Shown in pieces: positions 1-64,000 of a DNA stretch of 64,000 nucleotides (position 1 is its first letter; each line of letters opens with the position of its first letter). The notes below the pieces were generated by a model that did no database searches, was not told where the DNA came from, and saw only the letters and a list, made by a program, of their open reading frames with translations. Source of the stretch: Schizochytrium sp. TIO01 (lineage: Eukaryota > Sar > Bigyra > Thraustochytrida > Thraustochytriidae); assembly GCA_004764695.1 (NCBI GenBank), contig SMSO01000033.1, positions 15,001 to 79,000 on the forward strand. The letters run 5' to 3'. A program made the translations under genes and the position numbers.

Positions 1-3000
1 TTCACAAGTCCAACAGAGTTGAACCCGTCCGCACACACCCTTCCTCGCGCCACCTCGAGAACTCACAAAACCGGCAACAGTTGGAACTTGTCAACTATTC
101 TGTTCTGTTCTGACGGTTTCCCGTTCAGTGGCCGCGTTGAATAAGGGCCCTCCGACACAGAAAATGTGAATGGATATTGCTCGTGTTCGCTTGTTTTGGA
201 GGTTTGAAAAGACCAAATGACTGGTGGCAAATTTTGAAATTTCCAAATATTTTTAACAGGAATTTCAATAAATTTAAAAAGTGGAAATTGCTGTGGGGAA
301 TTTCTTCCAAAAACTTGATCCGGTATTTTGGGGTCATGTTTGCTGCATGAACAGTTGAAGTACCTGTGATACTAAGACGAATAAGGACATAAGGATATTT
401 TCAATTTTTTTCTAGTCATAGCAACAAATAGAAGGTAAAGAAAAACTAGTCGATTTCGAACTACACGAAAGACAAACTCCTTCCTTGCACAGTATTGAAA
501 CTTACCAACCAATTATTCGCACGTTCACAGGGGTTTATCTAGAAGGACGTCTCAATCATAATCTCGTTCAGTCCAAGGCTGGTTGTCACAGCCTGCTTGT
601 GGCAGTTTGAAGATCTAAGAAAGCTCTGGCATCCTCACCTGCTGACCCAAGGTCATTACAACTACGTTAGAAAAGATAATTCTTACTGAGGTTCCCGTCC
701 TCTAGACCGTTTCAATACAAGTTTTCTAATGAATGCATTCGCCTTATACTCCATTTAAAAAAAAAAAAAAAAAAAAAAAACTCTTCCTTCTTTCAAGTTA
801 AAGATTTCTTTGACTATTCCATCTGAAAAGAAATGTTTAAAGAAATATCTTTCAATCGAAAATCCTTTAGAGTTAAAAAGCAGTCCTCTTATTGTGCACG
901 CTTAAGTGCAACAAGGATATTGCACACCTCTCCAAGAAGAAAAAGCTCCACAAGCAATCATGCCCAAAACACACACAAAATAATCAATCAGTCAAGTCTC
1001 ACCGGCGACATAAGCCAAGTCTTCTTAGCCACACATAGCTAACCTAACTGACTCACATGAGCTTAGTTTTCTCAAAGAGCTGCGACTGCGCTCCACGCAC
1101 GCAACCTCTTCGTTCACCGTTCTGAAGGCTAGCCTATCCTTCCGTGAATCCCTTCTCTCTTCTCTCCGATTGATTTCTAATCAACTAGGGAACGCGATAC
1201 TGATTAAACTAAAGAAGTAATAAGATAAGGCCTAGAATGAGTCGCGAAACGGTGCACTAAGAGTGAAAAGAGTCCAAGAAGAAAAATGGTTTCTAAGCCA
1301 TTCGGGTATTATTACTAAACATCCATAAAATATTTAAAGTGTATGGTCATAGTGAGAATACTGGAGAGTTTTGTGTGCAAGAGGAGCGTTAAGACCAGAT
1401 TAAGAAGAAAGGGCGCTCTGAATGTTAGTAATGAGACGTGGTTATGATTACTTAGAGGTAATGAGGGAAATGTCTGAGATGATAGTAGCTACTTAGTATT
1501 AAGACTTGGGTTGACTTGTTGAATGTGCTTGATAGATTTAAGTGTTTTTAGTCACTTGGGTATTTCGGGTCTGCTTGGCAGGTTTGCTTTGAAAACTCCT
1601 CTCTATGTTTGCGTTATTCCCTTCGCTCCTTGGTTGAGTGTCGTGCAGTGGTACACACGCTCATCGTGCCATCATGTCGCCATCAAGCCATGATGTCAAA
1701 TAGGTATACCTTCTCGCCTTGCAAAGTCATGTCATAAAGATGTATCTTTATCCCTTCTCAGTAGTTAAGAATTGAGAATAAGGTTAGAGGTTGATGCAAT
1801 TCTGTCCGTCTCTATCTTAGTATATATACTAATACAAGCTTGACATCGCAGTGGCAGAGCCCATTAGGATGATGTTATCCCAGTAGACACTAAATTAAAT
1901 AGAGCAAGAAAACCGAGACACCTGACGCTGTCATTGAGCCATAAATGTTCGGGTTTCTTGAGATCCAGTTGTGATCAGTGTTGGACGCTGTGAATTTTCA
2001 TATGAGTTTCATGCCGATTATGAGTGTTTCGTTCAGCTTCATTCGCGCGCAGATTATTGGTGTACGAATTTGTTCTTACGATTAAACAAAGTTAGTTCAT
2101 CTCGAAACTAGAAAGCAATGCTGCACTAATGACCCCATGGCTAATAATACTACAATCCCTTTGCTTTCAGATTGAATGTGCATAAATCAAAACAATTACT
2201 TTTGTTGTAAGAGTGTGAAGCAGACTACCATGTGGAGCCGTCCAAGTAATGGACGTCGCCAAAGGAAAGAAAGGAAGGACGGCAATGCATCATGCATCCA
2301 CAGTACGGCTCTGCTCTTTCAGACAATTAATACGACGTGAGTCCATCTCATGACACTATTGGGCCCCAGATGCTCGGTGGATTGAATACCGTACGCAGCC
2401 CTTGCATACTTACCCTCAATATAGGACGATGGAAGCTGAGGTAGAAAAGATATTGTTCGCTAAGTTTATCGAAAAAGTAATTAGATTAGACCAGAGACGA
2501 GGCATTAAAATGTACCAGACACTTTGTTAGGGATATTCCCATGATACTTTTGACTACACGAGCCTTTGCGTGATTACACGCTTCTTCTAGCTGGTTTTTA
2601 TTTGAACACGGTCTCTATCAGGGTATCTTCTCCAGTACACAAAACTTCAGGGTTTGATAACTATAGCTATTACATATGAACTTCTGCAATAGAGCGCACA
2701 GAGGTGGTCTGACAAGAGAACGAACTCTAGTAAGATGATCAATGAGGACTGATGAAGAGAAAAGAATATTTTTGAGTTTATTGAGCTTCCAGACGCAGAC
2801 AAGCTGAATACATAGATTTCGCATTGAAGGGCAAAGTTAATTTAGATTTGGGTAAGACACTTGGATAAAGATGGCTTTGGTAATAAATGAGGCCTGACGT
2901 ACCATTCTGTTTATAATCCACAACAACGCAAAACAACGCCATCCCTGTTGGAGAATGGACTCACATTCTCATTATCGATCATTTTGCAACAGGTTATTAG

Positions 3001-3050
3001 TTATTAAACCACATGTGTCATTAAATATTTTGACTAGCAGCTATAGAAAA
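1..3050. other. Gene-poor AT-rich region
   Basis: I see no convincing coding sequence here. Open frames are short, low-complexity and without recognisable motifs. The only obvious element is a homopolymer run of about 24 A at 757-780, followed by a pyrimidine-rich stretch. The poly-A could be a retroposon tail, but I found no matching element body or target-site duplication. Confidence 0.5.
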
Positions 3051-3074
3051 CAATGGTCAAGCTTCCCCATATAC

Positions 3075-3276
3075 GTTTATTGAAGTATAACAGCGAGGTA
3101 TGTACACTGGTTTGCATATATGAGAACACCCACGTAGGATGTACATAAGCCATGACCCTAAACCTAGACAATGAAGACCTTGTCAACAGTTCCTGAATGT
3201 TAATGCTAACTATTCTTTTCCTTCATCTCTCTACCTACTCTATCTCTTGGTGATTGCCTCACGCTAACTTGCAATA
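3075..3276. repeat. Dispersed repeat, inverted copy of 32891-33094
   Basis: About 200 bp here matches 32891-33094 in the opposite orientation, with scattered differences. The outer end starts near a sequence reading GAAGTATAACAGC, and the inner end reads CCTCACGCTAACTTGCAAT. The copies lie about 30 kb apart on either side of the LRR cluster. No terminal repeats or coding capacity were recognised, so the type of element is unknown. Confidence 0.6.
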
Positions 3277-3744
3277 ACGTTGTATCAGAAGTTGTTGAGT
3301 TTTCATAATTTGTCGCGCCTTCCCAAACTTGGAGAGGTCGCCACGAGTAAACTTTGTACTTAAAGAAGCTAAAGCTCGAGTAATACGAATAATGATAACC
3401 AAAAATTTCGGTTGAGGATCTGCTGAACTTGACAACAACAACTTCCAAACTCACATTCACAACTCCAGAATACGTATGAAAAATTATGCACTCATAAGGC
3501 ATTATTTAACGTTAGGTTATATATATATTTTTTTTATTTTTTTTTCATGCGATGACTCTCAAGCACCTTTTTCTGAATGCAACCTACTGTGAAGTTTTGA
3601 GCATTGCGGCAATTTTTCACTTCACATCTAGAAAATCACATATTGCCACATGCACGTTCACTTACTGTGTCTTGTTCTCCAGCGTCCTCCAAAATATTGT
3701 CTATGACTCTTGCAGCGTTTATTTTATTTGCTCCTTAAATTGTT

Positions 3745-3945
3745 GTTGAAGTAATATACAGCTACTGCCTAACCTAACCTAACCAAGCTCTCCTGTCCAC
3801 ATATTCATCCCTGCCTGTATGCAGACCCGAAACCCCGATAACTCATATTTCATCCTCTTTCTCTTACTCCTGAGTTCGTCATCCTTGTCAGACTACCTCT
3901 CCACGCTTCACAGCACAAAATTCTCTGCAATAATTATCAATCTTA
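3745..3945 (+). repeat. Dispersed repeat family R1, copy 1
   Basis: This segment begins with GTAATATACAGCTACTGCCTAA and includes three CCTAA units, reading TTAGG on the other strand. It recurs inverted at about 23455-23665 and directly but more diverged at about 31580-31770. The copies share the start, the CTGTCCA segment and the ACTACCTCT segment. Function and class are unknown; a short non-autonomous element is possible. Confidence 0.55.
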
Positions 3946-4125
3946 GTATTCAATGAAAATGTTTCCATCACCTACACGCTCTATATCATGATAATTAATA
4001 TTTTCTAGCACATTCATAATCCTATTAATCTATAAAATAGTAATATCCTTCACATTGTACTATATACAAGCAATACTACATACAAGCAACAAGGTTTAAC
4101 AAAAACTAAAATATTAAAACTTCTT

Positions 4126-7100
4126 TTATTTCAATATATAAGGGCCTAGACACCCCAATGTTGCACGAAAGGCAACGTTTGCAGCTTCCAGCAAATCAAG
4201 CTCTACTTTCTGCGCAGCAATATAGTCCTCTTTTGAACTCAGCATACCAGACCTGTTCGCAAGCCGACCTTGGGCAATAAGACTATGCTGCACTGAAAAC
4301 GGCAGAGAAAGTGCATCGTTTACAACATGTATACAACGAAGCTCACAAGATATCTGTATAAGACTTGTCCTTCTTGTCTTTGCAGAACAAATTTGCTCAT
4401 TCAATTCGAGCTCCTCACACATTTCATCCGTGAACTGGTCCATCCTAGAAATCAGTAAAAACCAAATAACATCAACTCCGTTCGTTAGCTAACAATTTCA
4501 CGTCATCAAAAGGCACCCACAGTACTGCCGGTACAGTTTCATTTAATCTTTGATGTTATCATGCTCTCTGTTAGATCCACACTCAACCAAACAAACAATT
4601 CCACAACAAACTTGCAATGGCGCGAAGAAAAACATCGGCAAAACAGCACACTAGACAACCCACCACGCAACCAACCAACCAAGTCTCATGCACAAACAAG
4701 TCCACGAGCTACTGCTTAGACAACTTACGATAGTGATGTCAGCGACCGGTTCTCTTTCAGCGCCGCACCCACTGCCTTGGCGCCCTCGTCGTTGATATCG
4801 TTGCCATAAAGACTGTTGATTGATTCAATGATGGCAAGCAATACATTACACGTTACATATTACAATAGATGCACGCATGCATGCATGGACGTGAGTGATC
4901 TAGGTTGGCTCTCAGCATTTATCTTTGTTGTGTTGTCATTTTGCTCTTTGTTCGATGGATGTATACTCACTCAAACAGACAACACATCCATCCATCAAAC
5001 AAACAAGCGATTGCATAAACTTGCAAAACAACACCGACCCACCCACCAAACAACAAATCAAGCATCATGTACAAACAAGTCCACGAGCTGCGGTGTTGCG
5101 TAGACAACTTACTATAGCGTTGTCAGCGACCGGTTCTCTTTCAGCGCCGCAGCCACCGCCTTGGCGCCCTCGTCGCCGATATTGTTGTCAGAAAGACTGT
5201 CGATTTGATTGAAGGATGGCAAGCAATACATTACACGTTACATATTACAATAGATGCACGCATGCATGCATGGACGTGAGTGATCTAGGTTAGCTTTCAG
5301 CATTTATCTTTGTTGTGTTGTCATTTTGCTCTTTGTTCGATGGATGTATACTCACTCAAACAGACAACTCATCCATCCATCAAACAAACAAGCGATTGCA
5401 TAAACTTGCAGAACAACACCGACCCACCCACCAAACAACAAACCAAGCATCATGTAGAAACAAGTCCACGAGCTGCGCTGTTGCGTAGACAACTTACTAT
5501 AGTGATGTCAGCGACCGGTTCTCTTTCAGCGCCGCACCCACTGCCTTGGCGCCCTCGTCGCCGATATCGTTGCCCGAAAGACTGTCGATTTGATTGAAGG
5601 ATGGCAAGCAATACATTACACGTTGCATATTACAATAGATGCACACATACATGCGTGGACGTGAGTGATCTAGGTTGACTTTCAGCATTTATCTTTGTTG
5701 TGTTGTCATTTTGCTCTTTGTTCGATGGATGTATACTCACTCAAACAGACAACGTGTCCATCCATCAAACAAACAAGCGATTGCATAAACTTGCAAAGCA
5801 ACACCGACCCACCCACCAAACAACAAACTAAGCATCATGTACAAACAAGTCCACGAGCTGCGGTGTTGCGTAGACAACTTACTCAAGTGATGTCAGCGAC
5901 CGGTTCTCTTTCAGCGCCGCAGCCACCGCCTTGGCGCCCTCGTCGCTGATATTGTTCGCAGGAAGACTGTCGATTTGATTGAAGGATGGCAAGCAATACA
6001 TTACACGTTGCATATTACAATAGATGCACGCATGCATGCATGGACGTGAGTGATCTAGGTTAGCTTTCAGCATTTATCTTTGTTGTGTTGTCATTTTGCT
6101 CTTTGTTCGATGGATGTATACTCACTCAAACAGACAACTCATTCATCCATCAAACAAACAAGCGATTGCATAAACTTGCAAAACAACACCGACCCACCCA
6201 CCAAACAACAAACCAAGCATCATGTACAAACAAGTCCACGAGCTGCGGTGTTGCGTAGACAACTTACTATAGCGTTGTCAGCGACCGGTTCTCTTTCAGC
6301 GCCGCAGCCACTGCCTTGGCGCCCTCTGAGCCGATCTGGTTGCGTTCAAGACTGTCGATTTGATTGAATGATGGCAAGCAATACATTACATGTTACATAT
6401 TACAATAGATGCACGCATGCATGCATGGACGTGAGTGATCTAGGTTGACATTCAGCATTTATCTTTGTTGTGTTGTCATTTTGCTCTTTGTTCGATGGAT
6501 GTATACTCACTCAAACAGACAACCCATCCATCCATCAAACAAACAAGAGATTGCATAAACTTGCAAAACAACACCGACCCACCCACCAAACAACAAACCA
6601 AGCATCATGTACAAACAAGTCCACGAGCTGCGGTGTTGCGTAGACAACTTACTTGAGTGATGTCAGCGACCGGTTCTCTTTCAGCGCCGCAGCCACTGCC
6701 TTGGCGCCCTCGTCGCCGATATTGTTGTCAGAAAGACTGTCGATTTAATTGAAGGATGGCAAGCAATACATTACACGTTGCATATTACAATAGATGCAAT
6801 AGATGCAATAGATGCATGCATGCATGCATGGACGTGAGTGATCTAGGTTGGCTTTCAGGATTTCATCTTTGTTGTGTTGTCATTTTGCTCTTTGTTCGAT
6901 GGATGTAGACTCAGTCAAACAGACAACCCATCCATCCATCAAACAAACAAGCGATTGCATAAACTTGCAAAACAACACCGACCCACCCACCAAACAACAA
7001 ACCAAGCATCATGTACAAACAAGTCCACGAGCTGCGCTGTTGCGTAGACAACTTACGATAGTGATGTCAGCGACCGGTTCTCTTTCAGCGCCGCACCCAC

Positions 7101-8201
7101 TGCCTTGACGCCCTCTGAGCCGATCTTGTTAAAATCAAGACTGTCGATTTGATTGAATGATGGCAAGCAATACATTACACGTTGCATATTACAATAGATG
7201 CAATAGATGCAATAGATGCATGCATGCATGCATGCATGGACGTGAGTGATCTAGGTTGGCTTTCAGGATTTATCTTTGTTGTGTTGTCATTATGCTCTTT
7301 GTTCGATGGATATATACTCACTCAAACAGACAACTCATCCATCCATCAAACAAACAAGAGATTGCATAAACTTGCAAAACAACACCGACCCACCCACCAA
7401 ACAACAAACCAAGCATCATGTACAAACAAGTCCACGAGCTGCGGTGTTGCGTAGACAACTTACTATAGTGATGTGAGCGACCGGTTCTCTTTCAGCGCCG
7501 CAGCCAATGCCTTGGCGCCATCTTCGCCGATATTGGTGTATCTAAGACTGTCGATTTGATTGAATGATGGCAAGCAATACGTTACACATGATACATTACA
7601 TTAGATACACGCATGCATGCATAGACGTGAGTGATCTAGGTTGGCTTTCAGGATTTCACCTTTGTTGTGTTGTCATTTTGCTCTTTGTTCGATGGATGTA
7701 TACTCACTCAAAAAGATAACTTATCCATCCATCAAACAAACAAGCGATTGCATAAACTTGCAAAACAACACCAACCCACCCACCAAACAACAAACCAAGC
7801 ATCATGTACAAACAAGTTCACGAGCTGCGATGTTGCGTAGACAACTTACTTGAGTGATGTCAGCGACCGGTTCTCTTTCAGCGCCGCAGCCACTGCCTTG
7901 GCGCCCTCGTCGCCGATATCGTTGCCTCCAAGACTGTCGATTTGATTGAATGATGGCAAGCAATACATTACACGTTACATATTACAATAGATGCACGCAT
8001 GCATGCATGGACGTGAGTGATCTAGGTTGGCTCTCAGCATTTATCTTTGTTGTGTTGTCATTTTGCTCTTTGTTCGATGGATGCATACTCACTCAAACAG
8101 ATAACTTATCCATTCATCCATCCATATATCCATCAAACAAACAAACAAACCAGCCATTGCACAAACTTGCAAAACAATAACAACAAAAGGAACACCGTGC
8201 A

Positions 8202-8297
<96 letters not shown>

Positions 8298-8374
8298 GTG
8301 TTAACTTACTCTAAAATTGTAGCACCATTCTGAAGCTGTTCAAGGGCAGCGACAACACTTGGGTGGTCCGACAT
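4126..8374 (-). CDS. Gene A: LRR-only protein, 11 exons, 379 aa (reconstructed)
   Basis: The reconstruction on the minus strand is 8374-8310, then nine 84-nt LRR exons (7933-7850, 7547-7464, 7140-7057, 6736-6653, 6351-6268, 5966-5883, 5581-5498, 5196-5113, 4812-4729), then 4444-4126. All introns are phase 2 with donor GTAAG, and the total of 1140 nt is an exact multiple of three. The start exon reads MSDHPSVVAALEQL and is nearly identical to that of gene B, which fixes the ATG. Residues 22-273 are 28-residue LRRs of the ribonuclease-inhibitor/NLR type (L-x-x-N-x-I-G-D/S-E-G-A-K-A). The last exon adds about 106 residues with no domain I recognise (begins SMDQFTDEM). No signal peptide, membrane segment, GTPase, kinase or TIR domain is visible. 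It may be a receptor lacking a signalling domain, a decoy or a partner of gene B. Exon structure is inferred from splice consensus and needs transcripts. Confidence 0.75.
4729..8374 (-). repeat. Tandem exon-intron array of gene A (nine LRR units)
   Basis: Nine direct units have exon-to-exon spacing of 384, 385, 385, 385, 385, 404, 407 and 386 bp. Each holds one 84-nt LRR exon and about 300 bp of intron that is nearly identical between units. Length differences come mostly from short tandem repeats (GATGCAATA, CATC, AAAC) in the introns. Every intron carries a GCATGCATGCATG-type palindromic tract. The intron sequence is shared with the array of gene B, so the two arrays have a common origin and may still exchange sequence. 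Confidence 0.9.
8198..8297. repeat. (CAAG)n microsatellite in intron 1 of gene A
   Basis: About 25 CAAG units with one interruption lie in the first intron, just downstream of the start exon in transcript terms. The equivalent intron of gene B has a shorter, more interrupted CAAG/CAAA tract at about 30868-30935. The tract therefore predates the duplication and has changed length since. Confidence 0.9.
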
Positions 8375-8660
8375 CGCAGCAAGTAAAGATCTATACCTGA
8401 ACCAGCGTACGCGTGCTTGTATCCCTTCAGCTAAGCTCGTGGCGCAGCCCCAGTCGTTGCAGAAGGTTTCGAACCTGCTGGACGTAAAGCTGCAAGTCGA
8501 TGACAGAGGTGCGCCCATGGTCTGACTTACTGAGTTACTATGGTTCTCCTTAAGAAGGAGATACTCTTTAGTGCTCTCGAAGTAAAAGGATATTTACTAG
8601 TTTGAACTTAACCTTACCTACTAAGCCTCGCCTTTCTTTCTCGCTCTTTCAAGACTATTA
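8375..8660 (-). promoter_or_regulatory. Upstream region shared by genes A and B
   Basis: The roughly 280 bp upstream of the gene A start codon aligns with 31031-31310 upstream of gene B. The best-conserved block is AGCTAAGCTCGTGGCGCAGC and its continuation. The reading frame is not kept between copies, although in gene A it happens to stay open for a further 48 codons. I therefore read it as 5' untranslated or promoter sequence rather than coding. No core promoter motif was identified. Confidence 0.5.
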
Positions 8661-8837
8661 CTATTTCGTAAAGCCTACTACTGGAATATCTTCTCCAGTG
8701 ATATTGCTCCAGAGGTTCTAGCAGTACTACCCCTTCGTACTACCTACTATGAACTAGATAGTCATAGAAAGTAAGAAGTAAACAAAAAAACAACCCATTG
8801 AGTACTATGCATATATAGAGTATGCACCCACACCTCA

Positions 8838-8897
8838 GCACATTCGATCATACCACGCGGGTAACACCTCATCTCATTCGCACTGAGAAGTAAAGTC
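8838..8897. repeat. Short dispersed repeat, copies at 21062-21118 and 31481-31545
   Basis: A 57-60 bp block containing CATTCGATCATACCACGCGG and ending near GCACTGAGAAGTAAAGT is almost identical at 21062-21118. A diverged version lies at 31481-31545. Two of the three copies lie upstream of LRR genes A and B. The third adjoins the repeat-rich area at 21.1-22.0 kb. Confidence 0.65.
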
Positions 8898-10090
8898 GCG
8901 TAGGGCCGGGTCAGTAGTATGATAGGGGACTGCATGCGAAGCCCCGGTGTTGAATGTTTTTTTCTCCTTTTATTTTTTACCCTAGCACTACAAGAAAGCA
9001 ACTCCACGGTTAATATCACAATATTATTAAAGATTAATTTCATGAAAATAAACCTGCCCGAAGAGGATCAAAAGCACTATTTTAAAAAAGTCAATTAGGC
9101 ATCTCTACTCTCGGTCAAAGATTCTCCTCTTTTTGAAACTTTCCTTCGCTTCTTTCTGGCACACCTTTGGTCGCAGCCGCCAGTAGCTCCGATCTTTGAA
9201 AGCGCCTCTCTGCTTTCTTCATGTTAAAGCCGTGAAGCAACTCAACACATCTTTGAAATCCGAAAATTGTCGAGTTGCTCTCCATTCTCTCCCAAGCTTT
9301 CCCGATCTCAAGATAATCTATCATAGATCGCATCACAAACCTATTACTATCTGATAGACAAAAACCTACTCCCGACAAGCAATTTATTTCTTGTATGACA
9401 CGGTTACGAGTTTTCGTCGCTTCAAGACCTCACCAAAAACAACGAAAAGACTACAAGTTTTTGGCTCTTCTGTCAAATTGACCCCGATACAAGGACCTCT
9501 TCTTGCCTACTACTCGTTACACAAAACGCCATGACAATCGAAACTCGACCTCCTTTTGCTCAACAAAACCCTACCCAATGCTATATATTATCAAACCAAA
9601 ACAATAGCACCCATACACGATCACAAATGGATAGGGACCTTCCTACCACGTTCTGCATTGTGTGTGACTTGATAGAAGCACAACGCCTCCTCGTCTTTCT
9701 TCAAGAGCAGAATCCATTTTCACACCTTGCGCTCTCAGGAAAAAATTGACTCAACGGACCTTCGAAAACACTAGCAGCGCTTAACCTACGTATACAACCA
9801 ACTATCACACCCAGCAACCTACTACTCTTGCCAAAGCCAGCCATCCTCGCAAACCCGCAACACGAGGCAGCGCGCACGCACGAGACCCACGCCCCCGCGA
9901 CCTCTCGCGCGCCACACCCCTCCACGCGTTCGTTTCTCGTGGGCGAGGCTTGGTCTGCAGAAGCACTTGCGAGGCATCGCGAGGAGTCCGCCCGTTCCTC
10001 CTCCCTTGCTGCGAAGAAGAAGAAGTTGGAGAAGAAGAAGAGAGAGCAGAAGTCTCCGTTCCTCATCAGCAGCGCGAGCAAAGACTCAAA

Positions 10091-10126
<36 letters not shown>

Positions 10127-10221
10127 GAGCGCCAAAGCAAAGCGAAGACAAAGACAAGCAAAGTCAATCAACGCGATTGATCAATCCATCCATCAAAGGT
10201 GACACTCACTGCTGCAATACG
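8898..10221. other. Intergenic region between divergent genes A and C
   Basis: This interval separates the start codons of genes A (minus) and C (plus). There is a GC-richer stretch at about 9830-10080 and a CT dinucleotide tract at about 10094-10123, just upstream of the gene C start, probably 5' untranslated DNA. Short open frames exist on both strands but none has recognisable motifs. A shared control region for both genes is possible but not shown. Confidence 0.4.
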
Positions 10222-13200
10222 ATGACCAAAGCAGAGAGTATTGGGGACATCACAAAACATACGACGGAGATTCGGTAAGTGCACCATGCAGAAGGAGGGA
10301 GACAGAAGAAGGAGGCATCGCGTCGTCGATGTGTTGTAGTAGTCAGCTTTGTAGAAGAAGAACAGTTTTGAACTAGTCATATACTTACTCTCACTTGTTC
10401 ACCAACAAATAAACAAACAAACAAACACAGCCTTCGAGGCAAAATTCTTTTTCGAACAGGAATTGGCTCAGAGGTCGCAAAGCCACTCGCAAGAAAACTC
10501 GAGGGATGTAAGAACCTTAAGATATTGGAGTACGTTTGTGGATCATCCACGGAAAGCTATATAATAATAGGTAGTACTGCGGTTCCTCTTTTTCTTTCTT
10601 TCTTTCTTTTGAGTGCTTGGTGTTTGTAGTACTGCTGGTACACTACCTAAGTAGTTTACGTAGTTGGGTACGCAAAGAAAGGCAAAGAAGTCTTTCCTTT
10701 TTTACAAAGAGAAGAAGGAAACCTATATAATTTGATAGGCAGCAGCAGCAGCAGCAGAAGAAGAAGAGCTGATTGCTTTGTATTGTGAGGAAAAACAAAA
10801 CAAACCAGGATCAACTGACTGGACCTGTCTTTCCTGACAACGAATGAACAAAACAAACTTATTCATTTATACTCACAGTCTTAGGGAGAACAAGATTGGC
10901 TCGGAGGGCGCAAAGGCCGTCGCAAAGGCACTCGAGGGATGCAAGAACCTTCAAACTTTAGTGTACGTTTGTGGAATCATCCACGAGGGAAAGCTATCGT
11001 AATAGTCAGGACCAAGCTCTTTCTTTCTTTCTTTTTAGTGCTTGGTGTTTGTAGTACTGCTGGTACACTACCTAAGCAGTTTACGTAGTTGGGTACGCAA
11101 AGAAAGGCAAAGAAGTCTTTTCTTTTTTACAAAGAGAAGAAGGAAATCTATATAATTTGATAGGCAACAGCAACAGCAGAACAAAAGCTGATTGCTTTTT
11201 ATTGTGAGGAAAAACAAAACAAAACAGGATCAACTGACTGGACCTGTCTTTCCTGACAACGAATGAACAAAACAAACTTATTCATTTATACTCACAGTCT
11301 TCCGTGGAACCACATTGGCTCGGAGGGCGCAAAGGCCGTCGCAAAGGCACTCGAGGGATGCAAGAACCTTCAAACTTTACAGTACGTTTGTGGAATCATC
11401 CACGAGGGAAAGCTATCGTAATAGTCAGGACCAAGCTTTTTCTTTCTTTCTTTTTAGTGCTTGGTGTTTGTAGTACTGCTGGTACACTACCTAAAGTAGT
11501 TTACGTAGTTGGGTACGCAAAGAAAGGCAAAGAAGTCTTTTCTTTTTTACACAGAGAAGAAGGAAAACTATAGAAGTTGATAGGCAGCAGCAGCAGCAAA
11601 AGAAGAAGAAGAGCTGATTGCTTTTTATTGTGAAAAAAAAAAAAAAAAAACAGGATCAACTGACTGGACCTGTCTTTCCTGACAACGAATGAACAAAACA
11701 AACTTATTCATTTATACTCACAGTCTTTACAGGAACAACATTGGCTCGGAGGGCGTAAAGGCCGTCGCAAAGGCACTCGAGGGATGCAAGAACCTTCAAA
11801 CTTTAAAGTACGTTTGTGGAATCATCCACGAGGGAAAGCTATCGTAATAGTCAGGACCAAGCTTTTTCTTTCTTTCTTTTTAGTGCTTGGTGTTTGTAGT
11901 ACTGCTGGTACACTACCTAAGTAGTTTACGTAGTTGGGTACGCAAAGAAAGGCAAAGAAGTCTTTTCTTTTTTACACAGAGAAGAAGGAAAACTATATAA
12001 GTTGATAGGCAGCAGCAGCGCAGCAGAAGAAGAGGTGATTGCTTTTTATGGTGAGGAAAAACAAAACAAAACAGGATCAACTGACTGGACCTGTCTTTCC
12101 TGACAACGAATGAACAAAACAAACTTATTCATTTATACTCACAGTCTTGGTTGGAACAAGATTGGCTCGGAGGGCGCAAAGGCCGTCGCAAAGGCACTCG
12201 AGGGATGCAAGAACCTTCAAACTTTAGAGTACGTTTGTGGAATCATCCACGAGGGAAAGCTATCGTAATAGTCAGGACCAAGCTTTTTCTTTCTTTCTTT
12301 CTAGTGCTTGGTGTTTGTAGTACTGCTGGTACACTACCTAAGTAGTTTACGTAGTTGGGTACGCAAAGAAAGGCAAAGAAGTCTTTTCTTTTTTACAAAG
12401 AGAAGAAGGAAATCTATATAATTTGATAGGCAGCAGCAGCAGCAGAAGAAGAAGAAGAGGTGATTGCTTTTTATGGTGAGGAAAAACAAAACAAAACAGG
12501 ATCAACTGACTGGACCTGTCTTTCCTGACAACGAATGAACAAAACAAACTTATTCATTTATACTCACAGTCTTTCTCAAAATAACATTGGCTCAGAGGGC
12601 GCAAAGGCCGTCGCAAAGGCACTCGAGGGATGCAAGAACCTGACTGAACTTGGGTACGTTTGTGGAATCATCCACGAGGGAAAGCTATCGTAATAGTCAG
12701 GACCAAGCTTTTTCTTTCTTTCTTTTTAGTGCTTGGTGTTTGTAGTACTGCTGGTACACTACCTACGTAGTTTACGTAGTTGGGTACGCAAAGAAAGGCA
12801 AAAGAAGTCTTTTCTTTTTTACAAAGAGAAGAAGGAAGTGCAAAAGAAAATGTATATAATTTGATAGGCAGCAGCAGCAGAAGAAGAAGTGATTGCTTTT
12901 TATTGTGAGGAAAAACAACACAAAACAAGATCAACTGACTGGACCTGTCTTTCCTGACAACGAATGAACAAAACAAACTTATTCATTTATACTCACAGTC
13001 TTCAGTTTAACAGGCTTGGCTCGGAGGGCGCAAAGGCCGTCGCAAAGGCACTCGAGGGATGCAAGAACCTGACTCAACTTGGGTACGTTTGTGGAATCAT
13101 CCACGAGGGAAAGCTATCGTAATAGTCAGGACCAAGCTTTTTCTTTCTTTCTTTTTAGTGCTTGGTGTTTATAGTACTGCTGGTACACTATGTACGTAGT

Positions 13201-16200
13201 TTACGTAGTTGGGTACGCAAAGAAAGGCAAAGAAGTCTTTTCTTTTTTACAAAGAGAAGAAGGAAATCTATATAATTTGATAGGCAGCAGCAGAAGAAGA
13301 AGAAGAAGAAGAACTGATTGCTTTTTATTGTTAGGAAAAACAAAACAAAACAGGATCAACTGACTGGACCTGTCTTTCCTGACAACGAATGAACAAAACA
13401 AACTTATTCATTTATACTCACAGTCTTGGTAGCAACAGCATTGGCTCGGAGGGCGCAAAGGCCGTCGCAAAGGCACTCGAGGGATGCAAGAACCTAACTC
13501 ATCTGAAGTATGTTTGTGGAATCATCCACGAGGGAAAGCTATCGTAATAGTCAGGACCAAGCTTTTTCTTTCTTTCTTTTTAGTGCTTGGTGTTTGTAGT
13601 ACTGCTGGTACACTACCTACGTAGTTTACGTAGTTGGGTACGCAAAGAAAGGCAAAGAAGTATTTTCTTTTTTAAAAAGAGAAGAAGGAAATCTATATAA
13701 TTTGATACGCAGCAGCAGCAGCAGCAGAAGAAGAAGAAGAGCTGATTGCTTTTTATTATGAGGAAAAACAAAACAAAACAAGACCAACTGACTGGACCTG
13801 TCTTTCCTGACAACGAATGAACAAAACAAACTTATTCATTTATACTCACAGTCTTTACAACAACAACATTGGCTCGGAGGGCGCAAAGGCCGTCACAAAG
13901 GCACTCGAGGGATGCAAGAACCTTCAAACTTTACAGTACGTTTGTGGAATCATCCACGAGGGAAAGCTATCGTAATAGTCAGGACCAAGCTTTTTCTTTC
14001 TTTCTTTTTAGTGCTTGGTGTTTGTAGTACTGCTGGTACACTACCTAAGTAGTTTACGTAGTTGGGTACGCAAAGAAAGGCAAAGAAGTCTTTTCTTTTT
14101 TACAAAGAGAAGAAGGAAATCTATATAATTCGATAGGCAGCAGCAGCAGAAGAAGAAGAGCTGATTGCTTTTTATTGTGAGGTAAAACAAAACAAAACAG
14201 GATCAACTGACTGGGACCTGTCTTTCCTGACAACGAATGAACAAAACAAACTTATTCATTTATACTCACAGTCTTAATAAGAACAATATTGGCTCGGAGG
14301 GCGCAAAGGCCGTCGCAAAGTCTCTGCACAAAGCATGTCTTTCTGTTAGAATCTAGTAAGTTCCGTTCCCTCTGCTGCTATTCCCAGCTTGCGCAGAGCC
14401 TTGCCTTCGCTGGTTCTGTGTCTCCATATGGACTTGTGAGGAGGCCGTCTTTAGTTGCGTGCATCGTTTTTCTAACAAGCGCTTTTTTATTCTCTTTCTT
14501 TCATTCATTGATTTATCAAATGCAGCTATGACAATTTTTATGGAACTCCTGAAGAATTGTTCGAAAGGGTGTGTTCTCCTGGAGAGGACATTGCAGATTT
14601 CTCGTCAGAACTCGATTCCCATGCTTCCATAGAGGCTGCAGAAAGCGAGCCTTCTGCAGAGCCCAAGAACGAGCAAGATCGCGTTGAGGGCGCTGGGCCT
14701 GCTACTTTGGGTGGATCTGGGTAAGTTCATGCGGTCAGTCTTTGTTTGGGATCGTGTAATTATTCATTCCGCGAATTGTGCTATTGAGATAGAGGGGATC
14801 CTAACTTTTGCGTCTGCTTTTGTTGCTGCCTCAACATCATTTTGCTCGTTTGCTTACATCTTCTTGTTCGTCTCAGAGAACGGGCGGATGGAGCGAGCGT
14901 GAGTTTCGCTGATGTGGTGCAGCTTGCCAAGAAAGTCTCGGACTTGCGCGCGGACCGAGGCGGGGTCAGAGGAAATTCCCTGCAGACTGGGATTGCCCTG
15001 CTTGAGGAATTCGTTCGACCTGCGCTCCAGGGCTACTTTGGCCAAGTGAAGTTGCGACAGGTTTCCGCTGACATCAAGAACTCCAAACAGTGTCTTGACG
15101 CGCTACAAGACCAGATTCGTGCAAGCTCTGCCGATGGCTTGCCCAGCCTCATCGAAAATCGGAACACCGAACGGAGGCACCTGCATTCACTTTTGCAGGT
15201 CGTGCACCCATGGGTTCGCGCGAACCTTTGCGAAAGTGATGAGAGTGCAGTGCGAGAATTCAAAGTGAGAGTCAAAAGTTTGGTAAACGATCTAAAGATC
15301 AACCTTGCACCAGTCGATGAAGAAACCAGCACAGATGACTTCAAACACTGTCAAGAACTCGTTGTTCAGGCTATCCAATGCGTGGAAGGGTACAAGAGGA
15401 GTGGAGAAGGCCAACTCAACAACATTGGTGAACGAAGCCAACAAGCTGTAAATCGCGTCATCTCTCGATTGTCTGAGCTAGAACTTGGTGATGGATTATC
15501 GGTTGCTCTGAAAACACCTGAGCAGGCCATGAAGCTAGAACCGGAGTTGTCTGAACTCAATAGTGCTCTTAAGGAAGAGATCGAAGCTCTACAAGGAGAT
15601 ACATTTCGTGCCCAATTGTCCAAAATACTTTGCGTGATAAGTTCAACATTTGCTCGATTTGAAGGATACTCTGAAAGCACAGTGTTGAATGATGCAAGCA
15701 AGTGCACACCAACAGAGCTCTCTAATCTGTATGACTATGCAGTACTGGGTTCGAAAGAACCTTCTGTCTCAGATGTTGAAGCATTATACCAGAAACTCGA
15801 CAAGTCAAGGAAAGCCACAGAAATTTTGAAAAGAGCCAAAGAAGAACTTGAAATAGAGGAATTGGATGTGGAAGAGCGAGCATATTTTAGAAATCGTATC
15901 AAGAAACAAGAGCTCATTCTCTCTCAAGGCAACCCTATCGATCTTAGCAAAGCTTTTCGTCATAAGCTTGCTGAAACTCTGCAACACGCGCAGGAACATT
16001 ATCCAGAGTTGCTGCAAGATAGAGCCTGGCTGGAAAGGCTTCACGTAAGTGCAGAGGGTGTTTTTGAAGTAGCTTGTTCTGATCTTTGGCTGGCAAACGT
16101 CGAGATTTCAGACTTCAAGCCTGTTGGAGATCTCCTAGCTTCCAGAGGAGGTAAGACTGTCCAGAAGGTTCTTGACGGAGATGGCAGAACTCTAGTTCTC

Positions 16201-17565
16201 AAGCAATTTCAGCTTGGGCATCTAAGTCAATCTAAAATATTCTACAGACAAGTTGCCAATCTGGGCAAAGTGGTGTCTCAACACGTGATCCGTATCACTG
16301 GTGCTTTTGTGATCATGACGCATGGAGTACCGCGTGGCTGTATTGCAATGCCTTTCTACGAGCAAGGTGACCTTGCCAAGTGGATTGATAGTCATCCTAG
16401 CGAAGGCAAAGCAGCACGCGACCGACTTGCTGTGGGCCTGCTCATCGGCGTGGCGGATTTGCATACCCACGGCATTGTGCATTGTGACATCAAACCAGAA
16501 AACATTTTCCTCACAAGCAACGGGACACCATTGATCGGCGACTTTGACGGCATCAAGAATGCAGACTACACTGCAACTTACACATCACTCCAGGCAACGC
16601 CACGGTACGTTGCCCCCGAGTTGCAGAATGGGCCTGTAGATAGGTTTGAAACAGCGATGGACATGTACTCTGTGGGCATCAGCTTAAAGGAGCTGTATCC
16701 TACTGAGCGAACCGCTGCAATGCAGACACTTATCGATGCTCTTACAGCAACAGACCCTGGTCAGCGCCCCACCGCTCGCCAAGCACTCCAACATGAAGCT
16801 TTTGGAGCTCCTAAGATCCCTGTCAAGATATGTCTAGTATGCATGGAGGAGCATCTGCTTTCCGAGGGGACGAGCTGCGAGGAAGGAGACTTCCTTTGCA
16901 GAGACTGTATCGAATCTTCAGTAGAAGCGGCGGCACAGCCACTTGCTAACGTAAGCGTGGATGCTGATGGAACGATGGCATGCATGAAACCTGAATGTAA
17001 TGGAAGGATATCAGGTCAAGAAATCACCCGTCTTGCACCAACTGCTTTGAATCACCTATTGTTGATTGCGAAGATGAAGGCAGAAAATGAAGCAGCAGTT
17101 TGGGCGGAGAAGGAGATCCAAAGGCGCATAGCAGAAGTTTTACTTGCAGATGAACAGAATCGCGACGCGCAACGGCATTTACTTTATATTCAAGAGAATA
17201 TCTTGAGCACATGTTGTCCGAACTGTAAGGCATATGTACACGATTTTGCCGGTTGCTGCGCTGTAAAGTGTGGTAATGATACTTGTGGTCATCACTTCTG
17301 CGCTTGGTGTCTTGGCTATAGTTCTCAGGATGCAAATGCTTGTCATGGTCATGTGAGAACCTGCTTGAAAAAGCTTGGGCAAGATCCATTTTTTGCTGAT
17401 TCATTCGAGCAGGTTCGTGAGGCATGGCGGCTGCTACGTGCAGAACGTCTGCGTGAATACTGGAATGCGAATATTAGAGACAGAAATCTTCAGCATGCTC
17501 TCGAACAGCAGCTTGTGCCTCTGCTAACGCCAGACATCGTTGGTCCAGAATTTAAACTGTGTTAA
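10222..17565 (+). CDS. Gene C: LRR-kinase-RING/RBR-like protein, 13 exons, 1263 aa (reconstructed)
   Basis: Exons are 10222-10274, 10431-10529, 10879-10962, 11298-11381, 11724-11807, 12145-12228, 12570-12653, 12999-13082, 13424-13507, 13852-13935, 14272-14355, 14526-14720 and 14877-17565. All introns are phase 2 (GTACGT or GTAAGT donors, CAG acceptors) and the total of 3792 nt divides by three. Residues 51-302 are nine 28-residue LRRs, preceded by one divergent LRR. Residues 303-367 are acidic. About 369-780 is a long, mainly helical linker. A protein kinase spans about 783-1010 with VAIK-type Lys in VLKQF, HCDIKPEN as catalytic loop (Asp about 905), DFD instead of DFG (about 923) and APE. 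A cysteine-rich RING-like segment begins CLVC at about 1020. A second cluster at about 1147-1199 has CCPNC, GCCAVKC and HHFCAWC, matching the RING2 layout of RBR ubiquitin ligases. Role (inferred): LRR sensor coupled to phosphorylation and ubiquitination. An alternative upstream in-frame ATG at 9967 would read through the CT tract. Confidence 0.85.
10431..14355 (+). repeat. Tandem exon-intron array of gene C (ten LRR units)
   Basis: The nine 84-nt exons start 419, 426, 421, 425, 429, 425, 428 and 420 bp apart; a divergent first unit is the 99-nt exon 10431-10529. Introns of about 335-345 bp are nearly identical, with differences mostly in GCA/GAA trinucleotide and A or T runs. Each intron contains AGTGCTTGGTGTTTGTAGTA and ends in TATACTCACAG. 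Intron sequence is unrelated to that of genes A and B, so this amplification was a separate event. Confidence 0.92.
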
Positions 17566-19920
17566 CTTTTATATGCAACTGTATTAACTACGCTGTCGGG
17601 TATTAACTACGCTATCGGTACACTGTGCTTTTTGGTGTACTTACCTAGGCTAAGAGCAAGGTTTTGGTTATTCCTCTTGAAGCGAGCTTGGCAATGATCA
17701 AGCAGCTCTCATACTAGCTCAATATTTCTGACTCTTGGAAGTGATCTTCTCTTGTCAAATGGAAATCGCAATTATCCTTCAATACGTTTATATTTGTTGA
17801 ATTTCGAACTTGTCAACTTCGTCTATGGTGTCAGTCTTCGCTGCGGACATTTCGTTCTCTGTAGGATCGAACAGCCCCCCACAGGCCTACCCTGCCATCA
17901 AAGCGGCTGGCTAACCCTGAGTTTGCGAATCGGCTCTTGTACGTTCCCAATAACCATATGATGCTGGGGCATTCGTAATACGTTACTACTTCGAGCAGAT
18001 GTTTCATTCATCAGAGCAAATTATAGGGTTAGCACACAATATCCAGATTACGTTGTCTTTCCAACTAGTCATTGTGAGACAGAGACAATTGAATTATAAA
18101 AGAGACATTTTTTCAAGCTTTCCTTCAGCAACTTTGTATGTATGTGTCACCTAATAGTACATCTTTTGATAAACTGGTCCCCGTCGAGTTGAGTTGACCG
18201 CCAGTATATCACAGGAGTGGCGAGGTATAATTGATTATTTGGCATTCAATCGTTTAGGATACTTTCTAACTTTGCGTAAACAAGTTCGATTCTTCGCGAC
18301 TTGAAGTTCATTAATAATAGTGAAATCTCTTTTGTATTTATTGTGCAAGAATCGTATTACCATGCTAGAAGATGTGAAAAGCCATGCATCGTTGGCATTG
18401 CAACAAATCATTCCGACATTTACTTACGCATCGACGCTAGACACAGACGCGTCGAAAAAATTGCATGTTAGATGGGGTTGTTCTTGTGCATAGCAATCCT
18501 TAGATGTTGTTGGATACTATTATGAAGGTTAACGTAGGGACGGTGTTGGTGTTTGTAGCCAAGTTCGAAGCTGGATTATTGATCGTCATGCATGTTTCTT
18601 TTAAGTCTATTGACTATTCCATTACATCGATTACATTCAACAAGTGTCAAGACTGACACAAGTAAACCATCTGCTGGAGTAAATAGGTTGCTAAACTCTA
18701 CACAATAAAACTTACATTGTAATAGTTCGGACGCCGAGGGCATAGGTCGTTGCTCTCTCCTTCTCTTTTCGTATTTTTTCTTCTTGTAATTTCTTCTCTA
18801 CTAAATAGGTAGTTACAGACTATGTCATACCTACTTTTAAAAATGGAAAAACAGAGTTATTTACAGAGGGTTCACCCTGTTTTAACAGGGAAATTGACTC
18901 AAATTCGATTGATTCTAGCGTAAGCAAGATAGAAATTTGAATCATTCTCCGTTCTCTGCTAGGTTTCCATCAAGCTCACCCATCTGTTTGAAGTGCGCTT
19001 GTTTGCTCCCCGATAGTATGAAATGTCCTGCGGCGCTCTCAGATCTTAAATTCCATTTTTTCGTTGTCCTCACTAAATGAAAAGAGCATTTCTGCCTTAT
19101 CATAGGACTTTCTAAACATCGCTTGCTTTCTTTGTAATCCAGAGCACAGCACGCCAAGTCCATACTCATCACAAAGAACCTGTGGTCAAAACAGTTCCTT
19201 GCCGAACTCTTCGTCCGTCTCCTTCAACTGCAAAAGTATTCACCGTGTACAATGCAGCGACCTTTAGAGTTTCTGTGTTCTGGGTGCTTCATGTGCAGGA
19301 GGCTCGCAGGGACAACGCGGTCGCGTGGGAGATGGGTTTGCGTAGTACATGCTCGGAGTATGACGCTGGAGTATTGCAGGGTACAATGGTGTATTTGGAA
19401 CGCTTTGGAAGGGTTGAGGTGAACATGAGTGGCCTTCAAAGCATTGCGTACCTAAGCTGTGACAATTGTGGCAGGGAGGTGGACAAGGTTTACCTGAATA
19501 CCAATGGTTTTGAAGACATGAATTTATAGTTGTGAAAGCCCCGATGTAGTCCGGATCGGGCCTACAAGTGGCCAGAAAAGGCGTTACATGTGCGCGCGGC
19601 CCTGTTGCGGATCTGCAACAGCTTGGTCAAAGAGGTCTCAAGGTAAATTACAGCAGTCGAAGGCAACAATTACAGCAGCAGCAATTGCAACGCAAGACAC
19701 ACGTAAATCCAACTACGATCAAATATGGTCAGAGCTCTTTTGAAGATTCTATCGAAAGACTTGAGCGGAGAATCTCAGCAGCAGGCTGAGAAACTATTCA
19801 CAGTTTGCCAACGTATCAAAAACTCTGCACAGTCCAAAGAACCGCGTGCGCCTAGCCCATCTGCTCTGCGTGCCTACAAATAGAACATCACTAATGTTGC
19901 CCACACTGCCTACGCTGTTT
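17566..19920. other. Intergenic region 3' of gene C
   Basis: I see no supported gene. Open frames at about 19182-19529 and 19568-19789 lack motifs, although the second is Gln-rich and leads into the RING-like pseudogene that follows. They could be its remnants. The rest is AT-rich with no clear repeats. Confidence 0.4.
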
Positions 19921-19929
19921 TCCCTGGTC

Positions 19930-20840
19930 CTTTTTATTCGGACCAGAGGGCTTGCACCATATGTCATGAAGAGGTGAGACTAGATGGTATGGACATAATA
20001 TGCACCAAGCTGCACTGCATCTGTAGTTCGTGCGTAGCGGCCTTTATCAACTCAATATGCGATGACGACCTCTCAGAAACTTATGAAGATGGGAAACACT
20101 TTTTATCTAGCGAATGCAAGGATTTGATTCAATCTTTCAGGTTAGAGAGGCTACCTTCCAGCAGCGACTTTGCTTGCCAACAAACGCAGGTTACATGATC
20201 TTGTACAAGGCGAGGAGGCTAAGCGACAAATGCAGGCCGAAGAAAATGCAAGAATTCGGGTAGAGCATACTGAACGCGCAAGGGCCGCACGAGTTCTATG
20301 CCAAGCTAGAGATGTAGTTAGATGCGAAGAGGAAGCAAGGGCAAGAATAAAAGCTCAAGTCGAGGAAAGTGCAAAGATTCGGGTGGAACATACCGAATGG
20401 CTGCACATGTTATACGTCAGACTGAGGAACAGGCTAGACGCCAAGCCCAAGAACAGGCTCATGTGCAGCGTCAACCTCAGACACATCGTGCATTAGCAGA
20501 GTGGAAAAGAGGAGAAGTCCTACAGCGCACAAAGACATATATACGCCACATCGAGAATTCTATATTAGTGACGTGCTGTCCCAGCGGTCATCCAGTTTTT
20601 TATATTGATGGAGGCTTTGCTCTGACTTGATTAATGCCATTTTTGTGCATGGTGACTGTCAAAGCGTTAAAGAAACCCACAGGTACATCCTTCACTGTAG
20701 CCGGAGGATCCCAGTTCCGATGGAGTTGCAGGAAGAGTTCCGGAATTCTTGTCATGCGCGTTACCAACAGCGCTTCAAAATTTACTGGCCCTCTGGTGGA
20801 ATTCAAATAGATTCTAGAGACGTGTGTAGGCTAATTTTTC
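19930..20840 (+). pseudogene. Degenerate RING/RBR-like gene, probable paralogue of the gene C C-terminus
   Basis: Successive fragments in shifting frames reproduce the order of the C-terminal part of gene C. At about 19953-20060 there is a RING-like CTICHEE ... CTKLHCICSSC. About 20200-20520 is a charged helical stretch rich in Glu, Arg, Ala and Gln. At about 20545-20625 comes HIENSILVTCCPSGH, comparable with IQENILSTCCPNC in gene C. At about 20635-20658 CHFCAW is followed by a stop where gene C has Cys. Stops and frameshifts separate the pieces, so I call it a pseudogene. It lies about 2.4 kb downstream of gene C in the same orientation, as expected for a decayed tandem copy. No kinase or LRR part was recognised. 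Confidence 0.65.
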
Positions 20841-21061
20841 AACGCTAGTCCGAAGCTCACCGGGATCTTCTTGATCCTGAGTTGCAAACACTTGGCTACT
20901 TTAAATGCATCCTGTCATTAATGGATGAATAAATTGTTCTTCTCCGGTGCTCAGTGTCAAGGTAAATCCCATTTTTTTTTTTTTTTCAGTTTTGAAACTA
21001 CCTTAGTAGCAGTATAAAAAAAACAGGAGAGTATAAAACGCTAACTTTGACATACTCCATC

Positions 21062-21890
21062 ACATTCGATCATACCACGCGGGTAACACCTCATCTCATT
21101 CGCACTGAGAAGTAAAGTATCTCAGGGCCTGTCAGCTGACAATCTCTTCACGCCCACTGATAGCCCCTGCTTATGCTTAATTAATAATAGGCCAGAAATT
21201 CACTTTAGTGTAATCTGTCGGTGGACAGGCCCTAAGTACAAACTCAATTTTGTGAGGAGAAGCCGCTCTCTTAGGGACTGTCAGTTGACATTAGACCACT
21301 AAAACTACGAGAGAGACCTAATTTTAGTTTTGTGAGGCCGCTCTCTTAGGGCCTGTCAGATGACATGTATGTGAAAGCAGAATTTTGAGCCGCTCTCTCA
21401 GAGCCTGTCAGTTGACATGCATTTGAAAGTAGGATTTTGAGCTGCTCTCTTAGGGCCTGTCAGATGTCAGGCCTTAAGTAATAAGATAGATTATTTGCAA
21501 ATAAGCCCCTGAACAAGGTTTAGCCCTGAGAGAGATTTTTTTAAAAAATGCAATTCGGCCCTAAGAGACCCATAAAAGTTATGCAAATAAGCCACTGAGC
21601 AAGGTTTGGCCCTGAGAGAAGAAAAAGTGCTATGCAAGTTGGCCCTGAGAGATCTGGAAAAATTATGCAAAATGCATCTGAGCAAGTTTTGGCCCTACGC
21701 GAAAGTTGTTTCATGTGCAAGCTGGCTCTGAGAGATCTGGAAAAGTTATGCAAATTGCTTCTGAGCAAGGTTTGGCCCTACGCGAAAGTTGTTTCATGTG
21801 CAAGCTGGCTCTGAGAGATCTGGAAAAGTTATGCAAAATGCACCTGAGCAGGTTTTGGCCCTACGCGAAAAAAAATGATGTGCAAGTCGC
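21062..21890. repeat. Repeat-rich block, related to 31481-32260
   Basis: This region contains recurring segments built around TTAGGGCCTGTCAG(A/T)TGACA and GGCCCTGAGAGATCTGGAAAAG. The second recurs every 80-110 bp between about 21500 and 21850. The same two motifs, in the same order, appear at 31540-32260 upstream of gene B. It therefore looks like one composite element or duplicated segment present twice. No coding capacity was recognised. Confidence 0.6.
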
Positions 21891-22365
21891 AATAGAGAAT
21901 ACCAACTCAGGAATTTCCAGGAAATTTTTATTGAAGGAGTCACACCAAAGAAATCTCGCTGTTTCAATACCAAGCCCTGAGCAAATCTCAAGAAACTCTC
22001 CTTAACGAGTCGCCCAAACATGACCTATGAAAGAACGCTCGGTGGTTCAACCCAAGACCCGAGGAAATTTCAAGAAACTTGCCTCAATGATTAAAAGAGA
22101 CACGCAGATCATTCTTCGAACCATCTCCAAGCTTCTAGAATATTCAAAGTATCCTCCTTATAATTCAACTTCATGCATTAAGTGCTCTGTGATCTTCGGG
22201 GCAGTAAACCCCAAATTCTATTCTTGGCCGAATTTGTCAAAAGAAAACATGATCAATACGAGTAAAATGTCAGTTGTCATTCCAATTATTTTAAACATAT
22301 CATCTGTTTGCACGAGTGTATATATATATAGGAAATCAGCCTCATGATATCGCATCAAAACTTAC

Positions 22366-23228
22366 TTCAATCTTGTCAGCGCCTCGTTCGTCTCAAGTGC
22401 CTCTACCAGGGCCACACATCCTTCGTCACCGATCTAATTGCTTTGATGACTGTTCATCCGTGTTCGGCACAAGCATTCGGCAGAAGAGAATATGCAAAAT
22501 TGAAGCAAATCAAGTGTCAGTCAGCTATATTTATCGCTACTGGTATTAACCCCTCTTGCACGTCTGCCAGAGCAAGCTCAGTGGATATAATCTGCTAGTT
22601 CTCCATTTCAAATATGCCGGATGGCATTGCCATAAAGAGCTCAATTTTACTTACCGTAATTCTGCCAATGCCTGGTTTGTTTTCAATGCCTCAGCCAAAG
22701 CCATACAACCTTCCTTGCTAAAGTCGGTATATTTAAGACTGTTAAGCCGCACTCATCAAAACATTAATGCAGTTGCAAAATTGAAACAAATTCAGTGTCA
22801 GTTGCTCCTCATGCTGGTACTCATAAAAATATCTCGCACGCCTACCCAAATGGTCTTGGCGCATATGGTCTGCTACATAGCCAAATGTCATATCACAGAA
22901 AGTTCTATAAACTCACTTTAAACTTGTCAGAGCCTTGTTCGTCGCAAGCCCCTCTGCCAAAGTCACACAACCTTCGGTATTGATCTCGTTGTGACTAAGA
23001 TTATCCATCCAGAGTTGTCGAAATTCCAAAATTGAAAGGAATTAAGAGTCAGTCAACTATATGTTTCTCTGTCATTTGGAAACCATCTTGCATGCCTACC
23101 AAAATTGCATTGGCGCATACGCTCTGCTTCGTGTTCATGTGATATCAGCCAAATGCCATATCACAGAAAGTTCTATAAACTCACTCTAAACTTTTCAGAG
23201 CTTGCACACAGCTTCCTCCCGAGCACAT
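22366..23228 (-). pseudogene. Gene D: decayed LRR gene with the same exon design
   Basis: Minus-strand pieces keep the geometry of genes A-C. A candidate start exon is 23228-23185 (44 nt, MCSGGSCVQALKSL, phase 2, donor GTGAG). LRR exons follow at 23000-22917, 22738-22655 and 22449-22366, each exactly 84 nt. The middle one is intact (donor GTAAG, acceptor CAG) and encodes an LRR with E-G-C-M-A-L-A-E-A-L. The 23000 exon has lost its AG acceptor (TAA instead), and the 22449 exon has an in-frame TAG before its ILE-GLY-ASP-GLU. No downstream signalling exon was recognised. I infer a dead or dying LRR gene. A short repeat (CACAGAAAGTTCTATAAACT) in two of its introns suggests that it too was built by unit duplication. 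Confidence 0.65.
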
Positions 23229-23454
23229 CACTGTCAAAGCGTAAGTTACAAATCGTTCGATAGCTGATCTCCAAATTGACACATGACTATTTTTAGCCAT
23301 GAAAGGGGCTAGTTACAAAATAAGTCAATTCGCAATTCTTTGTGCAAAATCCCTTATTGCACTGTTTTCTCCTTCAAACCAGGTTTTCTCTTTCAATTTT
23401 ATCGAAAAGCAGAGGGCAATTTAATGTGCTTAGTTACCAAACTATTGCAGAGTA

Positions 23455-23665
23455 GCTTGTGCTGTGAAGCGTGCTGACAAGGATGGTAAACTTAGGAGAA
23501 AGAGAAAGAGGATGATATATGAGTTGTTGGGGTTTTGGGTCTGGATACAGGCAGAATGTATGTATCATATCAGTCCAACACACAGGAGGTGTCGGATAGA
23601 AGAGCTAGGTTATGTGAGGTGAGATGAAGTTAGGCAGTAGCTGTATATTACTTCAATAGTTACTT
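23455..23665 (-). repeat. Dispersed repeat family R1, copy 2 (inverted)
   Basis: This is the reverse complement of the element at 3745-3945. It shares TTAGGCAGTAGCTGTATATTAC at one end and TGTGCTGTGAAGCGTG at the other. It is the copy most similar to copy 1. Confidence 0.55.
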
Positions 23666-24392
23666 ACAAAGGCTAGACCTTTAACCCGAAGTAAGACACT
23701 CCTCAACTTTGTCCTATTGAACATAAAACCTTCCTTTGAATTGCGCATCACTTCCAGGTATATCCCGACAAGACCACACCGTATTCATATACAAGCGTCT
23801 CGGGACGAATCGCCTTCAGCACTGTCTCTCTCTTCCTTGGTCAAACAGTTAAAAGGGTTGGCAGATCTTTCAGTTCAATTATATTTTGAAAATCGAGTTT
23901 GATAATATACACGACATAGTTGAAATTTAGCCTTCATCGATGGGTCTGATGAAGAGAAGCGTGGATAATATGAGTATAAAGACGTAGACACGAAATAAGA
24001 AAGGCGTGGCCCTGGTATATGTGTGAGTTGATAAATGGGTTCAGGTTTGTAGTGCCAACATCTATTGGCCTAGTTTTCACTAGCTCGGCATAGTACTATA
24101 GGTTAAGATATAAAGTATTTACACTGTTTCTCGTAGTAGACTTACCACTAAAAAGGGTATCGTTGCTCTCAAAATGACAATTAGACCTAAGAACAAAAAT
24201 AAAAATCGAATGAAGTTACTTGAATTATTTTAAAAAGAAAACAAACCCCGTGTTCAATTGGAGCAAAGCCTCAAATAATAGCAGTAGACTGTTTCATTTT
24301 GGGAAGCGGGGTCCATCTGCTAATGAGAAACAATGTTGTGCAAGAGCAAACACTAACATATATGAAATATCAATTGCTCAAACTTAGGATAA
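23666..24392. other. Short intergenic region 3' of gene B
   Basis: Nothing recognisable lies between the R1 repeat and the stop codon of gene B. The sequence is AT-rich and should include the gene B 3' untranslated region. Confidence 0.4.
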
Positions 24393-27300
24393 TCATGATT
24401 TTTCAATTTCACTAAGAACCTGACGAACCATATTGTGGAGCTCCTTAACCTCACTTGGAGATCCACCACTCGTCATGTCAACATAAAGAGGACTGATTCC
24501 CCACCAACCGCCAAAAAAGCCTATCCACTCGCCTGGGTCAGTCATAGCCTGCTCAAGTACAACCGGAATCATTCGAACTGGAGACTTTCTCTTTACCAGG
24601 TACTCAAACTCGTAACGGCAGTAATCTGTTATTGTGCGGTCAGAGTTTACCTTCTCCATGTATTCCCGTGTAACAAAGACAACGCCCACTTTGGAATCAT
24701 CGATACCCTGAGTCATTATACGAGTAATCTCGCCATGTTGCATTTCATCTCGATCGAGCCAACATGATATACCATGATTTTTCTGCAAGTTATCACTTAC
24801 ACGGCAAACAAGGTTATGCACTGTCTTATCTTTGCCCCAAGCGTGTGACAAGAAGACGTCATACTTCTCTCGTTGTGCTGTTATCTTCGATTCTATCTCT
24901 TCAGCCTCATCTTTGGTGGCGAAAAACAACCGAAAGGATGATAGCCTCAATATTTTCTTGCGCTCAACAGACGGAACCTTACCGCGTCGTGCGTTTGCCA
25001 AAACACTAATAGAGGCACAACTTTGATCATTTGTGGTACCATCACAGCTCAAAAACAACCTTGGATTCAATTTCTGTTTCATGAAAGCTTCATCTATCGA
25101 TTGCAGTTGAGTATGCAGTAGTTGTACAATGTTTGTTATTGGCCTCTGTAAATCGCTGCTTTCGTCTTCTTCATCATTTTCTAAATACATGATAATACGA
25201 CGTCCAGTATCATCCGGAACCAGGAGGACAGAAATGCCATCAAATATGATGCTTGCCGCATTTGCGTGCACCTGTAGAACCTCAACGAGCCCTGCAGGGA
25301 ATTTTGACACCATACTCGCAATAAAGCGTTGAAACACTCCTTTGGGGAAAAAGTCAAACTCGATATAAACTAAAGCGGCGCCTTCAAATTGCGATAAGAG
25401 ATCATTGAGCTCATCCTCAGAGATAGGTTTTAACAAACTGGGAATTAGCAAAGCTTCCTCTCCGCCCAAGTCTCCTATCCATGGGCTTCTGCTCGCGAGA
25501 AGCATCTCTGTCATGAGTTCAGAAAAGTACTTCACAAAAAAAGGTTGACCCCATAACATTGACAGAAATAATTGACTTGCAACACCGCGTTTCTTCCAAG
25601 TCTCTAAGTCAGCATACCAATTTGTTGGTATCTCAACCTCTGTAACTGCTTCTTTCATTTTTTTCACATGCACCTTCATATGCATTGGATCACAAATTAC
25701 TCGTGACAAGTTGTCCAGCAGCCATTGAGGTTGCAGGATCACATAGTTTGCAAGAACAGGCGTAGAGGTGAGATGCACAATTACGCCCAGCTCGTGCATG
25801 AACTTCAACATCTCCGTAGCGTCATCTTTTGAAATCCCACAGGAACTTGTTGCAAGCTCATACACAGTATCAAGCTCCATGTAGTCTCTCTTGAGCATAA
25901 ACATACGATCCAAGCAGAGAGACCATCGCAATGGTACCTCCTTCTTTACATATTTTTCCTTGGCAGCTGTAGTCATGAGAATCTCACGAAGAAGCTCACA
26001 ACGAAATGGGTCCCTTCGTTCGGTGTTGTCCAGAGGGTAAAAATCCAGATTCTCTGTTTTGTTTCTCTCATGATGGAAGCCTTTGGCCTGAGCTAGAAGC
26101 ACTCCCAACTCAGTGTCAACGAGATTTAGATCTTCCTTAGTATCCTGCAGAGCGTCGAGATATGTACCCACAAGAATAACCTTGGCTCCATTCGCATGTA
26201 AGCGTATCGAGTCTAGCCAGAATCGAATCGTGTTTAGTGCCGTCTCGCTGTCCTCCATTAACGCATAGTCAGAACAGTCCTGGAATTTATCTTTTCCAAT
26301 CACTTCTCGCATATCGAAAACGACCACATACATCCCGTAATTAGTTAGGAAAAGGTGATGCAAAGCGTAGAAAACCTCCTGTCCACCGTAATCCCAAATG
26401 GAGAAACTGACATCTTCCTCTACTTTCGTACGTCCAGCCTCTTCAAATTGGAATTTCACATCAGCCCTAAAAACTCTTGCCACCTCCTCCGTCTCGACCT
26501 TGAGCTCAGGTTTCAAGGTTTTATCCATCCGAGGTCCAGAAAGCCTGGCTAGTGATTTGCGAATACTTTGGTGAAGAAGACTCATTCGATCTTTACGGAT
26601 CTGGGCTTTTACAAGAGCATCGTTGAGATCAGCAGAAAGAATGCCCACTGGGTCCTCTTTCCAGTCCTTCGTGCGAATCACCTTGAGGTCAACACCAATA
26701 GTTGAGTCATGCTCCGCTACGAATGATTGACCGAGTAGAGTGCGAATAGTTGATGTTTTACCAGCGCCTCCCTTTCCAACTACCATCAACTTCGCTCGGC
26801 CCCATCGTACCTTTTCATCTTTTGAGAAAGCATTTAATGCAGACCTTGTGAACTCGTCAACTATTTCCTTGGCCAGCTTTAAGCGGTCACCAATATGATC
26901 TCTCACGTCTTGAGGGATATTAGAACCAAGACTGCCATGATAAACAACTCTGAATTGTTAGTTTGAATCATTTCAAAGCTTCATTTCAAATAACTCAAGC
27001 ATTCGATTAAATCTCTTTACTTTGTACAAACTCACAATATTTTCTGAAGAACATGATTTTCATCCAGCGCCGCAGCAACTGCCTTGGCGCCCTCGTCGCC
27101 GATTCTATTGCCTCCAAGACTGTCGATTTGATTGAATGATGGCAAGCAATACATTACACGTTACATATTACAATAGATGCACGCATGCATGCATGGACGT
27201 GAGTGATCTAGGTTGGCTTTCAGCATTTGTCTTTGTTGTGTTGTCATTTTGCTCTTTCTTCGATGGATGTATACTCACTCAAACAGACAACTCATCCATC

Positions 27301-30300
27301 CATCAAACAAACAAACAAACAAACAGCGATTGCATAAACTTGCAAAACAACACCGACCCACCCACCAAACAACAAACCAACCATCATGTACAAACAAGTC
27401 CACGAGCTGCGCTGTTGCGTAGACAACTTACTTGAGTGATGTCAGCGACCGGTTCTTTTTCAGCGCCGCAGCCACTGCCTTGGCGCCCTCGTCGCCGATA
27501 CCGTTGCGTTGAAGACTGTCGATTTGATTGAATGATGGCAAGCAATACATTACACGTTACATATTACAATAGATGCACGCATGCATGCATGGACGTGAGT
27601 GATCTAGGTTGGCTTTCAGCATTTATCTTTGTTGTGTTGTCATTTTGCTCTTTGTTCGATGGATGTATACTCACTCAAACAGACAACTCATCCATCCATC
27701 CATCAAACAAACAAGCGATTGCATAAACTTGCAAAACAACACCGACCCACCCACCAAACAACAAACCAACCATCATGTACAAACAAGTCCACGAGCTGCG
27801 CTGTTGCGTAGACAACTTACACGAGTGATGTCAGCGACCGGTTCTCTTTCAGCGCCGCAGCCACTGCCTTGGCGCCCTCGTCGCCGATATCGTTGCCCCA
27901 AAGACTGTCGATTTGATTGAATGATGGCAAGCAATACATTACACGTTACATATTACAATAGATGCACGCATGCATGCATGGACATGAGTGATCTAGGTTG
28001 GCTTTCAGCATTTATCTTTGTTGTGTTGTCATTTTGCTCTTTGTTCGATGGATGTATACTCACTCAAACAGACAACTCATCCATCCATCAAACAAACAAA
28101 CAAACAAGCGATTGCATAAACTTGCCAAAACAACACCGACCCACCCACCAAACAACAAACCAAGCATCATGTACAAACAAGTCCACGAGCTGCGGTGTTG
28201 CGTAGACAACTTACGATAGTGATGTCAGCGACCGGTTCTCTTTCAGCGCCGCAGCCACTGCCTTGACGCCCTCTGAGCCGATCTTGTTGCTTTCAAGACT
28301 GTCGATTTGATTGAACGATGGCAAGCAATACATTACACGTTACATATTACAATAGATGCACGCATGCATGCATGGACGTGAGTGATCTAGGTTGGCTTTC
28401 AGCATTAATCTTTGTTGTGTTGTCATTTTGTTCTTTGTTCGATGAATGTATACACACTCAAACAGACAACGCAACCATCCATCCATCTATCAAACAAGCG
28501 ATTGCATAAACTTGCAAAACAACACCGACCCACCCACCAAACAACAAACCAACCATCATGTACAAACAAGTCCACGAGCTGCGCTGTTGCGTAGACAACT
28601 TACACGAGTGATGTCAGCGACCGGTTCTCTTTCAGCGCCGCAGCCACTGCCTTGGCGCCCTCTGAGCCGAATTTGTTGCCTCCAAGACTGTCGATTTGAT
28701 TGAATGATGGCAAGCAATACATTACACGTTACATATTCCAATAGATGCACGCATGCATGCATGGACGTGAGTGATCTAGGTTGGCTTTCAGCATTTATCT
28801 TTGTTGTGTTGTCATTTTGCTCTTTGTTCGATGGATGTATACTCACTCCAACAGACAACTCATCCATCCATCAAACAAACAAGCGATTGCATAAACTTGC
28901 AAAACAACACCGACCCACCCACCAAACAACAAACCAAGCATCATGTACAAACAAGTCCACGAGCTGCGGTGTTGCGTAGACAACTTACTTGAGTGATGTC
29001 AGCGACCGGTTCTCTTTCAGCGCCGCAGCCACTGCCTTGGCGCCCTCTGAGCCGATTCTGTTGCCTCCAAGACTGTCGATTTGATTGAATGATGGCAAGC
29101 AATACATTACACGTTACATATTACAATAGATGCACGCATGCATGCATGGACGTGAGTGATCTAGGTTGGCTTTCAGCATTTATCTTTGTTGTGTTGTCAT
29201 TTTGCTCTTTGTTCGATGGATGTATACTCACTCCAACAGACAACTCATCCATCCATCAAACAAACAAGCGATTGCATAAACTTGCAATAGAACACCAACC
29301 CACCCACCAAACAACAAACCAAGCATCATGTACAAACAAGTTCACGAGCTGCGGTGTTGCGTAGACAACTTACACAAGTGATGTCAGCGACCGGTTCTCT
29401 TTCAGCGCCGCAGCCACTGCCTTGGCGCCCTCGTCGCCGATCTGGTTGCCTCTAAGACTGTCGATTTGATTGAATGATGGCAAGCAATACATTACACGTT
29501 ACATATTACAATAGATGCACGCATGCATGCATGGACGTGAGTGATCTAGGTTGGCTTTCAGCATTTATCTTTGTTGTGTTGTCATTTTGCTCTTTGTTCG
29601 ATGGATGTATACTCACTCAAACAGACAACCCACCCATCCATCAAACAAACAAGCGATTGCATAAACTTGCAAAACAACACCGACCCACCCACCAAACAAC
29701 AAACCAACCATCATGTACAAACAAGTCCACGAGCTGCGGTGTTGCGTAGACAACTTACTCAAGTGATGTCAGCGACCGGTTCTCTTTCAGCGCCGCACCC
29801 ACTGCCTTGGCGCCCTCTGAGCCGATCTGGTTCAAGGACAGACTGTCGATTTGATTGAATGATGGCAAGCAATACATTACACGTTACATATTACAATAGA
29901 TGCACGCATGCATGCATGGACGTGAGTGATCTAGGTTGGCTTTCAGCATTTGTCTTTGTTGTGTTGTCATTTTGCTCTTTGTTCGATGGATGTATACTCA
30001 CTCAAACAGACAACTCATCCATCCATCCATCAAACAAACAAGCGATTGCATAAACTTGCAAAACAACACCGACCCACCCACCAAACAACAAACCAACCAT
30101 CATGTACAAACAAGTCCACGAGCTGCGCTGTTGCGTAGACAACTTACACGAGTGATGTCAGCGACCGGTTCTCTTTCAGCGCCGCAGCCACTGCCTTGGC
30201 GCCCTCTGAGCCGATCTGGTTCAAGGACAGACTGTCGATTTGATTGAATGATGGCAAGCAATACATTACACGTTACATATTACAATAGATGCACGCATGC

Positions 30301-31030
30301 ATGCATGGACGTGAGTGATCTAGGTTGGCTTTCAGCATTTATCTTTGTTGTGTTGTCATTTTGCTCTTTGTTCAATGGATGTATACTCACTCAAACAGAC
30401 AACTCATCCATCCATCCATCAAACAAACAAGCGATTGCATAAACTTGCAAAACAACACCGACCCACCCACCAAACAACAAACCAACCATCATGTACAAAC
30501 AAGTCCACGAGCTGCGCTGTTGCGTAGACAACTTACACGAGTGATGTCAGCGCCCGGTTCTCTTTCAGCGCCGCAGCCACTGCCTTGGCGCCCTCTGAGC
30601 CGATCTGGTTCAAGGTCAGACTGTCGATTTGATTGAATGATGGCAAGCAATACATTACACGTTACATATTACAATAGATGCACGCATGCATGCATGGACG
30701 TGAGTGATCTAGGTTGGCTTTCAGCATTTATCTTTGTTGTGTTGTCATTTTGCTCTTTGTTCGATGGATGTATACTCACTCAAACAGACAACTCATCCAT
30801 CAAACAAACAAACAAGCGATTGCATAAACTTGCAAAACAATAACAACAAAAGCAACACCGTACAAATAAAGCAAGCAAGCAAGCAAACAAGCAAACAAGC
30901 AAACAAGCAAGCAAGCAAACAAGCAAGCAAGCGACCGAGCGACCAAGAGTACCTTGTTAACTTACTTCAATGTCGTAGCGCCATTCCGAAGCTGTTCAAG
31001 GGCATAGACAACACCTGGGTGGTCTGACAT
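24393..31030 (-). CDS. Gene B: LRR-Roc-COR-TIR protein, 12 exons, 1147 aa (reconstructed)
   Basis: Minus-strand exons are 31030-30966, then ten 84-nt LRR exons ending at 30537, 30148, 29759, 29374, 28989, 28604, 28215, 27821, 27432 and 27036, then 26931-24393. All introns are phase 2 and the sum of 3444 nt divides by three. Residues 22-301 are ten 28-residue LRRs. The last exon carries a Roc GTPase domain: P-loop GKGGAGKT at about 354-361, DYGGQE at about 482-487, and VGTYLD at about 556-561 in the G4 position. A COR-like region follows to about 960. A TIR domain begins KYDVFLSHAWG at about 991; a Glu in CRYEFEYL at about 1076 fits the catalytic Glu of TIR NADases. Family knowledge: Roco proteins are GTP-regulated dimers, and TIR domains signal by NAD+ cleavage or assembly. 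Inferred role: cytosolic LRR sensor with GTPase switch and TIR output. The start is fixed by identity with gene A exon 1. Confidence 0.88.
27036..30966 (-). repeat. Tandem exon-intron array of gene B (ten LRR units)
   Basis: Unit spacing is 396, 389, 394, 389, 385, 385, 385, 389 and 389 bp. Exon and intron sequences are nearly identical between units and to those of gene A. The 3'-most LRR exon (27119-27036) is more diverged in its second half and is followed by a short unique 104-bp intron with a GTGAGT donor. This marks the edge of the amplified block next to the fixed Roc-COR-TIR exon. Confidence 0.92.
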
Positions 31031-31310
31031 CGTGCAGTAAGGAAAGATCTAGACTTCAACCAGCGGGCGCGTGCGCGTGTACGTTCTCAGCTAAGCTCGT
31101 GGCGCAGCCCCAGTCGTTGCAGAAGGTTTCGAACCTGCTCTATGTGAAGCTGTAAGGCCATGACAGGGTTGCAAGGTGGCGTGCACACGTGCTGGCTTAA
31201 TGAGTTGCTATGGTTTTCCTTAAGATACAGATGTTACTTAGTGCTCTTGAAATAAAAAGGTATTGATCCTAACTCTACCTAACAAGCCATGCTGGCGTCC
31301 TTCCTTGCAA
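31031..31310 (-). promoter_or_regulatory. Upstream region of gene B, duplicate of that of gene A
   Basis: This aligns with 8375-8660 with many point differences and small indels. The indels put the upstream reading frame out of register with the start codon, which supports the MSDHPGVV ATG at 31030 as the start. A similarly shared region further upstream contains the 60-bp dispersed repeat. Confidence 0.5.
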
Positions 31311-31480
31311 GTCCTATTATCACTTGTTCAGTAGGCTAAGCAGTAGAAGATCTTTTCCAGTAATGTTTGCTCCAGAGGTTCCACTACCACCATCTCATAG
31401 GACTACCTAGTCATAGAACTAACTAGTATCTCACAATCAAACTAATATTTATAAAGGCATCATGTATCCTTTCCAAAGCA

Positions 31481-32260
31481 CATTCGACCATACCACGCAA
31501 ATAACGCAAATAACAACACCTCATTTGCACTGAGTGTCAACTGATCTCCCTCATACCCACTGCTAGCCCCTGCTTAGGCTTTATTGACGTAATATACAGC
31601 TAGGTGCTAAACTAACCTAACTTAACTTAACTTGACCTAAATCTTCTGTCCAACACTCTACTGGATTCAACATGATACATTCATCTTGCCTGTATCCAAA
31701 AAGATCCGAAATTTCAATAACATAAATATCATCATTGTTAAACTACCTCTGCGCGCTAAGCTAATCTGCAATAGGCTTAATTAATAATTGGCCAGAAGTT
31801 CACTTTTGTTCGGTCTGACGGTGGGTAAGCCGTAAGTACAAGTTCAATTTTGTGAGGAGAAATTACTCTTCTAAGGCTTGTCAGCTGACATTGGAGAACT
31901 TAAATCACAAGAGAGACCTAATTTTAGTCTTACAAGGTCGCTCTCTTAGGGCCTGTCGGTTGACACGCATGTGGAAGTAGGATTTTGAGTTACTTTCTCA
32001 GGGTCTGTCAAATGGCAGGCCTTCAGTAATAAGGCAGATGCTATGCAAAAGCACCTGAGCAAGGTTTGGCCCTAAGATAAGAAAAACGTTGGGCAGATTG
32101 GCCCTGAGAGGTCTAGAAAGGTTATGTAAAAAAGCTCCTGAATAAGGATTGGCTCTAAGAGAAGAAACAATTTATGCAAGTTGGCCATAAGAGATCTAGA
32201 AAAGTCATGTAGTATGCTTCTCAGCAAGCTTTGGCCTGAGGGGACTAAGAAATGTTACAG
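31481..32260. repeat. Composite repeat block, second copy of 21062-21890 with R1 copy 3 inside
   Basis: The block starts with the diverged 60-bp repeat. It then contains a direct copy of R1 at about 31580-31770 (GTAATATACAGCTAGGTGCTAA and CCTAA-like units). It continues with the GGCCTGTC and GGCCCTGAGAGGTCTAGAAAGG segments. At 21.06 kb the R1 part is absent between the same flanks, so R1 may have inserted here, or it was lost there. Confidence 0.5.
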
Positions 32261-32334
32261 CTAAGAAACTTTCCTCGGCGAATTCAAATTTTGTGTAGTT
32301 TGTGATAAAAGGTTTTTTAACAACCTATCCCCGT

Positions 32335-32910
32335 ATGCAAGATCTGCAACTCCGTGTTTAAAGCACCACCCTGTCCTAATTGTTTAAAACGCGCAGACTC
32401 TTGGGTTGTAAAGACTGTGGAAAGCTTATAAACGAACTATGCGAAGCATGTGGTATTGACTGGGAAGCTTCTCCTACATGCGTCGAAATAACTGCTAAAC
32501 TTGTTCAGGTTCTGACTCCATTTAAATGAATAACAAGTAGATTTTTTTGTCCTGATTAATATAGTATTATTTATTCCATGTTAATTGATACAGATTCTTA
32601 AAGTTGAAGGTGTCCCACCAAAAAAAGCATTGGAAATCTATCACCAAACTTTAAACCTTTGAGTCCATTTATAAGAGAAAATGAGTGCGAGCTGTATCCG
32701 AGTGACGTCCCACCTGGAACGACTCGAATTTCTTGTAATACGTACAACGGGTATGTTTGTGGTACCTTAGACTGTGTCTTAGATGAAAACAAATGATGTT
32801 ATCAATGGTGTATAACTCGCTTAAAACTCATCGAATGTTATAAATGTCATCGGCCTTTTCGTAATAGTCCTGATGTTATTGAATGTAAATATTGCAAGTT
32901 AGCGTGAGGC
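32335..32910 (+). pseudogene. Degenerate Cys-rich coding fragments
   Basis: Short plus-strand frames carry paired cysteines in zinc-ribbon-like spacing: PVCKICNSVF with APPCPNC; then CKDCGKL with LCEACGI at about 32410-32460; then after about 32660 ISCNTYNGYVCGTLDC, a TGA, and ECYKCHRPF with ECKYCKLA. Several frameshifts and stops interrupt them. I do not recognise the parent family. The 3' end overlaps the 200-bp dispersed repeat at 32891, so this may be part of a mobile element. Confidence 0.4.
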
Positions 32911-33094
32911 GATTACCAAGAGATAGCGTAGGTAGAGAGATGAAGGAAAAGAATAGTTAGCATTACATTCAGGAACTGTTGACAAGGTCTTCATTGTCTA
33001 GGGTTAGAAATTTTGGCTTGTGTACATCCTACGTGGGTGTCCTCATATATGCACACCAGTGTACACACCTAGCTGTTATACTTTAATAGTAAAC
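32891..33094. repeat. Dispersed repeat, inverted copy of 3075-3276
   Basis: This is the reverse complement of 3075-3276 over about 200 bp with moderate divergence. It shares ATTGCAAGTTAGCGTGAGGC at one end and GCTGTTATACTT at the other. Confidence 0.6.
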
Positions 33095-33309
33095 AATGCG
33101 ACATAGCACCAAACCTGCCTATCTGCCGTGACGCTCTAGATAGGGCAACTTTATATGATTGTGCTGGCAGTGATAAACGTTTGAACGAAATATGCAACGT
33201 GTTTGATATGTCAACCAAGTATGCCCTTCTTGCCAAGCATTCAAGTGTCATGAGTGCTATAAAGTAGCACCAACGATTCATGTAATGAATGTGGTATCTA
33301 GCGATCATT

Positions 33310-36300
33310 CTTAATTTCTTAGAAAAAATATCAATTAAAATTTTGATTTGAAAAATAAATTAATCTTAATGTTATCCTCAATTAAGCACAACTCCTTAAC
33401 GATCGTAATATTTAGTCAAACTTATTAAATCATTTACCCCAGTAAGAGTAACTTGATGTTACAAAGACATCCAAATATTCACACATGAAGGTACTATATT
33501 TTAAGAAGTACCAGTGTCTTCCCGCGTGTGGGTAAGGTTTGGTTTGCCGCAAGTATACGTCTTTGCACAAAATCCACAGTCATGAAATACCAATCCGAAT
33601 CTTTTAAAATCGGGAAAAGGACAAGCTTTACGCCAGGAAGAAATTGATCTCACGATGAGCAATTAGACGTAGTATTCCAAAAGCTATAGCCACATCGTGC
33701 ATTAGTCAGCACCTTCAGGCCACCTGTGCCCAACTTTTCAAATTACCCGTATCAAATTGTTTTCAAGCCTGTGCAGAGTTGGATATTTGCGAAACCTCTT
33801 TCAATGCATTCCACTATAAATTTTCCTTTTCGTAATCTGTCATGTTTTGGTGTCTGTCCTCGCTTCGTTCACCTCCTCAAATTCGTGTTCAGGCTCCTCG
33901 TTTGTATCTCTTTCAATCCTAATTTGGTCAAGGAAACATTCCAATACACTTAATTCTTCAGCATTTGGATCGACGGTTTTATTTCGAGAACGTTTTGAAC
34001 CTGCGCCGCGAGCTTGGCTATTAATTACCTTGGTCTTGATTATCTCTTCTACAGTCTTTCTCACTTTGAAGATATTTGGGCTTGGAGCTTTTACAGTTCA
34101 ACTCCTCCAATCCAACTCGCATGAGTGACTCGACATCTAGTTTTACTAGCAATATATTAAAAGACCAGATAGCGAACTTTTAGCTCAGTGAAATGTGAGA
34201 CAGCTAAATCACAGTGACCTAAGAGGAATAGAAAGCTTTTCTTAGACAGAAAATGAAATTCGAAATGAAATTCAACTTTTTAACTTTTCTCTCTAATCTC
34301 CACTGAGACTTTGAGTGGCTGTGTTACATAAAGGCAGAAGTAGTTTTATAAGTACTAAAAATAAAATTACCCATTTTTAATTAAAAATTCATGAGGTACG
34401 CATGACATGTGTCCCCACCACAGAATCCATACAATTTTTTTCCGGGTTTTGCTTGGCGAATAAATTACATAGCAACTTTTTGGATGCCGTGCATTGCCTG
34501 TTCTTTTTCCGTTCTTTTCCCCCTTCCCTGTACAAAAAACACCCCCCTGACGGGGATCTATGCAAAATTTACCTGAAGTCTTAAAATATAGTACCTTCAC
34601 GCGTGAAGACTGGTACCAAGACAACATCGAGCTATTGTTAACATCAGCTTAATTCGGAATGCTCTTTGACACACTACCAGGGTATGCAAAATTTAATTGA
34701 TGAAGAATCACACAATTACCGACGAAAACGAAGTGAAAAGCTAGTCACCTTGTTGCAGCTATAAGGTAAGGTATTTAAAACATTGAGGTTATCATCTGCG
34801 CACTTTTCTTAATGATTAATTGAGTCAAGTAGAACTAAGTCCATCTATTTTTTGTGTGTTTTCAAAGTAGTATTGAATGAGGTCTAAAAGACCACCTTGA
34901 TTTGTCTGAATCTCGATTTCTTGACACCGCACGCGTCGAAGGTAGTCCCGCAATAGTTTCGTATTTATACGACCATCTATCGAATATTGCAAAGCATCTC
35001 CCAACCTTTTGCTTTGCGGAAATAGAAACGTTCAAATATATATAGCACTCCTTGATTTCCTTCATACAGGCTTATAGCTCTGACTGATGATTGGGCATTT
35101 CACCCTCTCGATACACATTGAGGACATTCAATATCATATCCTTCAAACAAGCCATTGCCATGCTCCTGTAATGCTTACGACGACGCGCAGTAGAATTCTT
35201 AGTGTGCCAATATACTCACTGAAAGTTCGTTTAAGGCAGCACATGTACCTTGATTCGTTGAAGCCGAGTTAACGTTGATATCGATGTTCAACTGCGTCGA
35301 TTCAGTTGGGGAATTTCAAAGCGGTGACATAGATCTTGCCACGACTTATGAGTAGAGTATCCTTTTTCATGGAGATCCATGAATTTCTGAATTTCTTGAC
35401 TAAGTTCTTGCCACTTTGGTTGATCTCTAAATGGCACTTTGCAAAGTCTAGATAATCAATTTTCCATGAATCTAGCTCAAGCCACCGGCACTAGGGATGT
35501 CTTCAACTTATCAGGGATGATTAACTCTTAAAGCTTCGACTTAGCAATGTTTATCAGTTCTTGCATCCGCGTCGTTAGGTTTGTGTTCCAGGGCAAAAGC
35601 GTGCCGGATATTTGTACGAATATAAAGGTTGCGTAAAATTTAATCAAGGTTTATATGTGCAGCCAAAACGAAATAAGTGTACGAATATAAAGTAAAGGTT
35701 TTCTGTACTGCTTCGGAGGGTTTTCCCTATATCAAATTGATGAAGTTCCCATCTGTTCTGCCAGTGTAGTAGCAATTAAGCTTGCTTCGATGAGTGGGTC
35801 TAATTACCAGGTATTTTTAATCCCTATTCCCTCGAAGAATAAGTGGTAGTTTTGTTCAAGTCACCATGGTAGAGAAGGAATAATATGCCTTCTATTTATT
35901 AGAGTTAATCACCGCATAAAGGCCACTGGTGTTTGCTGTTTTGCTGTTATGCGTTTGGAGGAAGTGTATGAAGGAAGCTCTTGTTATGTTTTATAATAAA
36001 TGATGAAAATTATAAATCTCCAACCTTTGACGAGGTCTTCGTATTTGATGTTTCATCCAAAAATATGTACGATAGGTACTAGCGCGTAAATAAGCTTCCT
36101 TTGGGCTCATTAAGCAGGCTGGCATTGGGTCTTCGCCGCTTCCGTTCCTTTTATGAAGTGGAGACACTAGCCTATGTTTTTCTTTAAAATGAGCAGTGAA
36201 TTTCCAAGCTATCTAAACAAATCCTTGTTAGAATAATAAAAATGAAAGTCTTTTCTTTATAGTTGCTCTATTGTCGTAAAACCAATAACAACGCAATTTT

Positions 36301-36700
36301 TTTTGCCACCTAATATTCACGAATGTAAGGGCGGGATTAAAGAGACAACAGCGTTGTGCGTCAGCGCGTCGGTTTTGTCTTGTTGTCGCCTAGTCATGTC
36401 GCCAGTCATGTGGGGAACCTGCGGTGGTGGGATTCGAAAGCTCCGCTGCGGGATATCGCACGTGTGCCACACGCTTATAGATCCTCCAACCTTCCAAACA
36501 TGTGTACATTGTACCAAGAAAGTGCTACATCGCCTACTAAGTTGGCGTTTCAGCGTTGCTGCTATAAGCGTGCAGTGGGTACCCGCAGATACCTTCGTGG
36601 TCTCCGTACTAGAAAATTTGTGTCATGCTAAGGAAAAACAAAAAAGATAGATAGAAAGAAAGGTTGGCTGATGGATGGATGGATCATCATTGCGAACGAA
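33310..36700. other. Gene-poor region with possible coding relics
   Basis: There is no intact gene here. A 56-codon plus-strand frame at about 34879-35049 (contains LDLSESRFLDTARVEGSPA) and an 80-codon minus-strand frame at 33840-34064 (charged, contains KRSRNKTVDPNAEELSVL) look protein-like. They stand alone, without starts, splice sites or recognisable domains. They may be fragments of decayed genes or elements. Confidence 0.35.
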
Positions 36701-36849
36701 GCCTCACGCGAGAAATCAATATGATAAATGGGATCTGGCAAGAAGGTGCTGCTGATTCATAACTTCAGGCTTCGTGTTACCGCCCTTCGAGTTGGCCTCA
36801 AGATTCAGCAACGGCACCTTTCTTGAACCAAACACACGCCGGCCGGAGA

Positions 36850-37047
36850 TCACTTTTTTGACTTGGACTTGGCATTCAACGCTGCATGGCGGCGTGCATG
36901 TTCTCTGTCGTGATGATGCGAGTAAGCTCTGCTGCCTCCCGTCGCGGCCCTCGGTGGCCACAGAATCCTCTGCTTCTGCTGAACGGTGTTTCTCGCTTCG
37001 GAGTGGGACACCTCCAAGCCGAAGCTGCTCGCCTCGGAAGACGCCAT
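36850..37047 (-). CDS. Possible small basic protein, 65 aa
   Basis: A minus-strand frame in a locally GC-rich patch starts at MASSEASSFGLEV and ends in a Lys/Ser-rich tail, KSKSKK. The ATG lies in ACCATGG, a good eukaryotic start context. It is hydrophilic, with a His/Arg-rich middle and no domain I recognise. A competing plus-strand frame covers the same DNA, so coding status is uncertain. Confidence 0.3.
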   Translation of the reverse strand: MASSEASSFGLEVSHSEARNTVQQKQRILWPPRAATGGSRAYSHHHDREHARRHAALNAKSKSKK

Positions 37048-37093
37048 GGTATGGAGGAGTAGATAAAACAAAACCAAGGAAGCTTGCTTCTGA

Positions 37094-37777
37094 AGAACTT
37101 CTCCGGACGTCGAGATTGCGCATTTAAACGGTCCATCATCAGCTTTGTATGTGGGCGGAAGTGGAAGCAGCGTCGAAAGTTGTGGGGCCAGCTTCGCAGA
37201 CGCCTGCAGCGCAGTAGGCGCAGGTAGACAGACCCTTAGGAGCTTTCATCGAGTTCTCGATGAAATCACAGCCACTGATTGGGGCCACTCAGGACCACAG
37301 ACAGATAACAAACAACCTTGGCCGGACCACCTTGAAAATCCTACGCAGAAATATGGACAAACTCTGCTGAAGCATCTGCGGAGTCTCAGTGGCATTGCTT
37401 TTATGCCTAAGAGCTGGCCAACACGATTGGATGGCTGGCTGTTCGCGCGGCGGCCAGAGAAGACAGCTGAGTTAGCGAACGAAGAAAGATTCCATGAGAA
37501 TGTGCTGATGACGGAGCGCTTGTTGGGGAAACCGCTGTTTGGCTGGGCGGAGAGACTTATCAGGTACTACCTATACCTGCAACCTTTGCTGTTTTCGGAA
37601 GGACCTGACACGCTCCGAAGCGAAGCAGCACTAGACTCGTCCACGTCAAATTCGACATATCGCATGGCATCTGCGAAAGAAACATGGTTTGCGGAGCTTG
37701 CAATGCAATGCGCGTACGATGATCCTTACTCAAGACTTGCGTGCGTTACAATGAACATGAAGACTTCGCTGCCCTAA
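37094..37777 (+). CDS. Possible exon or hypothetical protein, up to about 227 codons
   Basis: An open plus-strand frame runs from 37094 to the stop at 37777 without an early ATG, so it would be an exon of a larger gene or need an internal start. The middle part (LFGWAERLIRYYLYLQPLLF region) looks protein-like, with plausible helices. No domain or motif was recognised and no upstream exon could be assigned. Confidence 0.3.
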   Translation, partial: RTSPDVEIAHLNGPSSALYVGGSGSSVESCGASFADACSAVGAGRQTLRSFHRVLDEITATDWGHSGPQTDNKQPWPDHLENPTQKYGQTLLKHLRSLSGIAFMPKSWPTRLDGWLFARRPEKTAELANEERFHENVLMTERLLGKPLFGWAERLIRYYLYLQPLLFSEGPDTLRSEAALDSSTSNSTYRMASAKETWFAELAMQCAYDDPYSRLACVTMNMKTSLP

Positions 37778-39743
37778 CAATACTTCAGCGAGTTGAGCTC
37801 CGAGTTTTTCGAAATACTTTCGACGGCATCTCTACGCGTGGAATGTTGGTGGAGATAGTCCGATCGCGCTTTAACAGAAACAACGAACGCAATATTCTGT
37901 CATCGCGTTAAGCGCTTGAGGGTAGTTTAGGGTCCCTTCACCTTTCAGCCTGAGTAGGGAAGAAGGTATCGCGAAGCTACCGAGATATTTGGTGGATTAG
38001 TGTAGTGGGCTCCTTCTACCTCCTCGCAACTTTGGCAGCCCGTCACACCAGTCAACCTGTCGCCTTGGAGGGCTACGAACGACATCAACTTCAACATCGT
38101 CTCAATATGTTCAGGAGAAAGGAGTCATTGGTTGGTTTCGCTTGCTTTTAAAAGGTGGATAAGGGATCGTCCGAGTGAGGCGATATATGTCTTTTGCAGG
38201 TTACTTTATATGTAGAATTGTCGTGAAGGAGACTCGCTTTGACGCTGAATGATCTCGCGCCTCTTTCTACCTCCAAGTGCACACGTTCACACGATTAGTT
38301 GCAGTGACTTTACAGACTACTCCAAGGGCAACTTCCTCCCATTCATGAGAGCGATTTAGATCTCGGTGCTCTCTTGAAACAAAAAAGTCTCACCAGCCTA
38401 TGTTCGGTTGAGCTCTAGAAGTTTCTCAAGGCTGATAGCAAAGGGTTTACTCAAGACCCCGTGTTTTCTTCAAATTCCTGGATTTTGCAATGAAAGCCAA
38501 AGTGACTGATCGATTGACTAGCGACAAGCTGACTGTCAACCATTAGTTTCGTTCCCTTTGCCTGCAGACATGGCATAACATTCCGGGCAATGATAGGGGG
38601 TATTGCTGACTTCGTTCTTCAATGTTGACATCTGAAGATACCAAGTGCTGACTAATCATAAGGAAGAAGAAAGACGAAAACAACAAAAAAAGAATCGTTC
38701 ACCAAAACACCAAGTTCTACTACTACTTATATTCTACCAAAGATTAGTTAGACGCTGCTCCGATCCTCATAGAATGCGATGGATCCAGTACGCTGCATGA
38801 GAAGTATTTGCTCTGCAGATGTTGAAGTATCCACAAGCAGAGTGAACAATCTCGATTGATGATATACCCTCCACGCTCCTCAGAATTTAAAAACAAAAAG
38901 AGAAAAAAAGAGAAAAAAAGTCAGGCAACCAAACAGACAGACAGAACTAAGAACCACCAACACAAGTTGAAAATCCCAGAACTCGCGATCGCAACTTTGT
39001 GCATGGGAAACCAGGAATATTTAGTGTCTATGAAGCCAGAGTTGGGCAAACTACAGAGGACTTTCTACTCTCAGTTGCAGACTCACAGCCACCTTTTTGG
39101 GCCAAGGAAGCGGCGTAGTTAAACATCTGCCCAGGATTTGAGTTGACAGGTAATGGCGCCACCTTCCAAATGGCTTTACTTCAAGCTTTGTCGAGACTAA
39201 TGTAAGCATCGCAGTAGTAATAGTTCTTGGCCACTCCCTCCCAAGAATTGTATGCCTTGTTCTAAGAAGTTTGCAGGCAACCTTCGCAGGCTGGTGTCTA
39301 TGTAAGCTTGCAACGATCAATACTTCAAATGTTGAAAAAAATCTACGATTAATGACGCGCCTTGAACTTGGGAAAAGAAACAAAATAAAACAAATTCAAA
39401 TAATCTATTTTGAACATGTTAAAAGTGGACTTGGAAGACGAGATTAAAATTCAGCCTCTTCATGCGGTTGCGTGCCATGCAAAGTGGCAGTTTAAAAAAA
39501 TTATAGTATACCTACTGAAGTAACCCACCCTATGTTTCAAAACGCTGAAAACAAACAGGAGAATGAGTTTACTTCAAGGGGCTACAGCATAGAGGCTGAA
39601 GCAACTACTAAGGCAACTTAAATATAGTACCGCTGTATGCCTCACTGGCCTCGGAAGAGTTTAAGAAAGTACAAACCATTTAGAAGCAAATCCCAAACTC
39701 AGGCGAGGGTCCTCTTCAAAAATACAAAGTCGTGAGCGCCAAT
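37778..39743. other. Intergenic region upstream of the transporter gene
   Basis: I see no supported gene. Open frames are short and AT-rich. The end of this interval should contain the transporter promoter and 5' untranslated region. Confidence 0.4.
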
Positions 39744-41441
39744 ATGGCTCGAACTACAGACAACGCATTCGAAGATGTGCGTCGTACGAGTGAGATCATT
39801 GCTGCCAACCCCGCGGCTGTTGAAGATGTGAAGCTCGGCGAGGAAAACAAAGAAGTTGACCACCTCGAAATCCAGCCCGACGGCGCTCTCCGCAAGGGTG
39901 GTACCCCGAACCCTTTTAGTTTGCGTAACATTGGCCTTCTGATGCAATATGTAGCGATTGGTGTAATTTATGCCAGTCTCTACGCAGTTGTCTATCCAGC
40001 GTTTACCGTGTACCTTCGTATGGAGGGTTACATCACTGCATCAATCTACATTCTGATTGTTCTTCCATACACTTTAAAGGCTTTCATTGGTATTATTACC
40101 GATTGCTACCCTATTTTTGGATACCGTCGCCGCCCATACATGGTCATGGGATGGACGATTTGCTTTGTGTGCTGTCTTGTAATGGCCTGTATTGATATTG
40201 GCCCTCCGTATTACCCTGATCCGAGCTGGGCAAGTATCGGTGACGATGCTCTTACTGATGATCAAAAAGCACAATTGAATACGGATGCTGCGTCCGAAAG
40301 TACTCGATATGTTCTACTCATGATTCTTGCTAACCTCGGCTCCGTGATTGCATTCACAGCATCCGACGGAATCTTGGTAGAGTTGAGTCAGAAAGAGTCT
40401 GAAGATGTCCGTGGTTCCACCCAAACTATGGTCTATGTGGTTCAAGATCTTTTTAAAATCATCGGCACTGCAATTGTCGGCTTTGGACTTAACAGTGCAG
40501 ACTATGGTGGCGATTTTGACCGCTCCATTGGCCTCCAGGGTGTGATGGGCATCAACGCCTTTTTTGCATTTATGGCTATTCCAGCTTCATGGTTTCTCAT
40601 CACTGAAGAAAAGTCAGAGCCGCAGGAATTCAAGAAGTACGCAACTCAATTCTTCGAGCTCCTCAAGCACCGCGCTGTGTACCAACTGCTGGCGTTCCGC
40701 TTCTTCTACAACTTGTTCGCCTGGGTTTACGCCACATCGTCGTCACCAGTACAATCATCGTGGGCCGAAGTGGAGCCTATGACTTCTTCGGTTACAACGA
40801 TTCTTGGTAACTTTATCTCAGCAGCAGCTTTGTATTCGATCAAGCGCTGGGGTCTTAACTGGGATTGGTGGTGGATGCTCATCATTTGCCAAGTCACTGT
40901 CGTTCTCATCGACTGCATTCCTACATATCTTACCATTTGGGATGTCTTCCGCAATCAGTGGTTCTGGCTTGGTGTCCCCCTCGTTGCTGATATTCCGGAT
41001 GCAATTGGATACATTGTTACTACTTATGCCGCTCTTGAAATCATTGAGGTCGGTGCCGAAAGTGCCACCTACGGTCTCATCACTTCCGTCAGTACATTGG
41101 CATCTCCGTTCGCTACTGTTGTCACCAAGGCAATTGGCAATGGTTTCACAGTCGATTACACTACCATTCAGTCTGACACAACCTTTGCTCGCCGCCAAGT
41201 CAGCTTCCAGTACTTGGTATGCTACTGCATGAATCTTCTTGCCCTCATGTTTCTTCCGCTTCTCCCGCGTCAGAAGGCGGCCATGCAAGCACTTAAAGCC
41301 AAGGGTGGAAAATCCACGGGCATGGCTTGGTTCATTACTATTGCCGCACTCTTGCTCTTTATTTGGTGTGTTATGGTCAACCTCTTCTCGATTTTTGACT
41401 CGACTAGCTGTCTTAAGCTTGCTGGCGGATCTGGTTGCTAA
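39744..41441 (+). CDS. BT1/FBT-type folate-biopterin transporter, 565 aa
   Basis: This is a single-exon membrane protein of 565 residues with about 12 hydrophobic segments. A hydrophilic N-terminus of about 60 residues is followed by the first membrane span, starting near GLLMQYVAIGVIYASLY. Features of the BT1/FBT branch of the major facilitator superfamily include YPAFTVYL, the G-x-x-TDCYPIFGYRRRPY loop after the second span, and the ESATYGL segment in the C-terminal half. Known members move folate, biopterin or related pterins across the plasma or organelle membrane; substrate here is inferred only from family. The first codon of the open frame (39732) is GTG; the ATG at 39744 is the likely start. 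It lies away from the LRR cluster and has no functional link to its neighbours. Confidence 0.88.
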   Translation: MARTTDNAFEDVRRTSEIIAANPAAVEDVKLGEENKEVDHLEIQPDGALRKGGTPNPFSLRNIGLLMQYVAIGVIYASLYAVVYPAFTVYLRMEGYITASIYILIVLPYTLKAFIGIITDCYPIFGYRRRPYMVMGWTICFVCCLVMACIDIGPPYYPDPSWASIGDDALTDDQKAQLNTDAASESTRYVLLMILANLGSVIAFTASDGILVELSQKESEDVRGSTQTMVYVVQDLFKIIGTAIVGFGLNSADYGGDFDRSIGLQGVMGINAFFAFMAIPASWFLITEEKSEPQEFKKYATQFFELLKHRAVYQLLAFRFFYNLFAWVYATSSSPVQSSWAEVEPMTSSVTTILGNFISAAALYSIKRWGLNWDWWWMLIICQVTVVLIDCIPTYLTIWDVFRNQWFWLGVPLVADIPDAIGYIVTTYAALEIIEVGAESATYGLITSVSTLASPFATVVTKAIGNGFTVDYTTIQSDTTFARRQVSFQYLVCYCMNLLALMFLPLLPRQKAAMQALKAKGGKSTGMAWFITIAALLLFIWCVMVNLFSIFDSTSCLKLAGGSGC

Positions 41442-43479
41442 ATAGGAAAAGGCCTTCTATTCTACCCAAATCTAATCTCTGTGTTTCTCTCGTTGTTGAC
41501 GTGCTGCAATAGCATTGGTTCCTACTTGGAACTTCTCAGGTGCTATCGAAATTGTTGCCTGGTGGTCCTGATCTGCATAGAAGATGTTGTGTTTCACCAA
41601 CTATTTAATTTCTTCCAATACTGATCGTCTTTTCAGATTTTTCACTTTCTTTATAGTGTGGTTCTACGCCATTGGCTTTAGACTTCAAAATCTCTAGCAA
41701 CAGTCCATTCATCTCAGACCGTAGCTTTGGCTGTACTCAAGACGGAACAATTAGAAAATATCCATTCAAGCACTGTTGTTTCATTGTGAACAGTGGCTTA
41801 CAAATGCATCATTTCTAAAATGTGTAGATCGATAATTTCCAAAGTTAATTGCCCTTTTTTCTTCCTTCCCCTTTTTTCTATTGAGTCAGCAGATGTTGCT
41901 AAGGTATTCGTTGTCGTTTTCAAGGGCTCGATTCTATAAGTTAAGAGCTAACTATTGATCACGAGAAGTATATAATATCAAGTTTGTGAACAAACCTATC
42001 GCCTTACATTTACATGAGTAGATATGTGGCATGTTGTCTACTATCTTCAAATACTATCTCCTAGTACTTGAAAAAAAAAACTTAAGTTAGTTATGTTCCA
42101 ACAAATGCTCATCGTGCCTGGCTTCGGGGGCTAGGCCTTTAGGAGGAGGGCATATTTTAAGGAACTTCACATTGAAAAAGGACTATAGACTGTAGTAGTA
42201 AGTTACATATTACCAAATTGGTTCTGTGTGATTACGTATGATGAAATATAGGTCCTAAATGACCCAAAATTGAATGTCAAGGTTAAAACCAACAAACACT
42301 CAGTAAGCTGATGGACAAAGTTTGCACTCGTGCGAATGACCTAGATATCTGTTAGTGTCTTATTATCATTGTTGTAGATAACGAAGTAGCGGACCTACCG
42401 ATGCTGGTATTCGATTCAAAACCTAGTACATTATTATGGAGTCTCCCATTTGTGATCAACTAGTGTTTTGTTGAGCCTAATGGGAGAAAAAAACATAATA
42501 ATAGGCTGTTGATCATCTAAAATGATCAGTCAATCAATTGGTGTCTTGAGAATTTACTGGCACAGGACTTATGTGACGAATTAACGTCATCCTCAATAAT
42601 CATTGGATAGAAAATTTAGCGTTTTTTATTGCCTTGGGAGAGTTTGCACTCTGTAGAGCGCATGGGGGGGAATCTTTTTGCATTGTGAACGACTACTTGC
42701 GTTCTGTTTAACCTCTGTACTCATGTAAGATACATTTGGTTTATGTAGATGATAATCACATGGTAGAAATGCTGCACATAATTTGTGAAGTATGAAATAA
42801 GGTTTATCTAGACTCTGCAATCTTCACGCGCAAATACAACGCAGATTTCTTTAATCTTTAATGTCACGAGCATAGTGCAAGAGAAATTCTGTCACTACCA
42901 GTACATGTAGAACATCATGCGGCCGTCCCTCGAAAAAAAAAAAAATGATTCGTTTCCCCTTGTATTTTACGTAATGCCATAGACAACTAGTTTGTCGTAT
43001 GGGAGCAAATTTAAAAACAGCACAATCACAATTACTTGCAGAACCGCATTCTCCTTCAAATTCTCAAAATTGAACAAGACTGGTTTTCTTCATTCAGAGC
43101 CGTCTTCTAACTTCAAACGATATACCGCTGCTGCACAATAGTAGAAGGGTGAAGAACAACAGAGACAAGAAAATGGCGTATGTTGAAACAACAGCAAGGT
43201 GGGAAAACAGTATCTCTACTAGTATAAAGAGCAATTACACAATAAATCATACAGGCCTAAGAAAAGTAAGAGAGGGTATGTGACTAATGAGAAGGGTAAA
43301 GGCAAAGGTAAATGCCGATGCAGAAAGCAATGCAAGGGACAGGTAGTCTGTTGTTTGCTTAAGTACAATTCATTCCGAGAGAGGCAACGGGTAGGGAATA
43401 GTGAACCTTTCTATACTCTTCCTTCCTTTGGGACCAGCGGGTTCTGTCATATTTTCTATCCTTTCCATGAGTTTTCGCT
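41442..43479. other. Intergenic region between convergent genes
   Basis: This AT-rich interval lies between the stops of the transporter (plus) and MED17 (minus). I see no coding sequence or notable repeat. It should hold both 3' untranslated regions. Confidence 0.45.
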
Positions 43480-45408
43480 CTAAGAAGAGGTGAGCTTAGA
43501 TTCCCTTGCGCGCAAAAGAGCCCGCCTTGCAATCCCCTGCAACGTAGTGTTGGAGATTACTTCCCGGCCGAGAAACACTTGTAAGGAATCCTTTGTCATC
43601 GATACGCGCAAGGTATTTTCTACGGAATCATCAGCCCATAAAATATCGGCTGACTGATTATCGGGTGCCCAGCGAATGCGACAAGTTGGTTCCATAATAA
43701 GCATCGAGGATTCCAGGGTGGTGGCAACCTCATATACTGCTAAACTTGCCACAAGAGCGCACAGCTTGTCTTCGCTGCCGGGAGTAGCGAGCTGATGTTC
43801 CCCTGCCTGTTGCACTTCGGCAAGGTGTCCAAGCGAGCCATTATGTTTTGCGACGCTAACGAGAGTGAGCTCCCCAGCTGCTAAGTGACAGCGCACGAGA
43901 ACACGAGGCCCGATCCAGACTTCGAGAAAGGCGCAGTCACCATCATGTGCCCAGGCGTGGCGGATGTGAACAAGCTTTCGAGGGCGGGCAGGCTCAGGGT
44001 TTGCACATACCGCCTCCGAGAGCTTATTTAATGCTTCTGAGATGCGCACGCGTGCGTCCATTTGCCTATATTTTTTCACAAGGGCGGTGGTAAGCAGTGG
44101 GCTGTTCTCCAGCTGTTGTGTATGTATCCGGCGTTGGTGCTGCTCTGCAATGATGGCAGCAGTGCGGCAATAGTCCTCCAGCAAGTGATCCCTTACAGCA
44201 TGCTTTGGCAATGCGCTTTCGTCCACACAGCTCTGGAGCGTGATGCGTAAGTGGCGCTCCTCATCCAGCGCTACAGTGACACTCCGTAGGAGATTCTCTA
44301 CAACGACCACTTTTGTCCGATAGCTTGGAGTGCCATCAGGGCGATCCTTGACTTCAGCGTAACTTGACAGTTCACCCCCACGCACTGCTTCAGCAGAAAG
44401 AACCTGAAATAGCTCAATGGAAAATTCATTAGCCTGCAAACCCTCCAGCTGGGATTCTACATCCGTAGCTGACGGGTTCTGCTGTGCCTGGGCCTGTGAA
44501 GGTCCTAGGAAGGCCGAGGCCAGCGAACGTCCGGTTTCGGCGTCGAGCACTTCGAAGCAAAGCCGGCGGAATGTGCTTGGGTCTACGTCCAGTCGCAGGG
44601 CCTCTTGTTCCTGTCCCGATTCAAGTCCGTGCACCTTTTCCTCATTCACCACAAGACGAGCTGCATTTCGTGTTTGCCTGAGAAGAGTCGCTTTGCCACG
44701 AGATCCAGCAGAATAGAATCCACAGTCCACCGCGAGAGGTTCTTGTGCCCTCAACGTGGATGCAACGTTTCCGTGAGCAATAGCGTGCATGCGCCACCTC
44801 GCCTGTAGGTTCTGCACAAACATCAAGTACGCTCGTTGCACACGTTGAGACCCTTGCAGCATCTTCTTCCCCGAACCTAAAATCTTGAGCACGCTCCGTA
44901 GGCCCACCTTTTTCATCTCAAACGCCATCAAACTGTCCTCTAAAGTAGGCAGTGCCGACCTCTCATCTGCCTGTAAGGACTCCAATTTGAACAGAGATTT
45001 CTCGCACAGGAGGTTCGTCAGCTCATTCAGCTGCTGCAGTTCGTAGCACGCATATCCAAGTTGCTTGTGCACCTCCATGAACGGGTATGCTGCCTGCTGC
45101 GCATCCTGATCTGCATCCTGTGTCTGTAAGCTCTGCATTTCGAGATCTTGGCTCTGCTGCGAGAAACCTTTTTCAAGGCTTGCTGTTTCCTCATCTTTGC
45201 TTGCCTCTGCGTCTTCGTTGTCCACGTCCATGGCGGTGCTGGTTTCAAGGCGGCGCCGCTTAACCTGACTCCGTTTGTGAAGCTCCAGTCGCTTCACTGC
45301 GGCAGCAAAGGCATCCGCAGCAGAAGGTGCGGGAAGAAGCCTCTCCGTTCCATCGGCGCCTACCTCAAGCACCTCTTCTGTGCTGGGCACCAAATCTATG
45401 CGCACCAT
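43480..45408 (-). CDS. MED17: Mediator complex subunit 17 (MED17), 642 aa
   Basis: The protein is a single exon of 642 residues, close to the usual MED17 length. The N-terminus has EEVLEVGADGTERLLP followed by an amphipathic AAAVKRLEL helix. This parallels the conserved MED17 start, where an acidic stretch with G-x-D-G-T-E leads into a helix. In the middle, QARWRMHAIAHGN is followed by GFYSAGSRG, matching the W-R-L/M ... Y-R-S-A-G-S-R signature. A Gln- and Glu-rich low-complexity linker lies at about residues 75-125. MED17 is a head-module scaffold of Mediator, which links activators to RNA polymerase II in the nucleus. The open frame extends upstream to a TTG at 45456, but the first ATG at 45408 (MVRIDLVPS) is the likely start. 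Confidence 0.83.
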   Translation of the reverse strand: MVRIDLVPSTEEVLEVGADGTERLLPAPSAADAFAAAVKRLELHKRSQVKRRRLETSTAMDVDNEDAEASKDEETASLEKGFSQQSQDLEMQSLQTQDADQDAQQAAYPFMEVHKQLGYACYELQQLNELTNLLCEKSLFKLESLQADERSALPTLEDSLMAFEMKKVGLRSVLKILGSGKKMLQGSQRVQRAYLMFVQNLQARWRMHAIAHGNVASTLRAQEPLAVDCGFYSAGSRGKATLLRQTRNAARLVVNEEKVHGLESGQEQEALRLDVDPSTFRRLCFEVLDAETGRSLASAFLGPSQAQAQQNPSATDVESQLEGLQANEFSIELFQVLSAEAVRGGELSSYAEVKDRPDGTPSYRTKVVVVENLLRSVTVALDEERHLRITLQSCVDESALPKHAVRDHLLEDYCRTAAIIAEQHQRRIHTQQLENSPLLTTALVKKYRQMDARVRISEALNKLSEAVCANPEPARPRKLVHIRHAWAHDGDCAFLEVWIGPRVLVRCHLAAGELTLVSVAKHNGSLGHLAEVQQAGEHQLATPGSEDKLCALVASLAVYEVATTLESSMLIMEPTCRIRWAPDNQSADILWADDSVENTLRVSMTKDSLQVFLGREVISNTTLQGIARRALLRARESKLTSS

Positions 45409-46701
45409 GATCGAATCGACCCTTGCCTCGAGATTCGCAAAAGCTGTCCGATTCAACCCCTGCTGAGCTTGCTTGCTTGCTTGCTTGCTCGTTTCCTCGT
45501 TTACTCAAACACGCACACAAGCAAGCACGCAAGCACGGCTCAAGCGCCGCCGCCGCCGCCGCCTGTCTAGGAGTTTGCGTTGGACTTTGAACGAGAGTAA
45601 GGATCGATTCAAACATGAATGAATGAAAATGAATGATCGCATGTTCTACTAACAATACAGAAAACCTGCTAAGAGCACTACCGATACTACTATTATCTCT
45701 ACTACTAGTATTCTTTTCTCTTAGACAAGCAGTTGTAAGAGTAGTGACTAGGTAGTTATAGTAGGTGTACTACTACTTTGAAACGTTCCTGCTTTGAATA
45801 TTCCTTCTTTGGACATAGCAGCAGGCAGAGCCTAAATCTTCTTGCTTGGGCGAAACTTCAAGCCAATACAATCACTCATTATCTCTGACCTGTGAGAGTG
45901 TCTACATACTGGGACTAGACCGATTGTACTATGGGCAGGGATATTATTCAAGTCCAATGGCGGTATGAAACCTTATCAATGGTGAATTGAGACTTGGGTT
46001 ACGATGATGGAGAGACCTGAAGATAGGTAGCTCAGTTGATTACACATTCAAGTAAGGACCTGGCTTTGCAGACTTGATCTCGGACCCGAATGAGTCTTAG
46101 AGCATCAATAACTGCGAATGCAAAGTTGAGAAAGCCAGCTTCCTGAAATTTGGGATTTTGACTTAGCGGAGACTACAGATGCCGTCAAAACATCAAACTA
46201 GCCGCCAGAGAGAGCGAAACTTACAAGACTTGGGCCCACAATGAGACTAAGTGCGTTTATCCAAGGGTGTACAAGTTGGTCATCCCCCGGTGATAACATA
46301 AAAGAAAAATTCAAACACATAATTCTCTGACAATGGATTGGGCAAACCTTTGACGCATAAACTCACAACAGAACCCGGCTTTCCAATTATCTTATAAATC
46401 TCTTCTTGCATACTTTACTATACCTTTTATTATTATTAAAAAAGCTAATAACAAATTTTCTCGTCTTTACTTGCCTGCCCTGCCCTCCTGTGCATGTATC
46501 AGATTACTTGCTTCACAAAACTCCAAGAGGAAGTGCATGCCTTTTCAAGCCCATATTTGCAGACCAGGAGTCAAGCTGCCCAACGTTAGCCGTGTGAAGA
46601 TTAACTGACACACTAAAACCACGCAACTAACGCACTGTGGCGCAGGAATCTCCTCCTTCTCCTCCATTTGGCAATTGGACGGATGCAACACGAGACGATA
46701 T
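45409..46701. other. Intergenic region between MED17 and frataxin
   Basis: CTTG-type and GCC microsatellites lie just upstream of the MED17 start, at about 45470-45565. The rest is AT-rich with no supported coding sequence. It contains the MED17 5' region and the frataxin 3' end. Confidence 0.4.
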
Positions 46702-47295
46702 TTAGGCCTCAGCTGCACCCTTGATCTCTTCAAGCACGAGATCCAACAAGAGGTGACTGTCACGGGTGTTGAGCCAGGTCTCTGTATCCCTGTCAAAGCG
46801 GTAGCGCTTGGGCCCGCTGATGGGTGACGAGAGCCACACCTGACGGTTGGGAGTCTGCTTGTTGAGCACCCAGATACCCTTGGAGCCAAGGTCAATCTGA
46901 ATTACGTCATGCGTATTATCCACCTCGCACATTTCGCCCGTGGTTTCCTCAGCACGCAAAACAATGGCATCCAGCTCCTGCTCCAAATCGTCAAAGAGAT
47001 CTGCCACCATATCTTCAAACTCGCGCTCCGTGAAACCATCAATCACCTCATTGCTCATCCAGCGCCGCTCGCACGTCGCCACGCCGCCGCTGCCTCGCGA
47101 AGATTCGGTAAAGCCCACAATGTGTGTGCTTGCGGTGAGCATATCGACGCCGCGAGCTGCCACGAGCCGCGCTGGTGCCAGGCTTGACGCGTGCTGCGCC
47201 GATGCCGCAGGGTTGCGGACGATCTTGGTAGCGCCGCTGAGCCGCGTTGAAGAGCGACTGAGGCTGCGCACTCCGCTGCGAGCTGCGCCAATCAT
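46702..47295 (-). CDS. FXN: Frataxin, mitochondrial iron-sulfur assembly protein, 197 aa
   Basis: The protein has 197 residues encoded by one exon. The first 75 or so residues are rich in Arg, Ser and Ala with almost no acids, as in a mitochondrial targeting sequence. The frataxin fold follows at about 85-195: an acidic first helix (EFEDMVADLFDDLEQELD), then IQIDLGSKGIWVLNKQ and NRQVWLSSPISGPKRY, the conserved beta-sheet core with the N-K-Q-x-P-x-x-Q-x-W-L-S-S-P-x-S-G-P pattern. Frataxin acts in the mitochondrial matrix with the NFS1-ISCU complex to stimulate sulfur transfer in Fe-S cluster assembly. The ATG at 47295 gives a complete leader. Neighbours are unrelated. Confidence 0.95.
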   Translation of the reverse strand: MIGAARSGVRSLSRSSTRLSGATKIVRNPAASAQHASSLAPARLVAARGVDMLTASTHIVGFTESSRGSGGVATCERRWMSNEVIDGFTEREFEDMVADLFDDLEQELDAIVLRAEETTGEMCEVDNTHDVIQIDLGSKGIWVLNKQTPNRQVWLSSPISGPKRYRFDRDTETWLNTRDSHLLLDLVLEEIKGAAEA

Positions 47296-47840
47296 TGTGA
47301 AAAGGAGAGAGGTTTGGTGTGCTGCTGACTTCTCAGGTCCCTACGCGCGGTGTGGCCGTCGCAGTAAGGTTTCTCGTCTATTCTGAAGTCGTCTGTGAAC
47401 CTCTGGAAAGTTTCCCTTCTTGGTAATTAATTTTATTGATTTGATCAGCAATTGATTCAGGAGACACTACTAAGCTATACCTTAATAGCAATAGGCGCAT
47501 TGCAAGAATAATGCGGTTCTTGTATCACAAGCGACTCAAGTCAATCTTGGTCAGATTGGCCATGGTAGCAGAGCACGGTTTGTAATCCTGGCTTGATACT
47601 TGACAAAACAAACCGTAACTGATTTATAGCAGCAGCAGAACACAATTTCGCTGGTATGGCAGAACCAGCTTGATCGATTAGTTTTTTGGAATAGCACCAA
47701 GAACCATTATTAAATGCAATTGTAGTTCAGTGAAGTTTAAAGTTTGTTTATGGCTAAGCGGCGTTCGGTTTGCATCGATGCCGCCATAGCGTTGCATATT
47801 GCAGGTAATAATCAAGAGCAAAGACCAAGATGTTAAGGTT

Positions 47841-48190
47841 CTAGTAATTTTCAGGACTTCTCCATTCTGGATCTCTCTCTGTAAAATCTTTGCTCCAACG
47901 ACTTAAGACAGGAGACATGTTGGTTTTGACATTACTATCTTTCATCAACTTGGAGTCATTCAACATCGCTGGTCGAGTGTGCGTGAGAGAGATAAAGAAT
48001 CCTAGGCTTTCACCCAACATGAACAAGTCTCCGCGTGAAGCATGAGGCTTGCCGTTGGCATAGAGTGTGTTCTGGAGTTCCAACACAACGACCACGCGCA
48101 ACGTTTGAGGGTTTACGGGAGCACTATCCAGCTCCAAATAGCCTCCTGGTTCGGCCCATACTTCGCCCCGAAGTTTGGAACCAGAGAGAA
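47841..48190 (-). CDS. Possible terminal exon, unknown protein
   Basis: An open minus-strand frame of about 115 codons ends at 47841. It contains EVWAEPGGYLELDSAPVN and, further on, LRVVVVLELQN and SLGFFISLTHTRPAML, with the alternating hydrophobic pattern of beta strands. There is no convincing ATG start, so it would be the last exon of a longer gene. I do not recognise a family. Confidence is low because upstream exons could not be placed. Confidence 0.3.
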
Positions 48191-49920
48191 TGCAAATGGA
48201 ACAGCCACTTTAGTAATGGTGCTACGCTACCTACTTTACCATAAGCGCAGCACTACATACTCCTGAGCTGACGAAAGGAGTTTCTCTCAGATGGGAGCTT
48301 CTTCATCTTGAAATCTAGTTTAACCCTCAAATGATCTGTCTGCTCAACTTTCGATCACATATCGCAATTCCATTGTCGAAATAGATGGCATCATAATATC
48401 CACGACTTGTCAGCAGAAAGCGCATCCAGGAGGACCACCAGGAGACGGACATTTGGGATGCTGGACATCGTTGTGGGGGTGCACTGTCAAGTATTTTACG
48501 ATCCTGATGATGATAATCTAGTGCTGTGGTGCTTTGCTTTCTTTGTATTTCTGCTTTCGCAGGCTGACAAAGATTCTTTTGAAGAGACTAAAGATAGACC
48601 AAATCGAAGTTGGCTACATATAAGTAATCGCGAAAATCCCAAACAAAAACACGCATAGGTTTCTTTCATTGCACACGCAGAGCGCGCACGAGAAAGAGAG
48701 AGAGAGAGAGGAAGAAAAAGGGAGATTCTTAATATGCATGCGCAGTGGCTAGCTTACCTCATACGATTTTCCATCAGGGATATTTCCTGTCTGATACTCT
48801 TTTAATACAGGCAGGGAATCTCACATAACAACAACAATCCGAGTAGCCTGACTGCTTTTTGTTGTTGTGGTGGTTTAATTCTGTTTACAATCTTATTTTC
48901 ATCTGTCATGAGAGTGAATTATCAAACAAAATCACTCGAAAAAGTCTCGGATAGAGCGAGCTGGAGGCTACCTACCTCTCTTAGAGCTTCCTTCGCGAAC
49001 GCCCCGATATGCTTCCAAATTTTACTTTGCAAATCTACCAACGCTACTACAATCACTTGGGACAGGATTCTCACATAGGTGCCTGATTCGCAACTTCGCT
49101 GCAGAAATCTGTAACCTTTAAACTACTTTCACAAGCCGGAGCTCAGCCCTTTCCTGATGGACCAAGGATTATGAGTTACGTTGCTCGGTGTGGCCGAAAT
49201 CTCCGCCCGCGGGCAGCAGACGAAATTGACTCTGACGTAATTCGCTCAGTGCAGCGGAGGCCAGTAGTTTGTAGAGGTCCGGTATAGATCGTGGTTTCAT
49301 CCGTATCACACTAATATGCACTTAAGATCGTCACAAGTTGTAGTGTGTCCCATTCCATCCACGAGTCAGCCCTATTTATTAATGTTTGTCCCGCTCACTC
49401 GTTATGCTTGTTTCTTTATTTTTAGTTTAGCCAAGGCAGCATAAAAGTTTAACTCGAGACCAGATAACCCGTTTTTCCTCGTTGCAAGACACCATAAAGC
49501 TGAGGTCCGAAGCTGCCCTGACAAGTGGATGGCTCCTCCATTCCACAATTGCAACCGAAAGCAGCTGGTCCTATAATCAATCACACACCTTCCTCCCCAA
49601 AAGTTATTCCAGTCATCGGAGTATGATGAAGATTGATTTTTACTATACCTCTACTTAGTCTTCAAAACCAAACAAATCTAGCACTTAAATGTGGTAGGTC
49701 TTGAAGCATAATTGTTTCTTATTGGTATGACGCTGTCGATCAAGTTAATCCTGCATGCTTGAGCACGCACCTTTACAACCTTATTAAAGCTTCCTAATTT
49801 AGCTGCTCGCCCATGGAGGTTATAGACAGCTATATACTCTAATGATGGTTTACATGGCATGAACAGTGGAAGCACACTATCGTACTAGACCTAGTTACTT
49901 TGATCATTCTCTTCATTACC
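48191..49920. other. Intergenic region
   Basis: I see no supported gene. A GA microsatellite lies at about 48693-48710. A short plus-strand frame at 48407-48658 has no recognisable motif. Confidence 0.35.
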
Positions 49921-50142
49921 TCACCAAACTGAATCTTGGAATGATACTAAGTCTGCGTGCAGTCGTTCCGCCATGTTGTCAACGACCTTCAGTTTAGGCT
50001 TGACTGTATTTCTAAACAGCACACAGCGCGAGATCAGAGTTATAGCTGCCATGCTTTGCTGTTCTAGAGCTTCTTGAACGAGGGTTTCTTCAGCAGCAAT
50101 CCACCTACCTAAAGTTGTCTTCATTTCCATGTTCTGACCCAT
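49921..50142 (-). CDS. Possible small protein or exon, 73 aa
   Basis: The ATG-initiated minus-strand frame begins MGQNMEMKTTLGRW and is predicted to be mainly helical (AAEETLVQEALEQQSMAA region). It ends VSFQDSVW before TGA. Composition is protein-like and unlike the surrounding low-complexity frames, but no domain was recognised. A potential splice donor (GTAGGT) early in the frame means it might be part of something longer. Confidence 0.3.
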   Translation of the reverse strand: MGQNMEMKTTLGRWIAAEETLVQEALEQQSMAAITLISRCVLFRNTVKPKLKVVDNMAERLHADLVSFQDSVW

Positions 50143-52263
50143 TACATTCAGAAACTTGTGTTATAGGCTGACGCACTCCTAGGTAGAGCTCTATACCCAC
50201 GCTTAGAAAAGACTTTGGTTGTGTAGGAACAAGACTTCCTTCGTGTGTCACTGAGTCTTTTCGCCCCAGTGAGGACACATTGCCCGCCTGTTCGTTCGAA
50301 TGTACTCGTCGGTCCACCCGCCGAAGTTGAGGATGATGGGATTTCAGCCATCTCCACAAGCCTTGGAAAGAAAACTCGTACAATCGAGGGAGCATCTCGA
50401 GGTGAGTGTCGTGCACTCCGGGAGATTCCGCAATCCACCCTCAGGCATGCATACACGAAGGCAGAAGACCCTAGTTGTCATCGCCCCGCCCTTGTGTCCG
50501 CCTTGTGTCTTTCTTTATCTGTCCCTCTTTCACTGCCTTACCAAAATAGAGGAAGAAAAAGAAGAAATGGGAAAGTAAACGGCCTAGTGACACTATATGA
50601 TTCTTATAGCACCACCTGAGTTTAGTTCCAAGTTTATTCTCTCTCTATATATATATGTTTTAAAGTTTATATCAAAGAAAAAGAAAAAGAAAAGATGAAG
50701 GACTAAAAATATACACATAAAAAATAGAGGTATGAACGAGTGTGGAGAATGGATTATATAGGTCTCACAGATCTAAACATCAGCGATGTGCTCGAAATGC
50801 AAGATACAGCGCTGCGATTGGCGCGCTTCTGACTCTGCACGCTTTGCTCACTTTGCTCGCATTGCTGGCTTGCCTGCAGCACGTAGTTGTTTCTTGCTTC
50901 ACACATTCACACACACCTGATCTGCCTCCTTCCAGGTTACCTGGGTACCTCCGATAAATGAGATGAAAAAAACAGAATACCCCGGAGAGAAGCGGCCAAA
51001 CAGACGCCTTGCTTAATAGTTGATTGCTATGCGTGTGTTGGCTATCGCTTTCTCTCCGACACCTTGACGCAACTTGATGGGCTACACTTAGTTGCTCTTC
51101 TTCACCGTCACTGTCAAGTTCTTTTGTGTTTCCAGTCTGTGTTTTACTTATATCATTCAAGCTATAAATTGCCTTGTATTTAAATTAATTATTTCTTTCT
51201 TCGTTTCACTCTTTGCAGTGAGCCGCCTACTGTAGCCTATTGTTAATTATGGTATACACCTAACACTCATCGTCAGTGGTGCTCTGAGAGGAATGTATTT
51301 ATCTATGTATTCATTCCTAGTGCTGCTGATGTCATTCATGGGATACCCTCGAAGCGATCGTGCTGCCAACACAACCATCTCAGCCCATGCTGGCCTGGCT
51401 TCGCTCAAAGAGCAGAGCACCTATTCTGCTTCAGGTCACTTTCGTTGACTGAGACTTGGGTTTTTCAACTTCCTTTACTTTCTTTTGAAAAGCCAAAAAA
51501 ACCAATCGCGATAACACTGCAAAAAACCAATGATTTCACAACGAAAACCTGTTTTTGATTGTTGATCTGCCTATCTTATACCGCGGTTACCTACTGCAGT
51601 GCATTAAAGCAAACAGACGTCTCGAAGAAGTTCACTGCCCGCCCGGAGTGAGTGTGTATTTATTTCTGTTTGTTTGCTTATTTTTTATTTTTTTAATAAA
51701 ATAAAAGTTGTTCATTAGTTCATGTGTGCAAACGTCTCATGAAGGCGGCCATTTCTTTACTGCTCAAGCTGGTGTAGGCTCAGCAGTTGAACGATTTCGA
51801 AGTCTCAGAGCTTTGATTGAAGATGACGCATGTACTAGCGAAAAGAAAAATCCCCCTTCAAGTGATCTAGCAGCAGCTTTAGAAGATATCAAATCAGTCG
51901 GAGCGTTTGTATCTTTCAAAGCGCTTTGCACTCCGACTTCCTTGTGGCAGCAGAAGTACACTTAAAGAAACAATGAGAATAACAAGAAAAGACTCATAAG
52001 AATATACTTTTTAAATAAAAAGAAAGATTGAAAAAGAAAGATTGAAAAAGAAAGATAAAATCCGGAAGATTGAGGCATGGCACTACGCAGAAGCAAACGC
52101 AGAACGGGAAGGCAGCCCGGTCAGTCAATCAGCGCTTCTGTCCTCGCCCCGCCTTCATTGGCATTCGCGGTACTCCCGCGTCTCTGATCCATCCCTATAT
52201 TTGCCTCTTCTATCTCCTTCTCCGACACCAGCACCTGCTAGCTAGTTTCCTGCTGCCATCATC
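50143..52263. other. Intergenic region with unassigned open frames
   Basis: Two open stretches look moderately protein-like. One is on the plus strand at about 50245-50400, followed by a GTGAGT donor-like site. The other is at 51720-51965, preceded by a CATTAG acceptor-like site and ending KYT-stop. I could not connect them into a gene. A run of GAAAGATTGAAAAA repeats lies near 52020-52055, just upstream of the next gene. Confidence 0.3.
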
Positions 52264-54594
52264 ATGGCCGAGGAGAGCGGCTCCAAGAGCGTGCGTGAGC
52301 TCATGCAGCAGTTCAAGGGGGGTGGCGGCGTGACAACGCCTGTGGACGAAGCCGTCAAAGGACGCTCTCGTTCTCGCCCATCTCCGCATAAGTTATCTTC
52401 TTCCGCCTCGGTGTCCTCCCTCGGATCCTCTATCAGCGCCACCCCCTCCACCACCTCCTCGTCACCTGCTCCCGTGCTCAGCTACCAGGATGAGATGCTC
52501 CGCAAGCAGCGGCTCGCTCGTGATGCCGAGAGGCGTCAGGCCCAGGAACACCGGAAGCAAACTGCAGGCTTCAAGGGATCCTCGAGCCTGGGCTTGCTAG
52601 ACCAAAGCGCCGCCATCTCTCGGCAACAGGCAGAGGCAGACCGCAAGGCCAAGGCACACGCTTCCGCCTCCGCAGCCAACTTTAAAGGCGCGGGATCCGT
52701 TTCTCTTTTAGATGGTGGTGTCGCCATGCAGCGCGCTACCGCTGACGCAGACCGGAAGGCAAAGGAAGAAGCCGCCCGCGCTGCTGGTCAGTACAAGGGC
52801 CAGCAATCCAAATTTCTCGAGGAGGTCTCCGCACTTGAGCGCCGTCGCAAGGAAGCTGATGCCAAGGCAAAGGCAGACCTAGAGGAACTCAGAGCACAGT
52901 GCAAGGGTGCGGGAGGCTCCTCACTCATGGAACAGTCTGCCCTGCTCGAGCGTCAGCGCAAGGAGGCTGACGCAAAAGCCAAGGAGCAGCTTGAGGAGAT
53001 CCGTAAGGGCTACAAGGGCGCCTCGAGCGTCTCCCTCATGGACCAGGCTGTCATGCTTGACAGGCAGCGCAAAGAGGCTGACGCAAAGGCCAAGGCACAG
53101 ATTGAGGAGCTCAGGGCACAATACAAGGGATCCGGAGAGGTTGGACTCATGGACCAGGCAGCGGTGCTTGAGAAGCAGAGAAAAGAGGCCGACGCAAAGG
53201 CCAAGGCACAGATCGAGGAGCTCAGAAAGGGCTACAAGGGTGTCTCAGGCGTCTCTCTTATGGACCAGGCTGTCATGCTTGACAGGCAGCGCAAAGAGGC
53301 TGACGCAAAGGCCAAGGCACAGATTGAGGAGCTCAGGGCACAATACAAGGGATCTGGAGAGGTTGGACTCATGGACCAGGCAGCAGTGCTTGAGAAGCAG
53401 AGGAAAGAAGCCGATGCAAAGGCCCGCCAGGAGATCGATTCGCTCAAGGCACAGTATAAGGGAGCGGGAACTGTGAGCTTGATGGACCAAGCGGCGTATG
53501 AAGACCGCAAAAACCGCGATGCAGAGAGACAGGCGAAGCAGAGTGCTGCATCTGCTGCAGCTTCGATTCGCAGCTCAGGATCGAAGATGTCGGACGAGTC
53601 TAGGCGCCTTGGAAGAGAGAACGACGACAATCACCGTCGAGCTCAGGCGGAAGCGTCCAAGGCACAGCACAGCTACCGTGGCATCTCGCTCAGTGCAGGT
53701 GAGGACGAAATGGGATCCTTGTGTGACCGCAGCTCAGCATGCGGTTCTGACCTTGCTCAACGCGACGCTATGGTCGAGAGTCAAATGGGCGAGCTCCCAG
53801 TTCACTTGGAAGAGGATGAGAATGATGGCGAGTTCGCAGCTCCCGTACCCAAGAACCAGGACGAGGAGGATGACGATGAGCTCGCCGGACCTCCCGATAA
53901 CGATGTCTACGAAGATGACGATGAGGTTATGGCACCCGCAAGCATTGTCGCCGAGGCTGAAAGCGGTGACGCCGACAACGACGAAACTCAACAGGATGTT
54001 GCCCCCCCGAATGAGGAGGGAGAGGTCACTACTCCTGTTAAGGCTGAAACAGCTCAAGAAGAAGAGATTTCTCAATCTGAAGAGGCTGTTGCTACTGATA
54101 ATGTGGAGAGCGAGGAGCAGGTAGAAGACAGTCAAGAAGAGAAGGCCCCTGCAGAGCAAGTTGAGGAGGTCACTACCTCTACCGAGGTTGTCGAGACCGA
54201 GGCTCCAGAGACTGTTGAGACTGAGACTGCTGTGGCAGAGGCTCCAGAGGCAGTCAAGACCGAGACTGCTGCAGCAGAGGCGTCAGAGGCCGTTGAGACC
54301 GAGACTGCTGCAGCAGAGGCGTCAGAGGCCGTTGAGACCGAGACTGCTGCAGCAGAGGGGCAAACCTCCTCTTCTGAGACCTCAATCAAGGCCCCCGAAG
54401 AGGCCGCAGAGACCAAGGAGTCCAGTGAACTTGAAGATACTGAAGATAAACAAAGCGATGAGGATCTCGTCCCTGACCTCGTGGACCCCAACTCAAACAA
54501 TGACAAACTCTCTTCCCGTGGATCTTTTGACACAAGTGAGGGTGCACCTCTTGCTCATGCGGAGGCCTCTTCCACTGGTGCACCTCTGGCTTAA
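52264..54594 (+). CDS. Repetitive coiled protein with 37-residue repeats, 776 aa
   Basis: Three parts are visible. Residues 1-100 are Ser/Pro-rich and basic. About 103-432 holds roughly ten tandem repeats of about 37 residues, each with a Y/F-K-G turn, S-L-M-D-Q-A, and a charged helix of the R-K-E-A-D-A-K-A-K-A-Q-I-E-E-L-R type. About 490-776 is strongly acidic, with near-perfect repeats of the A-S-E-A-V-E-T-E-T-A-A-A-E type. At DNA level a 222-bp pair of repeats (from about 53025 and 53247) is nearly identical, so the array is still expanding or being homogenised. No catalytic domain, signal peptide or membrane span is seen. A structural, cytoskeletal or scaffold role is plausible but unproven. 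The ATG at 52264 (ATCATGG context) gives a clean start. Confidence 0.82.
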   Translation: MAEESGSKSVRELMQQFKGGGGVTTPVDEAVKGRSRSRPSPHKLSSSASVSSLGSSISATPSTTSSSPAPVLSYQDEMLRKQRLARDAERRQAQEHRKQTAGFKGSSSLGLLDQSAAISRQQAEADRKAKAHASASAANFKGAGSVSLLDGGVAMQRATADADRKAKEEAARAAGQYKGQQSKFLEEVSALERRRKEADAKAKADLEELRAQCKGAGGSSLMEQSALLERQRKEADAKAKEQLEEIRKGYKGASSVSLMDQAVMLDRQRKEADAKAKAQIEELRAQYKGSGEVGLMDQAAVLEKQRKEADAKAKAQIEELRKGYKGVSGVSLMDQAVMLDRQRKEADAKAKAQIEELRAQYKGSGEVGLMDQAAVLEKQRKEADAKARQEIDSLKAQYKGAGTVSLMDQAAYEDRKNRDAERQAKQSAASAAASIRSSGSKMSDESRRLGRENDDNHRRAQAEASKAQHSYRGISLSAGEDEMGSLCDRSSACGSDLAQRDAMVESQMGELPVHLEEDENDGEFAAPVPKNQDEEDDDELAGPPDNDVYEDDDEVMAPASIVAEAESGDADNDETQQDVAPPNEEGEVTTPVKAETAQEEEISQSEEAVATDNVESEEQVEDSQEEKAPAEQVEEVTTSTEVVETEAPETVETETAVAEAPEAVKTETAAAEASEAVETETAAAEASEAVETETAAAEGQTSSSETSIKAPEEAAETKESSELEDTEDKQSDEDLVPDLVDPNSNNDKLSSRGSFDTSEGAPLAHAEASSTGAPLA

Positions 54595-55640
54595 TCATCA
54601 AGACCAAATTTTGCTTGGTGCACATATGCACTCTCAAACATCTGTGACTAATTCAAAATAATAATGCTCTACGTAGTAATATCTCAAAATCTATTCCAGC
54701 ACTAGCCCCTTTCGTCTTCTGCATGGTGTCGTTCTTCCTCTTTGTACGAGTAAAATGTCTTGGTGTCTCTGTGCATGCTTTAATTTGAGTAAATGATCAA
54801 AGACTTGATATATATTTTCTTGGCTTTAGAAAGAAGCAGGCATATCTGTCTGGTTTCAAAATGTTCTATCTCTGCTTGAAACCAATAGAATATCTTAAGC
54901 CCACTTTGTAATAGACCAGAACATGAGATGGGGAATCAAAATTAAATAACTAGCTTTCATGAACTCAAGTGTACCTGCCCACTTCACCGTCATCTCAACA
55001 TTCTTGCAGATTAATGAATCACAATGACTACGAGCAAACTGGTTGTTGTTTGGAAAAAGAAAGCAACTGGCAGACACTGGGGTCAAACTTCAAGGGCATC
55101 AAACCTGTGAGCACTCATCCCAGCTCATTCAGCCTCAATTGTTCAAATTCTTCGGAAAGCAGAACTCTCCGAGCCTCGCTAGAATCACCAAGTATAATAT
55201 ATAATTAGATATGCCAAAGAGCTAGTTTTCTGAGACCTTCTACGAGAAGCAAACGATCTCAAGCCACGGTTACAGACATTATGAAAAGCTTATACCTCAA
55301 GGAGCGGAAGCTTGCCCCTTTCGCTGCACCTACGAAAACGTTAGAATTAATATAACCTCAAAATGGCGGTGACAATATTCCATACAGGAAAGTGATATGT
55401 TATGATTATTTAGGTCTTTGTTAAGGAGCGGAGACTAGGTAAGAAACTGGAATGGCAGAAACCACCAAGTTCCAAACACTACATGTGAAGCAAACCTTCA
55501 AAATTCAAATGATCAAAGAACTTCAACCAGAAGTTTGACGCCTCAGCAAGTGCCCCGCGGATGCTTCCCAGGAGGCAATCGCATATATGCAAGTGGCAAC
55601 ACTGAAGGCATCTATGGCTGCTATTTTTTTCTTGCCGGCG
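54595..55640. other. Intergenic region
   Basis: AT-rich, with no supported gene. It contains the 3' end of the repeat-protein gene and leads into the Fanzor-like relic. Confidence 0.4.
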
Positions 55641-55649
55641 CGGAGCAGC

Positions 55650-56150
55650 ACTGACAAAAGAATTATCTATGCCAGAGTGTCCTCTGGTTAGAGAATTTCA
55701 AAAGCCAGATTGGTGACCTCCAGCGTGACTATCCAGACGCCCCCGCCGTCTACAAAGGCATCGGTGGAGGGGTCGACTTCAAAGGGTAGGGCTTGGGCCT
55801 ACTGGACTACTGAGATTTATCGCAAGCTGACACGTTGGCTCTGTCAAAGTTACGGTGTTATCATCCTTTTTGCCCAACTTTGAAACCTCAACAAGTCAAC
55901 AAGATGGACCAAAATCAAGACAGCTCCAATGAAATGTCGTTCTGTGGCTTCCGACAAGCGCTCATTCACAAGCCCGAGTCTTTTACCTGCGAGTGATGTA
56001 AACCGGTTATTTGTAAAGAGAATTGCACTTCGAAGGCATGCCATGAATGTGGTACTATCCACGACAAGCTCGAATCATCCAAGATTTTCAAATGACCCCC
56101 AAAAATTGCAAACACGCAGTCGATATTGATATCCACACCACTAGAGGCAT
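55650..56150 (+). pseudogene. Degenerate TnpB/Fanzor-like nuclease, copy 1 (C-terminal part)
   Basis: Plus-strand fragments in several frames match the C-terminal half of the OrfB/TnpB-Fanzor family. There is FRQALIHKPESF at about 55950-55985, comparable with the family F-R-x-x-L-x-x-K-A helix, then CTSKACHECGTIHDKL at about 56022-56070, comparable with the conserved Y-T-S-K-T-C-x-x-C-G zinc motif. Upstream the DNA is parallel to copy 2 at 62430-62960 (shared GCCAGAGTG, CTCCAGCG, CAAAG(G/A)CATCGGT and ACTTTGAAACCTC-like blocks). Stops and frameshifts are frequent. I saw no intact second cysteine pair or DRD motif in this copy. Confidence 0.6.
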
Positions 56151-57818
56151 CCTTTTGCGCTACCTATCCAAGTAAGGACATCATTTAAGAATCATCTTCG
56201 CGTCGCGGGATCGTCTTTATAAACATCCGCGATCGGGCCATAGCTCCATTCTGTCACCACGGGAAAATGCAAGTTTTGCATATATTACAGGTTAAACTCT
56301 AAGTTTTACCCTTTTCATCGTCATCAAAGCCATTCTAGCGTTTCACATAGCCAGCATTTACTAGACTTTGCACCCCGCTAGCATTCCCTATATTCCCCGA
56401 GGTTGTTCCTCTTTTTTTAATTGCGTCTCCTCACAGATTCAGGTTTTTCCCAGTTTGAGCCAAATCCGCCCTGCCTCAAGTAGAATCGGGCAATACCCGT
56501 ATTGCATGATGGCTGCGGCTCTGTTGAAACACCATAGGTAAGTGACATAACGCACAAGAGTCGAGTTCGGCCTGAAAATTCACATTCTGACGCAGCAACA
56601 ACTCGATCGCGCTGCGCTGCCCGAGCATAAACAATGATCTAGGGCCGTCTTAGTGTTTTCAATAAGCACACCTAACTAACAGTGTTCATCTTTATAAAAC
56701 TAGGAAATACAGAGCTCAAGAAACGAAGGACGAGTTATAGAAAACGTAATTTTGCGCCATTATGCCAGCTCTAATCCTACTAACTATACACCCCAATAGG
56801 TACTAGCACCTCTGACTTTGGATCTCTCGCACACGCTCGCATTATCAGGTGCTTTCCTTCTTCCTTTCCATAGACACTTGAATAGGACTATCCTCTGCTT
56901 TTGTTTTACAGAGACTTCCAGCGACCCTCGAGTTGCTACTAGTTCCGTATTTAGCATCCAGGGTAGCAGTGCGGCGAGTGCGCGAGGGAACTTTAAGCAT
57001 AAAATTGGGTGCTTCTCCAATCGCACCACTTGAATATCAGTGCCTAGGTGATTATCGTAATGTGCTTGAGCTCTCTTCTTGACGTCTGTAAGCTATGCCA
57101 TGGCCGTGTCTAGCATTCAAAAGGTAGCGGGCTGGGAGGGTTATACGAGTGAGGGAAAGGGAATTATGAACAAAATAACCCTACTACCAGTCCTATTGGT
57201 GAGGGTAGTAGTGGTAGTAGTACCTAGTGTTTCTCCTTATCTGGGAAAGAAAAAAGCAAAGTAAAGAGGGCAATCGAATAAATAAACAGTCTGTTAACTA
57301 GCCCACTCGCTGTTTGCGGAGACCACGCTGCGCAGAGGCGCGTGCGTGGAGGCGGTTCCTGCGACTACGGGAGAGTGGCACTTGCAGCTAAGACTCCAGC
57401 CTCGTAGCTGAACACACTATCAGCGTATTTGCCTCGCATAGCGCCAGGCAGTGACTGAGTGTAGTATCATCGTCCTGTTTCCTCCTTGCGTACTTTCAAG
57501 CTCACCTGTTGCACACACGTCTATACACATACGCAAACTAAGACCTGAGCTGTACTACACAGGTCACGCTTCTGTGGATCAAACTCGTGATCTTAACTTT
57601 TGTCTTGAGGATCTCCTACATCAAAGAAACCTTTCTTCAGCTGCGTCAAGAATAGCCAACGGAACAAGGTAAGCTTTGGGCTTGTTCTGTAAAGTCTTCA
57701 CTTATCGTTTCTTCCGCACGTCATCTAACACGGAGACAACTCGATCTTATAAAACATTGTGTTCGTGCATAGCGTGCTGGTATTATTAGTCTAGTTTAAT
57801 ACAACCTGCGAAGGAATC
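56151..57818. other. Intergenic region upstream of the DHHC gene
   Basis: I see no supported coding sequence. A GTAAGC donor-like site at 57669 and a TCTAG acceptor-like site at about 57795, just before the start codon at 57819, could delimit a 5' untranslated intron. This is a guess from consensus only. Confidence 0.35.
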
Positions 57819-60191
57819 ATGGCGCAGTCCGATATCCATTACTCAAACTCCATGCATGAGGAGCAGGACACTGGCAACCCGGATCCGATCAAGATGTTCA
57901 AGAGTCTTATGAGCAACGGAAGGAACCAGGGCCATAAAAGTGGTGGCCGTGTCGATCCTAGCGATAATGACGAAGAAAATACCTACGATGATGGCACGGA
58001 AATGGATGACTTGGAGCTTGGCAAATCTGGAGCCAAGTCTTCCTCCTCAGCACAACAACCTCTACCAACACTCGCTGAAATGGGTCTCAAACCGAACAAC
58101 ACCCTTCGCGTTTTGCAAGAGCGCTCACAGAATATGACTCCTGAGGAGCGCGAAGCAGCAGAGAAGCAGGCTGCGCAAATGCAAGAGCTCTTGAATGCCA
58201 AGCTTGCTAAAATGCCCGCAGATCAACGTGCCCAGCTTCAGGCACGCCAAAAGGCCATGACTCAGGCTGTCATGGCGCAGCTACATGAGGATACTGTGAA
58301 TAAGGCAATTGCAAACGGTGTGCAACCGAAGCTGATGCCTGCTGCGGCTGGTGCAGTTGCGCAAAATGTTGCGCAGCCGCAAGAGACCCCTGAACAAACT
58401 CGTGATCGCGAGATTCTCTTTGCCATTCGTAGCGGCAACATTGAATCTTTAAAGGAGCTCCTGGCCAAGTATAACATGAGCGTCAATGGAAGCGTCAAGG
58501 CACCAAATGATGCTGAAGCACACCCTCTTCTGCATTGGGCTTCGCTCAATGACCAAAAGGAGGTGCTCGAGTACCTCGTAAGCGTCTCTGTGGATCTGGA
58601 TCAGCGTAATCCGCGTGGCGAAGTTGCTCTGCATTGGGCCTGCTTGAATGGAAACTTACGATCGGTCCATTTACTGATTGACGCAGGATGCGACCGGATG
58701 GCTTCTGATGCTCGAGGATACTCAGCGATGCACCACGCGGCGCAATTTGGGCGTTCTATCGTGCTGGCATGCTTGTTGCGTCGTGGCTTGAACGTAGACA
58801 TTCGCGACAACAATGGGCGAACTCCTCTGCATTGGGCAGCATACAAGGGCGAAGATCGCTGTGCACAATGGCTGCTGGAGCATGGCGCAGATGTGTCTGC
58901 TCAGGACTTTGAGCGTTGCTTGCCTATTCACTGGGCAGCTTTGCAAGGCCTCACCTCAATGAGTCATGTTCTTCTCAAGTACGGCGCAATCTCACACCTC
59001 ACTATGAAAGATCGTACTGGTGGTACCCCGGCGGCGCTAGCACGTGAGAAACAGGCAAGGTATGAGCCCACTTCGCATCAACACAAGACCTTCTTGCGCG
59101 TGGGTGACTACCTCGAAGCATGTGAGAAGAAGGGCAAAGATATTCGCCAAAAACCTGTCCAGCTGCGTCACCCTACCTGGTATGCTTGGCCTGTCCTTGC
59201 CACTATTGGGTTTTGGCAATACTGGACTGTTGTTATGGAAGATACAATTTATTATCCGATTCTCACCCTGGTCTTTTGGACCTCATACTGGGGCTGTTGG
59301 TTGGCATGGACCATGTTGCAGATCAAAAATCCTGGAACCTATGTGCTGCGGGACGAAAAATCCATGAAGGCGTTTCGCGCCAAGTACCAAGCGTCTTCCT
59401 CTTCTTCTTCATCAGGTGCTGGAAAGGGGCAAGATAATGTCCTCATCGCTGTTTTGGACGATGATGGCTGCGCATGCCCAATCAATCCTGCACAGCGCAA
59501 TGCGGAAAAGTACCGCGCCATGTATCTAGAGGTGCTGGACAAGGGCTTGCTTGTGCCGGTGTGCGCAACTTGTGAAATTGTTAAACCCATTCGTTCAAAG
59601 CACGATAAATTCACAGATGTTTGCATCGCACGATTCGATCACTTTTGCCCATTTATGGGCGTGGCAGTCGGCCAAAACAATTATTTGGAATTCTTTATGA
59701 CTATGGTTGCTGCGTTTGTTTGTATTTGGAGCTGGCTTTACATGACAATTCTCTACACGTCTGCATTGAATCCAGAGCTACCATTTTATGTTAACTTTTG
59801 GAGTGTGGTCTACTGGGAGATCTTTGTTTGGGTTGCCTACCTTCCGCTTGGTATCTATGCCACGCTTATGATGGGCCAGCATGCGATGTTTATCAAGCGT
59901 AACATTACTACAAATGAGGTCATGAACAGGTATCGCTATCAGTACCTGGCAAACAAACAGAACCCGTTCAATCGTGGTGCGTTGGGTAACATTTTGGAGT
60001 TTTTGGGTATTATGGAGACTCGCGAGATGGACGTTCGTGGTTTCTACAACATTGAGTTTGAAGGTCGCTCGCCCCAGGTCGAGGACAATAATCAGCGCCT
60101 ACGAGCTGGCCTTGCGCCGCGACCACCTCCTTCCAAGGGTAGTTGCTGCTCTCATTCGCACTCGCACGGTGGTCATGGTCACAGCCATTAA
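57819..60191 (+). CDS. Ankyrin-repeat DHHC-type protein S-acyltransferase (Akr1/ZDHHC17-like), 790 aa
   Basis: The protein has 790 residues in one exon. The N-terminus is acidic and disordered, then helical to about residue 195. About five to six ankyrin repeats lie at about 197-410 (for example GRTPLHWAAYKGEDRCAQWL). Two membrane spans follow at about 456-502. The cysteine-rich catalytic domain has C-x-x-C spacing in CATCEIVKP and then RFDHFCPFMG with Asp607-His608-Phe609-Cys610, and two more spans lie at about 627-685. The C-terminus ends in a His/Ser/Gly-rich tail. The family attaches palmitate to cysteines of target proteins at Golgi or plasma membranes through the DHHC cysteine; ankyrin repeats recruit substrates. 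Here the second His is Phe (DHFC). Yeast Akr1 carries DHYC and is active, so activity is plausible. Confidence 0.93.
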   Translation: MAQSDIHYSNSMHEEQDTGNPDPIKMFKSLMSNGRNQGHKSGGRVDPSDNDEENTYDDGTEMDDLELGKSGAKSSSSAQQPLPTLAEMGLKPNNTLRVLQERSQNMTPEEREAAEKQAAQMQELLNAKLAKMPADQRAQLQARQKAMTQAVMAQLHEDTVNKAIANGVQPKLMPAAAGAVAQNVAQPQETPEQTRDREILFAIRSGNIESLKELLAKYNMSVNGSVKAPNDAEAHPLLHWASLNDQKEVLEYLVSVSVDLDQRNPRGEVALHWACLNGNLRSVHLLIDAGCDRMASDARGYSAMHHAAQFGRSIVLACLLRRGLNVDIRDNNGRTPLHWAAYKGEDRCAQWLLEHGADVSAQDFERCLPIHWAALQGLTSMSHVLLKYGAISHLTMKDRTGGTPAALAREKQARYEPTSHQHKTFLRVGDYLEACEKKGKDIRQKPVQLRHPTWYAWPVLATIGFWQYWTVVMEDTIYYPILTLVFWTSYWGCWLAWTMLQIKNPGTYVLRDEKSMKAFRAKYQASSSSSSSGAGKGQDNVLIAVLDDDGCACPINPAQRNAEKYRAMYLEVLDKGLLVPVCATCEIVKPIRSKHDKFTDVCIARFDHFCPFMGVAVGQNNYLEFFMTMVAAFVCIWSWLYMTILYTSALNPELPFYVNFWSVVYWEIFVWVAYLPLGIYATLMMGQHAMFIKRNITTNEVMNRYRYQYLANKQNPFNRGALGNILEFLGIMETREMDVRGFYNIEFEGRSPQVEDNNQRLRAGLAPRPPPSKGSCCSHSHSHGGHGHSH

Positions 60192-61235
60192 TTCGCATCC
60201 ACAACAATGCGCCCCGAACATGTTTTAATGACAAATTGATTTTTCACCCAACATTTATGATTCTCGAGCTTCTGTTGCTGAAAACAGGGCGACGCCTAAA
60301 ATAATTTCGTCTACTGAAGAAACTCTTGAGAGTTGACCCTTTCTCCGCTTCATGAGAATACAGCTTTACTGATAATTCATTCCTGGTTCCTCCTTACCAA
60401 CTCAACACGTCGCTTATACCGTAGTAAAAATACCGTATCTCAGTGTCTTGTACCCTTTGAGTTTAGCTAGATTTGTAATCAACAGATGATACTATCAAAT
60501 AAACAACCAATGTTACAGAATTTAAGTTTAAAAAAAAACATCCAAGATAAAGTTTCGCTTATTTTCTTGTCAAGCAATGGGGGCGTATATGGGGGCGTAT
60601 GGCAGCTACAACCATAATGCACCAAACCTATCACGAATGATAAAGTGAAACGATATATTATATTGCAGAGGAAGTATTAGCACTGACGGCTGACTTTATA
60701 GGACACTTTGAAGGACATAAGCAAGGCAATGTAGAAGAAACCTTTAGCGAGTAAAATGTTAAGAATTTCCGTACTATTGTTTCACCACATGAGAAAATAA
60801 AGGCACATGTTACCCCAGTTGTCTGCCATGACGTAGTTCCAGCACTTTTTTATATGGCATGCCTTTTGATTCAACTCTAAAAATGACCTCGGCAAAAACT
60901 AATACTGATACAACTGTGACAGTGAATGATGCCTATGTTTCGAAAATAGACTCTTTGAAGATCTTTCAGTTGATTCAATACGAATCTCTGATTTATAACC
61001 AATTCTCCCTCGAATTGTAACTCAAATATCATCTGTTTCAAAACTCAAAACTCTCAAAACATTTTGACAAATACCAAGAAGAAGCTGAATCAATGGAATT
61101 TGTCAGAAGGAGCTATACAGGAAGCGACGAGAAAAGTTTTGCTCTGAAGTATACTGTCAAGAATTTATATGTTATTAGAAATGAATACTTCAAAAATAGA
61201 CAATACTACTAAAACTTTGCCACAAACCAACCCGA
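60192..61235. other. Intergenic region
   Basis: AT-rich, with no supported gene or notable repeat. It includes the 3' end of the DHHC gene. Confidence 0.45.
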
Positions 61236-61916
61236 GTGCTGCGTCACAGCAGTCTTGCATTATGGCGGTGTTTGTTTCTGAATGATTTCATCAAGGTATA
61301 TTTCCATCAAAATCCGTTCAATTTACTTCCAAACAATGACTTTCAAACTAAGCTTCAGTTTGCAGGATTTTATTATTTTTTAAAAAATGAGGATGCAAAA
61401 GTTTTATCTATAGTATTATTAAGGAGCCATAAGCTACTTTGCAATACTACCTTGAAATGTTATCAGTTATTTTGTTCACCGATCGATTATTACACAATCT
61501 CGTTGCTCTCTATATGCGTCTCTGTATTGTTGGTCCTTGACAAAGTCCCGAAATCTCTTGCTGAGTCAACGCCCAATGCATCCGCGAGCAGGTCAAAGTC
61601 TTCTTCGCGGAGGGTTTCGCTGCAAGACTTCTTACTGCGCTCCAGGTCGATAAACTTCAACGATATTGCGCAATACTACATCTCCATGGATGAAGCTGGG
61701 CTTATGGATCTTTTCAAGAACCAAAGCACTTCCAGTACGATTCCTCAAGTCTACCGTACTCTTCTAATTCCTGCGTCGATAGATCGCACAGTGATTTACT
61801 ACACTGCTCTGTCGCAGAAAATACCAGGTCTAGTTTTGCGTCAAGACCGCGAACTGTTACCCGCGGTACTACGTCACCCTGCAGCGCGTGCATACTTTAC
61901 CCTCATGCCCAAGTGA
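61236..61916 (+). CDS. Hypothetical open frame, 226 codons, doubtful
   Basis: This is the longest unexplained open frame in the right end. The first 110 residues are rich in Phe, Leu, Tyr and Asn, as expected of AT-rich non-coding DNA. The last 115 (after LVLDKVPKSLAES) are more protein-like, with SRRVSLQDFLLRSRSINF and YYISMDEAGLMDLF. No family was recognised. It ends about 500 bp upstream of the second Fanzor-like relic in the same orientation, so the protein-like half could be the N-terminal part of that element. This is inference only. Confidence 0.3.
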   Translation: MLRHSSLALWRCLFLNDFIKVYFHQNPFNLLPNNDFQTKLQFAGFYYFLKNEDAKVLSIVLLRSHKLLCNTTLKCYQLFCSPIDYYTISLLSICVSVLLVLDKVPKSLAESTPNASASRSKSSSRRVSLQDFLLRSRSINFNDIAQYYISMDEAGLMDLFKNQSTSSTIPQVYRTLLIPASIDRTVIYYTALSQKIPGLVLRQDRELLPAVLRHPAARAYFTLMPK

Positions 61917-62429
61917 ATATGGAGAACCATGCAGAGCGTAAGTCGTCTTGACGAAGCTAGAGACACCGTTGATCACGATGTCCGGATATCCAACGACATC
62001 AAAGCCTTCATAGATACATAGAGATACCATTGAATACTGTGCAATACAAATCTTCAGTCTCATTTGGTCCTCAATGAGGATTACACTCGCTGGTTTGAGC
62101 ATAGGGTAAATCTTCGATGTTTTCTTATTAAACATAAGGTTGTATAGATTCCCATAGGAATATTTCGTTGCGACTTCAGTGCCTTGAGGGATGGGGCAAA
62201 GGCGATTCGCTCACAATAGACTAGCCTTTTGGTTGAGCTATCATAAAGAGCTACGCCAACGGTTATGATTCCAATATCAATGCTAAATAAAGACTAGGTT
62301 GCTTCTTTCGTTGCCTATAATTTTCAATCGGAATCTGTTTATCTTGAATTCGATATATAAGTACAAATGTGAGGGCATTATCCAGGAGGGGCAATAAAGA
62401 GTTTGATTAATTGTTTTGAAGATGATAGT

Positions 62430-62960
62430 CTTGTTCGTTGTCTTGCTTTCAAAGCTAGACCAAATTATCAACGCCAGAGTGGCCTCCACCAAGCAAAAGA
62501 GAATTTCGAACGCCAGATTCGTGATCTCCAGCGCACCTGTCTAGACATCCCGGCAGTTTACAAAGACATCGGTAGAGTGGTCAACTTCAAAAGGCCGGGC
62601 TTGCGCGCCCTGGTGGACTACCGAAATTCACCGCAAGCCTCCGTAAAAACTTCCGTGTAATCCTTTTGCCTAATTTTGAGACCTCCCAAATGGTGATTAA
62701 TAACAAGGCAGTTCGAGTGATATGTCGTTGGGGTCACTTGAGCTTCTGGCAAGCGCTCTTTCACAAAGCCGAGCCTTTTTCCCGCCAGTGGTGAAAACTT
62801 GTAATTTGCCGAGATGCCTACACTTGAAAAACATGCAATGAATGCGGTACTATCCGCGACAAGCTCGGAACATCCCAAGGTTTTCAAATATCCGAAATGC
62901 GAATACGTAGCCGATCGTGATTTCCACGCCGCGGAAGGTACGCTTTCGCGCCACCAATCC
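62430..62960 (+). pseudogene. Degenerate TnpB/Fanzor-like nuclease, copy 2 (C-terminal part)
   Basis: Fragments in register with the family C-terminus are spread over shifting frames. They include VILLPNFETSQMV at about 62660-62697 (the strand and linker that follow the RuvC-II region), WGHLSFWQALFHKAEPF at about 62728-62778, AYT-stop-KTCNECGTIRDKL at about 62815-62865, and FKYPKCEYVADRDFHAA at about 62883-62935. The last has the second zinc pair (first Cys now Tyr) and the D-R-D of the RuvC-III site. In-frame stops and shifts show it is dead. It is clearly homologous to copy 1. The family comprises RNA-guided nucleases carried by transposons in eukaryotes. No ends or guide RNA region could be defined. 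Confidence 0.7.
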
Positions 62961-63558
62961 ACCCAAGAACATGAGCAAGAATTATCTCATGAGTTGCGGG
63001 TTAGTCTTTATACAAACCGGCGATTGGGCCTTGCCCTGCTCTGTCACCAAAGGAATTTGCAAATTTTGCATATTATACAGGTTGATTCCAAAGTGTAGTA
63101 GGCCCCAACACAGTTGGAAAAGTCCGCAACTGGCAACAACAGGGGCGGGCTCAAAAGTAAAAGAGTCTTCCCAAAAGGGTATGTATATGTCGTGTCGGTT
63201 GAGATCTGGAGGTTCCTCTATGGTGGATTGGTATGCATTTACTCAGTCACCGGGAAACAAGATCACGCAAGCAAAGAGAGAAAAGGCAGTTTACTACAGT
63301 TCAATTACAGAGGAGTATGATTTTATGGGTAAGATACACAGTTTATTCAGAGGGATGAGGTCATTGATATGATCGACACACGTAGTCTATAGTAGAAGTA
63401 AGGGCAGTAGTGTACACATGCAGCACTTCGCTGCGAGGTGAGATCGATCATACATATATTTTCCATCATTGGAAGTCTTGTTTCGTCACATGATACGACT
63501 GATTTAACCAGCCAGAAGTCATCACACACATACACATGCTTGAGAAGCTCACACGTAT
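62961..63558. other. Region between the Fanzor-like relic and the edge gene
   Basis: The first part probably still belongs to the element, as short frames contain a C-x-x-C-like CKFCILY segment near 63060. After about 63110 I see no coding sequence. The end should hold the 3' region of the minus-strand edge gene. Confidence 0.35.
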
Positions 63559-64000
63559 TTACAGGCAAATGGGCGTAGGCTGGGCTTCAAGCTCCGCAAG
63601 AAGGTTGTGCCTGCCGAGTCTCTTGGCGGTGAGAACAGCCGCCTGGAATGTAGCAACTTGTTTCTCAGGAGCAGCGCGCAGAAATTGTTGACGAAGGCGC
63701 ATTGCGGTTTCCAAGTCACATCCAGCAACTGGATGAAGCTGAATGAGAATTTCCACCATTTCCTCCGGGGTCCGGTTGGCATTGAGGAATTCCTCTTCGT
63801 TGCCAGTCAGAATCTCACTAGCTACGTTCTGAGACATCTGCTGCTGCTGCTGCTGCTGATGGTGATTATAGTGATTTTGTTGCTGTTGTTGTACAAATTC
63901 AAATGAGGTCTTTTTGCCAAAGACGAGGTCTACACGCTCGCGGCTGCCAGTGGAAGGAGAGGCGAGAGGTGTTTCAGGGCCCTGAGGTTGGACAAGCGAT
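63559..64000 (-). CDS. Partial gene running off the window, Gln-rich, unknown function
   Basis: The minus-strand frame is open from the window edge to a stop at 63559, 146 codons plus the stop. The first ATG (63837) is internal, because the frame continues upstream through a Gln/His-rich tract (about 63839-63890) and a Pro/Ser-rich segment containing RVDLVFGKKTSFEF. The C-terminal 90 residues are predicted helical (NRTPEEMVEILIQLHP, then LETAMRLRQQFLRAAPEKQ). Only the C-terminus is present and I do not recognise the family. A Gln-rich linker before a helical bundle would suit a nuclear or RNA-related protein, but that is speculation. Confidence 0.55.
   Translation of the reverse strand, partial: SLVQPQGPETPLASPSTGSRERVDLVFGKKTSFEFVQQQQQNHYNHHQQQQQQQMSQNVASEILTGNEEEFLNANRTPEEMVEILIQLHPVAGCDLETAMRLRQQFLRAAPEKQVATFQAAVLTAKRLGRHNLLAELEAQPTPICL

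Follow-up and report, generated by a model that had tools for sequence, protein, structure and literature searches.

The window analysed here, a stretch of 64,000 nucleotides, holds three arrays of leucine-rich repeat (LRR) exons, in genes A, B and C (Table 1). In each gene, one LRR is encoded per symmetric, phase-2 exon of 84 nt, with a split codon at both ends; such symmetric exons would permit alternative splicing of the LRR exons. Gene A is an LRR-only gene (LRR_6, Pfam E 7.6e-69) with a tail exon of about 95 amino acids. In gene B, LRR_6 is paired with Roc (8.2e-18), COR-A (2e-11) and TIR_2 (6.8e-14), and in gene C with Pkinase (1.8e-26), whose HCD and DFD motifs are recognisable by eye. 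ROC-COR domains occur in gene B only, and genes A and C are not classed as LRR-ROCO because they are without them. A Pfam scan at E up to 0.001 gave no NB-ARC or NACHT domain in any of the three. All three look like receptor-type proteins that combine an LRR solenoid with differing C-terminal modules.

Table 1. Features of the three LRR genes and of a lone LRR-type exon, in window positions.
Feature	Positions	Strand	Description
Gene A	4126..8374	-	exon 1 8310-8374; nine 84-nt LRR exons 4729-7933; tail exon with stop 4126-4444
Gene C exon 1	10222..10274	+	start codon, 53 nt; GT donor at 10275
Gene C exon 2	10431..10529	+	N-terminal part and first, more diverged LRR; DNA 77-81% identical to LRR exons over 81 nt
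Gene C LRR array	10879..14355	+	nine 84-nt phase-2 LRR exons, near-identical introns between
Gene C array exons 1-5	10879-10962, 11298-11381, 11724-11807, 12145-12228, 12570-12653	+	
Gene C array exons 6-9	12999-13082, 13424-13507, 13852-13935, 14272-14355	+	
Gene C linker exon	14526..14720	+	GT-AG boundaries, open frame; alignable in paralogues
Gene C C-terminal exon	14877..17565	+	region without known family, protein kinase, Cys-rich RING/IBR-like end (named by eye)
Lone diverged 84-nt LRR-type exon LKYTDFSKEGCMALAEALKTNQALAEL	22655..22738	-	from a scripted scan (C32:37655-37738)
Gene B	24393..31030	-	exon 1 30966-31030; ten 84-nt LRR exons 27036-30620; ROC-COR-TIR exon 24393-26931

The spliced coding sequence of gene C has 1263 codons and no internal stop. 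Its array introns are 335-345 bp long between LRR exons, or 335-349 bp if the intron before array exon 1 is counted. Neither the Cys-rich end nor the region before the kinase gave a Pfam match at E up to 1; it is by eye that the former may be called RING/IBR-like.

An earlier note on this DNA had described the nine LRR exons of gene C, and they are present where it placed them. The residues it listed after the first Leu (RE-N-K, PW-N-H, YR-N-N, GW-N-K, SQ-N-N, QF-N-R, GS-N-S, YN-N-N and NK-N-N) match exactly. Its split-codon residues (V, H, N, D, G, G, N, H, Y) are likewise correct, but they follow each exon rather than precede it; the split codon before exon 1 encodes D (GA plus T), and the last one, Y, is completed by C and not by T. 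The hypervariable codons occupy exon nt 5-10 and 14-16, for x7, x8 and x10, and the final two nt, for the split codon x5. From the similarity to RI-like LRRs and general knowledge of LRR structure, x5, x7, x8 and x10 of the motif L-x-L-x-x-N-x-I are expected to face the ligand. Variation is not wholly confined to these codons, as had been proposed, since codons 24-26 also vary in exons 5-7. Similarly, the introns that had been called nearly invariant are about 96% identical in pairwise comparison, but carry variants at many sites across copies.

Diversity of x codons and introns

In gene C, nucleotide diversity (π) is 0.633 over the 11 nt of the x codons, 0.085 over the rest of the exon and 0.042 over 330 ungapped intron sites (39 further columns are gapped). 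The x codons therefore exceed the introns about 15-fold, in line with the claim that codon diversity is the higher. The corresponding values for x codons and introns are 0.528 and 0.045 in gene A, and 0.616 and 0.020 in gene B. In each of the three genes, none of 100,000 random draws of 11 sites reached the x-codon value.

When the host genome was searched at DNA level with a single query unit of each type, 174 and 396 units matched; units of the same type are found in many genes and on many contigs. The arrays sampled are the best 30 loci of each search together with the window, and thus a partial sample. Of 201 units found, 188 were kept after 13 had been dropped (12 in duplicate segments and one diverged). 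Exon statistics use 179 of these (130 B-type, 49 C-type), nine with a divergent 3' half being left out, and intron statistics use 111 B-type and 43 C-type units, excluding introns of at least 420 bp or without a detected next unit. The B-type units carry 17 array labels, window genes A and B being counted as one. The lone exon was left out, as were more diverged arrays (65-83% identity, for example on contigs C13, C6 and C33), so that the pool covers only part of the family and understates intron diversity between arrays, a bias that does not touch the three window arrays.

The pool shows the same pattern, with an x-codon π of 0.58 against 0.044 for introns in B-type units, and of about 0.53-0.54 against 0.040 in C-type units. 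Backbone third positions (π 0.053 and 0.054) are similar to the introns. The frequency spectra differ as well. In the introns, θW/π is 0.21/0.044 (B) and 0.11/0.040 (C), which reflects many, mostly rare variants; 73% of 301 B-type and 42% of 330 C-type sites vary in at least one copy. In the x codons, θW/π is 0.57/0.58 (B) and 0.63/0.54 (C), with common variants at intermediate frequency; all four bases occur at 11 of 11 sites in B and at 73% of 11 in C. Of the 11 x-codon bases, 6.2 (B) and 5.6 (C) already differ between units whose introns are 0.5-1% apart, and 6.4 and 5.8 between units whose introns are 5-8% apart; the correlation with intron distance is approximately zero. A peak of divergence beside introns of low divergence has been described in theory and for an opsin example (PMC3924837).

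Probable selection at the x codons and the possible role of a mutator

Both families have a pN/pS of 1.5 over x7, x8 and x10 together; elsewhere the ratio is 0.5 and 0.3, and for x7 by itself 1.1 and 1.4. The value is above one but modest, because synonymous differences are raised there too (pS 0.43 and 0.37, about six times that of the backbone), and this modesty counts against the explanation by selection favoured below. Alleles kept over long times account for such values better than a simple recent sweep of point changes would.

The earlier note had also considered targeted diversification, in which a mutator (a deaminase, or an error-prone or reverse-transcription-based process) would strike the x codons directly. 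Such a mutator would be in keeping with the raised pS and with x codons that are saturated even between units with nearly identical introns. Many x8 codons read NNC and many B-type x10 codons NNT, recalling the NNY pattern that adenine mutagenesis in DGRs would leave. However, third bases at these positions are nearly constant among pyrimidine-ending codons: x8 has 105 C against 2 T in B and 21 C against 2 T in C-type units, and x10 has 71 T against 7 C in B and 38 C against 0 T in C-type units. Backbone adenines are among the least variable bases (π 0.024 in B, 0.0095 in C), and the Asn adjoining the x codons is kept in 124 of 130 B units. DGR-like, adenine-specific mutagenesis is rejected on this base-specific diversity, and region-wide hypermutation is disfavoured by the pyrimidine-ending x8 and x10 codons only. 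On the other side, the third base of x7 is mixed, with a C/T diversity, conditional on the first two bases, of 0.32 in B and 0.11 in C, and 23 (x8) and 52 (x10) of 130 B codons end in A or G. The third-base test cannot count events, because a few x alleles shared by descent would give scarce synonymous change anyway; if the alleles are few and shared in this way, few mutations are needed at all. Distinct variants per site exceed those of introns just 2.7-fold (B) and 5.6-fold (C), against 13-fold for π, these ratios being lower bounds since x sites are saturated. An inverted duplicate pair (C30/C5) differs at one position of its LRR span and at none in the exons, which speaks against a mutator but is too young to carry much weight. 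Overall, targeted diversification is superfluous, its phase-blind or adenine-specific form is disfavoured, and as an explanation it is unlikely.

For the same reason of youth, the C30/C5 pair was rejected as a clock. Other duplicate segments, at the start of C24 and the ends of C32 and C35, look like one contig end assembled repeatedly. The C35 copy has homopolymer differences and is without one unit of about 430 bp; this was set aside as evidence on repeat number, an assembly error being possible. The lower identity and the stops in the C24 copy were attributed to a contig-edge effect, C24 and C32 being identical where comparable.

Probable exchange of units within and between genes

The array introns are of more recent origin than the genes in which they lie. 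Among gene C paralogues, C-terminal dS is 0.11-0.26 (one identical pair left out), and array introns have a mean distance of 0.029-0.053, with a minimum of 0.006. Seven genes of the gene A type have an average tail dS of 0.18 (69% amino acid identity) and an average array-intron distance of 0.044, over all pairs and with gene B included. The introns of gene B are 0.024-0.044 from those of the gene A-type genes, no farther although its C-terminus is unrelated. Against homogenisation, 4 of 21 gene A-type pairs have a tail dS below 0.1, close to the intron distance. In five gene C paralogues the non-array introns are on average 0.089 and 0.063 apart, which makes homogenisation about two-fold when measured against introns, not four-fold as against dS.

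Exchange is also indicated by four-gamete tests. The four-gamete fraction meets the free-recombination expectation at long distance and lies below it at short distance, with a crossover at about 30-60 bp in B and at 60-120 bp or more in C. (Four gametes can also arise by recurrent mutation.) This test replaced low r2 among intron sites, which was rejected as proof of recombination because mutually exclusive rare alleles give the same result. Of 404 array pairs, 2 share at least two ordered x7x8x10 triplets; the count includes partial arrays and cross-type pairs but not two near-identical pairs of duplicates. At Leu26, which adjoins the split codon, the synonymous third base has a π of 0.65 in B and is tightly associated with that codon (z 43); for the third base of Ser, three nt upstream, π is 0.03. 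This is as expected under frequent conversion, with hitchhiking over a few bases. Array structure is nevertheless present: 21 of 111 B-type introns (6.8 expected) and 15 of 43 C-type introns (5.9 expected) have their nearest neighbour in the same array. Intron distances within and between arrays are 0.039 and 0.045 in B, where 3 of 1000 shuffles reach the within-array value, and 0.039 and 0.040 in C.

The likely explanation is that exon-intron units move by exchange within and between genes, so that backbone and introns stay alike, and that diversifying selection keeps the contact codons different. The proposal of diversifying selection against ongoing homogenisation is well supported by introns younger than their genes, by four-gamete exchange, and by x alleles at intermediate frequency beside rare intron variants. 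Gene conversion or unequal exchange would homogenise exon backbone and introns, and diversifying (balancing-like) selection would keep x5, x7, x8 and x10 different, so that each receptor would display its own residue combination on the concave face. The near-identical introns would give homology for in-frame duplication, loss or swap of whole exons. Repeats kept alike with a few very diverse contact codons are typical of recognition repertoires. By analogy with NLR- or HNWD-type recognition, the x residues would bind ligands that vary, either pathogen or non-self molecules, with signalling left to the kinase, ROCO or TIR part.

A stronger version, to which we assign a very low probability, has a dedicated meiotic or somatic recombination process that uses the introns as homology arms and redistributes the ligand-facing cassettes among receptor genes whose signalling ends differ. 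If true, a unicellular protist would have a combinatorial recognition repertoire. Very improbable, too, is a single recent amplification without continuing exchange, followed by fast positive selection on the x codons. The mostly rare intron variants, with θW well above π, do resemble a star-like expansion, and within- and between-array distances are close; but the C-termini are older, introns are common to genes with unrelated C-termini, four-gamete tests show a distance effect, and the synonymous Leu26 bases far exceed the introns in diversity. Conservation of array introns for splicing or recombination signals is highly improbable: intron diversity is indeed below exon dS of the same genes, as it is for non-array introns, but variable sites are numerous and spread along the intron, backbone third positions have a similar π, and B- and C-type introns seem unrelated by eye.

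Comparison with known systems

Such a mode is known already from the HNWD genes of Podospora and the LRR-ROCO exons of brown algae; the host, the architecture and the intron control appear new. Shared repeat pools with selected contact codons, known from one fungus and suggested in part for the brown algae, are thereby extended to a probable labyrinthulid. Among the literature matches listed for thraustochytrid or labyrinthulid LRR/ROCO recognition, nothing was on point. The genome offers hundreds of unit matches, several C-terminal modules and a neutral-control intron beside nearly every repeat, so that conversion rate, tract length and selection strength become measurable within one genome, and the question of an adaptive-like repertoire becomes testable in a unicellular heterotroph.

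In the excerpted accounts of Podospora anserina HNWD genes (het-d, het-e), homogenisation acts on repeats of the same gene and of different genes, diversifying selection acts on four codons of the interaction surface in each repeat, and one repeat pool serves several genes, with some preference for within-locus exchange (PMC1805685, PMC2873952). Repeat-number polymorphism and instability have been demonstrated there (PMC1805685, PMC2873952); the present data come from one genome. Like HNWD repeats, the units studied here show homogenisation both inside a locus and from locus to locus, as judged from a partial sample of one genome, and few codons per repeat, probably at the surface, are diversified (π 0.53-0.58 against 0.04; pN/pS 1.5 against 0.3-0.5). 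Unlike the WD40 and NACHT combination of HNWD, as those accounts give it, the present genes have intron-separated LRR exons with ROC-COR-TIR, a kinase or a short tail, and their introns serve as an internal neutral control.

Brown-algal LRR-ROCO genes, reportedly the subject of a study by Zambounis in 2012, are a further known system. In the excerpted account, each phase-2 exon encodes one LRR, four sites on the concave face are under positive selection, and LRR-only genes are proposed as a reservoir (PMC11378527). Genes A, B and C share the exon scheme, and gene B the ROC-COR partner. The brown-algal exons have 72 nt, as against 84 nt here (a 28-residue, RI-like LRR), and the excerpt contains no discussion of intron homogenisation (PMC11378527). 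Unlike the brown-algal genes as excerpted, a ROCO gene here carries a TIR domain, a kinase family also uses the scheme, and the nearest named relatives are thraustochytrid. For gene B these are LRR-ROC-COR(-TIR) proteins of Hondaea fermentalgiana (P0055-P0061, P0063, P0064), 36-45% identical to its C-terminus (43-45% in seven of nine); another protein, P0054, is closer, at 55%. Like gene B, the Hondaea proteins have 28-residue LRRs with varied x positions (five scanned), and by eye, compared as proteins, their repeats look less homogeneous than those described here.

Codon diversity in the window arrays

In the three leucine-rich repeat (LRR) array genes of the window, diversity among repeat units is concentrated at the x codons of the motif L-x-L-x-x-N-x-I, namely the split codon x5 together with x7, x8 and x10 (11 nt altogether). 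For the gene C array, nucleotide diversity (π) is 0.633 at the x codons, 0.085 at other exon sites and 0.042 at ungapped intron sites; the corresponding values are 0.528, 0.072 and 0.045 for gene A, and 0.616, 0.050 and 0.020 for gene B. None of 100,000 random draws of 11 sites attains the x-codon π in any of the three genes. This bears out an earlier note, which had described hypervariable ligand-facing codons amid near-invariant introns in the gene C array (10879–14355); the residues it listed are correct, with the split codons offset, each placed one exon late.

All three genes have 84-nt LRR exons interrupted at the same codon. Spliced gene C encodes 1263 residues, including a protein kinase (Pfam E 1.8e-26) and a Cys-rich end that looks RING/IBR-like by eye, a Pfam search of this end giving no match. 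The nearest named relatives of the gene B C-terminus are nine proteins of the thraustochytrid Hondaea fermentalgiana, seven of them at 43–45% identity; another protein is closer, at 55%. These relatives make a labyrinthulid the probable host. By sequence comparison, the matches among solved structures are LRR proteins of the 28-residue type: axonemal LRR proteins, ribonuclease inhibitors, RanGAP, NLRC4, NLRPs and NLRX1. In LRRs of this type, the x residues of LxLxxN point to the concave sheet. A study of brown-algal ROCO proteins places them likewise (PMC11378527).

Features of the window and of contig C32 (window positions unless a contig is named)
Feature	Position	Strand	Description
Gene A	4126–8374	−	LRRs and ~95-residue tail (4126–4444)
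5S rRNA gene	8840–8958	+	Rfam RF00001, 96.5 bits; between divergent genes A and C
Gene C	10222–17565	+	Diverged LRR, nine LRRs (one exon each), linker, region without known family, protein kinase, Cys-rich end
52-bp repeat	21337–21466		Near the 83-bp units beside gene B
83-bp tandem units	21633–21870; 32047–32211		Flank gene B; similar by eye
Gene B	24393–31030	−	LRR-ROC-COR-TIR
776-residue ORF	52264–54594		Tandem repeats of 111 bp (52846–53489) and 39 bp (54199–54358); no match in a Pfam scan
Two 99-nt LRR exons	C32:2894023; C32:2894911		L014/L028 region; in-frame G and T run adjoining x codons

Selection or mutation at the x codons

The contrast extends to units sampled from the 64-Mb genome (37 contigs; the window begins 15 kb from one contig end). 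Of 201 units extracted, 179 were used for statistics; all come from one genome, in a sample biased towards query-like units and including some near-identical contig ends. In units resembling those of genes A and B (B-type), π is 0.58 for the x codons, 0.071 for the other exon sites and 0.044 for introns; in C-type units the values are 0.53, 0.093 and 0.040. Other raised exon sites are codon 7 (Ser/Asp, both types), codon 14 (Ala/Gly, B), codons 24–25 (C) and the Leu26 bases adjoining the split codon. Both types share the Ser/Asp dimorphism, though not all of the codons behind it (B uses TCA/GAC, C uses TCG or TCA/GAT), a hint of a kept polymorphism off the concave face.

The main contrast between x codons and introns is the frequency spectrum. 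In B, an intron site has on average 1.12 distinct variants, most of them rare (θW 0.21, π 0.044), and an x-codon site has all 3 that it can have, with frequencies in the middle range (θW 0.57, π 0.58); in C, the averages are 0.49 for introns (θW 0.11, π 0.040) and 2.73 for x codons (θW 0.63, π 0.54). The x codons thus exceed introns at least 2.7-fold (B) and 5.6-fold (C) in distinct variants, lower bounds because x sites are saturated, and about 13-fold in π in both types.

A mutator blind to codon phase is disfavoured as the source of this diversity, since it should scramble third bases, and those of pyrimidine-ending x8 and x10 codons are near-constant: 105 C against 2 T at x8 and 71 T against 7 C at x10 in B, 21 C against 2 T and 38 C against 0 T in C. 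The test is only partial, because A or G ends 23/130 codons at x8 and 52/130 at x10 in B (mixed A/G at x10), and x7 third bases are mixed. Over x7, x8 and x10, pN/pS is 1.5 in both types, compared with 0.5 (B) and 0.3 (C) in the remaining codons; by position (B, C) it is 1.1 and 1.4 at x7, 2.9 and 1.5 at x8, and 1.3 and 4.1 at x10. pS is itself raised there (0.43 in B, 0.37 in C; 0.066 and 0.063 in the rest of the exon), and such a combination fits long-kept alleles with linked synonymous changes. In B, the Leu26 third base has π of 0.65 and is tightly associated with the adjoining split codon (z 43), while π falls to 0.03 at the third base of the Ser codon, 3 nt further upstream; the island of diversity is a few bases wide.

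Probable exchange of units among genes

In these arrays each symmetric exon encodes a single LRR, the introns are nearly identical, and the same type of unit recurs in many genes. Single-unit queries give 174 (C-type) and 396 (B-type) genomic matches; more diverged arrays (65–83% identity) are also present. Among array loci picked by hand from the matches listed and situated on contigs >1 Mb, the distance to a contig end is below 100 kb for 14 of the 21 B-type loci and 9 of the 19 C-type loci (4.1% expected); three of these nine are near-identical ends that may be a single locus. The C35 and C32 ends are identical copies except for homopolymer lengths and one ~430-bp LRR unit, either a unit loss or an assembly error; the G/T run of the 99-nt exons has another length in C35, possibly through sequencing error.

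The gene C C-terminus finds 51 matches, 24 covering nearly the whole query and 23 of these without internal stops. ROC-COR-TIR finds 39, five at ≥70% identity, one with an internal stop. Of nine B-type arrays whose 3′ flank was inspected, six are followed by a gene A-type tail, and none was found after the other three, where the flanks were covered in part. Together with ROC-COR-TIR in gene B, this indicates one LRR pool serving at least two unrelated C-terminal modules.

Seven gene C paralogues have C-terminal dS of 0.11–0.26 (one pair identical). Between-gene array-intron distances in six of them average 0.029–0.053 (minimum 0.006), and non-array introns differ on average by 0.089 and 0.063 (five genes). 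Depending on whether non-array introns or dS is the yardstick, excess homogenisation is about 2- to 4-fold. Seven gene A-type tails have mean dS of 0.18 (0.05–0.32; 4/21 pairs <0.1), and the array introns of these genes and gene B differ by 0.044 on pair average, gene B being no farther than the others. Mean dN of the tails (0.19) is similar to dS, which may reflect either relaxed or positive selection.

Four-gamete frequencies equal the free-recombination expectation far apart and fall below it at short distance, with the crossover at ~30–60 bp in B and 60–120 bp or more in C (minor frequency ≥0.045; restriction to common sites leaves few pairs per bin, unevenly). Array membership matters a little: intron distance is 0.039 within and 0.045 between arrays in B, against 0.039 within and 0.040 between them in C, a gap equalled in 3/1000 (B) and 300/1000 (C) shuffles. 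For 21/111 B introns (6.8 expected) and 15/43 C introns (5.9 expected), the closest counterpart belongs to their own array. Two or more ordered x7x8x10 triplets are common to 2/404 array pairs, with cross-type pairs counted, two near-identical duplicate pairs omitted and arrays partly incomplete. The C31/C33 gene pair shares at most one in order at dS 0.11; arrays turn over faster than genes.

Proposed mode of action and known systems

The data support a model in which conversion or unequal crossing-over would swap units and selection would hold the x codons diverse. The x residues may contact variable ligands, with signalling by the kinase, ROCO or TIR part, in a putative role in non-self or pathogen recognition. 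From theory and an opsin case (PMC3924837), a divergence peak of this kind, with low flanking introns, is to be expected where selection opposes homogenisation at a small target.

Among the papers listed in searches covering mainly open-access literature, nothing on point was found on thraustochytrid or labyrinthulid LRR/ROCO recognition. The diversification mode itself is already known; what appears new is the host, the LRR exon with its intron control, the joining of such arrays to kinase and ROCO-TIR modules, and the scale. In fungal NLRs, WD, ANK and TPR repeats are highly conserved internally and under positive selection, and LRR motifs were not found (PMC4986451). The closest architecture is that of brown-algal LRR-ROCO proteins (PMC11378527), and the closest biological case is the HNWD family of Podospora (PMC1805685, PMC2873952).
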